This document shows positions 1 through 64,000 of a stretch of 64,000 bases of DNA, in pieces. Each line of letters opens with the position of its first letter. Position 1 is the first letter of the stretch. The stretch is from positions 62,001 through 126,000 of the forward strand of contig JAGFNW010000013.1 in NCBI GenBank assembly GCA_017592665.1, given 5' to 3'. Below the pieces are notes generated by a model. The model searched no databases, was not told where the DNA came from, and saw nothing but the letters and a program-made list of their open reading frames with translations. This stretch comes from Streptosporangiaceae bacterium NEAU-GS5. GTDB lineage: Bacteria; Actinomycetota; Actinomycetes; Streptosporangiales; Streptosporangiaceae. Made by a program: the position numbers and the translations under genes.

Positions 1-1130
1 GCGTGCCCACGCTCACCGGCAAGGATCCGGTCGGGCAGGTCCAGTTCCTCAAGCGGGAGCGGCCGGAGGTGTACGCCGCCGCCGACAAGCTCCTCGACGT
101 GCCGGAATACCTCACCATGCGGCTGACGGGCCGGGCCGTGGCGGCGCACGACACGATCACCCTGCGCTGGTGCACCGACAACCGCACCCCCGGCAAGGTC
201 CGCTACGACGACCGGCTCGTCAGGATGGCCGGGCTCGACCCGGACAAGCTGCCCGAACTGGTCCCGCCCGCTTCGGTCGTCGGGACCATCCTGCCGAAGG
301 TCGCCGCCGAGCTGGGGCTGGGCGAGCACGTCCAGGTCGTGGCCGGGACCGGCGACACCACGGCCGCCGCGGTGGGCGCGGGCGCGGTCGCCGATCACCA
401 GGCCCACCTGTACGTGGGCACGTCGGCCTGGCTGTCGTGCCACGTGCCGTACAAGAAGACCGACGTGCTGGGCAACATCGCGTCCATGCCGTCCGTCGTG
501 CCCGGCCGCTATTGGGTGGCCACCGTGCAGGACGTCGCGGGCAAGGCCATCGACTGGCTGATCGCCAACGTCCTCGACGGCGCCGTCGACGTCGACCAGC
601 TGAACGACCTGGCCGCGACCGCCGCGCCCGGCAGCGGCGGGGTCATCTTCACGCCGTGGCTGAATGGCGAGCGCACGCCGGTCGACGACCGGACCGTGCG
701 CGGCGGCTGGTTCAACGTCTCGCTCGCCACCACGCGGGCCGACCTGGCGCGCAGCACGTTCGAGGGGATCGCGCTCAACGCCCGCTGGCTCAACCGGTCG
801 GTCGAGAAGTTCACGGGGCGGCGGTTCGGCGCCATCAACTTCATCGGCGGCGGGGCCCGGTCGCTGCTGTGGTGCCAGGCCGTCGCCGACGTCCTGGACC
901 GCGAGATCCGGCAGGTCGCCGATCCCGTGCTGGCCAACGTGCGGGGCGCGGCGCTGATCGCCGCCGTCGCCCTCGGCGAGCTCACCTGGGACGACATCCC
1001 CTCGAAAGTCGAAATAGCCCGAAATTTCGTGCCGAACCCCGCGAATCGGGAGGTGTACGACCGCGCGTTCCAGGCGTACGTGTCGATTTATCGCAAGAAC
1101 AAGGGGATCTACGCGTTCCTCAACCGCTGA
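1..1130 (+). CDS. FGGY-family carbohydrate kinase (xylulokinase-like), 5' partial
   Basis: The reading frame is open to the left edge, so the N-terminus lies outside the window. About 375 residues are visible against roughly 500 for the family, so some 125 are missing, including the N-terminal substrate and phosphate-loop region. The visible part carries typical FGGY features: GTGDTTAAAVGAGAV, then VGTSAWLSC, and the C-terminal ATP-binding IGGGARSLLWCQ motif. Family knowledge indicates ATP-dependent phosphorylation of a pentulose or related sugar in the cytoplasm; the substrate cannot be read from the sequence. A GTG at position 3 is internal and is not taken as the start. The last 22 bases overlap the convergent TetR gene. 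Confidence 0.85.
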   Translation, partial: VPTLTGKDPVGQVQFLKRERPEVYAAADKLLDVPEYLTMRLTGRAVAAHDTITLRWCTDNRTPGKVRYDDRLVRMAGLDPDKLPELVPPASVVGTILPKVAAELGLGEHVQVVAGTGDTTAAAVGAGAVADHQAHLYVGTSAWLSCHVPYKKTDVLGNIASMPSVVPGRYWVATVQDVAGKAIDWLIANVLDGAVDVDQLNDLAATAAPGSGGVIFTPWLNGERTPVDDRTVRGGWFNVSLATTRADLARSTFEGIALNARWLNRSVEKFTGRRFGAINFIGGGARSLLWCQAVADVLDREIRQVADPVLANVRGAALIAAVALGELTWDDIPSKVEIARNFVPNPANREVYDRAFQAYVSIYRKNKGIYAFLNR

Positions 1131-1732
1131 GCCAGATCCTCCAGATAGAGCCGGAGCATCCGCTTGGTCTCCTCCAGCGTCTCCTGGTCGCCACGCGGCC
1201 CCGCGCGGAAGGTGTGCTGCAGCACCGAATCGACGGCCCAGACCGCGATCTGCGCACCCCTGGCCAGCTCAGGGCCGTCCGGCAGGCCGAGCTGCACAGC
1301 GATGATCCGGCGCGCGCCCTCCATGATGACCGCGTTGTTCACCTGGTCGGCGTGGGCCAGCTCAGGGCTGAGGTGCCGCCCCGACCACAGCGCCACATAG
1401 CCGGGCCTCGCCCGGTAGAGCGCGGTGAAGGCGTCGACCACCGTGCCCACGATGTCGTCGAGCCTCTCGCGCTGCGCCCGCTCGACAAGATCCTCCATGA
1501 CCTGGTCGAAGCCGCTGATGTAGTGCCGCCCGAGCGCGTCGACGATCGCCGCCTTGTCGGGGAAGAACTGGTAGATGCTGCCCACCGGCACGCCCGCCGT
1601 CTCGGCGATCCGGCGGACCGTGAGCGCCTCGTAGCCGCGCTCGGCGAGGATCGCGTCGGCCGCGGCGAGGATGGCCTCGACGCGGGCACGGCTCCGTGCC
1701 TGCTGCGGCTCCCGCCACGCCATCGCGCTCAT
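1109..1732 (-). CDS. TetR/AcrR-family transcriptional regulator
   Basis: A 207-residue protein with a TetR N-terminal helix-turn-helix at about residues 15-60 (ILAAADAILAERGYEALTV, then GVPVGSIYQFFPDKAAIV). The C-terminal ligand domain is all-helical and diverged, as is usual. The ATG start follows a GGCGGG Shine-Dalgarno-like stretch. It converges on and slightly overlaps the upstream sugar kinase and lies 40 bp beyond the stop of the GH25 lysozyme gene on the same strand. The target and ligand are unknown; no operator is obvious in the short upstream gap. Confidence 0.85.
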   Translation of the reverse strand: MSAMAWREPQQARSRARVEAILAAADAILAERGYEALTVRRIAETAGVPVGSIYQFFPDKAAIVDALGRHYISGFDQVMEDLVERAQRERLDDIVGTVVDAFTALYRARPGYVALWSGRHLSPELAHADQVNNAVIMEGARRIIAVQLGLPDGPELARGAQIAVWAVDSVLQHTFRAGPRGDQETLEETKRMLRLYLEDLAQRLRNA

Positions 1733-1772
1733 CCCGCCATTGTCGCGTATCGAGGCGGGGAGTCGGTCCGGG

Positions 1773-2753
1773 TCAGCGCGCCTTGACGGTGACCTTGGCT
1801 CCCGGCGCGGCGAAGCGGATGCCGTACGGCCCGTGGCCCGTGGGCCTGGCGAGGAACTTCAGCGTCACGTACGTGCCCGCCTTCAGCGTCGGGATCGTGC
1901 AGACCACGGCTGTGCCGCTTGCCTTGCAGTAGCGGCCGACCTTGGCGAACTTCAGCCCGCCGAAGCTCTTCCCGGTCACCTTGACCTTCGTGAGCGGGTT
2001 CTTCCCGCTGTTGCCGACCAGCAGGGTGTACTTGGTGCGCCCGGCCACCTTGGCGGCGAAGACCACCTTGCCCGGCGGGCTGGCAAGCGCCCGCAGCTGC
2101 GAGGCGGTGCCGTTGAAGGCGTTCTGGCCGCCCACGATCGGCCCCTTGTCGGTGCTCTGCCAGAACGTGTAACGCTTCCAGCTCGCCGGCAGCGTGCCCG
2201 GCTTGGCCGCCCAGCTGGCCAGCCACAGCGGATTGTGGCCGAAGGCCTTCGAGTCGCCCGTGCAGGTCTGCCACCAGCTGGTCGTGGTGTAGATGATCGC
2301 GTCGCGGCCGGTCCGCGCCCGGTAGCGGCGGGTGAAGTCGGTGATCCAGGCGACTTCCTCGTCCTGCGTCAGCCCGTAGCAGCTGTCCTTCCCGTTCTTG
2401 GCCTTATACGGGTTGTCCTCGAGGTCGAGAACGCCCGGCAGGGTCGTGCCGTCGTTGGTCCAGCGGCCGCCGTGCGCGACGAAGTAGTCGGCCTGCTTGG
2501 CGCCGGTCGACTCGTGCGGCTGGGCGAAGTGGTAGGCGCCCCGGATCAGGCCCGCGGCGCCGGCCCCGTTGAACTGGGCGGCGAAGCGCGGGTTGACGTA
2601 GTTGGCGCCCTCCGTGGCCTGGACGTACGCGAACGCGGCCCCCGACCCCGCGGCCGACTCCCAGTCGACGTCGCCACTCCAGTTGCTGACATCAACACCG
2701 ACGACACTCGTCGCACTCGTGACGCTCAGCACCAATGCCATCAACGGCATCAT
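1773..2753 (-). CDS. Secreted GH25 lysozyme (1,4-beta-N-acetylmuramidase)
   Basis: A protein of about 326 residues. After a short hydrophobic signal-like N-terminus comes a GH25 domain: GVDVSNWSGDVDW with the conserved Asp near the start, AYVQATEG, and the acidic catalytic segment GVLDLEDN, then YTTTSWWQ and PLWLASW. GH25 enzymes cleave the MurNAc-GlcNAc bond of peptidoglycan. The last roughly 100 residues form a beta-rich domain of unknown role (LLVGNSGKNPLTKVKV), possibly for wall binding. I chose the ATG at 2753, preceded by a GGGGGG Shine-Dalgarno, over an upstream TTG; the adjacent ATG at 2750 is equally possible. Confidence 0.88.
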   Translation of the reverse strand: MMPLMALVLSVTSATSVVGVDVSNWSGDVDWESAAGSGAAFAYVQATEGANYVNPRFAAQFNGAGAAGLIRGAYHFAQPHESTGAKQADYFVAHGGRWTNDGTTLPGVLDLEDNPYKAKNGKDSCYGLTQDEEVAWITDFTRRYRARTGRDAIIYTTTSWWQTCTGDSKAFGHNPLWLASWAAKPGTLPASWKRYTFWQSTDKGPIVGGQNAFNGTASQLRALASPPGKVVFAAKVAGRTKYTLLVGNSGKNPLTKVKVTGKSFGGLKFAKVGRYCKASGTAVVCTIPTLKAGTYVTLKFLARPTGHGPYGIRFAAPGAKVTVKAR

Positions 2754-2851
2754 GGATCCCCCCGGTATCGACAACGGGGGAGATCCTTGTGGAAAACGGT
2801 CAGTGGTCGCAACCGGAATGGCCGATTACCAGACGATTCCCAGCAAGCAGA

Positions 2852-3247
2852 TCACTGGGTGCCGGCGCGATACTCCTCGTCGGTGACGGGCTCGTGCCAG
2901 TGGGTCTGGCCGCCCGCGGTCACGGCGAGATGCACGAGCGTGTCGTCGGCCGCGGCGCCGTGCCAGTGCTTCTCGCCCGGTTGCACGTGCACCCAGTCGC
3001 CCGGGCCGATGGCGACCGGCTCGGCGCCCTGACGGACGACCACGCCGCGGCCCGCGACCACGTAGAGCGCCTGCTCTCCGTCGTGGACGTGCCAGGCCGA
3101 GCGGGCCTGCGGCTCGTACGAGAAACGCTGGGCGCGCAGGCCGTCGCCGACCGCCTCGGTGATGGTGTCGGCCCGCCACACACCCTCGGTGAACTGGCCG
3201 GGCGTGGCCGGGACCGCCCGGACCTCGGCCTCTCTGACGAATCTCAT
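2852..3247 (-). CDS. Small cupin-domain protein
   Basis: 131 residues forming a single cupin beta-barrel. The first metal-binding motif is AWHVHDGEQALYVVAG and the second is WVHVQPGEKHWHGAA, so the His and Glu ligands appear intact. Relatives are small mononuclear metal enzymes or binding proteins (the family contains mandelonitrile-lyase-like and quercetinase-like members), but the sequence does not define a substrate. It starts 9 bp after the stop of a second cupin on the same strand, so the two are probably one transcript read from the promoter at about 3750. Confidence 0.8.
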   Translation of the reverse strand: MRFVREAEVRAVPATPGQFTEGVWRADTITEAVGDGLRAQRFSYEPQARSAWHVHDGEQALYVVAGRGVVVRQGAEPVAIGPGDWVHVQPGEKHWHGAAADDTLVHLAVTAGGQTHWHEPVTDEEYRAGTQ

Positions 3248-3256
3248 GCGACGACC

Positions 3257-3745
3257 CTAGTCGCGCGCGACGCTCCCGAGCTGGAGCGGAGGACCCAGGA
3301 CCTCCATTGCGGCGAGGGCGGCGATCTCGTGGAACGCGGCCTGGTCGATCGGACCGGGCGGCAGGGTGGCCTGGGCCTCGAAGAACCGCTCCATGCCCGA
3401 CGGGGTGAACATGACCAGCAGCCGGGCCGGGGCGGCCCCGACGTTCTGGAAGCAGTGCGGCGTGCCGCGCGGGATGAACACGAATCCGCCGGTCGCCGCC
3501 TCGAACTCGCGCTCGCCGGCGACGAACCTGAGCAGCCCGTCGAGCACGTAGTACATCTCGTCCTCGCCCGGGTGCCGGTGCAGCGGCGGACCCTGGAGCG
3601 GGGCTATCTCGTTCTCCAGCGCCGTGAAGGAACCGCCCGTGTCCTTGCCGCGCGCCTTGAACACGGCCGGGCCGCCCGCCGGGCCCCGGATATGGTCGCC
3701 TTCACCTGCCGCGAGCAAATATGGAATGGGATTGTGTAATGGCAT
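3257..3745 (-). CDS. Cupin-domain protein (quercetin-dioxygenase-like)
   Basis: About 163 residues. The cupin metal motif reads PPLHRHPGEDEMYYVLDG, and the second motif is FIPRGTPHCFQNVG. A longer frame exists upstream, but it would run into the divergent TetR gene, so I chose the ATG at 3745 (start MPLHNPIPY); an ATG at 3763 is an alternative. Such proteins are often dioxygenases or sensors of phenolics. The divergent TetR gene at 3801 and the shared regulatory gap suggest that the two cupins form a TetR-controlled unit. Confidence 0.78.
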   Translation of the reverse strand: MPLHNPIPYLLAAGEGDHIRGPAGGPAVFKARGKDTGGSFTALENEIAPLQGPPLHRHPGEDEMYYVLDGLLRFVAGEREFEAATGGFVFIPRGTPHCFQNVGAAPARLLVMFTPSGMERFFEAQATLPPGPIDQAAFHEIAALAAMEVLGPPLQLGSVARD

Positions 3746-3766
3746 ACTGTAATGAGATTCCATATT
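3718..3766. promoter_or_regulatory. Inverted repeat and direct repeats between cupin and TetR genes
   Basis: A perfect 10-bp inverted repeat, AATATGGAAT (3718-3727) and ATTCCATATT (3757-3766), flanks 29 bp that contain two direct copies of TGTAATG (3735-3741 and 3749-3755). The block covers the divergent start region, so it is a candidate operator for the adjacent TetR protein. The left arm lies inside the first codons of the cupin, so that part may be coincidental. Confidence 0.4.
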
Positions 3767-3800
3767 CGAGCGGATGTCAACGGGCGCCGGGGTGGTGGCG

Positions 3801-4406
3801 ATGGTGAAGACGGCGCGGTCCAGGGCGACGCGGCGGCGGATCGCCGAGGCCGCGGCGGAGTTGTTCGTGCGCGACGGATACCTGCAGACCACGATGGCCG
3901 CGATCGCACGGGAGGCGGGCGTGGCCGTGCAGACGCTCTACCTGGCGTTCGAGGGGAAGGCGGCGATCTTGTCGGCCGCGGTGGATCTGGCGGTGGCCGG
4001 CGACGACGCGCCGGTGCCGATCCTCGACCGGCCGTGGGTCGCGCGCGTCCGCGCCGACCCCGATGGGGTGGCCGCGCTCGGCGTCTTCGTCGGCGCGGCC
4101 ACCCAGATCATCGAGCGGTTCTATCCGTTGTACGCGGCCATGCGCGCCGCGTCGGCCGACCCCGAGGTGGCCGACCTGGTGACGCTCAACAAGCGCCAGC
4201 GGCACATGGTGCACGCCCAGATCGTCCGCGAGCTGTCCGAGAAGGACGGCTTCCGTCCCGAGGTCGGCCACGCCACCGATGTGGTCTACACGATGGTCTC
4301 CCAGGAGACCTACGGCCTGATGGTCGCCGAACGAGGGCGGCCGGCGGCCGAGTGGTCGGCCTGGGTGGCGCGTGTGCTGACCGAGGAGCTGTTCAGAACA
4401 CGCTGA
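3801..4406 (+). CDS. TetR-family transcriptional regulator
   Basis: About 201 residues from the ATG at 3801, which is preceded by GGGGTGG; an in-frame ATG at 3774 would add nine residues. The N-terminal helix-turn-helix is clear (TRRRIAEAAAELFVRDGY, then EAGVAVQTLYLAFEGKAAIL). The C-terminal half is helical with a TetR-like ligand fold. It is divergent from the two cupin genes and is their probable repressor. The ligand is unknown. Confidence 0.85.
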   Translation: MVKTARSRATRRRIAEAAAELFVRDGYLQTTMAAIAREAGVAVQTLYLAFEGKAAILSAAVDLAVAGDDAPVPILDRPWVARVRADPDGVAALGVFVGAATQIIERFYPLYAAMRAASADPEVADLVTLNKRQRHMVHAQIVRELSEKDGFRPEVGHATDVVYTMVSQETYGLMVAERGRPAAEWSAWVARVLTEELFRTR

Positions 4407-4422
4407 CGCTGGAATCGCTGGG

Positions 4423-5514
4423 TCAGAAGATGTTCACGCCGTAGACGCTGAGCGCCTCGGTGACCGGCTGGAAGAAGGTGGTGCCGCCGGAGCTGCAGTT
4501 GCCGCTGCCGCCGGAGGTGAGGCCCAGCGCCACGGTGCCGGCGTACAGCGAGCCGCCGCTGTCGCCGCCCTCGGCGCAGACCGTGGTCCTGATCATCTGG
4601 CGGACCTGGCCCTCGGCGTAGTTCACGGTCGCGTTGAGCGCGGTCACCGTGCCCGTGTGCACGTGCGTGGTGCTGCCGCTGCGCGAGACGGCCTCGCCGA
4701 CGAACGCATTGGCCGCCGTTGTGATCTCCTGCGTGCCGCCGTAGGTGTCGACCGTGCCGGGGTGGGCGGTGCTGCCGGTGTACCGGATGATCGCGTAGTC
4801 GTTGCCCGGGAAGCTGGTTCCGGCCCGGGTGCCGAGGACCGTGGTGTGGCTCGAGTTGGAGTACCACGTGGTGGCCAGGTTGCCGCAGTGCCCGGCCGTG
4901 AGGAAGTAGTACGTCGAGCCGCTCACCACGTTGAACCCGAGCGAGCACCGGTAGGAGCTGCCGTAGATGGCGTCGCCGCCCGCGATGAACGGGCTCAGCG
5001 CGCCGTTCTCGCGCTCCAGCCGCACGGCGCCGGCGGACTGGCCGACGGCGGCCTGGACCTTGGCGAGCGCGTCGGCCGAGACCGTGTTGTCGGCCCACAC
5101 GACGACCTGGTTGGTGGTGGGGTCGACGGCCCATGACGTGCCGGCGACGGCGGCCGTGCGGTCCAGCGCGTCCATGGCCTGGGCTAACTGCACGCCGCTC
5201 CGGGCGACCAGCCGCGGCACGGCGCCCGCGGCCGTCACCGACGGGGCGTCGGCCTGGTCGGTGATGGTGACGACGAGCCTGCCCGCGCCCTGGTCGAAGT
5301 ACGACCCGGCGGAGCGCCCGCCCAGCTGCTTCTCCATCGTCGCGGCGAGGTTGGCGATGACGACGGGGTCGGGCGTGAGCGGTTTGGCGGTGAAGGTGGG
5401 GGTCGGGGCTGCCGGGCCGTCCGCCGCCTGGGCGATGGGGGCGGCGAACAGGGAGCCGGCGAGGAGGGCGGTGGCGGTGACGATCAGTCCCGTCCGCCTG
5501 TGCGGGGTTCTCAC
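4423..5514 (-). CDS. Secreted S1-family serine protease (streptogrisin / alpha-lytic type)
   Basis: A 363-residue preproprotease. The GTG at 5514 is preceded by GGGAGG and opens a Sec-type signal peptide ending near AAPIAQA. A propeptide of about 130 residues with alpha-lytic pro-domain character ([19 protein letters not shown]) precedes the mature enzyme. The catalytic triad is visible: His209 in TAGHCG, Asp239 in NDYAII and Ser319 in GGDSGGS. Paired Cys residues match streptogrisins. These enzymes are exported as zymogens and fold with help from the pro-region. A longer frame to 5583 exists but lacks a ribosome site. Confidence 0.93.
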
Positions 5515-5691
5515 GGGAACCTCCCGGTAGGGGGTGAGGCCGGCCCGCGACTGGACCGGCCCATGCCTGCCGGACAACTCCACACAAACCGTGCGAAGTG
5601 CCCGGCTCTCCCCAAATATCGACCACTTCCGCCGACCCGGTAAGGCCCAAATTACAGAAGTTTCTGACTGCTGATTACTTCCAAGGTCAAC

Positions 5692-6525
5692 TCACCCGAG
5701 CGCCGAGGCGGCCCAATCGCGCGGGGCGCGCGCCGGCCGGCCCGTGACTCGCTCAACGGTGTCGGTCACCGGGGCCGGGTTGTCGCGGTGCCGCTCCCAT
5801 GTGGCCATCAGCAGATCCGCCGGCGCGTACGGGCTCATCTCGGCCCGCGCCTCCGCCTCGGTGAGCTCCTGGTAGCGAAGCGGCCGCCCGAGCGCGGCGC
5901 CGAGGAGTTCGGCCTGCTCGGCGAGGGTGAAGGAAGCGCCGCCCGTGACCGTGTAGGTCTTGCCCGCGTGGCTGTCGTCGGTCAGCGCCGCCACCGCCAC
6001 GGCCGCGAAGTCGGCCGGGTGGATCGGGGAGACCTGCGCGTCCGCGTACGGCCCGCGGATCACATCGCCCTTGGCCAGCTGGCCCGGCACGTCGAACGCC
6101 CACTGCAACGCGTCGGACGAGGCCACCTCGAGCCGGAGGAAGGTGTGCTCGAGCCCGGACTCCCGGATCTGCCGCTCCAGGTCGTCGTGGAAGGCCGCCA
6201 CGTCGTCGGGCTGCGTCGCGGCGCCGTCGACGATCGCCCCGGACGACTGGAAGACGATCCGCCTGACCCCGGCCTCGCGGGCGGCCCCGAGGAAGGCCGG
6301 GGCGAACCCGGGCACGACGGCCAGCAGGAAGACCGCGCTCACGCCGTCGAAGGCCGCCTTGAGGCTCTCGGCGTCGCCCAGGTCGCCCGCGACGACCTCG
6401 GCCTCGGCGGGCAGCCCCGCGCCGGCCGGATCCCTGGTCAGGGCGCGCACGGCCTGCCCGGACGCGGCCAGCTGCTCGACGATCGAACGCCCGACGGGAG
6501 CGGTGGCGGCGGTGACGAGTATCAT
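5692..6525 (-). CDS. NmrA-like / SDR-type NAD(P)-binding protein
   Basis: 277 residues. An N-terminal Rossmann fold reads LVTAATAPVGRSIVEQL at residues 3-19, followed by ALTRDPAG and GDLGDAESL. The segment RIVFQSSGAI and the central FLRLEVASSDALQW match atypical short-chain dehydrogenases of the NmrA/HSCARG type, which bind NAD(P)H as redox sensors or quinone reductases. No full Ser-Tyr-Lys triad is evident. The gene stands alone behind a strong dyad (6541-6580) that probably controls it, although no HxlR or TetR partner is adjacent. Confidence 0.82.
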   Translation of the reverse strand: MILVTAATAPVGRSIVEQLAASGQAVRALTRDPAGAGLPAEAEVVAGDLGDAESLKAAFDGVSAVFLLAVVPGFAPAFLGAAREAGVRRIVFQSSGAIVDGAATQPDDVAAFHDDLERQIRESGLEHTFLRLEVASSDALQWAFDVPGQLAKGDVIRGPYADAQVSPIHPADFAAVAVAALTDDSHAGKTYTVTGGASFTLAEQAELLGAALGRPLRYQELTEAEARAEMSPYAPADLLMATWERHRDNPAPVTDTVERVTGRPARAPRDWAASALG

Positions 6526-6540
6526 GATCTCTCCTCAGAT

Positions 6541-6580
6541 CGGAATGTTCTGTTCCACTATAACGGAACAAAGCATTCCG
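6541..6580. promoter_or_regulatory. 40-bp dyad upstream of the NmrA-like gene
   Basis: CGGAATG-3-TGTTCC-8-GGAACA-3-CATTCCG, with 14 of 16 positions symmetric. It sits 15-55 bp upstream of the NmrA-like start codon. On the minus strand TATAGT inside the centre could serve as a -10 box, so a repressor bound here would block initiation. The cognate regulator is not adjacent. Confidence 0.5.
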
Positions 6581-6625
6581 GTCCATACTTGGAAGTGCCC
6601 ATATCCGCCCGTCACCCGGGCAGGG

Positions 6626-7504
6626 TCAGTCCCACCAGAAGGACCAGGTGTGGCGGCCGATCAGCTCTTCGGCGTAGGCGGACAGGGAGCCGGGGCCCTG
6701 GAGGATGACGTCGGGGCAGAAGGTCCAGTGCTCGGCGGCGACGTGGAGGGCGTGGTCGATCGAGGCGGGGGGAGCGGCCACGCTCAGGTCGAGGGTGTTG
6801 AAGCCGAGGCAGACGACCCGGGCGGCGAAGCGCTCCTCCCAGCCGCGCACCACGGCCGCCAGCGGGGCCAGCCACTCGTTGTGGTGCAGCGCGCCCTGCC
6901 AGCCCATCACCGCGAGCGCGTCGGCGCCCCGCTCGGCGACCACCAGGCCGAGCGGGGTCCGGCGTTCGGCCAGCCCGCAGGCGTACCAGTCGGCGACGGC
7001 CGACGGGTCGGCGACCAGCTGAGCGGGCGGCGCGAGGCCAGGGCAGGCGCGCCCGAACGGGGCGACGGTCTCCCACTGTTCCTCGTTCGACCGTTCGAAC
7101 CAGTCCTCCCACACCTCCGCCATGAACGCGGCCGGGTCGTAGTGCCCGATCTCGGCGGGATCGTCCGGGGCCAGCTGCCCGGCCGACCACGGCTGGACCG
7201 AGTCCTCGAGCAGCAGCGGCCAGAGCCCCGAGTGCTCGTGCTCGGCCCGGAGCCTGCCCCACAGTTCGCCGTCGACCGGATCGTCGCTCAGCCACAGGGC
7301 CGGACGGTCGACGGCCCGGCGCAGATAGTCGGGGTCGGGCCAGACGATCGCGCCCGGCGGCAGGGTCGCCGAAAGGGCCCGCCTTTCACCGCCGTCGGCG
7401 AACAGGGGGCGCACCTCGTCGGGCAGGGTGAGACCGTCCATAGCTTCAATGGATGGTAATGGGGGAGGCTCGTCAGCCGTGAGGGTCATACCCCCGCACG
7501 TCAT
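6626..7504 (-). CDS. DUF4253-domain protein
   Basis: Up to 292 residues. The C-terminal half matches the DUF4253 family by its characteristic ending: ALHVAAEHWTFCPDVI, then QGPGSLSAYAEELIG and a terminal HTWSFWWD. No catalytic function is established for the family and no signal peptide or membrane helix is visible, so it is probably cytoplasmic. The start is uncertain: ATGs at 7504, 7489 and 7441 all lack a well-spaced Shine-Dalgarno. The gene is divergent from the XRE/NB-ARC gene with only 37 bp between them if 7504 is used. Confidence 0.75.
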   Translation of the reverse strand: MTCGGMTLTADEPPPLPSIEAMDGLTLPDEVRPLFADGGERRALSATLPPGAIVWPDPDYLRRAVDRPALWLSDDPVDGELWGRLRAEHEHSGLWPLLLEDSVQPWSAGQLAPDDPAEIGHYDPAAFMAEVWEDWFERSNEEQWETVAPFGRACPGLAPPAQLVADPSAVADWYACGLAERRTPLGLVVAERGADALAVMGWQGALHHNEWLAPLAAVVRGWEERFAARVVCLGFNTLDLSVAAPPASIDHALHVAAEHWTFCPDVILQGPGSLSAYAEELIGRHTWSFWWD

Positions 7505-7541
7505 ACTTGGTTCGAGGCGAAGACCGACCGGGAAGGTGCCG

Positions 7542-9854
7542 ATGGCCGAGTTGCGGTCGACCTTCGGGGAGGAGCTGCGCCGCCGGCGACGCAGGCAGGG
7601 CCTGTCGCTGAACGGCCTGGCGCGCGTCGCCTTCTACAGCAAGGGCCACCTCAGCAAGATCGAGAACGGCCTCGCCACACCGCAGCTGGAGCAGGCCTGG
7701 CAGCTCGACAGCATCCTGGAGGCCGGTGGCGAGCTGGCCCGGCTGCTGCCCGACACCCGCCGCCCCGCGCACGCGGCGCCACCGTCGGGGCTGCCCAACC
7801 GCGCGCGGCACTTCATCGGCCGCGAGCGCGAGTTCGTCACTCTCGTGGCCCGGCTCTCGGCGTTGCCGCTCCACCCGGGCGACGCCCTGGTCTGCGCGGT
7901 CGACGGCATGGCGGGCGTCGGCAAGACGGCCCTGGCGGTGACGGTGGCGCGGGCGCTCGCCCAGCGGTTCCCTGACGGATGCCTCTTCGTCGACCTGCAC
8001 GGATACACGGGGCACGTGCCGCCGCTGACCGCCGCCGAGGCGCTCGACCGGCTGCTGCGCCGTCTTGAGCTGCCCGTTCCCGCCGATCCCGAGGAACGGT
8101 CGGCGCGCTTTCGCGACTGCCTGGAGCGCCGCCGCGTGCTGCTCGTCCTCGACAACGCCGCTTCCAGCGAGCAGATCGAGCCGCTGATCCCCGCGACGGC
8201 CGAGTCGCGGCTGCTGATCACGAGCAGGGCCCGGCTCGGCGCGCTCGACGGCGCCTCCCACCTCACGCTGGGCCCGCTGTCGGCCGACGAGGGGGCCCGG
8301 TTCCTCCAGGCCGCGCTCGGCAGCCCCGACACCGAGCACGCTGAGCACGCCGAGGACGTCGGTCAGGCCGGACATGTCGGGCGCCTCGTGAATTTGTGCG
8401 CGGGTCTGCCGCTCGCGCTCGCGATCATGGCGGCGCGGTCGCGGGTCACGCCGATCGCGGAGCTCGCGGCGTCCGCCCGCGACGCCGAAGATCGATTAGC
8501 CGAGCTCGCCGACGGGGAGCGCAGCGTCCGCTCCGTGTTCGAGGCCTCCTACCGGGCCCTGCCGGACGACGCGGGCGAGACCCTCGCGCTGCTCGGCCTC
8601 TACCCCGGCGGCGACTGGACGGCGCACCAGGTCGCCGCGCTCGCCGGCCTCGACCTGCCGGCCGCGCGGCTGCGCCTGGAACGCCTGTCGGCCGCCCGGC
8701 TGATCGAGCGCAACGCCGGGCGGCGCTTCGAGTTCCACGATCTCATCGGCGACTTCGCCCGCCGCAAGGCCGCCGAAGAGCTGTCCGCCAATGACCGTGA
8801 CGCGGCCCGGCTCCGGCTGCTGGCCTGGTCGCTCGACATGGCGGCGCGCGCCGACGAGGCCGTCACGCCCGAGCGCTACCGGCCGCCCGTGGCGCCGACC
8901 GGGCGTCCCGCACCCTTCGCCATGTCGTCCGCCGGCGCGTCGGCGTGGTTCTCGGCCGAGCAGCGCAACCTCGTCGCGGCCTGCCGGATGGCCCTCGACA
9001 TGGGCGCCGACTCCGCGTGCTGGCGGCTGGCCGCGCTGCTCCGCGGGCACTTCTTCCTGTCCAAGCAGTGGGACGACTGGCTCGCGACCCACACCTGGGC
9101 GCTCGCCGCCGCACAGCGCGCCGCCGACCGCGACGCCGAGGCCATGACCCGCAACAACCTCGGCCTGGCGCTCATGGAGGTCGGCCGCCTCGAGGAGGCC
9201 GACGAGCAGTTCCGCGCCGTCATCGACGGCCTCGCCGACGCCGGTGGCGGCCACGCCCGTGCCAACGCCGTCGCGAACCACGCGTTCGTCCGGCACCGCC
9301 AGGGCGCCCACGAGGAGTCGCTCCGGCTCGATCAGGAGGCGCTCGCCTTCTACGAGGCGCACGGCAAGGCCCGCAACCGGGCCATCACGCTGCGGAGCAT
9401 CGGGCTGGCCGAAATCGAGCTCGGCCGCTACGAGGACGCCATCGGCCACATCACGGCCGCCCTCGAGGCGTTCTCCGCGCCCGGCGAAGCGGCGTCCTCC
9501 GCTGGCCTGCCCGCAGCCGACGCGCCGTCGGTCGATCGGGCCATGGCGGTCAACTGCCTCGGTGAGGCGATGTTGCGGGCCGGACGGCTGGAGGAGGCCG
9601 AGCGGTGGCTGGAGCGGGGCGTGGCGGCGGGCCGCGCCTGCGGCAGTGCGTACGAGCAGGCCCGGGCGCTGCGCGGCCTCGGTGAGGCGGCTCTGGCGGA
9701 GGGCCGGCGGACGGACGCGGCCGCGCGGTGGCAGGCCGCGCACGACCTGTTCGGGCAGCTCGGCGCACCCGAGGCGGAGGCGCTCGCGGACGTGATGAGG
9801 GCTCAGGGTTTCGCGAACACGCAACACGCAACCGTTTCGCGGGCCTTTCGGTAG
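7542..9854 (+). CDS. XRE-HTH / NB-ARC / TPR STAND-family protein
   Basis: 770 residues from the ATG at 7542, preceded by GGGAAGG. Residues 1-60 form an XRE-type helix-turn-helix (LRRRRRRQGLSLNGLARV, then GHLSKIENG). An NB-ARC ATPase follows: Walker A GMAGVGKTALAV near residue 122, Walker B RVLLVLDNA, the sensor LLITSR, and GLPLALAIMA. A winged-helix/ARC2 segment includes FEFHDLIGDFAR. Residues from about 530 to 760 are TPR repeats (NNLGLALMEVGRLEEADEQF and similar). The architecture matches STAND regulators and nucleotide-dependent switches of actinomycetes, where DNA binding is coupled to ligand sensing. It ends opposite the SEFIR gene with a shared terminator. Confidence 0.88.
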   Translation: MAELRSTFGEELRRRRRRQGLSLNGLARVAFYSKGHLSKIENGLATPQLEQAWQLDSILEAGGELARLLPDTRRPAHAAPPSGLPNRARHFIGREREFVTLVARLSALPLHPGDALVCAVDGMAGVGKTALAVTVARALAQRFPDGCLFVDLHGYTGHVPPLTAAEALDRLLRRLELPVPADPEERSARFRDCLERRRVLLVLDNAASSEQIEPLIPATAESRLLITSRARLGALDGASHLTLGPLSADEGARFLQAALGSPDTEHAEHAEDVGQAGHVGRLVNLCAGLPLALAIMAARSRVTPIAELAASARDAEDRLAELADGERSVRSVFEASYRALPDDAGETLALLGLYPGGDWTAHQVAALAGLDLPAARLRLERLSAARLIERNAGRRFEFHDLIGDFARRKAAEELSANDRDAARLRLLAWSLDMAARADEAVTPERYRPPVAPTGRPAPFAMSSAGASAWFSAEQRNLVAACRMALDMGADSACWRLAALLRGHFFLSKQWDDWLATHTWALAAAQRAADRDAEAMTRNNLGLALMEVGRLEEADEQFRAVIDGLADAGGGHARANAVANHAFVRHRQGAHEESLRLDQEALAFYEAHGKARNRAITLRSIGLAEIELGRYEDAIGHITAALEAFSAPGEAASSAGLPAADAPSVDRAMAVNCLGEAMLRAGRLEEAERWLERGVAAGRACGSAYEQARALRGLGEAALAEGRRTDAAARWQAAHDLFGQLGAPEAEALADVMRAQGFANTQHATVSRAFR

Positions 9855-9966
9855 CGATCAGGGTTGTACTGAAGCTGACCGAATCCTGTGGACGGCCAGC
9901 AGGTGTAGGTGGGGAGGTACGGCACGGAGCAGCCGTGCGATACCCATGGCGGCCGTTCCAGGCGCC

Positions 9967-9995
9967 GGGCCCGCGTCCCCGAGGGGCGCGGGCCC
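9967..9995. terminator. Bidirectional terminator hairpin
   Basis: GGGCCCGCG-T-CCCC, a two-base loop, then GGGG-CGCGGGCCC: nine plus four base pairs with a single bulged T. It lies between the convergent XRE/NB-ARC/TPR (ending 9854) and SEFIR (ending 10036) genes. No strong U-tract follows on either side. Confidence 0.7.
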
Positions 9996-10035
9996 AGGCG
10001 GCGAACCCCCTCAGAGGCCTCCCGCAGGGCGACCG

Positions 10036-10587
10036 TCAGCGGGCTCTCAACGGGGCATGGCAGGGCGGCCGGAGGCTGGGCCGGCCGAACAGGATGCGTA
10101 ACAGGTCGTCGGCGCCCGCCGGGGTGAGGGACGTGACCATGAAGTGATCGGCCGTGCGAGGCTGGAGGAACAGCGGGATCTCGGTGACCGCGTGGCCCGG
10201 CAGCACCACCGGGAGCACGCGCCGCGTCCACGTCTCCGGGTCGGCGTGGTAGAGCTCGCGCAGCAGCCGCATCTCCGAGCGCAGGCCCAGATTGGCGTCC
10301 GTCGCGCGTGCGCCGTCGCCGACCGCGCGGCACTGCTCGGAGGCGACGACGATGACGAAGTCCGCGTCGAGGATCTGCCGCGTCGCCCACAGCTGCCAGT
10401 CGCGCCGCGCCTCGAGGTGCCAGCGGTCCAGCCGGACATCCACCCCGCCCGAGGCCAGGAACTCGCAGAAGGCCAGCACGTCGGCCCTGTGGTCCTCCGA
10501 CTCGTGCGCGTACGAGACGAAGGCCCTGGGCCGCGCATGATCGGATTCCGGGTGGCCGTTGCCGGAAATGATGTGATCGTGGCTCAT
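10036..10587 (-). CDS. SEFIR-domain (TIR-like) protein
   Basis: 183 residues from the ATG at 10587, with GAGGAG eight bases upstream. Residues 20-165 match the SEFIR fold, a TIR relative: PRAFVSYAHESEDHRADVL, then DVRLDRWHLEARRDW and DADFVIVVASEQC. Bacterial SEFIR domains are thought to mediate protein-protein assembly or act as effectors in conflict and signalling systems. The gene is divergent from a large NB-ARC/WD40 protein (98 bp apart) and convergent with an XRE/NB-ARC/TPR protein, which suggests that it is an effector or adaptor for one of these STAND switches. No membrane segment is present. The C-terminus past LFGRPSLRP is short and basic. Confidence 0.8.
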   Translation of the reverse strand: MSHDHIISGNGHPESDHARPRAFVSYAHESEDHRADVLAFCEFLASGGVDVRLDRWHLEARRDWQLWATRQILDADFVIVVASEQCRAVGDGARATDANLGLRSEMRLLRELYHADPETWTRRVLPVVLPGHAVTEIPLFLQPRTADHFMVTSLTPAGADDLLRILFGRPSLRPPCHAPLRAR

Positions 10588-10656
10588 GTTCGCGCTCCTC
10601 GCGGGTACGGCGGTGCGCCACCAGTCCGCCATACGCCGGAGGTGTCCGGCAGCACG

Positions 10657-10676
10657 GCCGTACAGACGCCGTACAG
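10657..10676. promoter_or_regulatory. Tandem GCCGTACAG direct repeats in SEFIR / NB-ARC-WD40 intergenic region
   Basis: Two copies of GCCGTACAG (10657-10665 and 10668-10676), 11 bp apart and so on the same DNA face. They lie just upstream of the GTG of the NB-ARC/WD40 gene. A facing GTACGGCG occurs nearer the SEFIR start. This is a candidate binding site for the helix-turn-helix domain of either STAND protein. Confidence 0.35.
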
Positions 10677-10685
10677 CGGGCCGCC

Positions 10686-13600
10686 GTGACCCGGCAGAGC
10701 GGCGCGGGGCCGGCGACGAGCACGGGGACGCCCGTGAACGGATTCGATCCCGACGAGGTCCACGCGCGCGGGCAACTGCGCGCCGCGCTGGCCGAGGTGA
10801 GGCGGCGATCGGGCCGTTCCCTGAACGAGATCGTGGAACGGTCGGCCGGGCTGGCCCGGCGCGCCATCGCGGGCACCGGGCTCGTGCCCGTCCAGCTGAC
10901 CAGGTCGAACGTCAGCGGGTTCACCGGCGGCAACCGGCCGCAGCTGCCCAGCGCGTCGGTGCTGGTCACGTTCCTGATCTGCTGCGACGTCCAGCCGGCC
11001 ACGCTGCCGTCGTGGCTCGCCGCGCTCCGCCGCGCGCAGGCGGTGCGCCGCCCCGAGCGGGCCAGGCCATACCTGCCGCGCCTCCCCGACCACTTCGTGC
11101 CGCGCCCGGCCGAGTGGCGCCGGGTGATCGCCGTGCTCGAGGCGCTGGCGGCGCGGGGCCGGGGCGCGACCGCGGCGCTGTACGGCACCGGCGGCTTCGG
11201 CAAGACCACGCTGGCGCTGGACGTGTGCCGGGCCGACCGGATCCGGGAGCTGTTCCCCGACGGGGTGGTGTGGCTGGAGGCCGGGCAGAATCCGGTCCTT
11301 ACCACATTGCTGGCCGACGCGGCCGCGCGCGTCACGGGCCGGGCGCCGGCCCGTTACGGATCGGTGGACGCGGCCGCGGCCGGGCTGGGCGAGGCGCTGG
11401 AGGGCCGCCAGGTCCTGCTCGTGCTGGACAACGTGTGGAGCCCGGCCGACCTGGAGCCGTTCCTCCGCGGCGGATCGGGATGCGTGCGCCTGGTCACCTG
11501 CCGCCGCGTGGACGTGCTGCCGCGGGACGCGAGCGTCGTCTCCGTGGAGCGGATGAGCCCGGCGCAGGCCCTCGCGCTGCTGGCCAAGGACGTGCCGGGC
11601 GCCTCGGACGCCCTGCTCTACCCGCTCTACGAGCGCAGCCATCGCTGGCCCGTGGTCCTCGGCATACTCAACGGGGTGCTGCGCGCCCGATCGGGCCGCG
11701 CCGACGGCATGCCGCTCGCCACCGTGGTCTCCGAGCTGGCCCGGCGGCTCGACGAGCGGGGCATCACCGGGGCCGACGACCTCGCCGGGGTGCGGCAGCG
11801 CACGGTCCGCGAGGTTCTGGAGATCGGGGTGCAGGACCTGGCCGCCGACCCGCGCGGTGACGTCCTCCGGGAGCGGTTCCTGAGCCTCGGCGCGTTCCCG
11901 CCCGATCAGCCCATCGGGTTCGACGCGCTCGGCGAGCTGTGGCCCGGCGACGACCTCGACGTCCGTGCCGCCTGCGACCGCCTGGCCGACCGCTCCCTGC
12001 TCGGCAGCGTCGAACGCGACGGCGTCCGCCTGCACGACGTGATCCGTGAGCACGTCGTGGCCGCCTACCGGCGGCCCATCGAGGAGTGGGCGGAGCGGTT
12101 GCTGGCCGTCTCGCACGCGCACTGCCCGGACGGCCGCTGGGACCTTCTCCCCGACGAGCACGCGGGCGACCTCGACCGGCTGGCCCATCTGCTGGTCTTC
12201 ACCGGCGGCGCGGCGCGGCTGCGGGCGCTGCTGCTGGATCTCCGATTCATGGTGCGGAGGATCCGGCAGGGCGGGATCGCCGGCCTGGCGGCCGATCTGG
12301 CCGTGTGGCGCCATGCCGGCCGGCCCGACCCCGTCATGGACGCGCTCATGCGCCTGGTCGACCTCGAAGGCCATCTCGCCATGCGCGTCGGCGGCGACGC
12401 CGGGGTCGCCGCGACCTTGTGGGCGCGCCTTTCGGGGGACCCGGCGGTGCGCGCCGCGGTCACCAACGCGGCCGAGGCACTGGCGGACGCCCTGGTCGCC
12501 GCCGGGCCGATGCCGGACCGGCCGGACGGCCGCCTCGTCCGCGTGCTCAGCGGCCACCGCGACCGGGTCGTCGCGCTGAGCTGGCAGCCCGACGGAGCCA
12601 GGCTCGCCACCGGCTGCGCCGGCGGCACGGTGCGCATCTGGGACGAGGCGGGCGGGGCGCTTCGGACGATCGCCTTCGAGGCCCCGATCACCGCGCTCGC
12701 CTGGAGCCCCGACCAGGTCCATCTGGCCGTGCTGGTGGGCGGCGCGTCCGTGTGGCTCGTGGAGCCCATCTTCGGTGACGTCACGGCGCGCTACGCGGCC
12801 GAGACCGATCTGACGTGCCTGGCGTGGACGCCGTACGCGCTGGCCATCGGCCGCGCCGACGGCCGGGTCACGCTGTGGGACGGTGAAACCGCAACCGTTT
12901 CCAGTGATTTCGGCGGGCCGGCCGTGCGGGCCGTGCAGTGGGCGGACGGCGCCGGGCTCGTCGTGGCGCATGGGGACGGCACGGCCGTGCTCGCCGTACG
13001 TCCAGCAAGCGCGCAGGCCGTCGTGGCGGGCGTGGAGAGCGGGTTGGCACTGGTCGACCTCGGCCAGGCCCCGCCCGCGTTCATCGCCGGCAGCGGGCCG
13101 ATCGGCCAGGTCACCACGGCCGGATGGAGCCACGACGGCGCCTGGCTCGCGGCCGGGCTGAGAGGTGGCTCGGTCGCCCTCTGGTCCGTGTCGGAAGGGT
13201 TCAGCGCCGGGCCGCGCCTGGACTACAACGGGCAGCGGGTCGCGGCACTGGCCTGGCGTCCGCTGCGCCCGCAGCTCGCGGTGGCCGCGCGGGCCGACGC
13301 CCGCGTCTTCGACCTCGGCCAGGGCCCCGGCCAGGTGACCCGTTTCGGCGTGACCCGCCTTCGCGCCCATCCGGCGCGGCCCCTCTTCACGGCCGGTGGG
13401 ACGGACGGCCGCCTGATCCTGCTGGCCGCCGACCGGCCCGGCACGCCGGTCATGCTCGACGCCCACGAGGAGGGGGTGCGGGCCATGGCGTACGCGCCCG
13501 GCGGCGAACGCCTGCTCACCGCGGCGTGGCACGGCCCCCTGCTGCTGTGGCCGGTCGCCGGCCTGGATGAAGCGGCTCCGCGCCCGGTGCCCGTGCCGTC

Positions 13601-14234
13601 GCCGGTCGCCTTTCCCAGCGCGGTCGCCTGGTCGCCCGACGGCGCGCTGGTCGCGATCGGCGGCGACCGGGAGATCGCCGTCGTCGACGCCGCGTCGTTC
13701 GGCGTCGTCCGGCGCTTCGCGGTTTCCGGGCTGGTCAACGACCTGGATTTCGATTCGGCCGGCCACCGGCTCGCGGTGGCCGCCACCGGGCCGGGCGTGG
13801 CCGTCCACTCGGTCGGCGGCGAGGTCACCCGGCGGCTGAAGGCTCATCCCAGCGGCGTGAGCGCGATCCGCTGGATGGACGGCGACCGCCTCGTGTCGGC
13901 CGGATACGACGGCAGGGTGATCGCCTGGTCGGCCGAGGAGGGTTCGCCGGTCGGCGTCTTCGGCGGCGGCAGCGCCATCCGGGACGTCGCCGCCGGAACG
14001 CACTGGATCGCCACCGTCACCTCCTCGGGCCTGCTGACCCTGTGCTCGGCGGAGCCGGGCGGGCCGTCGTGCGCGGTCGCCCTCGACACGGCGCTCAGCG
14101 GCTGCGCCGCGACGGCCGACGGCGGCCTGCTGGCCGCCGCCGGCTCGGCGGGAATCGCGCTGTTCGCCCTTCCCGCGTGGGTCAGACGGTCTTCTGATAC
14201 GTACGGAACGTCCGGATCGACAGGCCGACCATGA
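10686..14234 (+). CDS. HTH / NB-ARC / WD40-repeat STAND protein
   Basis: Up to 1,182 residues; the GTG at 10686 is weakly supported and a GTG at 10734 with GGGGACG upstream is an alternative. The N-terminal ~100 residues look like a diverged helix-turn-helix (LRAALAEVRRRSGRSLNEIV). The NB-ARC module shows Walker A GTGGFGKTTLAL at about residue 167, Walker B VLLVLDNVW, the sensor LVTCRR, and LHDVIREHVV in the MHD position. From residue 622 onward there are about a dozen WD40 blades (VVALSWQPDGARLATGCAGG with VRIWD; AWSPDGALVAIGGDREIAV). Such proteins are nucleotide-gated switches whose propeller senses a ligand. The end overlaps the convergent permease gene by 53 bp. SEFIR is the likely partner. 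Confidence 0.87.
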   Translation: MTRQSGAGPATSTGTPVNGFDPDEVHARGQLRAALAEVRRRSGRSLNEIVERSAGLARRAIAGTGLVPVQLTRSNVSGFTGGNRPQLPSASVLVTFLICCDVQPATLPSWLAALRRAQAVRRPERARPYLPRLPDHFVPRPAEWRRVIAVLEALAARGRGATAALYGTGGFGKTTLALDVCRADRIRELFPDGVVWLEAGQNPVLTTLLADAAARVTGRAPARYGSVDAAAAGLGEALEGRQVLLVLDNVWSPADLEPFLRGGSGCVRLVTCRRVDVLPRDASVVSVERMSPAQALALLAKDVPGASDALLYPLYERSHRWPVVLGILNGVLRARSGRADGMPLATVVSELARRLDERGITGADDLAGVRQRTVREVLEIGVQDLAADPRGDVLRERFLSLGAFPPDQPIGFDALGELWPGDDLDVRAACDRLADRSLLGSVERDGVRLHDVIREHVVAAYRRPIEEWAERLLAVSHAHCPDGRWDLLPDEHAGDLDRLAHLLVFTGGAARLRALLLDLRFMVRRIRQGGIAGLAADLAVWRHAGRPDPVMDALMRLVDLEGHLAMRVGGDAGVAATLWARLSGDPAVRAAVTNAAEALADALVAAGPMPDRPDGRLVRVLSGHRDRVVALSWQPDGARLATGCAGGTVRIWDEAGGALRTIAFEAPITALAWSPDQVHLAVLVGGASVWLVEPIFGDVTARYAAETDLTCLAWTPYALAIGRADGRVTLWDGETATVSSDFGGPAVRAVQWADGAGLVVAHGDGTAVLAVRPASAQAVVAGVESGLALVDLGQAPPAFIAGSGPIGQVTTAGWSHDGAWLAAGLRGGSVALWSVSEGFSAGPRLDYNGQRVAALAWRPLRPQLAVAARADARVFDLGQGPGQVTRFGVTRLRAHPARPLFTAGGTDGRLILLAADRPGTPVMLDAHEEGVRAMAYAPGGERLLTAAWHGPLLLWPVAGLDEAAPRPVPVPSPVAFPSAVAWSPDGALVAIGGDREIAVVDAASFGVVRRFAVSGLVNDLDFDSAGHRLAVAATGPGVAVHSVGGEVTRRLKAHPSGVSAIRWMDGDRLVSAGYDGRVIAWSAEEGSPVGVFGGGSAIRDVAAGTHWIATVTSSGLLTLCSAEPGGPSCAVALDTALSGCAATADGGLLAAAGSAGIALFALPAWVRRSSDTYGTSGSTGRP

Positions 14235-14958
14235 CGACGGCGAGGGCCAGCAGCCACGCCCCGTGGATCACGACGATGCCCCAGTCGGGCGAGGCCGACA
14301 GGGCGGCCCGGGCCGTGTCGAGCGCCCAGTTGAGCGGATTGGCCGCGGCCACGTGCCGCATCCACTCCGGCATCAGCGCCGGCGCCATGAACGCCGACGA
14401 CAGGAACGTCAGCGGCAACAGCAGGAACACACTGAGCCCGATGATCGTCTCGCGCTGCCTGATCAGCATCCCGAACGTGTTGGACATGGCCGCGAACACC
14501 GCGCCCAGCAGGACCGAGGCCACGACCAGCACCGCGACGCCGCCGATCCCGCCGGAGAATTCGGCACCGGCCGCCCAGGCCAGCAGCACGATCAGCAGCG
14601 ACTGCACGGCCGTGGAGACCGCCTGCTCGACCAGGTTGGCGTTCATGATCGCGCTACGCCGCACGGGGGTGACCAGGAAACGGTTGAGCGTGCCGCGGTC
14701 GATCTCCTCGATCGCGCCCATCCCCGCCCACATGCTGGACGAGACGGCGCTCATCACCACCACGCCCGGGACGAGATAGTCCAGATAGGACCCGCTGCCG
14801 AAGCCGGGCAGCTGGACGACCTTCTTGAACAGGTTGCCGAACAGGAACAGCCAGATGGCGGGCTGGACGAGGGTGATCACCAGAAGGGCCGGCTGGCGGA
14901 TCCACGCCTTGAGCCGGCGCGCCGTCATCCACCACGTGTCGGTCATCAGAGCGGTCAT
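14182..14958 (-). CDS. ABC-2 type transporter permease (DrrB-like)
   Basis: 258 residues with six hydrophobic segments. The N-terminal DTWWMTARRLKAWIRQPALL and internal GMGAIEEIDRGTLNRFLVTP are typical of daunorubicin-resistance-type (DrrB) exporter permeases. It starts one base after the stop of the ATPase gene, with GGAGG in front, so the two are translationally linked. It would form the membrane channel of a drug or lipid exporter. The 3' end overlaps the convergent NB-ARC/WD40 gene. Confidence 0.9.
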   Translation of the reverse strand: MTALMTDTWWMTARRLKAWIRQPALLVITLVQPAIWLFLFGNLFKKVVQLPGFGSGSYLDYLVPGVVVMSAVSSSMWAGMGAIEEIDRGTLNRFLVTPVRRSAIMNANLVEQAVSTAVQSLLIVLLAWAAGAEFSGGIGGVAVLVVASVLLGAVFAAMSNTFGMLIRQRETIIGLSVFLLLPLTFLSSAFMAPALMPEWMRHVAAANPLNWALDTARAALSASPDWGIVVIHGAWLLALAVVMVGLSIRTFRTYQKTV

Positions 14959-14959
14959 G

Positions 14960-15901
14960 TCAGGCCTCCGCGAATCGACGGCCGGCGTGCTTGAGGTAGA
15001 CGTCGTCGAGCGACGGGCGGGCCACGGTGACCGAGGCCACGGCGATCCCCGCGTGGTCGAGCGCGGCCAGCGCGGCGGGAACGGCCGCCGCGCCGTCGTC
15101 GGCGCGGGCGCTCAGCCGCCGCCCGTCGACCTGCACCTCGCGCACGCCCGGCACGGTCGACAGCGCTTCGCTCGCGCCCGCCGTCTCCTCCTTCAGCTCG
15201 ATGTGCACGGCGTCGCCGCGGAGCTCGCCTTTGAGCCGCCCGGGCGCGCCCTCGGCCACGATCCGCCCGGCGTCCACGATCGCCACCCGGCCCGCGAGCC
15301 GGTCGGCCTCGTCCAGATAGTGGGTGGTGAGCAGGATCGCCATCTCCTCGTCGCCCGCCAGGCGGGAGATCTCCTCCCACATCGCGGCCCGTGCCTCCGG
15401 GTCGAGGCCGGTGGTCGGCTCGTCGAGGAACAGCACCTTCGGCCGGTGCACCAGCCCGAGCGCCACGTCGAGGCGGCGCTGCTGGCCGCCCGAATAGGTC
15501 TTGACCTGGCGGCCGGCCACCTCGCCAAGGTCGAACCGGTCGAGGAGCCGCGCCGTGCGCTCCTTCAGGGCGGCGCCGGCCAGGCCGTACAGGTGGCCTT
15601 GGAGGAGGAGGTTGTCGCGGCCCGTGGCGGCCGGGTCGGCGCCGGAGCGCTGGGAGACGACGCCGATCACGCGGCGCACGGCGTCCGGGCGGCGCAGGAC
15701 GTCGTGCCCGGCGACCCGCGCTGAGCCGGAGTCGGGCCGGGTCAGGGTGGTCAGGATCTTGACCGTGGTCGTCTTCCCGGCGCCGTTAGGGCCGAGCAGG
15801 CCGAGCACCTCGCCCTGGCCGACCGTGAGGCCGAGCCCGTCGAGGGCCTTGGTGCCCGGTGGATAGGTCTTGGCGAGGTCATGCGCCTCAACTGCGTGCA
15901 T
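14960..15901 (-). CDS. ABC transporter ATP-binding protein (DrrA-like)
   Basis: 313 residues from the ATG at 15901 with GGAGA upstream. Walker A is GPNGAGKTTTVK, the signature is TYSGGQQRRLDVAL, and Walker B is VLFLDEPTTGLDPEAR, followed by the H-loop LLTTHYLDEAD. The C-terminal extension of about 80 residues resembles the DrrA regulatory domain. Together with the DrrB-like permease it forms an exporter. The PadR gene just upstream on the same strand suggests control by an exported or cytotoxic aromatic ligand. Confidence 0.92.
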   Translation of the reverse strand: MHAVEAHDLAKTYPPGTKALDGLGLTVGQGEVLGLLGPNGAGKTTTVKILTTLTRPDSGSARVAGHDVLRRPDAVRRVIGVVSQRSGADPAATGRDNLLLQGHLYGLAGAALKERTARLLDRFDLGEVAGRQVKTYSGGQQRRLDVALGLVHRPKVLFLDEPTTGLDPEARAAMWEEISRLAGDEEMAILLTTHYLDEADRLAGRVAIVDAGRIVAEGAPGRLKGELRGDAVHIELKEETAGASEALSTVPGVREVQVDGRRLSARADDGAAAVPAALAALDHAGIAVASVTVARPSLDDVYLKHAGRRFAEA

Positions 15902-16059
15902 AGGACGGGTCTCCTTGCCGATTCGGATCGGGTGTGGTCCGAGGAGCCCGGATATCCTGACGAGTGCCACCTTGCGCCGGACATCCGTTCCCGCGGACCG
16001 GTTCGAGGGTCGCGGCCCCGGTCTGGTGTTCCCGCACCTCGCCGGGGCCGCATTTCGTG

Positions 16060-16683
16060 TTACTCGGGTGGTTGCGACCAGTCGGGCGGCAGCTGCCCGG
16101 TGGCGTAATACTCGCGCCAGGCCTCGGCGCCGGTCAGCGTGCCGTCGCGCAGCTCGCCGAGGAGCGAGCGGATCCAGTCGGCCTCGGCCTGCCGCATGGC
16201 GACGTCGTATTCGGCCTCGATGAGGAAGACTCGCGGCATGTCGAGTGCCGCGAGCCCGGCCCGCTCGGCGGCCACCCGCTCGTCGAGCAGCCGCAGCCGC
16301 TCGTTGAGCAGCCGCGTCGCCTCATCGGGATGGAGCACGCCGAGCACCGAGAGGGCGGCCTTGAACCGGGGAAACTCCGGCTCCGGCCGGCCGACCAGAT
16401 CGCGGACCCAGTCTTCGGCCTCGGCCCGGCCCTCGGCGGTGAGGGCGTAGACCGTGCGCTCGGGGCGGCGCCCCTCGCGGGAGCTGCCCACCGCCTTGAT
16501 GAACCCGTGCTTTTCGAGGTTGCCGACGACCGTGTAGAGCGAGCCCCACTTGAACTTCATGTCGTTGTCCTTGCCCCACTCGCGGAGCAGACCGGCCACC
16601 TCATACGGATGCATGGGCCTGGTCCGGAGGGCCGCGAGCACGGCGAGCCCGAGCAGGTTGCTCACCTTCCGCCTACTGGTCAT
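16060..16683 (-). CDS. PadR-family transcriptional regulator
   Basis: 207 residues. The PadR winged helix occupies about residues 8-90: LGLAVLAALRTRPMHPYEVA, then FKWGSLYTVVGNLEKHGFI and RRPERTVYALTAEGRAEAE. A C-terminal helical dimerisation domain follows. PadR proteins usually repress adjacent efflux genes and their own promoter. An AGGAGGCGCCGGCG stretch precedes the start, and a promoter with a 16-bp perfect palindrome lies immediately upstream. The DrrAB-like operon begins 158 bp downstream and is the likely target. Confidence 0.9.
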   Translation of the reverse strand: MTSRRKVSNLLGLAVLAALRTRPMHPYEVAGLLREWGKDNDMKFKWGSLYTVVGNLEKHGFIKAVGSSREGRRPERTVYALTAEGRAEAEDWVRDLVGRPEPEFPRFKAALSVLGVLHPDEATRLLNERLRLLDERVAAERAGLAALDMPRVFLIEAEYDVAMRQAEADWIRSLLGELRDGTLTGAEAWREYYATGQLPPDWSQPPE

Positions 16684-16698
16684 CGCCGGCGCCTCCTT

Positions 16699-16740
16699 TA
16701 CTCGTGCACGAGTATAAGCAGCCGAGTAAGGCGGTTACAA
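16699..16740 (-). promoter_or_regulatory. padR promoter with overlapping palindromic operator
   Basis: Read on the minus strand, TTGTAA (16735-16740) and TATACT (16711-16716) are spaced by 18 bp and form a good sigma-70-like promoter. A perfect 16-bp palindrome, TACTCGTGCACGAGTA, occupies 16699-16714 and overlaps the -10 box and start region. This layout fits autorepression by the PadR protein. A related half site, CACTCGTC, lies near 15970, upstream of the ABC operon. Confidence 0.65.
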
Positions 16741-16958
16741 GATATGTCGTGTTTGGTGTTCGGCCAGGTGAAACATTCAGTTGGGCGGGTGGGGGGACAA
16801 CCTGCGCGACATGCGGCGACGGCCGGAGGCCGGGATGATGGACAAACAGGATCTTTGACATCAGAACTGGGCCGATCAAACCATCGAATCGCAGGCCGCC
16901 GATCGGCCGCTTCGCGCCTTGTCCCGCGTCGTCCGCTTCATGAGAGCGAGATCCGTCC

Positions 16959-18182
16959 ATGCGTCGCATTCGTTTGCGCCCTCGTACGAGCGCTGTCTTC
17001 ATGGCCGCGCTGGCCGTGGTGACCGCCGTCGTGTTCGTGCCGCGCCTCGCCGCCGCGGCCTCCGGGTGTCAGGTGACGTACACGCCGAGCTCGTGGCAGG
17101 GCGGGTTCAACGCGACCATGAAGCTGACCAACCTCGGCAGCCCCGTGACGGGCTGGTCGCTGACCTGGACCTTCGCGAACGGGCAGCGGGTGACCAGCGC
17201 CTGGAACACCACCGTCACCCAGTCGGGCGCCAACGTGACCGCGGTCAACGTCCAGCACAACGGCTCGCTGGGCACGGGCGGCGTCGCCGACTTCGGCTTC
17301 CAGGGCACCTGGTCGGGCACGAACAACTCGCCGGCGTCGTTCGCCATGAACGGCGTCGTCTGCGACGGCACCACCACCAACCCCAGCCCGTCGCCCTCCG
17401 CCTCGCCTTCGCCGTCACCGTCACCTTCGCCCAGTCCCAGCCCTAGCCCCAGTCCGTCGCCGTCGCCTTCGCCGTCGCCCTCGTCGAACCCGGTGGGATG
17501 CTCCTCGGCGGCCATCTGCTCGGGCTTCGAAGACCAGACGGGGACCGCGCCCTCAGGGCTGTGGCAGGTCGTGACGCCGAACTGCAGCGGCACCGGCACC
17601 GCCGTGATCGACACCACGACCGTGCACAGCGGCGGCCGGTCGCTGCGCATCAACGGCGGCGCCACGTTCTGCAACCACGTCTTCGCGGGCGTCACCGCCA
17701 ACGTCTCCTCGATCGGCCCGGTCGTGTACGGCCGCCTCTGGCTCCGCCACACGACCGCGCAGCCCGCCAACCACACCACGATGATCACCTTGGCCGACGC
17801 GAACGCGGGCGGCCGGGACCTTCGCATTGGCGGGCAGAACGGCCGCCTCCAGTGGAACCGGGAGATCGACGACGCCACGCTGCCGGCGCAGAGTCCGGCC
17901 GGGGTCGCCATGAGCACGCCGCTGCCCGTCAACCAGTGGGTGTGCCTGCGCTTCCAGATCGACACCACCCGGCAGGCCATGCAGACCTTCCTCGGCGCTT
18001 CCGAGGTGGCCGGCCTTCACGTGGACGGGGTGCCCACCCAGGACGTCGACGCACAGTGGCTGGCTCGTACGACCCTGCCGAGGCCGACCACGTTCCGGCT
18101 CGGCTGGGAGAGCTACGCCTCCGACGCCGACACCCTCTGGTACGACGACGTGGCCCTGGGCTCGGCGCCGATCGCCTGCTGA
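16959..18182 (+). CDS. Secreted CBM2 protein with Cip1/lyase-like C-terminal domain
   Basis: 407 residues. A twin-Arg-containing N-terminus (MRRIRLRPRTSAVF) leads into a hydrophobic signal peptide. Residues about 33-137 form a CBM2 cellulose-binding module (SSWQGGFNATMKLTNLG, then WSLTWTFANGQRVTSAWN). A roughly 40-residue Pro-Ser linker follows. The C-terminal domain (185-407) has GFEDQTGTAPSGLWQV, VHSGGRSLRING and LWYDDVALG, reminiscent of the Cip1 fold and polysaccharide-lyase jelly rolls. Its enzymatic activity is not established. It probably acts on plant cell wall polymers outside the cell. Confidence 0.8.
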   Translation: MRRIRLRPRTSAVFMAALAVVTAVVFVPRLAAAASGCQVTYTPSSWQGGFNATMKLTNLGSPVTGWSLTWTFANGQRVTSAWNTTVTQSGANVTAVNVQHNGSLGTGGVADFGFQGTWSGTNNSPASFAMNGVVCDGTTTNPSPSPSASPSPSPSPSPSPSPSPSPSPSPSPSPSSNPVGCSSAAICSGFEDQTGTAPSGLWQVVTPNCSGTGTAVIDTTTVHSGGRSLRINGGATFCNHVFAGVTANVSSIGPVVYGRLWLRHTTAQPANHTTMITLADANAGGRDLRIGGQNGRLQWNREIDDATLPAQSPAGVAMSTPLPVNQWVCLRFQIDTTRQAMQTFLGASEVAGLHVDGVPTQDVDAQWLARTTLPRPTTFRLGWESYASDADTLWYDDVALGSAPIAC

Positions 18183-18199
18183 GCCCGTACGCCCGAGGC

Positions 18200-18219
18200 C
18201 CCGGGGGGAGACCCCCGGG
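18200..18219. terminator. Terminator between convergent CBM2 and GH95 genes
   Basis: CCCGGGGG, loop GAGA, CCCCCGGG: a perfect 8-bp GC stem lying between stop codons at 18182 (plus) and 18223 (minus). It can act in both directions. Confidence 0.7.
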
Positions 18220-18222
18220 ACC

Positions 18223-21200
18223 CTAGGGAAGACCCCAGGCCGCGCCGGGCTGGCTGATCGCGACCGGCGCGATGATCAGGGCGGGAGCCGCACCGGCGGG
18301 GTGGACGAGGACCTCGCGGTCCACGGGTAGGTCGATCTCGATCACCCCTCCGCCCATATCGCGCCACGGCGCTGCTGTGCCGTCATCGAGCGTCACGGTG
18401 AGCGGCGCGGCCTGGTCCTGGGTCACGTCGAGGCGGTCGAGGTTGGGGCCGCCGGCCGCGGTCGACGAGGTCGCGGTGATCGTGTTCGCCCCGGCCGCGA
18501 GCGTGTCGGTGAACGACAGGGTCTGCCAGTTCTCCCAGGCACCGGTCGCCGGGAAGATCAGCGTGCCCGCGTTGGCGCCGTTGACCTGGATCGCCATCTC
18601 GCGGGCCGCGGTCGTGCCGTTCGCGAAGCGGAAGGTGAACGTGGCCCGGCCGGCGCTCGCGGCGTTCACGGTGAAGCGGAGGGAGCTGCCGGCGACGTTG
18701 TCGAGGTTGACGTAGGCGGCGCCGGTGTAGCCGGAGTGGAGCGTCTCCAGGACGCCCTGGGAGATGACCCCGTCCTCCGCCTGGTACGTGGTCCCCGTGG
18801 CCGGTTGCGGCTCGACCTCGAGAGAGTCGAGGTTGGGCGCGCCGGCCGCGTTGGCCGAGGTCGCACGGACCGTGTTGGAGCCTGCGCTCAGGTTCGCCGT
18901 GACCGTCACGGTCTGCCAGGTCTCCCACGCGCCCGTGGCCGGGAAGTCGGGCGTGGCGACCGTGGTGCCGTTGACCGCGATGGCGGTCGGGCGGGCGGCC
19001 GTGGTGCCGTTGGCGTACCGGAAGGTGAGCAGCGCGGGCCCGGCCGCGGCGGCGGTCACCGTGAACTGCAGGTAGCTGCCGGAGATGTTGTCGAGGTTGA
19101 CGTAGCCACTGCCGGTGTAGCCGGCGTGCGTGGTCTCCAGGACACCCTGGGAGATCGTGGCGTTCTCGGCCTGGTAGACCGTGGACTGGGGGACGGGCGT
19201 CATGCCGTGCTTGAGGCGGCACACCTCGCCCGCCAGGCTGCGCAGCCGCACCCATCGGGTGGCGCCTCCGGAGCGTACGGCGCTGACCAGGAACGCGCCC
19301 TGGACGCGGAAGTCGTGCAGCGTGACGTCCCGCCAGCCGGACGGAACGGCCGGGAAGACCCGGATGACCCCGCCCCAGCTCTGGCAGAGCATGTCGTGGA
19401 TCGACTGGGAGGCCGACAGCGGCGTTTCGATCACCGGCCCGGCCTCGGTGTAGTGCGTGTTGGCCCGGCAGGGATAGGCGGTCGCGGGGTCGAAGAACTT
19501 CATCAGGTAGGACAGGGCGGTGTCGCCGCGGCCCATCATGGCGTACATGGAGGACGCGCCCGTGTAGCTGTAGCCGCGCTGCGCGCCGGTCAGCGCGTGC
19601 CACCGGACGATCGACTTCTCGATCAGCGCCCGGTTCTCCGCCTGGTCCCAGTTCACCAGATAGAGGGGATAAATCATCAGAAGGTGGGAGTAGTGGCGAT
19701 GCGACTGCGCGTACGGCGTGCTGCCACCGATCATGAAGCCGTTGGCGTCCGTGGGATAGGCGACGAGCGTGCTCAGCACCTGCTTCCACTTGCTCTCCAG
19801 CGGATCGACGACGCCGAGCCGCTGCGACGCCTCGAGCAGGGTCTGGCAGCCCCACCGGATGAGCGCCAGGTCGTAGTTGGTGTCCTGGGGCGGCACCACC
19901 GGATACTCGGGCGAGAGGGTCGAGGGCAGGTGCAGCTTGCCGTCGCCGCCGGTCGCCAGGAAGTGGAGATAGTAGTTGATCGCCCGGCGCAGGATGGGGA
20001 ACAGCGTGTCGCGCAGCAGCCCCTCGTCCATCGTGTGCCGCCACGACAGCCACACGTTGTGCAGCGCCCAGGTGAGATCCCCGGTCTCGGCGCCTGATCC
20101 GGGCGTGCCGACACTCCGCGTCGCGAACATGTCCGAGCTCCGGCCGACGCCGGAGGAGTCCGTGCGGTAGGCGCTGCCCACGTTGTTGGTCAGCTGCTGC
20201 CGGTTGGCGTCGATCGTGCTGGTCACCGAGTCGAGCTCCAGGTGATTGGAGCCGTGGATGAGCCAGTATTCGAGCTGCACGTTCAGGTTCCACCACACGC
20301 CCGGCCACGGCGTGGGCTCCAGCCACGGCCCGGTCGTCGCCATGATCGGCGCGCCGGCGCGCGTGGCCGAGGCCACCTTGTACAGCTGGATCCAGTGGAA
20401 GCTCTGCAGCCGCTGGTCGGGGATCGACACGAAGCTCTTGCGGTAGAAGGCGTGCCACCAGTCCCGGTGCGTGGCCAGATAGTTCGCGTACGGCACGGCG
20501 CTCGCGTTCTGGGCGCGGGTGAGCGCGACGCTGTCGGCGTTGGTCGCGGGGAAGGTGTGCGCCACCGTCACGTACAGCAGCCGCTGCCCGGCCGACGGGC
20601 CGGCGATCTCCCGGTAGGCGGTGGCCGTCTCCCCGCCGCCGGTCAATGGCTGGATCACCTGCTTGACGTCGCCGGTGGTCTTGGTGGTCCAGGTCGGATT
20701 CTCGGTGTATCCCGATGGCGGATCCTCCGACGCGGACCGTGGAGTGATCGCCTTCTCCGGCACGAAGGCCCATCTGACCTGCTCGGATCCGCTCGGAGTG
20801 ACCGAGACGACCATGACCTGGTCGTGAATGGAGGCCTGGACGGTCAGCGTGCCGGAGGAGGTGGTGATCGTCCCGGTGAGCTCGGCGTTCCACAGGTCGA
20901 GCCGCCAGTTGACGGCCGAGATGGTCCCGGCGGGGGAGAGCGTGAGGTGGCCGACCGGCAGCCGGGCCGTGCCCCAGCCGCTCCCGAACTGCGGCCGGTG
21001 ATCCTGCACCTCGCCGTGCTGAACGGTGAAGCGGATCTGGTTCTGGCCCGGCTCCTTGTAGACCATCGAGCCGAGCCGACCGTCGCCGAGGAACGGGCCT
21101 TCGTGCCAGACGGCCGGCATCCGCTTCCAGACCAGATCCTGGCCGCGCAGGAAATCGGCCCACTGCTGATCCGTGCTCATCCGGTTGTCGATCGCCACCG

Positions 21201-21342
21201 GAGCCGCCAGAGCGTGCGCGGCCCGTTCGATTCGCCGATCGGGCAGGGGGAGCGCCGCATCCGCAGGTCGCGCGGGCAGCGCCGCCATGGCCGCGCCCCC
21301 TACGGCCAGCCCCAGCACCGTCCGCCGCTTGACAGGCTCCAT
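18223..21342 (-). CDS. Exported GH95-like glycoside hydrolase with two CBM35-like modules
   Basis: 1,039 residues. The N-terminus KRRTVLGLAVGGAAMAAL is a Tat-type signal. The catalytic region (about 45-715) follows the GH95 plan: an N-terminal beta-domain (WHEGPFLGDGRLGSMVY), then an (alpha/alpha)6 barrel with PWPGVWWNLNVQLEYW, SHRHYSHLLMIYPL and the late QSWGGVIRVFPAVPSGW. GH95 enzymes cleave alpha-L-fucosides or alpha-L-galactosides. Two CBM35-like modules occupy about residues 716-977. The last 60 residues (TVTLDDGTAAPWRDMGGG) look like the continuation of the GH95 C-terminal beta-domain, so the modules appear to be inserted into it. Expression is probably controlled by the dyad at 21378. 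Confidence 0.85.
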   Translation of the reverse strand: MEPVKRRTVLGLAVGGAAMAALPARPADAALPLPDRRIERAAHALAAPVAIDNRMSTDQQWADFLRGQDLVWKRMPAVWHEGPFLGDGRLGSMVYKEPGQNQIRFTVQHGEVQDHRPQFGSGWGTARLPVGHLTLSPAGTISAVNWRLDLWNAELTGTITTSSGTLTVQASIHDQVMVVSVTPSGSEQVRWAFVPEKAITPRSASEDPPSGYTENPTWTTKTTGDVKQVIQPLTGGGETATAYREIAGPSAGQRLLYVTVAHTFPATNADSVALTRAQNASAVPYANYLATHRDWWHAFYRKSFVSIPDQRLQSFHWIQLYKVASATRAGAPIMATTGPWLEPTPWPGVWWNLNVQLEYWLIHGSNHLELDSVTSTIDANRQQLTNNVGSAYRTDSSGVGRSSDMFATRSVGTPGSGAETGDLTWALHNVWLSWRHTMDEGLLRDTLFPILRRAINYYLHFLATGGDGKLHLPSTLSPEYPVVPPQDTNYDLALIRWGCQTLLEASQRLGVVDPLESKWKQVLSTLVAYPTDANGFMIGGSTPYAQSHRHYSHLLMIYPLYLVNWDQAENRALIEKSIVRWHALTGAQRGYSYTGASSMYAMMGRGDTALSYLMKFFDPATAYPCRANTHYTEAGPVIETPLSASQSIHDMLCQSWGGVIRVFPAVPSGWRDVTLHDFRVQGAFLVSAVRSGGATRWVRLRSLAGEVCRLKHGMTPVPQSTVYQAENATISQGVLETTHAGYTGSGYVNLDNISGSYLQFTVTAAAAGPALLTFRYANGTTAARPTAIAVNGTTVATPDFPATGAWETWQTVTVTANLSAGSNTVRATSANAAGAPNLDSLEVEPQPATGTTYQAEDGVISQGVLETLHSGYTGAAYVNLDNVAGSSLRFTVNAASAGRATFTFRFANGTTAAREMAIQVNGANAGTLIFPATGAWENWQTLSFTDTLAAGANTITATSSTAAGGPNLDRLDVTQDQAAPLTVTLDDGTAAPWRDMGGGVIEIDLPVDREVLVHPAGAAPALIIAPVAISQPGAAWGLP

Positions 21343-21377
21343 CCGCCCTCACCCCACACATCCGACCTATCAACTTA

Positions 21378-21392
21378 GTTAAGGACGTTAAC
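21378..21392. promoter_or_regulatory. GTTAA-N5-TTAAC operator candidate
   Basis: GTTAAGGACGTTAAC is a perfect 5+5 inverted repeat, 36-50 bp upstream of the GH95 start codon. Short AT-rich dyads at this position upstream of actinomycete CAZyme genes are often LacI- or GntR-type operators. No regulator gene is adjacent. Confidence 0.4.
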
Positions 21393-21454
21393 GTGAGGTG
21401 GTGGCGGAGAGAAGGCCCAAATTCATCGGAGCTTAGTGGGCATCGGAATCCTGA

Positions 21455-22585
21455 TCACCGAAGCCGGCGGAGGAACGCCTGGATGTCGCCGACCAGGAGG
21501 TCGGGCTCCTCCAGCGCCGCGAAGTGGCCGCCGCGGTCGAACTCGGTCCACCGTACGATCCGGTTCGTCCGCTCGGCCCAGGAGCGGATGGGCTGCGCGA
21601 TCTCGTACGGGAAGAGGGCCAGCGCGGTCGGAGCCGTCGACGCCCGCGGCGGCGCCCACGCCCGCCCGAACTCGTAGTACAGGCGCGACGACGACGCCGC
21701 GGTGCCGGTCAGCCAGTAGAGCATGACATTGGTGAGGATCTTGTCGCGGTCGACCGCGTCCTCGGGGACCGTCTCGGAATCGGTCCAGTCCTTGAACTTC
21801 TCCACTATCCAGGCCAGCTGCCCGACCGGCGAGTCGGCCAGCGCGTAGGCGAGGGTCTGCGGCCGGGTGGCCATCACCTTGGAATAGCCACTCAGCTCCT
21901 CGTCGTATCGCTGCAGCCCGCTCACCAACCTGGCCTTCTCGGCATCGGTCAGCGCGGCCATCTCGGCCGGGTCGCCGGAGGGGAAGGTGAGCAGGAAGTT
22001 CAGGTGGACGCCGATGACATGCTCGGGCGCGATCACGCCGAGCTCCCGCGACACGCCCGAACCCCAGTCGCCGCCCTGCGCGCCGTAGCGCTCGTAGCCG
22101 AGGCCCGCCATCAGCTCCGCCCACGCGCGGGCGATCCGGCCGAGCTCCCAGCCCTCCTCCGTGGTGGGGCCGGAGAATCCGTACCCCGGCATTGAGGGGA
22201 TGACGACATGGAACGCGTCGGCCGGATCCTCCGGGTCGGTCAGCGGCTCGATGAGATCGATGAACTCGACCACCGAGCCCGGCCATCCGTGGGTCAAAAT
22301 CAACGGCACGGCGTTCTCGTGCCGGGAGCGGACGTGGAAGAAGTGGATCCGCTGCCCGTCGATCTCGGTCGTGAACTGCGGAAACTTGTTCAGCGTCGCC
22401 TCCTGGGCGCGCCAGTCGTAGCCGTCGCGCCAGTAGGCGACCAGCTCCCGCAGATACCCGCCGGGCACCCCCATGCTCCAGCCGGCGCCGGGCAGCTCAT
22501 CGGGCCACCGAGTCTGCGCGAGCCGCGCCCGCAGATCGTCGAGCGCCGCCTCCGGAACCTCGATCCGAAATGGTGTGATCTCCAT
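21455..22585 (-). CDS. Epoxide hydrolase (EHN-type alpha/beta hydrolase)
   Basis: 376 residues from the ATG at 22585. The N-terminal EHN domain begins FRIEVPEAALDDLRARLAQTRWP. The alpha/beta-hydrolase core shows the oxyanion motif LTHGWPGSVVEF (HGWPG) and the nucleophile elbow AQGGDWGSGV, with Asp as nucleophile, as in microsomal-type epoxide hydrolases. A late GGHFAALEEP supplies the catalytic His. The substrate may be an epoxide or juvenile-hormone-like ester, but it is not evident. It is divergent from a WYL regulator across a perfect dyad, so substrate-responsive control is likely. Confidence 0.9.
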   Translation of the reverse strand: MEITPFRIEVPEAALDDLRARLAQTRWPDELPGAGWSMGVPGGYLRELVAYWRDGYDWRAQEATLNKFPQFTTEIDGQRIHFFHVRSRHENAVPLILTHGWPGSVVEFIDLIEPLTDPEDPADAFHVVIPSMPGYGFSGPTTEEGWELGRIARAWAELMAGLGYERYGAQGGDWGSGVSRELGVIAPEHVIGVHLNFLLTFPSGDPAEMAALTDAEKARLVSGLQRYDEELSGYSKVMATRPQTLAYALADSPVGQLAWIVEKFKDWTDSETVPEDAVDRDKILTNVMLYWLTGTAASSSRLYYEFGRAWAPPRASTAPTALALFPYEIAQPIRSWAERTNRIVRWTEFDRGGHFAALEEPDLLVGDIQAFLRRLR

Positions 22586-22604
22586 GCACCCAACGTTAAA
22601 ACCT

Positions 22605-22629
22605 ATTGGTGACACCTTCAGTCACCAAT
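22605..22629. promoter_or_regulatory. Operator dyad between epoxide hydrolase and WYL regulator
   Basis: ATTGGTGAC (22605-22613) and GTCACCAAT (22621-22629) form a perfect 9-bp inverted repeat around 7 bp, in the 62-bp divergent gap. GGTGACA-like dyads are typical of YafY/DeoR-like WYL regulators. This is the likely binding site for the adjacent protein. Confidence 0.65.
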
Positions 22630-22647
22630 GAGGGTGACAATATCGAC

Positions 22648-23706
22648 ATGCTGGAAACCTCGGCCCGCCTGCTGCGCCTGCTCTCTCTTCTGCAGTCCCG
22701 CCGCGACTGGTCCGGCGCCGAACTTGCCGAACGGCTCGGCGTAGGCCTGCGCACCATCCGCCGCGACATCGAACGCCTGCGCAGCCTCGGCTACCCCGTC
22801 CAAGCCGGCACCGGCGTCACCGGCGGCTACCGCCTCGGAGCCGGTGCCGCCCTGCCCCCGCTCCTCCTCGACGACGAGGAAGCCGTCGCCGTCGCGGTCG
22901 GCCTCCGCTCAGCCGCCGGCGGCACGGTCACCGGCATCGAAGAGGCCTCCATCCGCGCCCTCACCAAGCTCGAGCAAGTCCTCCCGCCCCGCCTCCGCCC
23001 CCGCGTCCGCGCCCTGGCCGCCACCACGGTCGCCCTCACCCCCGTCACCCCCACCGTCGACCCCGAACTCCTCACCCTCCTCGCCGCCGCCACACGCGAC
23101 CACCACCGCCTCCACTTCCCCTACCACCCCACCCCACCCCCCACGCCGCTCTCGCCCGCAGCGCCGCCCCCCACGCCCCGCGCCACCCCACCGGAAGCGC
23201 CACTCCCGCCCGCCCCGGATCCCACCCCACCCCCACCGCGGCAGCCAATGGTGCGGAGAGTAGAGCCCTACGCCCTCGTGCATGCACCCCGGCGGTGGTA
23301 TCTCGTGGCCTGGGACCTCGACCGAGATGACTGGCGCACCTTCCGTGTGGACCGCATCGAGGGCCTGCCCGTCGTCGGCCACCGCTTCACCCCGCGGCCG
23401 CTCCCCGCCGATGACATGGCCGCCTACGTCTCCCACGCTGTGTCGTCAGCGCCCTACCGCTACCAGGCCAGAATCCTCTTCCACGCACCCGCCGAAGTGG
23501 TCGGCGAAGCCACTTCGCCCACCGCAGGCCGCCTCGAACGCATAGACGACGCGACCTGCGTCCTGCACCTCGGCTCCAACTCCCTGGAACAGCTGGCCCT
23601 CTACATAGCCCTCAAGGGTCCCGACTTCGAAGTGCTCGACCCTCCCGAACTCCTCACATACCTCCAAGCCCTAGCCACCCGCCTCACCACCGCCACCCAG
23701 CCCTGA
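22648..23706 (+). CDS. WYL-domain (YafY-like) transcriptional regulator with a proline-rich insertion
   Basis: 352 residues from the ATG at 22648. The N-terminal HTH_11-type winged helix reads RLLRLLSLLQSRRDWSGAEL, then GVGLRTIRRDIERLRSLGYP. The WYL domain is recognisable in ALVHAPRRWYLVAWDLDRDD followed by WRTFRVDRIEG. Between residues of about 158 and 205 an unusual proline-rich stretch (HPTPPPTPLSPAAPPPTPR and more) interrupts the WYL domain just before VEPYALV, where relatives have only a few residues. WYL domains bind ligands or nucleotides. Probably a repressor or activator of the divergent epoxide hydrolase. Confidence 0.85.
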   Translation: MLETSARLLRLLSLLQSRRDWSGAELAERLGVGLRTIRRDIERLRSLGYPVQAGTGVTGGYRLGAGAALPPLLLDDEEAVAVAVGLRSAAGGTVTGIEEASIRALTKLEQVLPPRLRPRVRALAATTVALTPVTPTVDPELLTLLAAATRDHHRLHFPYHPTPPPTPLSPAAPPPTPRATPPEAPLPPAPDPTPPPPRQPMVRRVEPYALVHAPRRWYLVAWDLDRDDWRTFRVDRIEGLPVVGHRFTPRPLPADDMAAYVSHAVSSAPYRYQARILFHAPAEVVGEATSPTAGRLERIDDATCVLHLGSNSLEQLALYIALKGPDFEVLDPPELLTYLQALATRLTTATQP

Positions 23707-23940
23707 CCGCCACCCTGCTGCCTCCCAGCACACTCGGCACTCCGACGGGTGGGGTCGCGGTCCAGGAACCGGAGGCCGCCGTCGAACTGCCGGTGGCCAC
23801 AAACGCGTGAACGCGTTGGATCCGCGGGTACGAGCCGCGCAGCTGGTCACGAGCGCAGACGCGTGTCCTCGTCCCGGCCGCCCTCAGCGCGATCCCACGC
23901 CGCCATTTAGTGCAAGCAGGGCGCCCGGCCGGTCCGCGGC

Positions 23941-24004
23941 GCGCTTGGGTGGTGGCGCGCTTGGGTGGTGGCGCGCTTGGGTGGTGGCGCGCTTGGGTGG
24001 CGGC
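23941..24004. repeat. Four tandem copies of a 16-bp unit
   Basis: The unit GCGCTTGGGTGGTGGC is repeated four times head to tail; the last copy has one mismatch. The period of 16 is not a multiple of three, which argues against a coding role. Confidence 0.9.
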
Positions 24005-24030
24005 GCGCACCCGGTGGTGCGGCGGGGTGG

Positions 24031-24072
24031 CGTCGCGCGGTTGGCGTCGCGCGGTTGGCGTCGCGCGGTTGG
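24031..24072. repeat. Three tandem copies of a 14-bp unit
   Basis: The unit CGTCGCGCGGTTGG is present in three perfect copies, followed by a degenerate fourth to about 24085. It lies 26 bp from the 16-bp array and about 100 bp past the Tex stop codon. Confidence 0.9.
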
Positions 24073-24171
24073 TCTCGCGGGTTGGTGGTACGTCGGGGTG
24101 CCGGGTGGCGGGGCGTCCTTGGTAGCGCGGGGGCGATGGTGGTTGCGTTCGCTGGTGGCAGGGTGCCGGGG

Positions 24172-27018
24172 TCAGCGCTTGTTGGGGTCGGGCTTGGGCG
24201 TGGCTTTGGGGTTGGGCTTGGGGGTGGTGTTGGACGGGGCGTTGGGGTCAAGGCCGGCGCGGCGGAGAGCTTCGGCCATGGCGCCGGTCGGGGCGGACTG
24301 GCCGCCGCGGTTGCCACCGCGATCTCCACGATCCCCACGATCCCTGCGGTCATTACGGTCGTTGCGGTTGCCGCGGCGGTCGCCTCCGGTGCCCCCGCTG
24401 TCACCGCGACGGTCGCCTCCGGCGCGGGGATCGGGATTGCCGCCGCGGGCGCCTGAGCGGGGGTCAGTGCGGTCGGGGCGGTCAGTCCGGTCGGTGCGGG
24501 GGTTGGTGCGGTCGCCGGCGCCGGGAGTGGGCTGGCCGCCAGGGGCTCGGGATCCGGCGTCGCCGCTGGGGGTTCGAGGTGCGGCGTTGCCGCCGGGAGT
24601 GTTGCGGCGGTCGTCGCGGGGGGCGCGGGCTCCAGGGCGAGGGTCAGTGCCGCTGCGGGGACCAGGGCGGGTGGCGTCGCGAGGGCCGGGGCGGGCGTCA
24701 TTGCCGGTGCGGGAACTGGGGCGGGGGTCGGTGCCACTGCGAGGGCCGGGGCGGGAGTTGGGGCGGGGGTCGTTGGCGCTGCGGGGGCCGGGGCGGGTGG
24801 CGTCGCGGGGGGCGCCGACCTCGTCGTCGAGGCGGAGGGAGAGGGAGATGCGCTTGCGAGGGATGTCGACCTCGAGGACCTTGGCGCGGACCACGTCACC
24901 GGGCTTGACGACCTCGCGCGGGTCTTTGACGAAGCGGTCGGAGAGGGCGGACACGTGGGCCAGGCCGTCTTGGTGGACGCCGATGTCGATGAAGGCGCCG
25001 AAGGCGGCCACGTTGGTGACGACGCCTTCGAGGATCATGCCGGGCTCCAGGTCGGAGATCTTCTCGACGCCTTCGCGGAAGGCGGCGGTCTTGAAGGCCG
25101 GGCGCGGGTCGCGGCCGGGCTTCTCGAGCTCCTTGAGGATGTCGGTCACGGTCGGAAGGCCGAACGTGTCGTCGACGAAGTCGGACGGCTTGATGCCGCG
25201 GAGGACGGACGCCTGGCCGATCAGCTCGCGCAGGTCGGTCTTGACCGCGGTGAGGATCCGGCGGACCACGGGATAGGACTCGGGGTGGACGCTGGACGCG
25301 TCGAGGGGGTCGTCGCCGCCGGGAATGCGCAGGAAGCCGGCGCACTGCTCGAAGGCCTTCGGGCCAAGCCGGGGCACGCCCTTGAGCGCCGCCCGGCTGC
25401 GGAACGGGCCGTTGGCGTCGCGGTGGGAGACGATGTTCTCCGCGAGGCCCGTGGTGACGCCGGACACCCGCGCCAGCAGGGGAGCGGAGGCGGTGTTGAG
25501 GTCGACGCCGACCGCGTTGACGCAGTCTTCGACGACGGCGTCGAGCGAGCGCGACAGCTTCTGCTCGGACAGGTCGTGCTGGTATTGCCCGACGCCGATC
25601 GACTTGGGGTCGATCTTGACGAGCTCGGCGAGCGGATCCTGCAGGCGGCGCGCGATCGAGACCGCGCCGCGCAGTGACACGTCGAGGCCGGGCAGCTCCT
25701 GCGCCGCGTACGCGGAGGCGGAGTAGACCGACGCGCCGGCCTCGGAGACCATGACCTTGGTCGCCCCGGGCATCAGTTTGACCAGCTCGCCCGCGAGCTT
25801 GTCGGTCTCGCGGGAGGCCGTGCCGTTGCCGATGGCGATCAGCTCGACCCCGAAGCGCTGCACGAGCGCGCCCAGAACGGCCAGCGACTGATCCCACTGG
25901 CGCTTCGGCTCGTGCGGATAGATCGTCTCGGTGGCCACCACCTTGCCGGTGGCGTCGACCACGGCCACCTTCACACCGGTGCGAAGGCCCGGGTCGAGGC
26001 CCATGGTGGCGCGCGTGCCCGCCGGAGCGGCGAGCAGCAGGTCGCGAAGGTTGGCCGCGAAGACGCGGACGGCCTCCTCCTCGGCCGCCTGCCACAGCCG
26101 GGCCCGCAGGTCGATGCCGAGGTGCACGGTGATCCTGGTGCGCCACGCCCAGCGGACCGTGTCGAGCAGCCACCGGTCGGCGGGACGCCCGCGGTCGGCG
26201 ATCTCGTAGCGGGTCGCGATCTGGACCTCGAATGTGCTCGGCCCCTCCTGCGGCTCCTCCGGCTCGAGGGTGAGCGCGAGCACCTCCTCCTTCTCGCCGC
26301 GGAACAGCGCGAGGATCCGGTGCGAGGGCAGCCGCGTGAACGGCTCGGAGAAGTCGAAGTAGTCGGAGAACTTCGCGCCCTCGGTCTCCTTGCCCTCGCG
26401 GACGGCGGAGATCACCCGGCCGCGTGACCACATCCGCTCGCGCAGCGGGCCGATGAGGTCGGCGTCTTCGGCGAAGCGCTCGACGAGGATGGCCCGCGCG
26501 CCTTCGAGCGCGGCGCTCTCGTCGGCCACGCCCTCTTTGATGTAGGCCGCGGCGGTGGCGATGGGGTCGAGGGAGGGGTCGCCGAGCAGCGCGTCGGCCA
26601 GCGGCTCGAGCCCCAGCTCGCGCGCGATCTGCGCCTTCGTCCTGCGCTTGGGCTTGTAGGGCAGATAGATGTCCTCGAGGCGGGCCTTGGAGTCGGCCGC
26701 CATGATCTGCGCCTCGAGCGCCTCGTCGAGCTTGCCCTGCGACCGGATCGACTCGAGGATCGCGGCCCGCCGCTCTTCGAGCTCGCGCAGATAGCGCAGC
26801 CGCTCCTCCAGCGTGCGCAGCTGGGTGTCGTCGAGCGTGCCCGTCACCTCTTTGCGGTAGCGCGCGATGAACGGCACGGTCGCCCCGCCGTCGAGGAGCT
26901 CAACGGTCGCGGCCACCTGCCGCTCCCGCACTCCCAGCTCGCCGGCGATCTGCTCCCAGATCCGCTTTTCTACCAGCGCGCCGCTCTGCTCGATTTCCTG
27001 CCCACCGGAGGTCGTCAC
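24172..27018 (-). CDS. tex: Tex-family S1 RNA-binding protein with long disordered tail
   Basis: About 948 residues from the GTG at 27018 (MTTSGGQ); an ATG at 27066 is possible, and neither has a clear Shine-Dalgarno. The Tex plan is complete: N-terminal helical part ([20 protein letters not shown]), the YqgF-like domain with [20 protein letters not shown], the helix-hairpin-helix region ([19 protein letters not shown]) and an S1 domain ([20 protein letters not shown]). Tex binds nucleic acids and influences transcription and virulence in other bacteria. The last ~220 residues are a low-complexity Arg/Pro/Asp/Gly/Asn tail ([23 protein letters not shown] repeats), far longer than in short Tex proteins. 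Confidence 0.93.
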
Positions 27019-27122
27019 GAAAGCCAATTCTGCCCGACCCAGCCGACACCCGCGCCCGCTCGTCATACCAAACGCGTCTTACGTCACCTTCGTAACTAGA
27101 GGGTGCTCCAGGATGTGCCGTC

Positions 27123-28478
27123 ATGCGTATCACGTACACCGCTCTGGTCTCCGCCACGCTGCTCGGCCCGCTTCTGGCGGCAGGCCCGGCGCAGGCGGCT
27201 CCCGTCGCTCCCGGAGGACAGGGCTGCCGGCCCGCCGACGTCGTGGCCTCGGCCGCGACCCCTGACGGCGGCGGTTACTGGCTGGCCGCCGCGGACGGCG
27301 AGATCTTCCCGTACGGCACGGCCCCCTACTACGGCAGCGCCCTCGGCACCCGCCTGACCGCGCCGATCGCCGACCTCGTTCCGACCGCTACGGGCGGCGG
27401 CTACTGGCTGGTGGAGGGCGATGGGACGGTGCTCGCGTACGGCGACGCGGCGCGGGCGCGGGTGGGGGTTTCGCCTCCGGCGACCGAGAGGATCGTGTCG
27501 GCCGCCCGGGTCGGGGCGCGGGGGCTGGTTCTCCTCGGAGCGGATGGCGGGGTCTATCCGGTCGGCGCGGCCTATTCGGTTGGTGCGGGCCATCTGGGCG
27601 GTGCGGGCCAGCAGGGCCATCTGGGTGGCGTGGGTGGGAGCACGGGGAAGAGCGCGGCTGCCGTCGTCGGGACGCGGCGTGGATTCTGGGTCGTCACCAC
27701 GTCCGGCGAGGTCATCTCGTACGGCGACGCGGCGCCGCTCACGAGTCCGCCTTTGAGCGCGCCCGTCGTGGACGCGGCCGCGCAGGGGGCCGACGGGCTG
27801 CTTCTGCTGACCGCCGACGGGCGGGTCACCCCCGCCGGAGGCGCGACGTTCGGCGATGGGGAAGCAGCGGGCGGGACGAGCATCGCCGTCTCCCGTGACG
27901 GATATTGGGTGGCCGGACGGGACGGCTCGGTGACCGAGCATGGTGTGGGCTTCCTCGGCGACGCGCTGACCAGGCCGTCGATCTGCCAGTACGCCCTGGA
28001 GCCGGTCGAAGGCGCCGCGATCGCGCAGATCGCCACCGACATCCTCGGCGAGCAGGCCGAACCCGGGTGGGTGGGGGGAGCCGTGCCGTACAGCTGGGGT
28101 GGGGGACACAAGCGCGCGCCGGGGCCGAGCCTTGGCACCTGCTCGGGCTACACAGGGTCCATTCGCCCGTGCCCGGCCACCAAGACCGTGGGGCTCGACT
28201 GCTCCGGGTTCGCCCGGTGGGTGTACGACCTGGCGTTCGGCCAGGACGTGTTCGGCGGCGTGGCCACCACCGGCCAGCTGGCCCGGATGCGGAAGGTGAC
28301 CGCACCCGAGCCCGGCGACCTGGTGTTCTTCGGCTCCAGCGCGCAGCGGACCACGCACGTCGGCGTCTACGTCGGCCCCGATCAGATGATCGAGGAGCCG
28401 TTTACGGGCGCGACGGTCCGGCTCGCCTCGATCAGGCCGCGGAAGAATCTGGTCGGCTACTACCATCTGGCACGATGA
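27123..28478 (+). CDS. Secreted NlpC/P60-family peptidoglycan endopeptidase
   Basis: 451 residues. Signal peptide with cleavage near AGPAQAAP. Residues 35-300 hold several degenerate repeats of the form GGGYWLAAADGEIFPYG, likely a beta-propeller or wall-association domain. The C-terminal NlpC/P60 domain contains catalytic Cys360 in GLDCSGFARW and His412 in THVGVYVG, with the preceding EPGDLVFFGSS typical of the fold. These enzymes hydrolyse D-Glu-meso-DAP bonds in peptidoglycan stems. The last 47 bp overlap the convergent oxidoreductase gene. Confidence 0.88.
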   Translation: MRITYTALVSATLLGPLLAAGPAQAAPVAPGGQGCRPADVVASAATPDGGGYWLAAADGEIFPYGTAPYYGSALGTRLTAPIADLVPTATGGGYWLVEGDGTVLAYGDAARARVGVSPPATERIVSAARVGARGLVLLGADGGVYPVGAAYSVGAGHLGGAGQQGHLGGVGGSTGKSAAAVVGTRRGFWVVTTSGEVISYGDAAPLTSPPLSAPVVDAAAQGADGLLLLTADGRVTPAGGATFGDGEAAGGTSIAVSRDGYWVAGRDGSVTEHGVGFLGDALTRPSICQYALEPVEGAAIAQIATDILGEQAEPGWVGGAVPYSWGGGHKRAPGPSLGTCSGYTGSIRPCPATKTVGLDCSGFARWVYDLAFGQDVFGGVATTGQLARMRKVTAPEPGDLVFFGSSAQRTTHVGVYVGPDQMIEEPFTGATVRLASIRPRKNLVGYYHLAR

Positions 28479-29400
28479 CCAGCTTTCCGCGGACTCCTCC
28501 GGCGGCCAGCCGGGCATGGGCCGCGCCCGCCTCTTCCAGGGGGTAGCAGGCGGCCACGCGCAGCGCGAGCTTGCCCGTGTCGACCAGGGCGGACAGCGCC
28601 GCGAGCTGGATCGTGTCGGCGTGGCCGTACATCTCCTCGTTGGTGATACCACGGGCCTCCGGCGGCGCCCCTTGCATGACTATGGGGACGAACCGGCCAC
28701 CGTCGCGGACCGCGTCCTGCGCCGGCTGGACCAGCCCCGCCGGGTCGACGACGGCGTCCACCCCGCCGGGAACGGCCGCGCGCACGGCCTCGGCGAGATC
28801 GGCGGTGTCCGGCACGAAGTGCGCCGCGCCGAACCCGCGCACGAGCTCCTCGTCCTGCTCGCGGGCGTGCCCGACGACCCGCAGCCCGCGAAGCGCGCCG
28901 AGCTGGACGAGGAACCCGCCCACGGAACCGGCGGCCCCGGTCACCAGGAGCGTTCCATTTTCCGGCAGCGCGAGCCGGTCGAGGGCCTGGAACGCGGTGA
29001 GGGCGCCGAGCGGCATGCCGGCCGCCTCGGTGCCGGGGACGGTCTCGGGCGCCGGTGCGAGGGCCGAGGCCTCGATGATCGCGTATTCGGCGTACGTGCC
29101 GAGGTCGTCGGCCAGTTTGACGGACAGGCCGACCACGCGGTCGCCCGGCCGCCAGCCGTCGGCGTCGGGTCCGGCCGCGTCGACCACGCCCGCGATGTCG
29201 ACGCCGATGCCCGTGACCTCCCGAGGCTCCGCCAGCCCGGCCGTCTGTATGCCGCCGGAGCGGACGAACAGGTCGAGCGGGTTCACCCCCGCGCCTTCGA
29301 CCCGGACCCGGACCTGTCCCGGCCCGGGTTCCGGCATCGGCACGTCCACGACTTCGAGGGCCTCGGGCCCGCCGTACGACCGGACGACGACTGCGCGCAT
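28432..29400 (-). CDS. Zinc-independent MDR-type NADP-dependent quinone oxidoreductase
   Basis: 322 residues. The alcohol-dehydrogenase GroES-like N-terminal domain starts RAVVVRSYGGPEALEVVDVP and includes GAGVNPLDLFVR; the catalytic zinc ligands are absent, as in quinone oxidoreductases. The Rossmann domain reads LLVTGAAGSVGGFLVQLGAL. These enzymes reduce quinones or enones with NADPH. The C-terminus ends in a short variable tail that overlaps the NlpC/P60 gene. A 14-bp perfect palindrome lies just upstream and probably binds a repressor. Confidence 0.88.
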   Translation of the reverse strand: MRAVVVRSYGGPEALEVVDVPMPEPGPGQVRVRVEGAGVNPLDLFVRSGGIQTAGLAEPREVTGIGVDIAGVVDAAGPDADGWRPGDRVVGLSVKLADDLGTYAEYAIIEASALAPAPETVPGTEAAGMPLGALTAFQALDRLALPENGTLLVTGAAGSVGGFLVQLGALRGLRVVGHAREQDEELVRGFGAAHFVPDTADLAEAVRAAVPGGVDAVVDPAGLVQPAQDAVRDGGRFVPIVMQGAPPEARGITNEEMYGHADTIQLAALSALVDTGKLALRVAACYPLEEAGAAHARLAAGGVRGKLVIVPDGSSRPDSSAA

Positions 29401-29414
29401 GCGATCTCCTGAGT

Positions 29415-29428
29415 CTCTGAGCTCAGAG
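29415..29428. promoter_or_regulatory. Perfect palindrome in front of the quinone oxidoreductase
   Basis: CTCTGAGCTCAGAG is a 14-bp perfect palindrome 15-28 bp upstream of the start codon. On the minus strand it follows a -10-like TACGAT, so a bound protein would block initiation. The regulator is not adjacent. Confidence 0.45.
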
Positions 29429-29489
29429 GATCGTATGTAGTCGGTTGACGTGCGGAAAGTGCTTACTTCAACTAGTCATCACGGGCAAA

Positions 29490-29515
29490 GGGCCCCGGGG
29501 AATCTCCCGGGGCCC
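29490..29515 (-). terminator. Chitinase gene terminator
   Basis: GGGCCCCGGG, six-base loop, CCCGGGGCCC: a perfect 10-bp stem, followed on the minus strand by TTTG. It lies 18 bp past the chitinase stop and separates that gene from the oxidoreductase promoter. Confidence 0.8.
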
Positions 29516-29533
29516 CGCCCTTTCACTTCATGA

Positions 29534-31807
<2,274 letters not shown>

Positions 31808-31873
31808 GGTGCTCCACGTCCAGTGGGGGGTTGGGTGGATGGACGCGTGCGACCCCGGGACTGGTCGCCCGAA

Positions 31874-31898
31874 ACTATTAGGAAGCTTTCCTTTTAGT
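31874..31898. promoter_or_regulatory. Dyad operator upstream of the chitinase gene
   Basis: ACTATTAGGAA-GCT-TTCCTTTTAGT: arms of 11 bp match at 9 positions around a 3-bp centre, 67-91 bp upstream of the chitinase start. It is an AT-rich island in GC-rich DNA, as expected for a promoter region and repressor site. Confidence 0.5.
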
Positions 31899-31931
31899 TA
31901 TTTCGGAACTTATCCCGCGCTCAGGATCACG

Positions 31932-34259
31932 TCAATATCCGCTGTTGACCCGCGCTCCATAGAGGACCGAAAGCCGCCGGGTGGCCCTCGTCAGCGCCAC
32001 GTAGAGGTCCTGCCCGCCCTTCGGCGACTGTGCCGCGATCTCGTCGGGCGCGGCCACGATCACCGCGTCGAACTCCAGCCCCTTCGACTGCCCGACGGTA
32101 AGCACCCGCGCGCCCGCCATCTCCGGCACGCGCCACCCGTCGGGCACGATGACGGCCAGCGACCCGTCCTCGACCGCGGCCAGCTCCTCCCGTACGAGAC
32201 GGGGAAGCGCGGCCAGGCCGCCGACGACGGCGCGAGGCGGGTCGCCGCCCTCGCGGACCGACAGGGGAGGCTCCTGCTCGGGGGCGACCGCGCGCAGCAC
32301 CCCGGCGGCCACCGTCATGATCTCGGCCGGCGTCCGGTAGTTGATCGTGAGCCGCTCCTCGTGCCATCGGCCCGAAAGGTGTGGATCGAGCATCTCCTCC
32401 CACGAGCGGGCCCCGGCCGCGGAGCCGGTCTGCGCGATGTCGCCCACGATGGTCATCGAGCGCGTCGGCACCCGCCGCAGCACGGCGCGCCAGGCCATGG
32501 CCGACAGCTCCTGCGCCTCGTCGACCACCACGTGTCCGTAGACCCAGGTGCGGTCGGCCGCGGCGCGCTCGGCCGTGGTCAGGTGAGGTCCGGCGCCGCG
32601 CTGCTGCTCGGCGAGCTCCATCAGCTCCGACACCCGGAGCAGGTCGCCCACGTCGGTGATGGCCGCCACCTCCAGGGCGTAGGTCTCCGCCTCGGCGCGA
32701 TCCAGGTCGTCGCGGCGCGCGGCGGCGCGCTCGTCGGCGGCGTCCTGTCCGAGCAACTCGGCCGCCTCGTCGAGGAGGGGCACATCGCCGACGGTCCACG
32801 GCGCCCCTGGCGCGCGCCGGATGACGGCCCGATCGGCCGGTGACAGCATCGGCGAGTCCGGGTCGGCCAGGAACTGCTCGACCAGCCGTTCCGGCGTCAG
32901 ATACGGCCAGAGCGCGTCGATGGCGGCCCGCACTTCAGGGCGGTCCCACAGGGCGTTTCCGGCCTGGCGCAGATCCTCGTCCTCGCCGGCCTCCTGCTCG
33001 CCCGCCCATCCGTCCAGCTCGCCGGCGAAGTCCTCCAGGAAGTCATCGGGGAACGCCCAATCCTCGGCCGCCTCCTCGATCATGTCGTCAAGCTGGGCCT
33101 TCTCATTTCGGGCCAGGGCGTCGAGCAGCAGCCGCGCGAACACCGGCCGCGCCAGGTTGTGCGGCCGCTCGAGGGCCTGGGCCAGGCGCTGCGCCTCGGC
33201 GCAGGTCTCGTGGTCCACCCGCAGCGTCATCTCCTGCACGGTCACCTCGACCCCGTCGCGGATCGACGTGCGGATCGGGATCGCCACCTCCAGGTCGCCG
33301 CCCGGGATCCGCTGGCGCTCCCACACGGCGTGGGCGAGGATCCCGGCCATCCGGGCCGCCCCCTTGACGACGGCCGCCTCCGGCTCGTCCTCCTCGGTCG
33401 CCCGCACGCCCGGATAGAGCTCGCCCGCGGCCATCATGACCACGTCGGTCTCGCCGAGCGAGGGGAGCACGTCCTCGATGTAGCGAAGGAACGTGCTGTT
33501 CGGCCCGATCACCAGGATCCCGCGGCGCTCCAGCACGTCACGATAGGTGTAGAGGAGGTAGGCGGCCCGGTGCAGGGCGGCCACGGTCTTGCCGGTCCCC
33601 GGGCCGCCCTGGACCACGAGCGTGCCCTGCAGTCCGGAGCGGATCACGCGGTCCTGCTCGGTCTGGATGGTCGCCACGACCTCGCCCATCCGTCCCGTAC
33701 GCCTCCGGGACAGCGCGGCCATCAGCGCCGCCTCCCCGACGAGCGCGCGCCGATCGTCCTCGCTCATCCGGTCGAGGTCGAAGACCTCGTCGTCGAGGCC
33801 GACCACGGTCCGGCCGCGGGTGCGCAGATGACGGCGGCGGACCAGGGCGCCGGGGTCGGCGGCGGTGGCCGCGTAGAAGGGGCGGGCGGCGGGGGCCCGC
33901 CAGTCGACCAGGATCGAGGCGTGCTCGTCGTCGCGAAGGCCGAGCCGCCCGATGTACAGCGTCTCGTCCTCGGAGTCGTCGATCCGGCCGAAGGCGAGAC
34001 CGCGCTCGACGGCGTTCAGCTGGGCCAGGCGCCGGGCCTGTTCGGACGCGCCGACCTCGCGCTCGATCAGCGCCTGCCGGGTGCCGCCCGGCGCGGCCAG
34101 CACGTCGCGGAAGGCCTGGGCGGCCTTGACGCGCGCCTCGTCGAGCCTGTCGTACAGCATGGAGACATACGATTGCTCCTCGCGGAGCTCATGGGACACG
34201 GGAGTCACGGGGGAGCCGGAAGATTGGGGCTTGACAGATTCCGGTTGACGGGCCGCCAT
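31932..34259 (-). CDS. HelD-like UvrD-family helicase / RNA polymerase-associated motor
   Basis: 775 residues from the ATG at 34259 (MAARQPES). The N-terminal helical region (EEQSYVSMLYDRLDEARVKA) is the coiled-coil arm of HelD proteins. The superfamily 1 motor has Walker A VQGGPGTGKTVAALHRAA, Walker B VVVDEAQELSAMAW, TINYRTPAEIM and the motif VI region YVALTRATRRL. HelD releases stalled RNA polymerase, and some actinobacterial forms protect it from rifamycins. Upstream on the minus strand TTGCGG and TGTAGA spaced by 17 bp could be the promoter. No rifamycin-associated element was seen. Confidence 0.9.
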   Translation of the reverse strand: MAARQPESVKPQSSGSPVTPVSHELREEQSYVSMLYDRLDEARVKAAQAFRDVLAAPGGTRQALIEREVGASEQARRLAQLNAVERGLAFGRIDDSEDETLYIGRLGLRDDEHASILVDWRAPAARPFYAATAADPGALVRRRHLRTRGRTVVGLDDEVFDLDRMSEDDRRALVGEAALMAALSRRRTGRMGEVVATIQTEQDRVIRSGLQGTLVVQGGPGTGKTVAALHRAAYLLYTYRDVLERRGILVIGPNSTFLRYIEDVLPSLGETDVVMMAAGELYPGVRATEEDEPEAAVVKGAARMAGILAHAVWERQRIPGGDLEVAIPIRTSIRDGVEVTVQEMTLRVDHETCAEAQRLAQALERPHNLARPVFARLLLDALARNEKAQLDDMIEEAAEDWAFPDDFLEDFAGELDGWAGEQEAGEDEDLRQAGNALWDRPEVRAAIDALWPYLTPERLVEQFLADPDSPMLSPADRAVIRRAPGAPWTVGDVPLLDEAAELLGQDAADERAAARRDDLDRAEAETYALEVAAITDVGDLLRVSELMELAEQQRGAGPHLTTAERAAADRTWVYGHVVVDEAQELSAMAWRAVLRRVPTRSMTIVGDIAQTGSAAGARSWEEMLDPHLSGRWHEERLTINYRTPAEIMTVAAGVLRAVAPEQEPPLSVREGGDPPRAVVGGLAALPRLVREELAAVEDGSLAVIVPDGWRVPEMAGARVLTVGQSKGLEFDAVIVAAPDEIAAQSPKGGQDLYVALTRATRRLSVLYGARVNSGY

Positions 34260-34385
34260 GTGTTTGCTAGACTCCTCTACAGTTGGGTTTGGTGTGTGCC
34301 GCAACAGAGATCTGATCAGCATAACACACATTCCATGCCGGTAACGGGTGGGTGGTCGCGCCCTCGCAGGCGGTAACGTCGAGGC

Positions 34386-35321
34386 ATGCGACTTGGGGTA
34401 ATCGATGTGGGGTCCAACACCGTGCACCTGCTGGTGATGGACGCGCACCCCGGCGCGAGGCCCCTTCCGGCCTACTCCCACAAGGCGGAGCTACGGCTCG
34501 CCGAGCATCTCGAAGACGGCAACCGGCTTTCCCCGGACGGCGCGGCGCGGCTGCGCAAATTCGTGGACGAGGCCATCGTGATCGCCGAGGACAAGGGCGT
34601 CGAAGACGTCCTCGCCTTCGCCACGTCCGCGGTCCGCGAAGCCGTCAACGGCGAGGAGATTCTCGCCAAGATCAAGAACGAGACCCAGATCGACATTCGC
34701 GTCCTGTCCGGCCAGGACGAGGCGCGGCTCACCTTCCTCGCCGTGCGCCGCTGGTTCGGCTGGTCCTCGGGGCGGCTGCTGGTGCTCGACATCGGCGGCG
34801 GATCCCTGGAGATCGCGGCCGGCCTCGACGAGGAGCCCGACGTCACCGTCTCGCTGCCGCTCGGCGCCGGACGGCTCACCCGCGACTGGTTCACCGCCGA
34901 TCCGCCGCCCCCCGGCGACGTGCGCGCGCTGCGCAAGCACGTCCGCACCGAGATCGCCCGGCACGTCGGCGAGGTCATCAGATATGGCAGGCCCGATCAC
35001 GCCGTCGCCACGTCCAAGACGTTCCGGCAGCTGGCGAGGATCGCCGGCGCGGCGCCGTCCAACGAGGGGCAGTACGTCAAGCGGGTCCTGACCCACGACG
35101 ACCTGGCACACTGGGCCAGCCGGCTGAGCCTGATGACCGCGGATCAGCGGGCCGGGCTGCCCGGCGTGTCCGAGGGGAGGGCCCCGCAGCTGCTCGCCGG
35201 CGCGCTGGTCGCGGCCGCGACCATGGATCTGTTCGACCTTCCCGAGCTGGAGTTGTGCCCCTGGGCGCTCCGCGAGGGTGTGATCCTGCGTCGTCTGGAC
35301 TCCATGCCGTCCCCTGCCTAA
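34386..35321 (+). CDS. Ppx/GppA-family phosphatase
   Basis: 311 residues of the ASKHA (actin-like ATPase) fold. The N-terminal phosphate loop is [16 protein letters not shown]; further motifs are [29 protein letters not shown] and the second phosphate-binding [15 protein letters not shown]. The length matches the short two-domain actinobacterial Ppx proteins that hydrolyse polyphosphate or pppGpp/nucleotides in the cytoplasm. It is divergent from the HelD gene across 126 bp. Confidence 0.92.
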
Positions 35322-35429
35322 CCCCCTATATCCTCGCTATATCCCCGCATATATCGATATCGGCCAAGTAAGGCGTACAGCTCATGAGATCGGGCAAGGC
35401 TGAGGGGCTGGGCCGATGAGAGGTGGGCG

Positions 35430-36038
35430 ATGATCGAGCTGCTCGGGATGGCCGTGACGCTGACGGCGGCAATCGCGCTCGTGGCGATGGCGCTGCTGCT
35501 GATCTCCGTGCTGACGCTGGCGGTCCTCGCCGGGATGGCCGTGTCGACCGAACGCGAGCCTCCGCCCGGGCCCACGAATTCACCGCGGTCCGGGCTGTCG
35601 GCCCGCCTGCTGGGAATCTCACGGGGCGCGTCGGAGGAGAGGCCGGAGGGGATGCGGGAGCAGGTGGGTTGGGCTCCCGCACCCCCGGCTCAGCGGCCGT
35701 CTTCCGGCCGGCGCCCGGCCGTAGGTCAAGGACCTGGGCCAGGTCAGCCCCCTGGTCAGGCCCCGGGTCAGGCCCCGGGCCAGCCGCCCGGGCAAGCTCC
35801 AGGTCAGCCGCCGGGACAGGGCCCGAGTCAGCCGCCCGGCCAGCCGCCGGGACAGGCTCCGGGCCAGCCTCCCGGCCAGCCTCCCGGCCAGCCATCCGGT
35901 CAGCGGCCCCCTACGGGCGCGCGGCCGGGCCCGGATCGGAGCCGAGGCCCGGCGTCCACGCCCGGGCGGACCGGCGAGCGGACGCCCGGGCGGGCCGCCG
36001 GCCCGGCGACCCGCGCCGGCCAGCGGCCCAGTCGCTGA
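35430..36038 (+). CDS. Single-pass membrane protein with Pro-Gly-Gln repeat tail
   Basis: 202 residues, no recognised family. Residues 1-40 are one strongly hydrophobic segment (LTAAIALVAMALLLISVLTL). The remainder is low complexity: residues 95-160 consist of about fifteen PPGQ/APGQ units, then an Arg/Pro/Gly/Thr-rich end. Ribosome site GAGGTGGG precedes the ATG. Third-position GC and the repeat phase support this frame over the antisense one, which would be Arg/Ala-rich. Possibly a cell-envelope anchor with an extended extracytoplasmic or cytosolic tail. It follows the Ppx gene at about 110 bp. Confidence 0.65.
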   Translation: MIELLGMAVTLTAAIALVAMALLLISVLTLAVLAGMAVSTEREPPPGPTNSPRSGLSARLLGISRGASEERPEGMREQVGWAPAPPAQRPSSGRRPAVGQGPGPGQPPGQAPGQAPGQPPGQAPGQPPGQGPSQPPGQPPGQAPGQPPGQPPGQPSGQRPPTGARPGPDRSRGPASTPGRTGERTPGRAAGPATRAGQRPSR

Positions 36039-36052
36039 CCGGCCGGCGGCCG

Positions 36053-37645
36053 TCAGCCGTGGCCGGTCCTGATCATCTGCTCGCTCATGAGCAGGAACGC
36101 GCCGAGGCCGTGGAAGTCGTTCGTGGCCCTCGGGCGGTCGTAGTAGAAGCTCGTCGAGTCGTCGGCGTTGGTGCCGATGCAGATGTCGGTCAGGTTGGTC
36201 CGGCCGTCGGAGCCCAGCGAGATCTTCTGCAGCACGCCCTGGTAGCCCTTGTCGGCGTACTGCTGGTAGCTCGCGTCGACGTAGCCGCGCTCGACCGCGC
36301 GTGAGATCACCGTGGTGTACATGGCCGAGCAGGACGTCTCCAGCCAGTTGCCGGACGCGCCCGCCTTGTCGACCAGCTGCCACCAGCGGCCGCTCGCCGG
36401 GTCCTGCCAGCGCACGTAGCCGTCGATGAGCTTGCGCAGGATGTCGAGCAGCGCGGCCCGCCTGGCGTGGCCGGCCGGCAGCAGTTCGAGGATGTCGGTC
36501 ATCGCCATGCCGTACCAGCCTTCGGCGCGGCACCAGGTGAGGCCGTTGGTGTTGCCGAACTCGGGGTGCACCCAGCTCGCGGTCAGGCCGCCGGGCTCGT
36601 CGTAGGCGTGCCAGAGCAGGCCGGCGGAGTTGCCGTCGGTCCGCTGCAGGTGCTTGCCGTAGACCTGCATCTGCTCGGAGGCGTTGTCGTTGCCCCACGT
36701 GGCGTCGTTGAAGGTCTGGCCGTAGCGGATGACGAAGGGGTCGGCCATGAACACGCCGTCACCCCACAGCTGGCCCTGGCGCGAGTCGGAGGTGGAGTGC
36801 CACCAGCCGCGGTCGGAGGTCCGGGGGTAGGTGTTCAGCCGCGTGCGGATCTTCTGCGCCGCGGTGCGCCACTTGGCCTGCCCCGTCTCCTTGTACATGA
36901 TCACCAGGAGGTTGCCGGCCTCCATGCTGTCGAGGTTGCCGAAGCTCTGGCTGATGTTTCCGCTGGAGTCCACGAACCGGTTGGCCCAGTCCTTGATGTA
37001 CTGCAGGTAGGCGGGGTTCCCGGTGCGCTGGTAGACCTGGTACATGCCCTGCAGGAACAGCGCGACGGGGTAGCTCCAGCCGCCGATCGAGCTCGGCGTG
37101 AAGCGCTGCATGGTCGAGTCGACGACCTTCACCGACCAGTCGGTGGGCGGGGGAGTGGTGCCGCCGTCGGAGACCGTCAGCGAGTCGAGGTTGGGGCCGC
37201 CGTTGGCGGTGTTGGCGGTCGCGCGGATCGTGTTCGCGCCCGCGGCGAGGGTCACCGAGAGGGACTGGTCGGTCCAGGTGTCCCAGTTGCCCGTGCCGCT
37301 GAAGGAGAGGTTGGAGCTGACCGCCGTGCCGTTCACCGCGATCGTCATCGGGCGATTGACGGTCGTGCCGTTGGCGTAGCGGAAGCTCAGCGTGGCCGCG
37401 CCCGCGGCCGCCGCGGTGACCGAGAACTCCACGTACGACCCGGTCACGTTGGTGTAGTCGACGAACCCGGCGCCGGTGTAGCCGTTGTGGTTGCTGAAGA
37501 CTCCCGCCTGCGACAGCGTCGCGTCCTCGGCCTGATAGACGGTGGTGGCCGCCCCGGCGGGAAGGCTGGGTAATCCGGTCAGGGCGATCACGCCGACCGC
37601 GGCGGCGGTGATGATCCGCCGCAGTCTTCGGAAGTGGGGGGTCAC
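36053..37645 (-). CDS. Secreted GH105 unsaturated glycuronyl hydrolase with CBM35-like module
   Basis: 530 residues, GTG start with AGGAGG eight bases upstream. Signal peptide ending near LPAGAA. Residues 36-160 form a CBM35-like module (VYQAEDATLSQAGVFSNH, then NWDTWTDQSLSVTLAAGANT). The GH105 (alpha/alpha)6 domain shows GQLWGDGVFMADPF, ASWVHPEFGNTNGLTWCRAE and GWYGMAMTDILELL. GH105 enzymes remove the unsaturated uronic acid left by pectate or rhamnogalacturonan lyases. It is divergent from the PQQ-dehydrogenase operon across a 429-bp regulatory region, so joint induction by pectic material is likely. Confidence 0.92.
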   Translation of the reverse strand: MTPHFRRLRRIITAAAVGVIALTGLPSLPAGAATTVYQAEDATLSQAGVFSNHNGYTGAGFVDYTNVTGSYVEFSVTAAAAGAATLSFRYANGTTVNRPMTIAVNGTAVSSNLSFSGTGNWDTWTDQSLSVTLAAGANTIRATANTANGGPNLDSLTVSDGGTTPPPTDWSVKVVDSTMQRFTPSSIGGWSYPVALFLQGMYQVYQRTGNPAYLQYIKDWANRFVDSSGNISQSFGNLDSMEAGNLLVIMYKETGQAKWRTAAQKIRTRLNTYPRTSDRGWWHSTSDSRQGQLWGDGVFMADPFVIRYGQTFNDATWGNDNASEQMQVYGKHLQRTDGNSAGLLWHAYDEPGGLTASWVHPEFGNTNGLTWCRAEGWYGMAMTDILELLPAGHARRAALLDILRKLIDGYVRWQDPASGRWWQLVDKAGASGNWLETSCSAMYTTVISRAVERGYVDASYQQYADKGYQGVLQKISLGSDGRTNLTDICIGTNADDSTSFYYDRPRATNDFHGLGAFLLMSEQMIRTGHG

Positions 37646-37866
37646 CGGACAGTCCTCCTATGTATGAGCGGGGCTCGGGGTGGGGCGGGTGAGGGATTGT
37701 GTGTCACCGGCACGACAGAGGTCGCATCGGCCTTCTGATCGAGATGTGAGGTCACGCTAAGAGATCCAACCTTTCGCGTCCACCTTCACCCTTACACATA
37801 CACCACACGCGCACTTCTAATCCATGTGTCGGAACAAGAATCTGTACAACGGAACACGATCTCGAC

Positions 37867-37880
37867 CGCAACCGTTTGCG
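37867..37880. promoter_or_regulatory. CGCAA-CCGT-TTGCG dyad
   Basis: A 5+5 perfect inverted repeat around a CCGT core, resembling LacI-family operators. It sits in the middle of the divergent CAZyme promoter region. Confidence 0.4.
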
Positions 37881-37912
37881 CTGGACGAATCGGGCAAAAA
37901 CCACATTTGGGC

Positions 37913-37928
37913 ATGTTACCGGTTACAT
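37913..37928. promoter_or_regulatory. ATGTTACCGGTTACAT dyad (LacI-like operator)
   Basis: A 16-bp dyad centred on ACCGGT, symmetric at 14 of 16 positions. The central CG flanked by AT-rich arms is characteristic of LacI-family sites upstream of sugar-utilisation genes. Confidence 0.5.
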
Positions 37929-38013
37929 CCGATGTACGCGGCCCGCTTCTTTGTATCGTTTCATTTGTTAATGACCTTGACAAGAAGCTTCGAGATGTGG
38001 GACCAAAGGGGAC

Positions 38014-38028
38014 AAAGGTCCAACCTTT
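38014..38028. promoter_or_regulatory. AAAGGT-CCA-ACCTTT inverted repeat
   Basis: A perfect 6+6 inverted repeat, 47-61 bp upstream of the PQQ-dehydrogenase start. It overlaps the second copy of the 13-bp direct repeat. Confidence 0.45.
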
Positions 38029-38074
38029 CGCCTGAGCGTGTCTGCCTGTCGCGGCAGATCGTCAAGGAGGATCC

Positions 38075-40540
38075 ATGAGATCTCGAAGGCCCGGGGCACG
38101 GGCGGCCGCAATGGCCGTCGCCCTGGTGGGAGGACTTGTCGCCGCGTTGCTCCACGCGCTTCCCGCGCACGCGGCCACCCGCTACGAGGCGGAGGACGCC
38201 ACGATCTCCCAAGGGGGAGTGGCGAGCAATCACGCGAACTTCAGCGGGACCGGCTTCGTCGACGGTACAAACGTTTCCGGTAGTTTTCTGGAGTGGACCT
38301 TCACCGCGCCGAGCGCGGGCACGGCCACCCTCGTCATCCGCTACTCCAACGGCACGACCACCACACGGACGTCCGACGTGTCGCTCAACGGCACGGTGAT
38401 CTCCGCGAACCGGTCGTTCGCCGCCACCACCAACTGGGACACCTGGGCCAACTCGACCATCACGGCCACCGTCCCGGCCGGCACCAACACCCTGCGCGTC
38501 ACGTCCACCAGCGCCAACGGCAACGCCAACCTCGATTACCTGGACGTCACGGTCGCCGCACCGTCCACGGTCTTCCAGGCCGAGGACGCGACCATCTCGC
38601 AGGGCACGGTCGCCAGCAACCACACCGGGTTCACCGGCACCGGGTTCGTCGACTACACCAACATCACCGGGTCGTACGTGCAGTTCACCGTCCCGGCGAC
38701 CACCGCCGGCGCGGCCGCCCTCACCTTCCGGTACGCCAACGGCACCACGGTCGCCCGGCCGATGACGATCACGGTCAACGGGACCGCGGTCAACGCCGAC
38801 CTGGTCTTCGCCGGCACCGGAAACTGGGACACCTGGGCCGACCTGTCGGTCAACGCCACACTCAACGCCGGCAACAACACGGTCAGGGCCACGGCCACCA
38901 CGGAGAACGGCGGCCCCAACCTCGACCGGCTCTCGGTGGGCCCGCCCGCCGACGGGGAACGGCCGACCACCCCCGGCAAGCCGGCCTGCAGCGACATCGG
39001 CGAGAACGGGATGACCCTCTCCTGGGCCGCCTCGACCGACAACGTCGGCGTCGCCGCGTACGACATCTACAACTTCGGCAACAAGGTCACCAGCGTCGGC
39101 AACGTGACGACCGCCCCGATCACCGGCCTGACCCCGAACACCACCTACAGCTGGTCGGTGTTCGCCCGGGACGCGACCGGCAACGTCTCGCCGCCGAGCG
39201 AGGTCACCGAGTGCACCACGGCCCGCAGCTCCGACACCCAGAAGCCGACGGCCCCCGGCGGCCTGGCCGCGAGCGGCGTCACCGCCAACAGCGCCCACCT
39301 CACCTGGACGGCCTCGTCGGACAACATCGGCGTGCGCCGCTACGAGATCCGCAGCGGCGACAACGTCTACGGCGGCGTCGACGGCAACCCGCCGGCGACC
39401 TCCCTCGACCTGACCGGGCTGGCCTGCGACACGCCGTATGCGCTGGTGGCGGTGGCGCTCGACGCCGCGACCAACGTGTCGGACCCGAGCAACACGGTGA
39501 GTTTCCGCACCCAGTCGTGCGAGACCGACGGCGGCGTGCCGTCGAGCATCACCCAGATCTCCACCGGCTGGACCATCCCCTGGGGCATGGCCTGGCTGCC
39601 CGACGGCCAGACGGCCCTGGTCACCGAGCGGGACGACAAGGTGGCGTCCAACCAGTTCCGCGTCTACAAGGTGACCCTGGCCGGCGCCAGGACCCTGGTC
39701 GGCACGGTGCCGAACGCCGACACGACCGGCACCGACAGCGGCGAGGGCGGCCTGATGGGCGCGGCCGTGGACCCGAGCTGGACCACCAACCACTTCGTCT
39801 ACTTCTTCCACACGTCCCCGACGGACAACCGGATCGTCCGGATGACCTATGACGGGACCTCGCTCAGCAGCACCTCGACCCCCATCGTCACCGGCATCAG
39901 GCGGAGCCTGTTCCACAACGGCGGGCGGCTGGCCTTCGGCCCGGACGGCTACCTCTACGCGACGACCGGCGACTCGCAGCAGAGCAACCTGGCCCAGGAC
40001 CGCAACTCGCTCAACGGCAAGATCCTCCGGATGACGACGACGGGCCAGCCCGCACCGGGCAACCCGTTCGGCACGCTCGTCTACAGCTACGGCCACCGCA
40101 ACCCGCAGGGCATCGCCTGGGACTCCCAGGGCCGGCTCTGGGAGGCCGAGTTCGGCAACAGCCAGGTCGACGAGCTCAACCTGATCAAGCCGGGGCTGAA
40201 CTACGGATGGCCGACCTGTGAGGGCACCTGCAGCGTCTCCGGCATGACCAACCCGAAGAAGACCTGGCCGGTGGCCCAGGCCTCGCCGAGCGCCATCGCG
40301 ATCGTCCGCAACGTCGTCTACATGGCGGCGCTGAAGGGCGAGCGCCTCTGGCGGATCCCCATCGGAAGCGGTGAAAGCGTGGGCACCGCGACCTCCTACT
40401 ACGTCGGGACCTACGGCCGCCTGCGGACCGTGATCAAGGTACCCGGCCAGAACCAGCTGTGGCTCAGCACCACCAACTGCGACAACAACGGTGACGCTGC
40501 CAACGGCTCCGACCGGATCTTCCGGGTGACGATCACCTGA
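38075..40540 (+). CDS. Secreted PQQ-type sugar dehydrogenase with two CBM35-like and two FnIII domains
   Basis: 821 residues; the ATG follows AAGGAGG. After the signal peptide (ending near LPAHAA) come CBM35-like modules at about residues 28-155 and 158-284, then two FnIII domains (PGKPACSDIGENGMTLSWAA; PGGLAASGVTANSAHLTWTA). From about 480 on is a six-bladed glucose/sorbosone dehydrogenase propeller: IPWGMAWLPDGQTALVTERD, FHNGGRLAFGPDGYLYATTG, YGHRNPQGIAWDSQGRLWEA and GLNYGWPTCEG. Such proteins oxidise sugars with PQQ and may feed electrons to partner oxidases (family AA12 is a related case). The sugar specificity is unknown. First gene of a four-gene CAZyme operon. Confidence 0.88.
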   Translation: MRSRRPGARAAAMAVALVGGLVAALLHALPAHAATRYEAEDATISQGGVASNHANFSGTGFVDGTNVSGSFLEWTFTAPSAGTATLVIRYSNGTTTTRTSDVSLNGTVISANRSFAATTNWDTWANSTITATVPAGTNTLRVTSTSANGNANLDYLDVTVAAPSTVFQAEDATISQGTVASNHTGFTGTGFVDYTNITGSYVQFTVPATTAGAAALTFRYANGTTVARPMTITVNGTAVNADLVFAGTGNWDTWADLSVNATLNAGNNTVRATATTENGGPNLDRLSVGPPADGERPTTPGKPACSDIGENGMTLSWAASTDNVGVAAYDIYNFGNKVTSVGNVTTAPITGLTPNTTYSWSVFARDATGNVSPPSEVTECTTARSSDTQKPTAPGGLAASGVTANSAHLTWTASSDNIGVRRYEIRSGDNVYGGVDGNPPATSLDLTGLACDTPYALVAVALDAATNVSDPSNTVSFRTQSCETDGGVPSSITQISTGWTIPWGMAWLPDGQTALVTERDDKVASNQFRVYKVTLAGARTLVGTVPNADTTGTDSGEGGLMGAAVDPSWTTNHFVYFFHTSPTDNRIVRMTYDGTSLSSTSTPIVTGIRRSLFHNGGRLAFGPDGYLYATTGDSQQSNLAQDRNSLNGKILRMTTTGQPAPGNPFGTLVYSYGHRNPQGIAWDSQGRLWEAEFGNSQVDELNLIKPGLNYGWPTCEGTCSVSGMTNPKKTWPVAQASPSAIAIVRNVVYMAALKGERLWRIPIGSGESVGTATSYYVGTYGRLRTVIKVPGQNQLWLSTTNCDNNGDAANGSDRIFRVTIT

Positions 40541-40558
40541 CCGGCCGCGGCGCGTCCT

Positions 40559-40583
40559 CCCTCCGCGGTTTCCCGGCGGAGGG
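40559..40583 (+). terminator. Intergenic hairpin after the PQQ-dehydrogenase gene
   Basis: CCCTCCGC, nine-base loop, GCGGAGGG, 18-42 bp past the stop codon and before the next gene. It lacks a U-tract, so it may be a weak or attenuating terminator, or may protect the transcript, rather than a full stop within the operon. Confidence 0.45.
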
Positions 40584-40624
40584 GGGACGTCTCCCGGTCC
40601 TCCCTCTGGAAGGAACGACCCCAC

Positions 40625-42235
40625 GTGCACAGACGCCTACTGATCATCGCGGCGGCGGTCACCGCGCTCGCCGCCTTCTACGTCCCCTATTCGGGCTCGA
40701 CCGCGCAGGCCGCCCCCGGCTGGGAGCTGAAGTGGTTCCCCGACGCGGCCACCGCGGGCCTCGGCGCCTTCGAGACCATCGAGGACGACCGGGCCGACTC
40801 GCACAAGGCCGGCCAGCCGCACATCTTCGTCGAGGGCGACCACTTCCGCTGGAACATGCACACGGTCGACCGCGACACGATGACCGACCGGCAGCGCCAG
40901 GAGGTCACCGGCATGCGGCAGCCGGCCGGAGGGCCGTTCCTGGAGATGAACAACGGCGAGCGGTGGCGGATCACGTACTCGATGTTCATTCCGAGCACGC
41001 TGAAGGGCACCACCACCTTCACCCACATCATGCAGTTCAAGCAGCCGGGCACCGGGACGCTGCCGATCATGACGATCTCGCTGGACCGTGACGGCAGCAA
41101 CCAGCAGGTCATCCAGATGAAGGACTTCAACGACGACCTCGTCGTCGGCGAGACCCCGCTCGTGCCCCTGCAGAACGCCTGGATCGACGTCGAGGTCGAG
41201 GTCACCATCGGCAACGGCACAGCGGGCGCGCTCCGGTTCGTGATCAAGAAGGACGGGGCGACCGTCCTCGACAAGACCAAGACCGGCATCGACACCTTCC
41301 TCGAGGACCGCGTCCGCCCCAAGTGGGGCATCTACCGCTCGCTCGGCGACACCTCCGGCTCCCTGCAGGACACCTACCTGCTGGCCAGGAACTACCGGGC
41401 CTATCAGTGGACCAACAACGCGAGCCCCAGTCCGTCGCCGAGCCCGTCGCCCAGCCCGAACCCGGGGCCCCGGTACGAGGCCGAGAACGCCACCATCTCG
41501 CAGGGCGTCTTCGAGAACACCCACACCGGCTTCAGCGGCACGGGCTACGTCAACGGTGACAACGTCGCCGGCAGCTACACCCAGTGGGCCGCGTCCGCCG
41601 GCACGGCCGGGCAGTACGACATCGCCATCCGCTACAGCAACGGCACCACGACCGATCGCCCGGCCAATGTCATCGTCAACGGGACGACCGTGGCGTCCGC
41701 CGTGTCCTTCCCCAGCACCGGCACCTGGGACGTGTGGGCCACCAAGACCGTGACCGCGCCGCTCAACTCCGGCTCCAACACCATCCGGATCGCCTCGACC
41801 ACGGCCAACGGCAACCCCAACATCGACTACATCGAGGTCACGCCCGCCGTCGCGCCGGTCGACTACCAGGCCGAGAACGGCACGATCTCGCAGGGCACGG
41901 TCGACTCCGACCACACGGGCTTCACCGGCACGGGCTTCGTGAACTTCACCAACGTCTCGGGAAGCTACCTGCAGCAGACGGTGACCTCGGCCACCGCGAG
42001 GACCGCCACCCTCACCATCCGGTACGCCAACGGCACCGCGGCCAACCGGCCCATGGACATCACGGTCAACGGCACGCTGGTCGCCGACAACCGGGCGTTC
42101 AACGCCACCACGAACTGGGACACCTGGACGACCGTCTCCCTCCCGGTCGCCCTCAACGCCGGATCCAACACCATCCGGCTCACCTCGGCGTCCGCGGACG
42201 GCGGTCCCAACATCGACAAGCTCACGATCGGCTAG
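40625..42235 (+). CDS. Secreted polysaccharide lyase-like protein with two CBM35-like modules
   Basis: 536 residues, GTG start with GGAAGG upstream. Signal peptide ending near STAQAA. Residues 30-262 resemble a heparin-lyase/PL-type jelly roll (Polysacc_lyase): ERWRITYSMFIPSTLKG, THIMQFKQPGTG, NAWIDVEVEVTIGNG and KWGIYRS. A Pro-Ser linker (about 268-280) leads to two CBM35-like modules (285-410 and 415-536). The position between a sugar dehydrogenase and a GH28 suggests cleavage of a pectic or other uronic-acid polymer. The family assignment is by fold-level resemblance only. Confidence 0.75.
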   Translation: MHRRLLIIAAAVTALAAFYVPYSGSTAQAAPGWELKWFPDAATAGLGAFETIEDDRADSHKAGQPHIFVEGDHFRWNMHTVDRDTMTDRQRQEVTGMRQPAGGPFLEMNNGERWRITYSMFIPSTLKGTTTFTHIMQFKQPGTGTLPIMTISLDRDGSNQQVIQMKDFNDDLVVGETPLVPLQNAWIDVEVEVTIGNGTAGALRFVIKKDGATVLDKTKTGIDTFLEDRVRPKWGIYRSLGDTSGSLQDTYLLARNYRAYQWTNNASPSPSPSPSPSPNPGPRYEAENATISQGVFENTHTGFSGTGYVNGDNVAGSYTQWAASAGTAGQYDIAIRYSNGTTTDRPANVIVNGTTVASAVSFPSTGTWDVWATKTVTAPLNSGSNTIRIASTTANGNPNIDYIEVTPAVAPVDYQAENGTISQGTVDSDHTGFTGTGFVNFTNVSGSYLQQTVTSATARTATLTIRYANGTAANRPMDITVNGTLVADNRAFNATTNWDTWTTVSLPVALNAGSNTIRLTSASADGGPNIDKLTIG

Positions 42236-42238
42236 GCG

Positions 42239-44017
42239 ATGTCACATCACACCTCGCGCCGCCAGTTCCTGCGCGCCGCCGCGCTCACCGCCGGCGTCGC
42301 CGCCCTTCCCGTCCCCCTGATGACGGGAAGGGCCGCCGCGGCCTCTCCCTGGGACGACGTCCCGGCCATCCTCGCGCGGATCATGCCGCCGACCTTCCCC
42401 GACCGCACGTTCGACATCACCGCGTACGGTGCCGTCGGCAACAACTCGGCCGACTGCACGACGGCGTTCAAGAACGCCATCGCCGCCTGCAGCGGGGCGG
42501 GCGGCGGGACCGTGCTGGTTCCTTCCGGGACCTTCCGCACCGGGCAGATCCACCTGCTGGACAACGTCCGGCTGCAGGTGAACGGCACCATCCGGTTCCG
42601 CACAGACCACGGGTCCTATCAGCCGAACGTGTTCACCCGCTACGAGGGCATCGAGTGCTACAACTTCTCGCCCTTCATCTACGCCAACGGCAAAAGCAAC
42701 ATCGCCATCAGCGGCACGGGCACGATCGACGGCAACGCGCCCGCCGGCGACTGGTCGTCGTTCGGCAGCAGCGGCACCGACCGGACGAACCTGAAGAACT
42801 ACGGCGCCAACAACACGCCGGTGACCCAGCGGCAGTTCGGCGACGGGCACAAGCTGCGCCCCAACATGATCGGCCTCTACAACTGCACGAACATCCTGGT
42901 CGAGGGGGTCACCCTGACCAACCCGGCCATGTGGTCGCTGCACCCCGTCTACAGCACCAACATCACCGTGCGCGGCGTGACGTTCCGCACCACCAACTCC
43001 CAGGGCGACGGCGTCGACCCCGACTCCTGCACGGACGTGCACATCCACGACTGCCGGTTCGACACCAACGACGACTGCATCCCGATCAAGTCGGGCCGCG
43101 ACCAGGACGGCCGCCGGGTCAACCTGCCCTGCCAGAACATCGTGATCGAGAACTGCAAGTTCAGCGGCCGGTGGGGCGGCGTCACCATCGGCAGCGAGGC
43201 CTCGGGGGGCGTGCGCAACGTGTACGCGCAGGACTGCCAGGTCAATCCGACCGATTTCCCGGGCCGCTTCCCGTGCAAGTACGCCCTCTACGTGAAGACC
43301 AGCTTCAACCGGGGCGGCTTCATCGAGAACGTGCACCTGCGCCGGATCACCGGCCGGGCGCTCGAACGGGCCGCCCTCTACATCACGCTCAACTACGAGA
43401 CGAGCGGCTCGCTGCCGCCGAGGGTGCAGAACTTCACGCTGGACCAGATCACGATCACCAGCGGCGACCAGGCCTGGAACCTCGACGGCCGCTCGGCCGA
43501 CCACATAAAGAACGTGACGATCTCCAACAGCACGTTCACGAACATCGCCACGGCCGCGCCGACCGTGAACTTCGTCGACAACCTCGTGCTCGCGGGCGTC
43601 TCCATCAACGGCAAGGACGTGTCCAACAGCCAGCCGCCGCCCGCCAATCGCTACGAGGCGGAGAACGCGGTGTTCTCTCAGGCGATCTTCGAGAACAGCC
43701 ATAGCGGCTTCAGCGGCACCGGATACGTCAACACCGACAACGTCGCCGGGTCGTACGTGGAGTTCACGGTGAACTCGGCCGGCGGCCCGCAGACCCTGAA
43801 GATCCGGTACGCCAACGGGACCAGCGCCAACCGGCCGATGGCCATCGCGGTCAACGGCGCGACCGTCGCCACCCGCGACTACAACGCGACCGCGAACTGG
43901 GACACCTGGGCGACCGACACCCTCACCGTGACCACGAACCCCGGCGCCAACACGATCCGGCTCACCGGCACGACGGCGAACGGATGCCCCAACGTCGACT
44001 ACATCGAAATCAGTTAG
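42239..44017 (+). CDS. Tat-exported GH28 polygalacturonase-like hydrolase with CBM35-like module
   Basis: 592 residues. A Tat signal (SRRQFLRAAALTAGVAAL) opens the protein. The parallel beta-helix GH28 domain (about 50-455) starts FDITAYGAVGNNSADCTTAF and carries the acidic catalytic segments QGDGVDPDSC and TNDDCIPIKSGRD, then RWGGVTIGSEASGGV and YVKTSFNRGG in place of the classic RIK. A Gly sits where the conserved GHG His is expected, as in several rhamnogalacturonan-type GH28 enzymes. The C-terminal CBM35-like module spans about 465-592. It starts three bases after the previous stop, so it is co-translated. Confidence 0.9.
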   Translation: MSHHTSRRQFLRAAALTAGVAALPVPLMTGRAAAASPWDDVPAILARIMPPTFPDRTFDITAYGAVGNNSADCTTAFKNAIAACSGAGGGTVLVPSGTFRTGQIHLLDNVRLQVNGTIRFRTDHGSYQPNVFTRYEGIECYNFSPFIYANGKSNIAISGTGTIDGNAPAGDWSSFGSSGTDRTNLKNYGANNTPVTQRQFGDGHKLRPNMIGLYNCTNILVEGVTLTNPAMWSLHPVYSTNITVRGVTFRTTNSQGDGVDPDSCTDVHIHDCRFDTNDDCIPIKSGRDQDGRRVNLPCQNIVIENCKFSGRWGGVTIGSEASGGVRNVYAQDCQVNPTDFPGRFPCKYALYVKTSFNRGGFIENVHLRRITGRALERAALYITLNYETSGSLPPRVQNFTLDQITITSGDQAWNLDGRSADHIKNVTISNSTFTNIATAAPTVNFVDNLVLAGVSINGKDVSNSQPPPANRYEAENAVFSQAIFENSHSGFSGTGYVNTDNVAGSYVEFTVNSAGGPQTLKIRYANGTSANRPMAIAVNGATVATRDYNATANWDTWATDTLTVTTNPGANTIRLTGTTANGCPNVDYIEIS

Positions 44018-44030
44018 GAGCAGTGCACCC

Positions 44031-46574
44031 ATGCGCACCACACGGAGACGGATCGCGGCCGCGTTATCGGCGGTGGCCGTGATCCTCGCCATGACACCGG
44101 CCGGCCCGGCGAGGGCCGACCTGCAGGCGCCGCGCCAGGCGTTCCTGCGCAGCTCCATCGGCGGCCTGTTCCTGCACTGGGGCGAGCGCACCAACCCGCA
44201 GCACACCTCGTGCACGACGTGGGAGAACGACGTCACCAACGGCGGCTGGGACCCGAACTACTGGGTCAACGAGGCCAAGAAGCTGCACCTGCAGTATCTC
44301 GTGCTCGCCACCTTCCACAGCCGGCTCGGCTACGCCCGGCCGTACCCCTCGAAGATCCCCGGCTCGTGCGCGACCAAGCGGGACTTCCTCGGCGAGCTGA
44401 TCGACGCCGCCGACGCGCAGGGCCTGAAGGTCATCAACTACATGACCGACGACCCGCAGTGGCACAACGAGGGCCTCAGCTCCGGCGACTGGCTGAACTC
44501 CAGCGCCTTCTCCTCCTACGTGGGCCACTCGGTCGACCTGACCACCAGGGACGGCTTCGGCGAGTTCAGCTACCTGCAGTTCTTCGAGCAGATGCAGCGC
44601 TATCCCAAGCTCGCCGGCTTCTGGATCGACAACGACAACGCGTACTGGGAAGACCACGACCTGTACCAGCAGATCTACCAGCAGCGCCCCGACATGACGA
44701 TCAGCAACAACAACGAAGACACCGCGATCATGGACATGATCAGCAATGAGCAGAAGACGGGGATGACGCCGAGCTACGACTACCCGCAGGCGGTCTACAC
44801 GGCGGCGCCGCGGCTCATCGAGGCCGACTTCAAGCTCCCCTCCAGCGGCGCCTGGTGGTACGACGGCTCCAACTCAAGCGTCGACAACAAGCTCACGCTC
44901 GGCCGGCTGATCACCAACGCGGGATCCTCGGTCAAGGCGCTCATGGCCGAGACGGCGCAGGTCAACGGCAAATTCCCGTCCAACCAGGCGAACTTCAACA
45001 ACTTCGCCAACACCTACCTCGAGGCCATCTGGCCGTCCCTGTACGGCACCGAGGGCGGCGGCTACATGTACGGCGGCCTCAAGCCCGGCTTCTGGAACAA
45101 CGGCGCGCACGGCGTCACCACGATCAGCAAGACCGACCCCGACCTGCAGTACATCCACGTGCTCACGGCCCCGTCCACGAGCTCGCTGACCCTGCGCGAC
45201 AACGGCTACAAGATCGCCGCGGTGACCAACCTCCGCACGGGCGCCCCCGTCTCCTGGTCGCAGGCGAACGGCTCGCTCACGATCACCGGCATCTCCAGCT
45301 GGGACACCTACGACACGGTCTTCAAGGTGATCACCGACGGCCGCGAGGGGATCTACACCGGCGTCACCGCCACCGCGACCTCCTCCACCAGCGGGCACGC
45401 CGCCTCGGCCGCGGTCGACGGCAACTACCTGACCTACTGGGACAGCAACGCGGCCGAGCCGGCCTCGCTCTCCTTCGACCTCGGCTCGGTCAAGCCGATC
45501 AAGTACATCGCGTTCAACCAGCGCGAGGATTCGACCGTCTTCCCGTCCAGCGGCTCGGCCCGCATCGCCGGCTACCAGATATACGTCAGCAGCAACGGCA
45601 CGAGCTGGGGGAGCGCCATCAAGTCGGGCACCGTCCCGAACGCGCGCGGCGTCCAGTTCGTCGACCTGCCCGCCGGCACCTCCTCCCGATATGTCCGGCT
45701 GACCAAGACGGGCCACGCGGGCGTCTCCCGCTGGCGGGTCGACGAGGCCTGGGTCGGCGGCGCGTACGCCAACGCCGGCACCGTCACCCCGCCCGGCAAC
45801 CGGCACGAGGCCGAGGACGCCACGATCTCCCAGGGCATCTTCGAGAACAGCCACACCGGGTTCAGCGGCACCGGCTACGTGAACGGCGACAACGTCGCCG
45901 GGTCCTACCTGCAGTTCTCCGTGCCCTCCGACACGGCCGGCACCGCCACCGTGAAGCTCCGCTATGCCAACGGCACCACCACCAACCGGCCGAGCGCCAT
46001 CGCGGTCAACGGGACCACCGTGTACGCCTCCCGCGACTACAACGCCACCGCCAACTGGGACACCTGGGCGACCGACACCTTCACCGTGCCGTTCACGGCC
46101 GGGACCAACACCATCCGCGCCACGGCCACCACGGCCGGCGGCAACCCGAACATCGACTACATCGACGTCGACGTGACCCCGGGCGGCGGCACCTCGACCG
46201 ACTACCAGGCCGAGGACGCGACGATCTCGCAGGGGACCGCGGCCACCAACCACACGGGATTCACCGGCACCGGATTCGTCGACTACACCAACATCGCCGG
46301 ATCGTACGTGGAGTTCACGGTGAACGCCGCCGCGGCCGGCAACGCCTCGCTGACCATCAGGTACGCCAACGGGACGGCCGTGGACCGCCCCATGGACGTG
46401 ACCGTCAACGGGACCACGGTCGCCGCGGCGCGCTCGTTCCCGCCGACCACCGACTGGGACACCTGGACGACCAGCACGCTCACGGTGCCGCTGGCCGCCG
46501 GATCCAACACGATCCGGATGACCGCCACGACCGCCAACGGCGGCCCCAACCTGGACAGAATCACCATTAGTTAA
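44031..46574 (+). CDS. Secreted GH29-like glycosidase with F5/8C and two CBM35-like modules
   Basis: 847 residues. Signal peptide ending near AGPARA. The catalytic region (30-440) resembles alpha-L-fucosidases of GH29: SIGGLFLHWGERTNPQHTS, KKLHLQYLVLATFHSRLGY, and FWIDNDNAYWED at the nucleophile position (Asp in WIDND); it is diverged from typical members. An F5/8-type-C (CBM32-like) domain follows (about 445-575, SGHAASAAVDGNYLTYWDS), then two CBM35-like modules (585-710 and 722-847). Last gene of the operon, ended by a perfect hairpin. It probably removes alpha-linked side groups from pectin or xyloglucan. Confidence 0.78.
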   Translation: MRTTRRRIAAALSAVAVILAMTPAGPARADLQAPRQAFLRSSIGGLFLHWGERTNPQHTSCTTWENDVTNGGWDPNYWVNEAKKLHLQYLVLATFHSRLGYARPYPSKIPGSCATKRDFLGELIDAADAQGLKVINYMTDDPQWHNEGLSSGDWLNSSAFSSYVGHSVDLTTRDGFGEFSYLQFFEQMQRYPKLAGFWIDNDNAYWEDHDLYQQIYQQRPDMTISNNNEDTAIMDMISNEQKTGMTPSYDYPQAVYTAAPRLIEADFKLPSSGAWWYDGSNSSVDNKLTLGRLITNAGSSVKALMAETAQVNGKFPSNQANFNNFANTYLEAIWPSLYGTEGGGYMYGGLKPGFWNNGAHGVTTISKTDPDLQYIHVLTAPSTSSLTLRDNGYKIAAVTNLRTGAPVSWSQANGSLTITGISSWDTYDTVFKVITDGREGIYTGVTATATSSTSGHAASAAVDGNYLTYWDSNAAEPASLSFDLGSVKPIKYIAFNQREDSTVFPSSGSARIAGYQIYVSSNGTSWGSAIKSGTVPNARGVQFVDLPAGTSSRYVRLTKTGHAGVSRWRVDEAWVGGAYANAGTVTPPGNRHEAEDATISQGIFENSHTGFSGTGYVNGDNVAGSYLQFSVPSDTAGTATVKLRYANGTTTNRPSAIAVNGTTVYASRDYNATANWDTWATDTFTVPFTAGTNTIRATATTAGGNPNIDYIDVDVTPGGGTSTDYQAEDATISQGTAATNHTGFTGTGFVDYTNIAGSYVEFTVNAAAAGNASLTIRYANGTAVDRPMDVTVNGTTVAAARSFPPTTDWDTWTTSTLTVPLAAGSNTIRMTATTANGGPNLDRITIS

Positions 46575-46580
46575 CCCATT

Positions 46581-46622
46581 AATGTCCCCATCAGGCTTGA
46601 ACCTGGGCCTGATGGGGACATT
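46581..46622 (+). terminator. Operon terminator with perfect 16-bp stem
   Basis: AATGTCCCCATCAGGC (46581-46596), a 10-base loop, then GCCTGATGGGGACATT (46607-46622). It begins 7 bp past the GH29-like stop. It is unlikely to be coding, so the upstream ATG at 46582 is rejected as the start of the MFS gene. Confidence 0.92.
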
Positions 46623-46629
46623 GCGCTAC

Positions 46630-48636
46630 ATGGGGGCCCCAGCTGACCAGATGGCCCGCGACCTGGGCGATCGTCGCGGCGTGGGCGCGGTGATCGGGGC
46701 GCTGATGCTCGGTCTGCTGCTGGCCGCCCTCGACCAGACGATCGTGTCGACCGCGCTGCCGACCATCGTCGGCGAGTTCGGCGGGCTGGCCCACCTGTCC
46801 TGGGTGGTCACCGCGTATCTGCTGGCCAGCACGGTCTCCACGCCGCTGTGGGGCAAGCTGGGCGACCAATATGGCCGCAAAGGGCTCTTCCTCACCTCGA
46901 TCGTGATCTTCTTGATCGGTTCGGCGCTGTGCGGGATCAGCCAGGGCATGTCCCAGCTGATCATGTACCGGGCGCTTCAGGGGCTGGGCGGCGGCGGGCT
47001 CATGGTGCTGTCCCAGGCCATCGTCGGCGACGTGGTCCCGGCCCGCGAACGCGGCCGCTACCAGGGCTTCTTCGGCGGCACCTTCGCCTTCGCCAGCGTG
47101 GTCGGGCCGCTGGTCGGCGGGCTGTTCGTCGACCACCTGAGCTGGCGCTGGGTGTTCTACGTCAACCTCCCGATCGGCGTGGTCGCGATGTTCGTCATCG
47201 CCGCCACGCTCCCCGGGCGCGACCAGCGCACCCACCACAAGATCGACTGGCTGGGCACGGCGCTGCTCAGTGCCGCGGTCGTGTGCGTCGTGCTGGTCAC
47301 GTCGTGGGGCGGCGTCCAGTACGCCTGGAGCTCACCGGTGATCATCGGCCTGGCGGTGGCGGCCGCCGTGCTGCTGCTGGCGTGGGTCGTCGCGGAACGG
47401 CACGCGGCCGAGCCGGTCATCCCGCTCCGGCTGTTCCGGCTCCGGGTCTACACCGTGACGTCGGCGATCGGGTTCATCGTGGGCTTCGCCATGTTCGGGG
47501 CCCTGGCCTACCTGCCGCTGTTCCTGCAGGTGGTGCATGGCGTGTCGGCCACGCGCTCGGGTCTTTATCTGCTGCCCATGATGGCCGGGATGCTGACCAC
47601 ATCGATCCTCGCCGGGCGGGCCATCAGCAGGACCGGGCACTACCGGAAATATCCCATCGCGGGCACGGGCGTCACGACGGTCGCCATGCTGCTGCTGTCC
47701 CGCCTGTCGCCGCAGACCTCGACCCCCGTCATGGGGGTCTATTTCCTGCTGCTCGGCGTCGGCCTCGGCCTGGTCATGCAGGTCCTGGTGATCGCCGTGC
47801 AGAACGTGGTCGACTACGCCGACCTCGGCGTGGCCACGTCGTCGGCCACGTTCTTCCGCTCGATCGGCGGCTCGTTCGGCGTCTCGATCTTCGGGTCGAT
47901 CTTCGCGTCCCAGCTGGTGGTCAACATCGCCTCGATCCGGCTGCCGGGCGGGTTCAACCCGGCCGCCCTGCAGGGCAACCCGCATCTGGTGGCCGGGCTG
48001 CCCGGCCCCACCGCCGCCCGGGTCATCGAAGCGTACTCGGACTCGATCACGGTGATCTTCGTGTACGCGGCCGCGGTCGCCTTCGTGGGGTTCGTGCTCA
48101 GCTGGTTCCTCCGCGAGGTGCCGCTCAAGACCAGCGTGGGGGCCGTGGCCACCGACCTCGGCGAGGGCTACGGCGCCCCGTGCGCGCGGACGTCGGTGGA
48201 GGAGGTCGAGCGGGAGCTCACCCTGCTCATGCGCCGCGACCCCGGGGCCCGGCACATGTACGAGCAGCTGGCCCTGCGCGCCGGATTCGACTTCTCGGCG
48301 GGGACGACGTGGGCGCTGGCCCGGGTGGCGCGGGAGGGCCGGATCGACCGGTGGAGGCTGGCCGAGCGGGCCGGGATCACGGTCGAGGAGGGCATGCCGT
48401 ACACACAGCCGCTCGTCGACCGGCATCTGGTGGAGCGGACCACCACCGACCTGATCATCCTTCCGGCCGGCCAATATGTATACGAGGAGCTGGTCAAGGT
48501 CAGGCGGCAGGCCCTGGCCCACCACCTGAGCTGCTGGAACCCTGAGGACAACGTCGAACTGACCGCGCTGCTGAACCGCCTCGCCGAAGAGACGGTCGGC
48601 GACGAGGGCGATGCGGCCGTCATGCGCGGCAGCTGA
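46630..48636 (+). CDS. DHA2-type MFS drug exporter with C-terminal winged-helix-like extension
   Basis: About 668 residues; starts at 46630 or 46651 are both possible because the terminator occupies the region just upstream. Fourteen transmembrane segments are expected: LLLAALDQTIVSTALPTIVG (motif D1-like), GKLGDQYGRKGLF (motif A), YRALQGLGGGGLM and SVVGPLVGGLFVDHLSWRW (motif C). These are proton antiporters for drugs or metabolites. After the last helix (residue about 495) lies a cytoplasmic tail of about 170 residues with a winged-helix pattern (ARVAREGRIDRWRLAERAGI, then LVDRHLVERTTTDLIILPAG) similar to MarR proteins. Such a fusion is unusual. Confidence 0.88.
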   Translation: MGAPADQMARDLGDRRGVGAVIGALMLGLLLAALDQTIVSTALPTIVGEFGGLAHLSWVVTAYLLASTVSTPLWGKLGDQYGRKGLFLTSIVIFLIGSALCGISQGMSQLIMYRALQGLGGGGLMVLSQAIVGDVVPARERGRYQGFFGGTFAFASVVGPLVGGLFVDHLSWRWVFYVNLPIGVVAMFVIAATLPGRDQRTHHKIDWLGTALLSAAVVCVVLVTSWGGVQYAWSSPVIIGLAVAAAVLLLAWVVAERHAAEPVIPLRLFRLRVYTVTSAIGFIVGFAMFGALAYLPLFLQVVHGVSATRSGLYLLPMMAGMLTTSILAGRAISRTGHYRKYPIAGTGVTTVAMLLLSRLSPQTSTPVMGVYFLLLGVGLGLVMQVLVIAVQNVVDYADLGVATSSATFFRSIGGSFGVSIFGSIFASQLVVNIASIRLPGGFNPAALQGNPHLVAGLPGPTAARVIEAYSDSITVIFVYAAAVAFVGFVLSWFLREVPLKTSVGAVATDLGEGYGAPCARTSVEEVERELTLLMRRDPGARHMYEQLALRAGFDFSAGTTWALARVAREGRIDRWRLAERAGITVEEGMPYTQPLVDRHLVERTTTDLIILPAGQYVYEELVKVRRQALAHHLSCWNPEDNVELTALLNRLAEETVGDEGDAAVMRGS

Positions 48637-48640
48637 GAAT

Positions 48641-48772
48641 TCATCTGGTTTCGGATTGCAGCGTCTCGACGATCTCGGTGAGGCGTGCCACCTGGGCCTC
48701 GAGCCCGCGTAGCCGCGCTTCCAGTTCGGCGAGCGAAGGGTGCTGGAATCCGTCTGCGATCTGGCGGCTCAT
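48641..48772 (-). CDS. Small 43-residue coiled-coil peptide
   Basis: A short frame with an excellent ribosome site, GGAGG, eight bases before the ATG at 48772. Residues 14-39 form a heptad-like amphipathic helix with Leu at regular spacing (LAELEARLRGLEAQVARLTE). No family is recognised. It is convergent with the MFS gene (stop codons 4 bp apart) and divergent from the isomerase-like gene. It may be a small assembly or regulatory peptide; the ribosome site and helix pattern are the evidence that it is real. Confidence 0.65.
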   Translation of the reverse strand: MSRQIADGFQHPSLAELEARLRGLEAQVARLTEIVETLQSETR

Positions 48773-48849
48773 GGGGTGACCTCCAGGCCATATAGAGCTG
48801 AGCCTCCCTGTCCCTTCCCTCAATTCGCATGATCGCACCTCGTGGACTC

Positions 48850-48890
48850 TTGACACGGCAGCCCCGGAGATGTGTTGTTGAATCTTCAAC
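48850..48890 (+). promoter_or_regulatory. Promoter with GTTGAA-TC-TTCAAC operator
   Basis: A consensus -35 TTGACA (48850-48855) is followed at 17-18 bp by a weak -10 region (TGTTGT). A perfect 6+6 inverted repeat GTTGAATCTTCAAC (48877-48890) overlaps the -10/start region, 30 bp upstream of the isomerase-like gene. The motif resembles MarR-family sites. Confidence 0.6.
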
Positions 48891-48919
48891 GACCTCAACG
48901 GTGAGGAGGGCGTTACCTG

Positions 48920-49735
48920 ATGAACGCCTGGAATGCGATGACATACGAAGGCAAGGACACGATTCTGCGGGTCGTGCGTGAGGAGGCCGAACGGTTCTTC
49001 GCCCTGGCCGAGCCCGAGGACGCCTGGCTGGCCCCCACCGCGTGCGCGGAGTGGGCCGTCCGTGACGTCGTCGCCCACTTAGTCGACACCACGGAAGGCT
49101 ACTTCGAGGCCTTCGAGCTGGCCCGGGCCGGCGGCGCCGCCGCGGACGCGTACGGCCTGCCCGGAATGGCGGAACGGGTCAACGATCAGGCGGCCTCGTT
49201 CCGGAACATACCGCAGAAGGAGTTGCTCGACCGCGCCCGCCAGGACTTCGAGAAGATGCAGGGCATCCTCGGCGACCTCGGGCCCGACGAGTGGGGCGGC
49301 CTCATGGTGTCCCACTACTACATGGGCACGCTGCCCGCGTGGTTCTACGCGGCCGGGCAGCTGATGGACTACGGCGTCCACTCATGGGACATCCGGCAGG
49401 GCACCGGGCGCGCGCACGGCCTGTCCGGAGACGCGGCCGACCTGCTCGTGCCGTTCATGTTCATCCTCTGGCAGTCGACCATCAAGTCGGACGCCGACCT
49501 CACGCCGTTCAGCGTGGGGATCAGGGTCGGCGGGCGCAACGGTGGCGACTTCCGCGTCGAGGTGAACGAGAACGGCATGACCTACGGCGAGGGCGATCTG
49601 AGCGACCTGCCCTGCGTGCTCGAATTCGACGCCGGGAGCATGGTGCTGACGACCTTCGGCCGCAGCAACGCCGGCACCGTACGCGGCGACCAGACGATCG
49701 CCGACCGCTATCTCAACCTCTTCTTCAGGATCTAG
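48920..49735 (+). CDS. Maleylpyruvate isomerase-like mycothiol-dependent (DinB-fold) protein
   Basis: 271 residues. The N-terminal DinB-like four-helix domain contains the metal-binding pattern seen in mycothiol-dependent enzymes: WAVRDVVAHLVDTTEGYF and, later, AAGQLMDYGVHSWDIRQGTG. The C-terminal ~80 residues form a small alpha/beta domain (FRVEVNENGMTYGEGDL). Relatives use mycothiol, the actinobacterial thiol, as cofactor for isomerisation or conjugation of aromatic breakdown products. It is co-transcribed with a VOC protein (10-bp gap) behind a promoter with a MarR-like operator, which suggests response to an aromatic or electrophilic compound. Confidence 0.82.
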   Translation: MNAWNAMTYEGKDTILRVVREEAERFFALAEPEDAWLAPTACAEWAVRDVVAHLVDTTEGYFEAFELARAGGAAADAYGLPGMAERVNDQAASFRNIPQKELLDRARQDFEKMQGILGDLGPDEWGGLMVSHYYMGTLPAWFYAAGQLMDYGVHSWDIRQGTGRAHGLSGDAADLLVPFMFILWQSTIKSDADLTPFSVGIRVGGRNGGDFRVEVNENGMTYGEGDLSDLPCVLEFDAGSMVLTTFGRSNAGTVRGDQTIADRYLNLFFRI

Positions 49736-49745
49736 GTTCACGCCA

Positions 49746-50333
49746 ATGGCTGCGACACCTGACACCGTGCACTGGCGGGGAGTGCACCACCTGGCACTGG
49801 TCACCCCGGACATGGACGCCACCGTCCGCTTCTGGCACGGCGTGCTCGACGCCCGCCTCGTGACCACGCTCGGCACCCCCGCGTTCCGGCACTACTTCTT
49901 CGAAGTGGCGCCCGGCAACACCATCGCCTTCTTCGAGTTCATCGACCAAGACCTGAACACCTTTGCCAAGCCTGCCGGAGTTCCGTATTCGCAGGCGTCC
50001 CAGTTCGACCACCTGTCCATGCACCTGGCCGACGAAGACGCCCTGCTGCGCCTGCGCGGCCGGCTGAAGGACAACGACTGCGAGGTCACCGACGTCGTCG
50101 ACCACGGATTCCTGCGGTCGATCTACTTCAGCGACCCCAGCGGCATCGCCCTCGAGGCGTCCTGGTGGACCCTCGACCCGACCGGCCGGCCCGTCGACTA
50201 CGGCGACACCCGGCTGTTCGCCGACCCCGACCCCGTGCCCGCCGTACGCGAGCTCATCGAGAACGGCGCGCTCGACCACACCGTGAGCACCCAGCTCGTG
50301 GACGCCATCATCGAAGACCTCAAGCGCGGCTGA
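49746..50333 (+). CDS. VOC-family (glyoxalase/dioxygenase-like) protein
   Basis: 195 residues. The paired beta-alpha-beta-beta-beta modules of the vicinal oxygen chelate fold are evident: WRGVHHLALVTPDMDATVRF (metal His), HYFFEVAPGNTIAFFEF, then QFDHLSMHLADED and FSDPSGIALEAS (metal His and Glu). A C-terminal extension of about 45 residues follows. VOC enzymes include extradiol dioxygenases, glyoxalases and thiol transferases. Immediately downstream of the mycothiol-isomerase-like gene, so it probably acts in the same pathway. Confidence 0.88.
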   Translation: MAATPDTVHWRGVHHLALVTPDMDATVRFWHGVLDARLVTTLGTPAFRHYFFEVAPGNTIAFFEFIDQDLNTFAKPAGVPYSQASQFDHLSMHLADEDALLRLRGRLKDNDCEVTDVVDHGFLRSIYFSDPSGIALEASWWTLDPTGRPVDYGDTRLFADPDPVPAVRELIENGALDHTVSTQLVDAIIEDLKRG

Positions 50334-50352
50334 GCCCTACGCGCAAAAAGAG

Positions 50353-50383
50353 CGGCCGCCGGAGGATCATCCTCCGGCGGCCG
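50353..50383. terminator. Terminator hairpin
   Basis: CGGCCGCCGGAGGA and TCCTCCGGCGGCCG, 14-bp perfect arms around a 3-base loop, 20 bp past the VOC stop codon and 15 bp before the DUF1003 start. It ends the isomerase-VOC transcript. Confidence 0.85.
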
Positions 50384-50397
50384 TTATCCTTCCGGCC

Positions 50398-50865
50398 ATG
50401 GACCCCAGCCCGGAGCCGCCGCCCCCCGTCTCCACCATCATGATCAAGCACGAGAAGATCCAGGAGCTGCACAAGCGACGGGGGCTGCAGGACCGGATCG
50501 CCGACCGGGTCACCGCCTTCTCCGGCTCGGTGCCGTTCATCTACATCCACATCATCTGGTTCACCGTGTGGATCGTGATCAACTCGGTCAAGGCCTGGGC
50601 GTTCGACCCCTTCCCCTTCGGCCTGCTCACGCTGATCGTGTCGCTCGAGGCCATCTTCCTGTCGACGTTCGTCATGCTGAGCCAGAACCGCGAGGCCCTG
50701 CGCTCCGAGGTGCGCTCCCAGATCGACTTCGAGACCAACATCCTTTCCGAGGTCTGGCTCGAGGCCCTGGCCGCCAAACTCGGCGTCGAGGTGGCCGAGG
50801 TCCACGTCGCCGCCGCCGAACGCATCCAAGCCGCCAAAGCCCGCCAAGACCAGGCCACCGGCTGA
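50398..50865 (+). CDS. DUF1003-family membrane protein
   Basis: 155 residues with two central transmembrane helices (FIYIHIIWFTVWIVINSVKA and PFGLLTLIVSLEAIFLSTFV), preceded by the typical RIADRVTAFSGSVPFIY and followed by MLSQNREALRSEVRSQIDFE. This matches DUF1003, a family of inner-membrane proteins of unknown role often linked to divalent cations or stress. The start lies 15 bp after the terminator with no Shine-Dalgarno, so leaderless translation is possible; the internal ATG at 50440 is an alternative. Confidence 0.88.
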   Translation: MDPSPEPPPPVSTIMIKHEKIQELHKRRGLQDRIADRVTAFSGSVPFIYIHIIWFTVWIVINSVKAWAFDPFPFGLLTLIVSLEAIFLSTFVMLSQNREALRSEVRSQIDFETNILSEVWLEALAAKLGVEVAEVHVAAAERIQAAKARQDQATG

Positions 50866-50903
50866 CCCCGCCCGGTCTTGGTCACGTGCCCGGCGGGCGG
50901 CGC

Positions 50904-51275
50904 TCACAGCGTGGTGACGTGGGCGGCGATCAGGCGCCAGGCGTGCTCGTCCGTGCGGATCCAGGTGCGGGTGTAGCGGACGCGGGCCGCGAAGGCCTGG
51001 CCCTTGAAGACCCCTTTGAGGGAGCCGAGGAGCCACGTGACGCCCGTGTCGCCCACGACCAGCACCCTCAGCTCGTCTTGGGTCACCTCGGTCAGGCGCT
51101 GCTGACCGCTCCGCTGGATGTCGAGGTCGTCCTGCTTGGAGTAGAGCAGCCCGTCGGGCCCCGTGAACACGAGCCGGTCGTCGAGCAGCAGGTCGAGCTC
51201 CTCGGCGTCGGCGGCCAGCTGCGCCGCCTGCAGCCGCCGCTCGGCCTCCCGCAGCTCATCCTCAGCCAGGCTCAC
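50904..51275 (-). CDS. SnoaL/DUF4440-like NTF2-fold protein
   Basis: 123 residues. The helical start AEDELREAERRLQAAQLAAD and the following DLLLDDRLVFTGPDGLLYSK fit the DUF4440 cone-shaped NTF2 fold; TWIRTDEHAWRLIAAHVTTL is the typical C-terminal strand pair. Family members are cyclases, isomerases or ligand-binding proteins, and no catalytic residues can be assigned here. It converges on DUF1003 and is divergent from the PH-domain gene. Confidence 0.82.
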   Translation of the reverse strand: MSLAEDELREAERRLQAAQLAADAEELDLLLDDRLVFTGPDGLLYSKQDDLDIQRSGQQRLTEVTQDELRVLVVGDTGVTWLLGSLKGVFKGQAFAARVRYTRTWIRTDEHAWRLIAAHVTTL

Positions 51276-51350
51276 GCGCGAAGGTTATCAGTCGCCTTCC
51301 GGGGCGCCGGCGCGGGATGAGGGGGTCGCCGGACGCCATACCCTTCTGGG

Positions 51351-51758
51351 GTGAAGGAGTGGCGGGTGCCGGGCGCGGTGATCGCGGCCAAGGCGGGGGC
51401 GGTGCTGGTGTTCGCGTTGCTGACGGCCGCGGGGGTCGCGGCCGGTGACGGGAAGCTGATGTTCCTCGCCGGGGTGGCGCTCGTGGGCGCGGTCGTCGTC
51501 GTGGTGCGCGACCTGGTGGCTCCCGTACGGCTCGGCGCCGACGCCGAGGGCGTCATGGTGGTGAGCGGCTTCGCGGCGCGGCGGCGGATCGCCTGGCCGC
51601 TGGTCGAGCGGATCCGGCTCGACACCAAGCGCCGCTACGGGCTGACCACCGAACTGCTGGAGATCGACACAGGCGACGACATCCACCTGTTCAGCCGCTT
51701 CGACCTGGGAGAGCCGGCCATCGACGTGGCCGAGGCATTGATGCGCATGCGTCCGTGA
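51351..51758 (+). CDS. Small membrane protein with bacterial PH domain (bPH6-like)
   Basis: 135 residues, GTG start. Two transmembrane helices near the N-terminus (AGAVLVFALLTAAGVAAG and LMFLAGVALVGAVVVVVRDL) lead to a small bacterial pleckstrin-homology-like beta domain (LGADAEGVMVVSGFAARRRI, WPLVERIRLDTKRRYGLTTE). Such proteins occur widely in actinomycetes and have no established function. It stands alone before the GH38 gene. Confidence 0.75.
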   Translation: MKEWRVPGAVIAAKAGAVLVFALLTAAGVAAGDGKLMFLAGVALVGAVVVVVRDLVAPVRLGADAEGVMVVSGFAARRRIAWPLVERIRLDTKRRYGLTTELLEIDTGDDIHLFSRFDLGEPAIDVAEALMRMRP

Positions 51759-51794
51759 TCGGGAGGGAAGGCTTCCACGCTGAGGAGGCCCCCT

Positions 51795-54700
51795 ATGCGC
51801 ATATCGTCCGTCGAGTCCACTGAGCTGTTCGCCGAAGGTCCCCGCCAGATCGTCCGGGTGACCTTGGAAGAGTCCGACGGGCCGACCGAGGTCGTGATCA
51901 CCGGGCCGGGCGTGCAGGGCGTGGGCCAGGCGCCGGAGATCCCCGTGACCTGCGCGGCGCGTCCGGGAGAGGTGGTGCCGATCACGGTCGTGGCCGCGGA
52001 CGCGACGGCCGAGGCGGAGCTGGTCGTGGCCGAGCCGGGGTGGACCGTGTGGATGATCCCGCACTTCCACTACGACCCGGTCTGGTGGAACACCCAGGCC
52101 GCCTACACCGAGACGTGGGCCGCGTCGCCGACGCCCGGCCCGCGGATGGACTTCCAGCACGCCGGATTCGAGCTGGTCAGGCTGCATCTGGAGACCGCGC
52201 GCCGCGAGCCCGACTACAAGTTCGTGCTGGCCGAGGTCGACTATCTCAAGCCCTACTGGGACGCCCATCCCGAGGACCGCGCGTTCCTGCGGAAGCTACT
52301 CGGCGAGGGCCGGATCGAGATCATGGGCGGCACGTACAACGAGCCCAACACCAACCTGACCAGCGCCGAGTCGACCATCCGCAACCTGGTCCACGGCATC
52401 GGCTTCCAGCGCGACATCCTCGGCGGCGACCCGCGCACGGCCTGGCAGCTCGACGCGTTCGGGCACGACCCGCAGTTCCCCGGGATGGCCGCCGACGCCG
52501 GGCTCACGTCGAGCTCGTGGGCGCGCGGGCCCTTCCATCAGTGGGGCCCGATGCTGGGCGGCGGAGATCCGACGCGGATGCAGTTCCCCGCCGAGTTCGA
52601 GTGGGTGTCGCCGTCCGGGCGGGGCGTGCTCACGCACTACATGCCCGGCCACTACAGCGCCGGCTGGTGGATGGACCAGTCGGCCACGCTCGAGGAGGCC
52701 GAGGCCGCGGTCCACCAGTGGTTCCGCGCGCTCAAGCGGGTCGCGGCGACCAGGAACGTGCTGCTGCCGGTGGGCACCGACTACAGCCCGCCGAACAAGT
52801 GGATCATGGACATCCAGCGGTCGTGGAACGCCCGCTACGTCTCGCCGCGGTTCGTCTGCGGGCTGCCGAGGGAGTTCTTCGCGGCCGTGCGCGCCGAAGG
52901 TCCCGTGCTCACCGCCCAGACCCGTGACATGAACCCGGTCTACACCGGCAAGGACGTCTCGTACATCGACACGAAGCAGGCGCAGCGGCACGCCGAGGCG
53001 CAGCTCGTCGACGCCGAGATGTTCGCCACGATCGCCGCGCTCGACAAGGGGGCGCCCTATCCGCACGCCGCCCTCGACAAGGCGTGGCGGCAGCTCGTCT
53101 ACGGCGCCCACCACGACGCGATCACCGGGTCCGAGGGCGACCAGGTCTACCTCGACCTGCTTCCCGGCTGGCGGGAGACCTATGACCTGGGGGCCGGCGT
53201 CCTGACGGCGGCGCTGGAGCGGCTGGGGGAGGACCTCGGCGGGGTCATCGTGTGGAACCCGTCGTCGTGGCCGCGCACCGACCTGGCACGGATCCGGCTC
53301 CGCCTCGATCCCGGCATTCGGGGTTTCGCGGAGAACGTCCTGCTGGAGAATCCCGCCCGCCACCCCGACGGCAGCCTGGCCGAAGTCGACCTCGTCTTCC
53401 TGGCCACCGACGTCCCGCCGCTCGGCTACAGGACGTTCCACTTCACGCCGTCCGCCGAGGCCCAGGTCGGCTGGGCGGACGCCCCGGGCACGCGGATCGC
53501 GAGCGCCACGCACGAGATCGAGGTGGATCCGGCTCGCGGCGGCGGTGTCACGAGCCTCCGCGTCGACGGGCGTGAGCTGCTCCAGCCCGGCCGGATCGGC
53601 AACGAGCTGCTGGTCTACGACGAATACCCGGCTCATCCGAGCTTCCACGAAGGACCCTGGCACCTGGTCCCGAAGGGTACGGTCTCCGGTTCCGGGGACA
53701 CCGAGGCCGAGGTGTCGGTGTCCGAGTGCCCCATCGGCCGCCGGATCACCGTCAAGGGGCGGGTCGGGCCTGTGGCGTACACGCAGGAGATCACCCTCTG
53801 GGACGGCCTGGCCCGCGTGGACCTCGCCACGCACGTCGAGGACTTCGACGGCGCGGACGCGCTGCTGCGGGTGCGCTGGCCGGTCGCCATCCCCGGCGGC
53901 CTGCCGGTCAGCGAGGTTGGCGACGCGGTGATCGGCCGCGGCTTCGGCCTGATCGACGTGGACTCGGGCGAGCATCCGTGGACGCTCGACAACCCGGCGT
54001 ACACGTGGTTCGCGCTCTCTTCGACCGTGCGGATCCGCACGCCGCGGCACACGCGGGCCATCGGCGTCGCGGAGATCATCGGCCACTCGCGCGAGCTGGC
54101 CGTCGCCCTGGTGCGCCAGGGCGTCACGGCCACCACCTCGACCGGCGACGGGCCGCGCTACGGCCACCTCGACGTCGACTCCAACCTCCCCGACGTGCGG
54201 ATCGCCATCGGGCCGCCGGCCGAGAACCCGTTCACGGCGCGGCTGCTCGGCGACTCGCCGCTGGCCTCGCAGGAGCGCCTGCGCGCCTGGATCCCGGCCG
54301 AGACGGCCCTGGAGAAGGCGTGGACGCCGAGCGCCGACCTGCGCGGCACGCGGGCGCTGCCGGTCCTGGTCGTGTGGGGGCCGGGAGAGCTGGAGGCCCT
54401 CATCGACGACCTCGGCGACGCCGTGGTCGAGGTCGGGGAGGTCGTCGGCCCGGAGCCGGACGGCACGTTCGACGACTACACGGCCGCCCTGGTCAACCGC
54501 GGCATACCAGGCTTCGCGGTCGATCCGTCGGGCGCCCTGCACCTGTCGCTGATGCGCTCGTGCACCGGCTGGCCGTCCGGGATCTGGATCGACCCGCCCC
54601 GCCGCACGGCCCCCGACGGCTCTAACTTCCAGCTTCAGCACTGGTCGCACACCTTCGAGTACGCCCTGGTCGCAGGCCCGGGCGACTGGCGCGCGGCGGG

Positions 54701-55754
54701 CCTGGTCCGGCACGGCCACGGCGTCAACCACCCGCTGCACGCGACCCAGGGCACGGGTGGCGGGGCGGGCGGCCGGTCCTACCTGAGCGTCTCCCACGGC
54801 GTGGTCGCGGCGCTCAAGGCGCGCGGCAACCCGCTCGCCTCAGGACGCGAGCCGGGCGAGGCCGAAGGGGTGACGCTCCGCGTCTACGAGCCGCACGGCG
54901 TCGGAGGCGAGATAGAGGTCATCACCGCTCTTCCCGTCGACGACTGGCAACGGGCCGACCTGCTGGAGCGGCCCGTGCCGGGCGCCGGGCTGGGCGGCAT
55001 GGAGATCGCGACCCTCGTCGCCGGCGTGCCGGCCTTCGGGGTGGCGCGCACGCCCGAGCCCCACCAGCCGGTCTACACGCGCTACTGGCTGCACAACACG
55101 GGCCCCGCGCCGCTCGGCGGGCTCCCGGTCGCCGTCCACCTCTCCCACGCCGACGTCGAACTCGACGGACCGGGTGAGGTAGGCGTGACCGTCGCCTCGA
55201 GCCTCACCGCGGCCGAGGCGTCCGGCGTGGTGACGCTGGTCGCACCGGAGGGCTGGGCCGTCGAGCCCGCGGTCCGCCCCTTCGTCCTGCCCCCGGGTGG
55301 GCACGCCGCCTTCCCCGTACGGCTCACGCCCCCCGGCGACGCGCCGCAGGGCGTCTACTGGCTGCGCGCCCGTGTGGAGCACGACGGCCAGGCCTTCGAA
55401 GACGTGACCCGGCTGCACGTCGGCGGCCGGCACGACCCGGGCCTCGTGGTGGCGCAACCCTCGCCGGTGCGGCTCCGCCCGGGCGAGCGCGGCGAGATCG
55501 TCGTCGGCGTGGAGTCGGGCGCGCTCACGCCGGTCGCGGTGCAGGCGCAGCTGATCAGTCCGTGGCAGACGTACGCGCTGTTCCCCGACTGGAACACGGG
55601 CGCCGAGGTGCCCGCCCGAGGCGCGGCCGAGCTGCGCTTCCCCGTGCGCGTGCCGCCGGGCGCCCGGCCCGGCCGCTGGTGGGCCGTGGTGAAGCTGGGC
55701 TGCGCCGGGTGGCTGCACTACACCGAGACGGTCTCCGTCGAGGTCCTGCCGTGA
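51795..55754 (+). CDS. Cytoplasmic GH38 alpha-mannosidase
   Basis: 1,319 residues with no signal peptide; GAGGAGG precedes the ATG. The GH38 catalytic domain shows the zinc-site motif WMIPHFHYDPVWW, the nucleophile region TAWQLDAFGHDPQFPGMA (Asp in QLDAFGHD) and the helical-middle motif VYGAHHDAITGSEGDQVY. The C-terminal half is the beta-sandwich typical of the family (SSWPRTDLARIRLRLDPGIR onwards), followed by an added beta domain (about 1,080-1,319, WRARVEHD-like sandwich). It would release alpha-mannose from manno-oligosaccharides or glycans. It is longer than most bacterial members (~1,000). Coupled by a GTGA overlap to the next gene. Confidence 0.92.
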   Translation: MRISSVESTELFAEGPRQIVRVTLEESDGPTEVVITGPGVQGVGQAPEIPVTCAARPGEVVPITVVAADATAEAELVVAEPGWTVWMIPHFHYDPVWWNTQAAYTETWAASPTPGPRMDFQHAGFELVRLHLETARREPDYKFVLAEVDYLKPYWDAHPEDRAFLRKLLGEGRIEIMGGTYNEPNTNLTSAESTIRNLVHGIGFQRDILGGDPRTAWQLDAFGHDPQFPGMAADAGLTSSSWARGPFHQWGPMLGGGDPTRMQFPAEFEWVSPSGRGVLTHYMPGHYSAGWWMDQSATLEEAEAAVHQWFRALKRVAATRNVLLPVGTDYSPPNKWIMDIQRSWNARYVSPRFVCGLPREFFAAVRAEGPVLTAQTRDMNPVYTGKDVSYIDTKQAQRHAEAQLVDAEMFATIAALDKGAPYPHAALDKAWRQLVYGAHHDAITGSEGDQVYLDLLPGWRETYDLGAGVLTAALERLGEDLGGVIVWNPSSWPRTDLARIRLRLDPGIRGFAENVLLENPARHPDGSLAEVDLVFLATDVPPLGYRTFHFTPSAEAQVGWADAPGTRIASATHEIEVDPARGGGVTSLRVDGRELLQPGRIGNELLVYDEYPAHPSFHEGPWHLVPKGTVSGSGDTEAEVSVSECPIGRRITVKGRVGPVAYTQEITLWDGLARVDLATHVEDFDGADALLRVRWPVAIPGGLPVSEVGDAVIGRGFGLIDVDSGEHPWTLDNPAYTWFALSSTVRIRTPRHTRAIGVAEIIGHSRELAVALVRQGVTATTSTGDGPRYGHLDVDSNLPDVRIAIGPPAENPFTARLLGDSPLASQERLRAWIPAETALEKAWTPSADLRGTRALPVLVVWGPGELEALIDDLGDAVVEVGEVVGPEPDGTFDDYTAALVNRGIPGFAVDPSGALHLSLMRSCTGWPSGIWIDPPRRTAPDGSNFQLQHWSHTFEYALVAGPGDWRAAGLVRHGHGVNHPLHATQGTGGGAGGRSYLSVSHGVVAALKARGNPLASGREPGEAEGVTLRVYEPHGVGGEIEVITALPVDDWQRADLLERPVPGAGLGGMEIATLVAGVPAFGVARTPEPHQPVYTRYWLHNTGPAPLGGLPVAVHLSHADVELDGPGEVGVTVASSLTAAEASGVVTLVAPEGWAVEPAVRPFVLPPGGHAAFPVRLTPPGDAPQGVYWLRARVEHDGQAFEDVTRLHVGGRHDPGLVVAQPSPVRLRPGERGEIVVGVESGALTPVAVQAQLISPWQTYALFPDWNTGAEVPARGAAELRFPVRVPPGARPGRWWAVVKLGCAGWLHYTETVSVEVLP

Positions 55755-56467
55755 TCGCGGCGATCGCGGGGGAGCGGGAGATCACGGTCGCGGACGTGGA
55801 CGCGCGCGAGGCGCTGCTCCGGTCCGGCCCGCTGGCCCACCGGTTGCCCGATCCGCGCGCCCCCGAAGGCCGCAACCTGCGGCGCTGGCTGGTCCAGGTG
55901 ATGGCGGGGGAGGCGGTCGCCGCACGCGAGGCGACCCGACGAGGGCTCGTCCCGTCCGGCCAGGTCATGCCGCTTCGGATGGACGCGGCCATGCGCGGCG
56001 GTGGCGTGGCCGCGGCCGTCCTCAGCATCTCCCCGTACGCCCGGGCGCTCCGCGCCCACCTCGCGCCCCCCGTGGACGAGGCGGCGGCCGTCGACTACTA
56101 CACGCGCAACCTCGACCGCTACACCCGTCCCGAGACGCGCTGGGTGCGGCCGTTCGGCCCGGTCCGGCGCGGCGAGCTGGCCGGGCCGATCGAGGCGGCC
56201 GTGTTCGCGGCGGACCTGGGCGCGACCGTGGGCCCCGTGGACGGCCCCGGCGGGCCGTGGACGCTGGTCGTCGAGCGGATCGACCCGGGCGGGCCCGAGC
56301 CGTACGCCGCGGTCAGGCGGGCCATCCTCGCCGCCCTCGCCGAGGAGGGGGCCGACCGGGCCTTCAGCCGGTGGCTGGAGACCAGCTGCGCGGAACAGGT
56401 GCGGCTGATGCCGGGATATGAGCACCCGGGCGATCCGCGCCAGCCGGACGCGACGCACCGCCACTGA
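55751..56467 (+). CDS. Parvulin/PpiC-like peptidyl-prolyl isomerase-like protein
   Basis: 238 residues from a GTG that overlaps the GH38 stop (GTGA). The N-terminus IAAIAGEREITVADVDAREA resembles the SurA/PpiC N-terminal motif, and the later WVRPFGPVRRGELAGPIEAA plus LGATVGPVDGPGGPWTLVVE resembles a parvulin active core. No signal peptide is visible, so it would act in the cytoplasm, unlike SurA. Some homologues have been labelled malonyltransferase, which the sequence does not support. It may assist folding of the mannosidase. The 3' end overlaps the convergent GAF gene by 104 bp. Confidence 0.65.
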   Translation: MIAAIAGEREITVADVDAREALLRSGPLAHRLPDPRAPEGRNLRRWLVQVMAGEAVAAREATRRGLVPSGQVMPLRMDAAMRGGGVAAAVLSISPYARALRAHLAPPVDEAAAVDYYTRNLDRYTRPETRWVRPFGPVRRGELAGPIEAAVFAADLGATVGPVDGPGGPWTLVVERIDPGGPEPYAAVRRAILAALAEEGADRAFSRWLETSCAEQVRLMPGYEHPGDPRQPDATHRH

Positions 56468-57050
56468 CCGCCCCGCTGACGGCCCCGGCGCCGACCGCCC
56501 CGCTCACGGCCCCGCCGACGGCGGTGCTGACAGCGGTGCTGACGGCGGGCGGATCGGCGCAGGACGGCTCCCAGTTGACGGCGCGGAGAAGCCGCCCGGC
56601 CGCCTCGAAGCCGCGCGCGCCCTCGAGGGCGCGGCCCGCGGCCGTGGCGAACCGGGTCAGCAGGTGCTCGTCGAGCTCGTCGAAGCCGCGCCCGGCCACC
56701 CACAGGTAGGGCTGCGCGTGCATGGCAAGGGCCATCGGCACGGCCAGGAAGCCGGGCTCGGGCGGCATCACCACCGGACCCCGCGACCCCGTCAGCGCCG
56801 GGATCCCGATGTCGCGCACCCACGCGCCGACGCCTCCCGGATCCTGGTACGGCAGCCGCCACCGGACCGGGACCACCCCCGCGTAGGTGTTCTCGGCGAA
56901 TCCGGCGCAGGTCGTGCGGCAGATGGCGGCCGCGGCGTCGAGCAGCCGGTCGAGCAGGATGTCGCAGTCGACCTCGGTGAAGGTCGCCAGCAGGCCGTGG
57001 ACGCACCGACCGGCGCCCGCGCGCTCGGCCGGCGGGGCTGATTCGAGCAT
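56364..57050 (-). CDS. GAF-like domain protein
   Basis: 228 residues; the ATG at 57050 has GAGGAGG eight bases upstream. Residues 15-165 have a GAF-like pattern (EVDCDILLDRLLDAAAAICR, then VWVRDIGIPALTG-like beta-turns and HLLTRFATAAGRALEGAR). The Cys-containing RTTCAGFAENTYAG may be relevant to sensing. The C-terminal ~60 residues are a low-complexity Ala/Val/Ser/Gly tail. Divergent from the sulfonate operon across an inverted repeat, so it might be co-regulated. The GAF assignment is by pattern only. Confidence 0.55.
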   Translation of the reverse strand: MLESAPPAERAGAGRCVHGLLATFTEVDCDILLDRLLDAAAAICRTTCAGFAENTYAGVVPVRWRLPYQDPGGVGAWVRDIGIPALTGSRGPVVMPPEPGFLAVPMALAMHAQPYLWVAGRGFDELDEHLLTRFATAAGRALEGARGFEAAGRLLRAVNWEPSCADPPAVSTAVSTAVGGAVSGAVGAGAVSGAVSGGASRPAGADRPGAHIPASAAPVPRSWSPATG

Positions 57051-57166
57051 GCTGTCGCCCTCCTCAGGATGAGGCCGGACATAGTGGACAGGGGGCTGCG
57101 AGTCGGAGTATTTCCGGCTGAGACGCGGCCTGACTAGCCCGTCCAACTGTGTATGAGCCACTCAAT

Positions 57167-57196
57167 TACCTACAATACCGATTGACTTTGTAGGTA
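57167..57196. promoter_or_regulatory. Inverted repeat upstream of the sulfonate operon
   Basis: TACCTACAA (57167-57175) and TTGTAGGTA (57188-57196) form a perfect 9-bp inverted repeat around 12 bp, in the divergent gap between the GAF gene and the permease. A -35-like TTGACT (57183-57188) lies inside it. This is probably the operator for sulfur-status or sulfonate control. Confidence 0.6.
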
Positions 57197-57216
57197 TTGT
57201 GGATGACGATAACCGC

Positions 57217-58014
57217 ATGTCCTCCACTTCGGCCCGGTCGCCGAGCCCGCTGAGCGCGCTGAGCCCGATGGCGGCCCGGCTGCTGAGCCCGCTGGCGCTG
57301 CTGGCGCTGTGGCAGGCCGCGAGCGCGACCGGCCTGCTGTCCGAGCGGTTGCTCGCCGCCCCGGCCACGGTGGCGTCGACCGCGTACGACCTGGTCAAGG
57401 ACGGCACGTTGCCGCAGGCCATCGAGGTCTCGCTGCAGCGCGTGGCCATCGGCTTCGCCGTGGGCGCGGCCGCCGGGATCGGGCTGGCGCTGATCGCCGG
57501 GCTCAGCCGCCTCGGAGAGCACGCCGTCGACCCGCCCATGCAGATGCTCCGCGCGCTGCCGCTGTTCGGGCTGATCCCGCTGTTCATCCTGTGGTTCGGG
57601 ATCGGTGAGACACCCAAGATCGTCCTGCTCGCGCTGGGCGTGGCGTTCCCGCTGTATCTGAACACCTTCGCGGGGATCCGCGGGGTGGACGGGCGGCTCG
57701 GCGAGGTGGCCGAGGTGCTGCGGCTGAGCCGGACCGAGCTGATCCGGCACATCGTGCTGCCGGGAGCGCTGCCGTCGCTGCTGGTCGGCCTCCGGCAGAG
57801 CCTCGGGATCGGCTGGCTGGCCCTGATCGTGGCCGAGCAGGTCAACGCCGACGCCGGGCTCGGCCACATGATCAACGACGCCAGGGAGTTCCTGCGGACC
57901 GATGTCATCGTCGTCGGCCTGCTCGTCTACTGCGCGCTCGGCCTGCTCACCGACTCACTCGTACGGCTGCTGGAACGAAGGGCGCTGACATGGCGACGCG
58001 GCTTGCTCAACTAG
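57217..58014 (+). CDS. ssuC: Sulfonate ABC transporter permease (SsuC/TauC-like)
   Basis: About 266 residues; a GTG at 57199 is an alternative start. Six hydrophobic segments and the binding-protein-dependent transport (EAA-loop) signature in RGVDGRLGEVAEVLRLSRTE, with LPLFGLIPLFILWFGIGETP, are typical of nitrate/sulfonate/taurine permeases. It forms the membrane channel of the uptake system. The next three genes overlap successively (25, 4 and 4 bp), showing one operon with translational coupling. Confidence 0.9.
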   Translation: MSSTSARSPSPLSALSPMAARLLSPLALLALWQAASATGLLSERLLAAPATVASTAYDLVKDGTLPQAIEVSLQRVAIGFAVGAAAGIGLALIAGLSRLGEHAVDPPMQMLRALPLFGLIPLFILWFGIGETPKIVLLALGVAFPLYLNTFAGIRGVDGRLGEVAEVLRLSRTELIRHIVLPGALPSLLVGLRQSLGIGWLALIVAEQVNADAGLGHMINDAREFLRTDVIVVGLLVYCALGLLTDSLVRLLERRALTWRRGLLN

Positions 58015-58721
58015 TGCCGGCGGCGCAGGCGCGCGGCCTGACCCGGGCCTTCGCCGGGCGGCACGTGCTCGACGGCCTCGACCTCCGGATCGAGCCCGGC
58101 GAGTTCGTCGCCCTGCTCGGGCGCAGCGGATCGGGCAAGTCCACGCTGATCCGGGTGCTGGCCGGGCTCGACCGCGAAGCCGAGGGCGCCGTCACGACCG
58201 CGGACACCGTGGCGATCGCCTTCCAGGAGCCGCGGCTGATCCCATGGAAGCGGGTGCTGGACAACGTCGCGCTCGGTCTGCGCGGTCCGGGGGCGCGGCA
58301 GCGGGCCGAGGCCGCGCTGACCGAGGTCGGTCTGGCCGGGCACGCCGGGGACTGGCCGCTCACCCTGTCCGGCGGCGAGGCCCAGCGGGCCTCCCTGGCC
58401 CGCGCGCTCGTGCGCGAGCCCGGCCTGCTGCTACTCGACGAGCCGTTCAGCGCCCTGGACGCGCTGACGCGCATCTCGGTCCACCGCCTGGTGCTCGACC
58501 TGTGGGAGCGCCACGGCCCGGGAGTCCTGCTGGTCACCCATGACGTCGACGAGGCGCTGCTGCTGGCGGACCGGGTGCTCGTGCTCGACGGCGGGCGGGT
58601 GGCGTACGAGACCCCCGTCGGGCTCGACCGGCCGCGCCACCGCGACCACCCCGACCTCGCCCCCTTGCGGGCCGGCCTGCTGCGCCGGCTCGGGGTCGTC
58701 AACCCGGAGGAAACGGTATGA
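57990..58721 (+). CDS. ssuB: Sulfonate ABC transporter ATP-binding protein (SsuB-like)
   Basis: 243 residues. Walker A GRSGSGKSTLIRV, Q-loop AFQEPRLIPWKRV, the signature LSGGEAQRASLARALVREP and Walker B LLLLDEPFSALDALT are intact, followed by the H-loop VTHDVDEALLLAD. RLIPW in the Q-loop region is typical of the sulfonate/taurine/nitrate ATPases. It starts 25 bp inside the permease gene and overlaps the next gene by 4 bp (ATGA). Confidence 0.93.
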   Translation: MATRLAQLVPAAQARGLTRAFAGRHVLDGLDLRIEPGEFVALLGRSGSGKSTLIRVLAGLDREAEGAVTTADTVAIAFQEPRLIPWKRVLDNVALGLRGPGARQRAEAALTEVGLAGHAGDWPLTLSGGEAQRASLARALVREPGLLLLDEPFSALDALTRISVHRLVLDLWERHGPGVLLVTHDVDEALLLADRVLVLDGGRVAYETPVGLDRPRHRDHPDLAPLRAGLLRRLGVVNPEETV

Positions 58722-59680
58722 GAAAGATCACATCCCTCGCCGTCGCGGCACTGCTGGCCGTCGCCGCCTGCGGCACCGGCACGACGGCCTCGGGCGGGAA
58801 CGACAAGGTGACGCTGCGCATCGGCGACCAGAAGGGCACCGGGCTGCGCGCTCTGCTCGAGGCGTCGGGCCAGCTGAAGGACGTTCCGTACGCCGTCACC
58901 TGGGCGCAGTTCACCTCGGGGCCGCCGATCCTCGAGGCCATCAACGCCGGGTCGGTGGACGTCGGCGCGGTGGGGAACGCGCCGCCTGTCTTCGCGGCCG
59001 CGGCCGATTCGAAGATCACCATCATCGGCGTGGCCGAGAAGGGCCTCGGCGGGCAGGCCATCGTCGTGCCGCCCGATTCGGCCATCAAGAGCCCGGCCGA
59101 CCTGAAGGGCAAGAAGGTGGCCGTCGCGAAGGGCAGCTCGGCCAACTTCCAGCTGTTGTCCGTGCTCAACCAGGCCGGGCTGAGCTTCGCCGACATCAGC
59201 CCGCAGTATCTGCAGCCCCCGGACGCGCTGGCCGCGCTCTCCACGGGGCAGGTCGACGCCTGGGCCATCTGGGACCCCTACACGGCGCAGGCGCAGGAAC
59301 AGGTCAAGGCCCGCATCCTGGTCGACGGTAAGGGCAACGCCAACGGCTTCGAGTTCCAGATCGCCGGCACGGCCGCGCTCGGCGACGGCGCCAAAGCCAA
59401 GGCGCTCGGCGACTACATCACCAGGATCCGGGCAGCGCACGCCTGGGCCAACGCCCATCCGGCCGAGTGGGCGTCGGTGTACGCCAAGCTCAGCGGGCTG
59501 CCGCTACCGGTGGTCAGCACGGCCGTGGCCCGTAGCGGGTACACCGACCTCAAGCTCGGCGACGACGTGGTCGCCCGGGAGCAGCAGGTCGCCGACGCGT
59601 TCAGCACGGCCGGGCTGATCCCGCGCACCGTGAAGATCACTGACATCGTGGACGGCCGATTCAACGAGGGAGCAGCGTGA
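58718..59680 (+). CDS. ssuA: Sulfonate ABC transporter substrate-binding lipoprotein (SsuA-like)
   Basis: 320 residues. A lipoprotein signal ends in LLAVAACGTG, so Cys18 is the lipid anchor. The periplasmic-binding-type fold shows LRIGDQKGTGLRALLEASGQ, the Gly/Asn-rich SVDVGAVGNAPPVFAAAADS and WDPYTAQAQEQ typical of sulfonate/nitrate/taurine binding proteins. It delivers aliphatic sulfonates to the permease. The ATG overlaps the previous stop, and the GTG of the monooxygenase overlaps its own stop. Confidence 0.92.
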   Translation: MRKITSLAVAALLAVAACGTGTTASGGNDKVTLRIGDQKGTGLRALLEASGQLKDVPYAVTWAQFTSGPPILEAINAGSVDVGAVGNAPPVFAAAADSKITIIGVAEKGLGGQAIVVPPDSAIKSPADLKGKKVAVAKGSSANFQLLSVLNQAGLSFADISPQYLQPPDALAALSTGQVDAWAIWDPYTAQAQEQVKARILVDGKGNANGFEFQIAGTAALGDGAKAKALGDYITRIRAAHAWANAHPAEWASVYAKLSGLPLPVVSTAVARSGYTDLKLGDDVVAREQQVADAFSTAGLIPRTVKITDIVDGRFNEGAA

Positions 59681-60768
59681 GGTTCCACTGGTTTCTGCCC
59701 ACCAACGGCGACAGCCGCCGGCTCATCGGCGGCGGCCACGGACTGACCCGGGAGCACGGCCACCACGGCGTGTATCGCGAGCCGGGCATCGACTACCTCG
59801 CCCAGATCGCGCGCGCCGCCGAACAGCTGGGCTTCGAGGCCGTGCTCACCCCCACCGGCACCTGGTGCGAGGACGCGTGGCTGGTCACCGCCGCCTTGAC
59901 CCGGGAGACCGAGCGGCTGAAGTTCCTGGTGGCCTTCCGCCCGGGCTTCGTCTCGCCCACGCTGGCCGCTCAGATGGCCGCCACCTACCAGCGGATCTCG
60001 GGCGGCCGGCTGCTGCTCAACGTGGTGACCGGCGGCGAACCGGTCGAGCAGCGGCGCTTCGGCGACCACCTGTCGCACGACGACCGCTACGCCAGGACCG
60101 ATGAGTTCCTGGAGATCGTCCGCGCGGCGTGGACCGGCGAGCCGTACGACTTCAAGGGCGAGCACTACCACGTCGAAGGCGCGACGGTGTCGATCCCGCC
60201 CGACCCGCTGCCGGAGATCTACTTCGGCGGCTCCTCACCGGCGGCCGGACCCGTGGCCGCGCGGCACGTCGACGTCTACCTCACCTGGGGAGAGCCGCCG
60301 GACCAGGTCGCCGCCAAGGTGGCGTGGATGCGGGAGCTGGCCGCCGAGCAAGGCCGCGAGCTGCGGTTCGGCGTGCGCCTGCACGTCATCACCCGCGACA
60401 CCGACGCCGCGGCCTGGGCCGAGGCCGAACGCCTGCTGGAGGCCATCGACCCGGCCGACATCGACCGCGCGCGTAAGCTGCTCGGCCGCAGCGAGTCGGA
60501 GGGCCAGCGGCGGATGCTGGACCTGAGCTCCGGTTTCGCCGGGGGCGGCGCCCGCGATCTGGAGATCCACCCCGGGCTGTGGGCCGGTGTCGGCCTGGTC
60601 CGCGGCGGCGCGGGCACGGCTCTGGTCGGCAGCCACGAGCGGGTGGCCGAACTGATCGAGGAGTACGCCTCCGTGGGCATCGAGGAGTTCGTCCTGTCCG
60701 GATATCCGCATCTGGAAGAGGCCTATTGGTTCGGTGAAGGCGTCCTGCCCGGGTTCAGGAGGGGCTGA
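59677..60768 (+). CDS. ssuD: FMNH2-dependent alkanesulfonate monooxygenase (SsuD-like)
   Basis: 363 residues of the bacterial luciferase-like (LLM) fold, GTG start. FHWFLPTNGDSRRLIGGGHG at the N-terminus, then GFEAVLTPTGTWCEDAWL and RLLLNVVTGGEPVEQRRFGD match SsuD; IYFGGSSPAAGPVAARHVDV is the flavin/phosphate region. SsuD cleaves alkanesulfonates to aldehyde and sulfite using reduced FMN. No ssuE flavin reductase is in the window, so a reductase must come from elsewhere. Overlaps the binding-protein gene by 4 bp. Confidence 0.93.
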   Translation: MRFHWFLPTNGDSRRLIGGGHGLTREHGHHGVYREPGIDYLAQIARAAEQLGFEAVLTPTGTWCEDAWLVTAALTRETERLKFLVAFRPGFVSPTLAAQMAATYQRISGGRLLLNVVTGGEPVEQRRFGDHLSHDDRYARTDEFLEIVRAAWTGEPYDFKGEHYHVEGATVSIPPDPLPEIYFGGSSPAAGPVAARHVDVYLTWGEPPDQVAAKVAWMRELAAEQGRELRFGVRLHVITRDTDAAAWAEAERLLEAIDPADIDRARKLLGRSESEGQRRMLDLSSGFAGGGARDLEIHPGLWAGVGLVRGGAGTALVGSHERVAELIEEYASVGIEEFVLSGYPHLEEAYWFGEGVLPGFRRG

Positions 60769-60775
60769 GTCAGGC

Positions 60776-61732
60776 ATGGCGCTACCCGACTTCCTGATCA
60801 TCGGCGTGCCCAAAGCGGGGACGACCGCGCTCCACACGGCGCTTCAAGCCCATCCCCGCCTGTATCTGTCGCTCGTGAAGGAGCCCAAGTTCTTCCTCAC
60901 CGACGGCCCGCCGCCCGCCGCCGGCGGGCCGGGCGACGCCAAGACCTACCGCGAGCACGTCTGGCGGCGCGAGGACTACGAGGCGCTGTTCGAGGGGGCG
61001 CCGCCGGGCGCCCTGCTCGGCGAGTCCACCCCGTTCTACCTGTACGACCGGGCCGCCCAGGCCCGCATCCACGAGGCGATCCCGCACGCGCGACTGATCG
61101 TGGTCCTGCGCGACCCGGTCGAACGCGCGCACTCCAACTGGACCCACCTGTGGTCGGCCGGCCTCGAGCCCATCCACGACGTGGTGGAGGCCTGCGAGGC
61201 CGAGGACTCCCGGATCGCGGCCGGATGGGCGCACTTCTGGCACTACGTGAGCCTCGGCCGCTACGGGGAGCAGCTGGGCGGGCTTTTCACCCGGTTCGCC
61301 CGTGACCAGGTGCTGATCCTGCGCTACCGCGAGCTCATCGACTCACCGGCCGAGACGCTCGACCGCATCTGCGTCTTCCTCGGCGTCGAACCCGGCCTGA
61401 TCACCGAGATCCCGCGGCAGAACGTCACGGCGCACCCGAGCGGCGATGTCTGGCACCGCCTGCTCGGCGGACTGCGCCGCTATCTGCCCGGCGGTCTGGC
61501 CGATCCCGTCGAGCACATGCTGCAACGCCGCGGCGACGCGCGCCGGCCGCTCACGTGGGAGCAGCGGCAGCGGCTCCTGGCGCACTTCACCGACGACATC
61601 GCCCTGCTCCAGCGGGTCACGGGCGAGGACTTCAGCGACTGGCTGCGGCCCAGGGAGCGCTCGGGCGGGATGGTCGGCGCCCGCCCCCGCGGCCAGCGTC
61701 AGGCGAGGAACGGGCGCCCACTCAGGTCATAG
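60776..61732 (+). CDS. PAPS-dependent sulfotransferase
   Basis: About 318 residues from the ATG at 60776, with AGGAGGGG upstream. The 5'-phosphosulfate-binding loop is IIGVPKAGTTALHTAL near residues 8-20, and the 3'-phosphate motif is VVLRDPVERAHSNWTHLW. The remainder matches sulfotransferase domains that act on carbohydrates or small molecules. It lies 7 bp after ssuD, so it is probably the last gene of the sulfonate operon, linking sulfur scavenging with sulfation. The 3' end runs into a 15-bp tandem repeat and provides the first repeat copy. Confidence 0.9.
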   Translation: MALPDFLIIGVPKAGTTALHTALQAHPRLYLSLVKEPKFFLTDGPPPAAGGPGDAKTYREHVWRREDYEALFEGAPPGALLGESTPFYLYDRAAQARIHEAIPHARLIVVLRDPVERAHSNWTHLWSAGLEPIHDVVEACEAEDSRIAAGWAHFWHYVSLGRYGEQLGGLFTRFARDQVLILRYRELIDSPAETLDRICVFLGVEPGLITEIPRQNVTAHPSGDVWHRLLGGLRRYLPGGLADPVEHMLQRRGDARRPLTWEQRQRLLAHFTDDIALLQRVTGEDFSDWLRPRERSGGMVGARPRGQRQARNGRPLRS

Positions 61733-61783
61733 CGACCGGGGTCATGGCGACCGGGGTCATGGCGACCGGGGTCATGGCGACCG
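61724..61783. repeat. Four tandem 15-bp repeats across the sulfotransferase stop
   Basis: Unit GGTCATGGCGACCGG repeated four times; the first copy has A instead of G at position 7, which creates the TAG stop codon. The array thus begins inside the coding region and continues downstream. Confidence 0.9.
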
Positions 61784-61790
61784 GGTCGCG

Positions 61791-61846
61791 TGGACAGGTC
61801 TCAGCGGACGGATCTCAGCGGACAGGTCTCAGCGGACAGTTCTTAG
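61791..61846. repeat. Four tandem 14-bp repeats
   Basis: Unit GGACAGGTCTCAGC in four copies, the second and fourth with substitutions. It lies directly between the 15-bp array and the terminator. Confidence 0.85.
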
Positions 61847-61847
61847 T

Positions 61848-61872
61848 GGGCGCGCCCCTAGTGGGGGCGCGC
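61848..61872. terminator. Bidirectional terminator after the sulfonate operon
   Basis: GGCGCGCCCC, five-base loop, GGGGCGCGCC: a perfect 10-bp stem between the convergent sulfotransferase and beta-propeller hydrolase genes. Confidence 0.75.
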
Positions 61873-61880
61873 CTCGGTGG

Positions 61881-62798
61881 TCAGGCCAGCCGGGTGCGCA
61901 GCTCGTGCGCGCCGTCGGCGCGGGTGAGCTCGTAGTACAGCCGGACCCGGCCGTCCGGCAGGTCGACGATGTCGACGTAGCGCAGGCCGCCGCCGCGATG
62001 GCGGGACGCGCCGACCGGGACGTCACCGACCGCCGTGAGGGCCGCCGGGTCGGCGCCGATGGCCACTCCCGTCTTCTCCTCATAGTTTTCCGACGCGCTG
62101 GCCCGGCCGTCGTAGAAGGCCGCGACGTGGGCGCCGGTGAAGCGCACGGAGCTGACGCGCACGCCGCGGGCGTCCCACGCCCCGGGCCGTACGGCGAGGG
62201 CCGTGCCCTGCCAGGTCCATTCGAGGCCGTCGGCGCTGGTGGCGTAGTCGGTCACCATCTGGTCGGCCTCGTCCGGCTCGGCCAGCGGGTGGCAGGAGGC
62301 CCACAGGTGCCACACGCCGTCGCGGTGGACGATGACGGGATCCTTGACCCCGGTCTTGGCGTCGCCGGGCAGGACCGTGCGGCGCGAGCGGGGGTCGAAA
62401 GCGGCCGGGCGGTCGGCCTCGAGGACCTCCACGCGCCAGTGCTTGGTGCCGGGCGTGGCGCAGCTCAGGTAGAGCCGCCACCGGCCGCCGGGCACGCGCA
62501 CGAGGGCCGGCCGCTCCAGCGACTCGGCCGCCATCTCCGCGCTGCTTATCGTGAGAAGCGTCTCGAAGTGCTCGCCGTCGGAGGACTTGGCCACGACGAT
62601 CGCGTAGCCCCGGCCCTGCCCGACGGGGCGGCGCAGCCGGTAGGCCAGATAGATCTGGCCGTCGGCGGCGACCGCGCTGGGCGCGCCGGCCCAGTGCCCC
62701 GCGGCTGGGCTGGGCGGCTCCACGGCCACCGAGGAACGCGTGTCGCCGGCGTCGGCCAGCAGGGCGGCGAGCTCATTGATCGACATGGGCAGAATCAT
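61881..62798 (-). CDS. GH43-like beta-propeller hydrolase
   Basis: 305 residues from the ATG at 62798 with AGGGG upstream; a start at 62786 is also possible. The repeated blade pattern is visible: GQIYLAYRLRRP, SSDGEHFETLL, RWRLYLSCATPG, TGVKDPVIVHRDGVWHLWAS and AAFYDGRASASENYEEKTG, as in five-bladed glycosidases of the GH43/GH32-like clans. No signal peptide is present, so it is probably cytoplasmic. The catalytic acid residues and substrate cannot be assigned with confidence. Separated from the kinase upstream by 34 bp on the same strand. Confidence 0.65.
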   Translation of the reverse strand: MILPMSINELAALLADAGDTRSSVAVEPPSPAAGHWAGAPSAVAADGQIYLAYRLRRPVGQGRGYAIVVAKSSDGEHFETLLTISSAEMAAESLERPALVRVPGGRWRLYLSCATPGTKHWRVEVLEADRPAAFDPRSRRTVLPGDAKTGVKDPVIVHRDGVWHLWASCHPLAEPDEADQMVTDYATSADGLEWTWQGTALAVRPGAWDARGVRVSSVRFTGAHVAAFYDGRASASENYEEKTGVAIGADPAALTAVGDVPVGASRHRGGGLRYVDIVDLPDGRVRLYYELTRADGAHELRTRLA

Positions 62799-62832
62799 AA
62801 AACCCCTAATTCCTACCCGCAAAGCGGATTTA

Positions 62833-64000
62833 CTATTGCGTGAAGTAGGTGCCGGGGGATTGCCTGCCCGTGATTGAGCCGACACAACGATAGACGCGGA
62901 CTCCCTGCGCGAACTGCTCCGGGCTCGGCGGCAGCACCGTCACGTCCCAGCGGTCGGCCGTCACCGATCTGGCCGCGCCGTACCGTGACTTTAGCAGCAC
63001 CGACAGCGAGCAGACGCGCTTGATCGTGGGGTGTTTCTCCAGCGCTCCGTCATCGCTCGTCTGGGCGTCGACCGGCAGCGGCGCGACGGCGAAGGTCTCC
63101 CACACGTGGGACTCCTCGCAGCCGTAGCGCTTCACCGTGACATCGCCCGCAATGGACACGATGCCGCCCCAGCACTCGGGCTCCTTCAGACAGGCGGCCC
63201 CGGCGCCCTGGACCGCGGCGGCCGGGCAGCCCTGCGTGTAGGTCGCCACGTTGAGCCCCGGTAGCTGGGGTTTCGTGGGTCTGGTCACTTCAGGCTGCGC
63301 ACTGGCGCGTTCGGTGGACGGAGACGGGTCGGCCGTCCGGCCGCTGCCGCTGCCGCCGTCCGTGCCGCGGTCGATGACGAGCAGGGTCACGCCTCCGGCG
63401 AGCAGCAGCGCGAACACCGCGGCGATCGCCGCGTAGACCACCGCCGGGCCGCGCTTGGGCGGCGGCGCGGGCGGCAGCGTCACCTGCCGCGACGGCGGCA
63501 CATATCCATTGGGCAGGCGGGTCGAGGCGCCATTGGGCTGCCCCGTCGAGGGGGCATTGGGCGGCCCGTTCAAGGGGCCGTGGGGCAGGCCGCTCGAAGG
63601 GCCATGGGGCAGCCCGGTCGAGGGCTGAGTGCCCGCGAACGCCGGGGAGGCGCCTGGGGACGTGGCCGCCCAGCGACGATCGGGCTGCGCGCCGCTGTGG
63701 ACAGGGCCGCTGTGGACAGGGCCGCTGTGGACAGGGCCGCTGTGGACAGGGCCGCCGTGGACAGGGCCGCCGTGAGGCATGGCGAGCGGCGGGACCGCGG
63801 AGAAGGCCGCGGGCGGAAGGGCGGCCAGCGCGTCGCGGAGCGCCGCGGCGGACGGGGTGCGGGCGGCGGGATCGGTGGCCATGGCCCGGCGCAGAACCTC
63901 GGTCAGCGCCGGCGGCACGCCGGGGATGTCGGGGATGGGCTGGCGGTGAAGGGCCATGATGGCGGCGATGTGCACCACGCCGCCCTCGGGAAAGCGCGGC
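62833..64000 (-). CDS. Receptor Ser/Thr protein kinase (PknB-like), C-terminal part
   Basis: The frame is open to the right window edge, so the gene continues outward and its kinase core is missing. The visible 388 residues start in the C-lobe (RFPEGGVVHIAAIMALHRQP, then LTEVLRRAMATDPAARTPSA). A long low-complexity linker with VHSGP and LPHGP repeats follows. One transmembrane helix (AVVYAAIAAVFALLLAGGVT) leads to an extracytoplasmic domain with several Cys residues (CPAAAVQGAGAACLKEPECW). The architecture is that of actinobacterial receptor kinases with an external sensor. The linker repeats are also visible at the DNA level (63691-63765). Confidence 0.88.
   Translation of the reverse strand, partial: PRFPEGGVVHIAAIMALHRQPIPDIPGVPPALTEVLRRAMATDPAARTPSAAALRDALAALPPAAFSAVPPLAMPHGGPVHGGPVHSGPVHSGPVHSGPVHSGAQPDRRWAATSPGASPAFAGTQPSTGLPHGPSSGLPHGPLNGPPNAPSTGQPNGASTRLPNGYVPPSRQVTLPPAPPPKRGPAVVYAAIAAVFALLLAGGVTLLVIDRGTDGGSGSGRTADPSPSTERASAQPEVTRPTKPQLPGLNVATYTQGCPAAAVQGAGAACLKEPECWGGIVSIAGDVTVKRYGCEESHVWETFAVAPLPVDAQTSDDGALEKHPTIKRVCSLSVLLKSRYGAARSVTADRWDVTVLPPSPEQFAQGVRVYRCVGSITGRQSPGTYFTQ
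63691..63765. repeat. Five tandem 15-bp repeats within the kinase linker
   Basis: Unit GCCGCTGTGGACAGG (last copy with one change) repeats five times in frame and encodes the VHSGP/VHGGP pentapeptides of the juxtamembrane linker. Confidence 0.9.

Follow-up and report, generated by a model that had tools for sequence, protein, structure and literature searches.

A PQQ-type sugar dehydrogenase as the probable oxidative arm of a conserved actinobacterial uronide polysaccharide locus

Introduction

To our knowledge, oxidised substrates have been established for few GSDH proteins of this order of actinobacteria. The closest described members of the family (PF07995) are the soluble PQQ aldose sugar dehydrogenases of S. 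coelicolor (3DAS), P. aerophilum (3A9G/3A9H) and Acinetobacter (sGDH). Alike in idea are the fungal AA12 pyranose dehydrogenases CcPDH and TrAA12, which are secreted PQQ sugar dehydrogenases and in the case of CcPDH carry a carbohydrate-binding module (passages of PMC5960967 and PMC6881810). According to the relevant sections of PMC5960967, L-fucose is oxidised by these enzymes at its C1, and they are able to power LPMOs. They have PQQ ligands of their own, such as His560 and Arg273 of CcPDH, and CcPDH is joined to an AA8 cytochrome (passages of PMC6881789). On the polysaccharide side, the comparable systems are pectinolytic or uronide clusters with GH28 and GH105. A further point of reference is the T. 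reesei endo-beta-1,4-glucuronan lyase TrGL (2ZZJ), which we take to belong to family PL20.

The locus described here lies in a stretch of 64,000 nucleotides (the window). Its dehydrogenase shares the family and the PQQ-site residues of the soluble enzymes but, as known from its sequence, differs from them in having two CBM35 and two FN3 domains and a polysaccharide-locus setting; unlike in CcPDH, no cytochrome domain was matched in it by Pfam. GH28 and GH105 are common to the locus and to pectinolytic or uronide clusters, whereas its five genes include no classical pectate lyase or esterase, a PQQ dehydrogenase is added, and its relatives also have chitinase/chitosanase and pqq genes. The sequences show which genes are present, the residues of the PQQ site, an association that is conserved and, in Streptomyces, linkage to a pqq operon. 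They suggest, with a probability of roughly 0.62, that the locus encodes secreted enzymes for breaking down a uronide polysaccharide and that a conserved oxidative arm is part of it.

Results

Organization of the locus

On the minus strand, positions 36053-37645 encode a CBM35-GH105 protein of the GH88/105 fold, a putative unsaturated uronyl hydrolase predicted to be secreted (Pfam Glyco_hydro_88, 270 bits; CBM_35, 35.6 bits). Divergent from it are four plus-strand ORFs between 38075 and 46574, separated by 84, 3 and 13 bp. These encode a CBM35-CBM35-FN3-FN3-GSDH protein, predicted to be a secreted PQQ-type sugar dehydrogenase (38075-40540); a polysaccharide lyase (PF14099) with two CBM35 (40625-42235; Polysacc_lyase 31.9 bits, cut-off 29.9); an exo-polygalacturonosidase-like GH28-CBM35 protein with a Tat leader (42239-44017; Glyco_hydro_28, 82 bits); and a GH29-like alpha-L-fucosidase domain with an F5/8 type C domain and two CBM35 (44031-46574; Alpha_L_fucos 32.6 bits, curated cut-off 25.2). 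Of the five assignments, those to PL and GH29 are the least secure. By eye, each of the five proteins starts with a Sec- or Tat-like leader, the TAT_signal match of the GH28 protein being 20.1 bits, under the cut-off of 22.7. ORFs and Pfam matches thus agree with the gene layout given in a preliminary description of this DNA.

Elsewhere in the window, a GH95-CBM35x2 gene (18223-21342, minus strand; GH95, 89.9 bits) probably belongs with these enzymes but has been displaced from them; it shares 80% identity with the GH95 that the corresponding Nonomuraea cluster (L061) contains. An MFS gene (46582-48636) was rejected as a member, being of the EmrB/DHA2 efflux type, and relatives showed no more than weak MFS matches (27-32%). 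A promoter scan found none, and terminator matches were at shuffle level. The source genome is that of a soil actinobacterium.

The dehydrogenase and its PQQ site

The GSDH profile matches residues 501-801 at 205.4 bits, against a curated cut-off of 25, with the two CBM35 and two fn3 stretches N-terminal to it (Pfam); 3das matches this domain at 310.7 bits. The catalytic His and PQQ ligands of sGDH (H144, R228/N229, K377, R406/R408) served as the reference set. Part of this numbering is what we take to be the accepted one, the remainder being given in passages of PMC6881789 and PMC6881810. All six positions checked in the alignment are present in the window protein (H614, R675/N676, K754, R782/R784). 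They align with 8re0, and the H, R/N and R/R positions also with 3a9g; the sGDH alignment scores poorly in its C-terminal portion. Among 87 GSDH homologues (the tree set, stretches of at least 250 aa, one per relative locus), the catalytic His is conserved in 86, and GHRN and GR-x-R in 85 each. Many homologues have Arg in place of the Lys and three or more have Thr, so that this residue is not a ligand throughout the family. Loss of the PQQ site, suspected from TNCDNNG replacing SNRDGRG, was rejected, as it is the two arginines of GRLR that serve as ligands, and the window protein has both. Family match and PQQ-site residues support the PQQ-type sugar dehydrogenase originally proposed.

Recurrence of the pairing in relatives

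Relatives were taken as the best 80 of 298 confirmed GSDH loci, each with a neighbourhood of about 10 kb, so that counts favour close relatives; bit thresholds for the neighbour families in BLAST were chosen by the analyst. Among these best 80, GH105 or PL lies near GSDH in 25 loci, GH18 (chitinase-like) or GH8 (chitosanase-like) in 23, and pqq genes in 17. GH105 occurs in 19, GH28x in 12 and GH28 in four, and GH8 or GH18x accompanies PL in 11 of the 22 PL-bearing loci. The other half (40/80) are without GH105, PL, GH8, GH18x or pqq; 33 of these are at 61% identity or less and seven are closer. When 88 loci were counted (the 80 relatives, the window and seven other GSDH loci of the same genome), one or more partner enzymes or pqq genes lay nearby in 38 of the 40 loci in the clade holding the window, compared with seven of 48 outside it; L085, too short for the tree, was counted as outside, and the loci share descent, so that the counts are not independent.

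A strong lyase (>400 bits) was found in 11 of 200 genomes of the order. Eight of these have, within 3.3 kb, a GSDH that shares 62% identity or more with that of the window, and three have the lyase without a close GSDH; four of the eight are G000 or genomes that the 80 loci also represent. The two samples overlap: by coordinates and identities, G169, G203, G215 and G225 are the genomes of L078, L027, L021 and L022.

Because the pairing persists in relatives, in some of which genes for PQQ synthesis stand in the same row, GSDH and the uronide enzymes probably function as a unit and are not together by coincidence. The pairing noted in the preliminary description is conserved, and in Streptomyces it occurs together with PQQ synthesis. 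Its further remark that the combination is not standard holds in that no description was found in the portions of the literature searched, but the combination recurs within the clade.

PQQ synthesis genes

All pqqE-bearing loci among the best 80 of 298 are from Streptomyces, and in 16/16 GSDH lies downstream on the same strand, with GH105 between the two in eight and PL in seven. For instance, PqqB (L046), PqqC and PqqD (L036) and PqqE (both loci) exceed their NCBIfam cut-offs. Among the papers listed, titles and abstract openings yielded no description of such a pqq-lyase linkage. In the genome of the window, neither pqqC nor pqqE scored above cut-off, and its GSDH would therefore need scavenged PQQ. 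This could also mean that the protein is a propeller no longer redox-active that has stayed with the CBM35 proteins as a carbohydrate-binding domain or a relic; in the order as a whole, 185 of 200 genomes have GSDH (E<=1e-60) but 17 of 200 have pqqC over cut-off. However, the PQQ-site residues are present and pqq genes adjoin close relatives, which makes an inactive protein quite improbable.

Intergenic repeats

The divergent intergenic region (37646-38074) contains two copies of TCCAACCTTTCG (37765-37776 and 38019-38030), the only exact copies in the 9.96 Mb genome and candidate operators. Its 11-base core lies at the start of GSDH, or upstream of it, in five of the best 80 of 298 loci (L021, L022 with two, L059, L061 and L062) and is absent from a further set of 13 regions, two of which repeat L027 and L078. 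With these counts, and with one-mismatch counts at control level (8+7 vs 13+10), a wider regulon was rejected. For the GCCAACCTTTCGC copy on C43, no carbohydrate gene was recognised among the ORFs of L135. Control by DasR was not supported: with the dre consensus and up to 2 mismatches, 49 dre-like sites were counted in the 80 loci and 31 in one mononucleotide shuffle. A single-mismatch site occurs once in the 80 loci (L075), and the one match in the window, at 4282, is outside the locus.

The lyase and the glycoside hydrolases

In an alignment of 18 lyase homologues (of 24 full-length stretches), R64-x-R66-x-E68 and K208-x3-Y212 are invariant (numbering of A1 row 1). The best match of the lyase model in VIA is TrGL (2zzj; Z 19.9, rmsd 2.5, 198 residues), followed by heparin lyase I (Z 18.0). 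The locus lyase is 11% identical to TrGL, and its RxRxE...KxxxY differs from R51/H53/E55/Q91/Y200 of that enzyme; these residues and D206 were compared with the locus motif and Y212 by pattern only. Foldseek ranks the glucuronan lyase level with alginate lyases and by itself does not separate them. The jelly roll is common to PL7 and PL13, so that the PL20 fold match is not exclusive.

The solved structure nearest to the GH28 protein is an exo-poly-alpha-D-galacturonosidase (3jur, 303.7 bits), then 5olp, deposited as 'Pectate lyase' (250.8 bits); the NCBIfam BT4155 model scores 278.5 bits, under its cut-off of 800. GH105 is nearest to YteR (223 bits), which presumably acts on rhamnogalacturonan. 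The GH29-like protein shows weak PDB matches to AlfC (E 0.0016), and its WIDND motif is invariant in 12 aligned sequences; its structure model is poor (pLDDT 57.7).

Discussion

The locus was at first described as pectin-type. GH28 and GH105, the pair expected of a pectin locus, are both present, and their nearest structures, together with the relatives that carry them, favour galacturonides. Plant pectin (homogalacturonan or RG side chains), with GSDH oxidising pectin-derived sugars, is thus a possible substrate, although its chances fall short of even. No PL1/PL3/PL9-type lyase, pectin esterase or rhamnosidase was recognised in the five genes or in ten neighbour proteins scanned, no classical rhamnogalacturonan lyase in the five genes (Pfam), the fold nearest to the lyase is a glucuronan lyase, and a chitinase-like GH18 or chitosanase-like GH8 stands beside half of the PL genes in relatives. 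The last two of these features, together with the fucosidases, point instead to a fungal polyuronide.

A Mucoromycota wall, with a polyuronide of GlcA with Fuc, Man and Gal on chitosan or chitin, is accordingly a tenable substrate, at somewhat less than even odds. It is favoured by the VIA ranking of the lyase; by the L028 enzymes, of which GH8 has its best match in a glucanase entry (342.6 bits) and its next in chitosanases (233), and GH18 is closest to an exochitinase; by GH27 and GH95 in relatives' clusters; by the resemblance of the CBM35s to the module of exo-beta-D-glucosaminidase (2vzp); and by the G000 paralogue locus L015, which consists of GSDH, GH18x and GH8. Passages of PMC6433966 and PMC7601620 on Mucorales polyuronide composition and glucuronan also count in its favour, whereas Rhizopus delemar walls without a GlcA signal (part of PMC11437000) count against it, as do the galacturonide-like GH28 and GH105, the Foldseek tie and the absence of GH8 and GH18x from the window cluster. 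An exopolysaccharide of fucose and uronate, of bacterial or algal origin, would likewise suit PL, GH105, the GH29-like protein, GH95 and GH27, but this is unlikely, as it leaves GH28 and the chitinase/chitosanase neighbours unexplained.

For the proposed uronide locus with its oxidative arm, we infer the following for catalysis, oxidised sugar, acceptor and PQQ supply. The lyase would cut the uronic-acid backbone, GH105 would take off unsaturated uronyl ends, and GH28 and the fucosidase-type enzymes would trim the remainder, while the CBM35 modules may keep all locus enzymes on the same polymer. GSDH would act as a CBM35-anchored Ca-PQQ aldose dehydrogenase, converting C1 of a released sugar (candidates being L-fucose, hexuronic acid or an oligouronide reducing end) to a lactone or aldonic acid with PQQ scavenged by the host, and would hand the electrons to an extracellular acceptor. 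The earlier suggestion that electrons may feed a secreted oxidative enzyme was not borne out for the operon itself: none of the five genes was recognised as an LPMO or oxidase, and nothing in the locus as an electron acceptor. The two AA10 LPMO genes of the genome are on other contigs. In suberin-containing medium, a GSDH ranks as one of the two commonest proteins in the S. scabiei secretome (part of PMC4567563).

A broader and distinctly doubtful proposal is an actinobacterial oxidative system for Mucoromycota walls, in which a CBM35-targeted PQQ dehydrogenase would work with a glucuronan-type lyase, fucosidases, chitinase and chitosanase. The cofactor would be made from the same operon in Streptomyces, pqq-less members would live on their neighbours' PQQ, and fucose or uronate electrons may feed chitin-active LPMOs. 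For GSDH proteins, which are widespread in the order, the locus gives one clade a concrete substrate and cofactor context, through which the oxidised sugar, the PQQ source and the electron taker become directly testable.

Organization of the enzyme cluster

The region at 36053-46574 encodes five enzymes, each of which is secreted and bears CBM35 domains. Four lie on the forward strand: a PQQ-type sugar dehydrogenase (CBM35-CBM35-FN3-FN3-GSDH, 38075-40540), a polysaccharide lyase (PL-CBM35x2, 40625-42235), GH28-CBM35 (42239-44017), and GH29-like-F5/8C-CBM35x2 (44031-46574), separated by 84, 3, and 13 bp, respectively. GH105-CBM35 (36053-37645) is divergent from them. The domain labels given to all five in the preliminary description agree with Pfam, although the matches are weak for the PL (31.9 bits; cut-off 29.9) and the GH29-like enzyme (32.6 bits; cut-off 25.2), and an NCBIfam scan of the five proteins returned none above cut-off. 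A GH95-CBM35x2 protein encoded 15 kb from the cluster (18223-21342, reverse strand) is 80% identical to the GH95 within the Nonomuraea version of the cluster, and is likely a sixth member of the set. The MFS gene 3' of the operon is of the efflux type, and MFS matches in relatives are weak. Also nearby are a Malectin-FN3-FN3-GH18 chitinase gene (29534-31807, reverse strand), approximately 4 kb from the GH105 gene, and a Pro/Gly/Gln-rich repeat ORF (PPGQAPGQ-like; 35430-36038, forward strand) convergent with it.

The sequence TCCAACCTTTCG has exactly two copies in the 9.96 Mb genome, at 37765-37776 and 38019-38030, both in the GH105/GSDH intergenic region and the latter within the dyad AAAGGT-CCA-ACCTTT. 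Five of the best 80 of 298 relative loci (one each from Microbispora and Planotetraspora, three from Nonomuraea) carry its 11-base core either at the GSDH start or 5' of it, whereas none of 13 regions fetched from a 200-genome sample of the order does. The pair is a plausible local candidate operator; a regulon is unsupported.

In alignments, the GSDH retains H614 as the catalytic His, R675/N676 as the Arg-Asn pair next to the quinone, and R782/R784 as the Arg pair near the C-terminus, and its Lys K754 matches in the alignment against 8re0. Of 87 homologues, 86 keep the His, and 85 keep each of the motifs GHRN and GR-x-R; where the window protein has Lys, many have Arg and at least three have Thr. 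Residue roles follow in part the accounts in PMC6881789 and PMC6881810. The closest solved chain to the GSDH domain is 3das (310.7 bits), which PMC6881789 attributes to S. coelicolor.

Conservation of the GSDH neighbourhood

GSDH-domain relatives were scanned with one genome per species, and the best 80 of 298 were used; the highest identity was to Planotetraspora (94%), so that the host probably belongs to the Streptosporangiaceae. Enzyme partners in these 80 loci were PL (22), GH105 (19), chitinase-like GH18 (19), chitosanase-like GH8 (14), GH28x (12), GH29-like (11), GH27 (11), GH28 (4), and GH95 (4). When grouped, 25 of the 80 had GH105 or PL, 23 had GH8 or GH18, and 17 had pqq genes, while 40 had none of these; 33 of those 40 show at most 61% identity to the window GSDH. 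The 80 relatives, the window, and the seven further GSDH loci from its genome make 88 loci. A FastTree phylogeny places the window in a clade of 40 members (support 0.915), of which 38 have at least one partner versus 7 of the 48 loci outside, counts that are not independent since the loci share descent. In Kribbella (L058:11068-12600), a GH105 match directly 3' of the GSDH is split into three pieces, which fall under threshold and are thus excluded from the GH105 count; this is possibly a broken gene.

The lyase alignment, the GSDH domain, and PqqC served as queries against the 200 genomes. The lyase was found in 16 at E 1e-20 and in 11 at >400 bits, and eight of these 11 (G000, the host, and G099, G169, G179, G215, G225, G232, and G234) carry, within 3.3 kb, a GSDH that shares 62% identity or more with that of the window. 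This sample overlaps the 80 loci (G169, G215, and G225 are apparently the genomes of L078, L021, and L022), and four of the eight are, as far as can be told, absent from the 80. The G179 and G169 regions hold GH105, GSDH, GH28, PL, GH28, GH28x, GH29-like, and GH27. In G232, G234, and G099, the PL adjoins the GSDH and other families of the set were unrecognised; G099 also has a second, distant PL. The remaining three strong-lyase genomes (G064, G172, and G196) lack such a GSDH within 3.3 kb, and their fetched regions hold only the PL from the enzyme set. Other fetched regions are GSDH-GH18-GH8 (G203, G223), GSDH-GH18 (G247, G208), and GSDH with GH8 (G233). The Planotetraspora-like genome G225 carries six lyase copies (contigs C83 and C93), five on one contig, and the host has a second, more distant lyase homologue (G000:C51:211447-212130; 224 bits).

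In Streptomyces, the neighbourhood includes PQQ synthesis genes: PqqB (332.9 bits in L046; cut-off 245), PqqC (279.6 in L036; cut-off 240), PqqD (73.4 in L036; cut-off 46), and PqqE (482.2 in L036 and 471.1 in L046; cut-off 381), with a PqqA-like peptide in L036 under cut-off (16 versus 20). For instance, pqqB-C-D-E, GH105, PL, and GSDH all run in the same direction in L046 (4769-10978). Among the best 80 of 298 loci, all 16 that bear pqqE are from Streptomyces and have the GSDH downstream on the same strand; between the two lie GH105 in eight, PL in seven, GH18 alone in two, and no recognised gene in six. More strongly than any other evidence, this linkage points to PQQ use by the GSDH of the window's clade and to a single programme that unites this GSDH with the uronide enzymes. 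Three Streptomyces loci (L105, L114, and L119) have an additional, distinct GSDH (48-59% to the query), which terminates immediately 5' of pqqA.

Substrate and proposed mechanism

The preliminary description took the operon to be of pectin type. The galacturonide-like character of GH28 and GH105 speaks for this, since the former is nearest to an exo-poly-alpha-D-galacturonosidase and the latter to YteR, but the lyase fold and the chitinase and chitosanase company better fit a fungal polyuronide. In VIA, the best match of the modelled lyase (pLDDT 86.3) is the T. reesei glucuronan lyase (Z 19.9; next 18.0), although Foldseek ranks that enzyme level with alginate lyases. Chitinase-like GH18 or chitosanase-like GH8 also occurs in 11 of the 22 PL loci among the best 80 of 298; for L028, the nearest solved relative of the GH18 is an exochitinase, and that of the GH8 is a glucanase entry followed by chitosanases. 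GH27 and GH95 are present in some clusters, and the paralogue locus in the host comprises GSDH, GH18, and GH8. According to PMC6433966, the walls of Mucorales combine chitosan/chitin with polyuronides that contain GlcA, Fuc, Man, and Gal, and glucuronan lyase with chitinase has been suggested against them (PMC7601620); however, one solid-state NMR study detected no GlcA in the Rhizopus walls it examined (PMC11437000). Galacturonan/pectin and a fungal polyuronide are about equally probable substrates.

At the polymer, the lyase and hydrolases would free uronides, fucose, and galactose, and the CBM35-held GSDH would oxidise one released sugar at C1 through the sGDH mechanism. Fucose is a sensible first candidate by analogy, because AA12 enzymes oxidise fucose and CcPDH then reduces LPMOs (as described in PMC5960967), and because fucosidase-type enzymes are in the set. 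The locus has no recognised electron acceptor, and the two AA10 LPMOs of the host genome are encoded on contigs other than that of the window.

Source of PQQ

The host genome (99.43% complete) has eight GSDH genes. Searches for PqqC and PqqE gave no PqqC match, where the same search placed 29 of 50 genomes above cut-off, and a best PqqE score (101.8) that fell short of its cut-off. The host would therefore have to import PQQ, for which PMC6881810 describes a precedent in E. coli. Across the order, a GSDH match (E<=1e-60) is present in 185 of the 200 genomes and PqqC above cut-off in 17 (23 at E<=0.001), and thus most GSDHs of the order would use scavenged PQQ or another cofactor.
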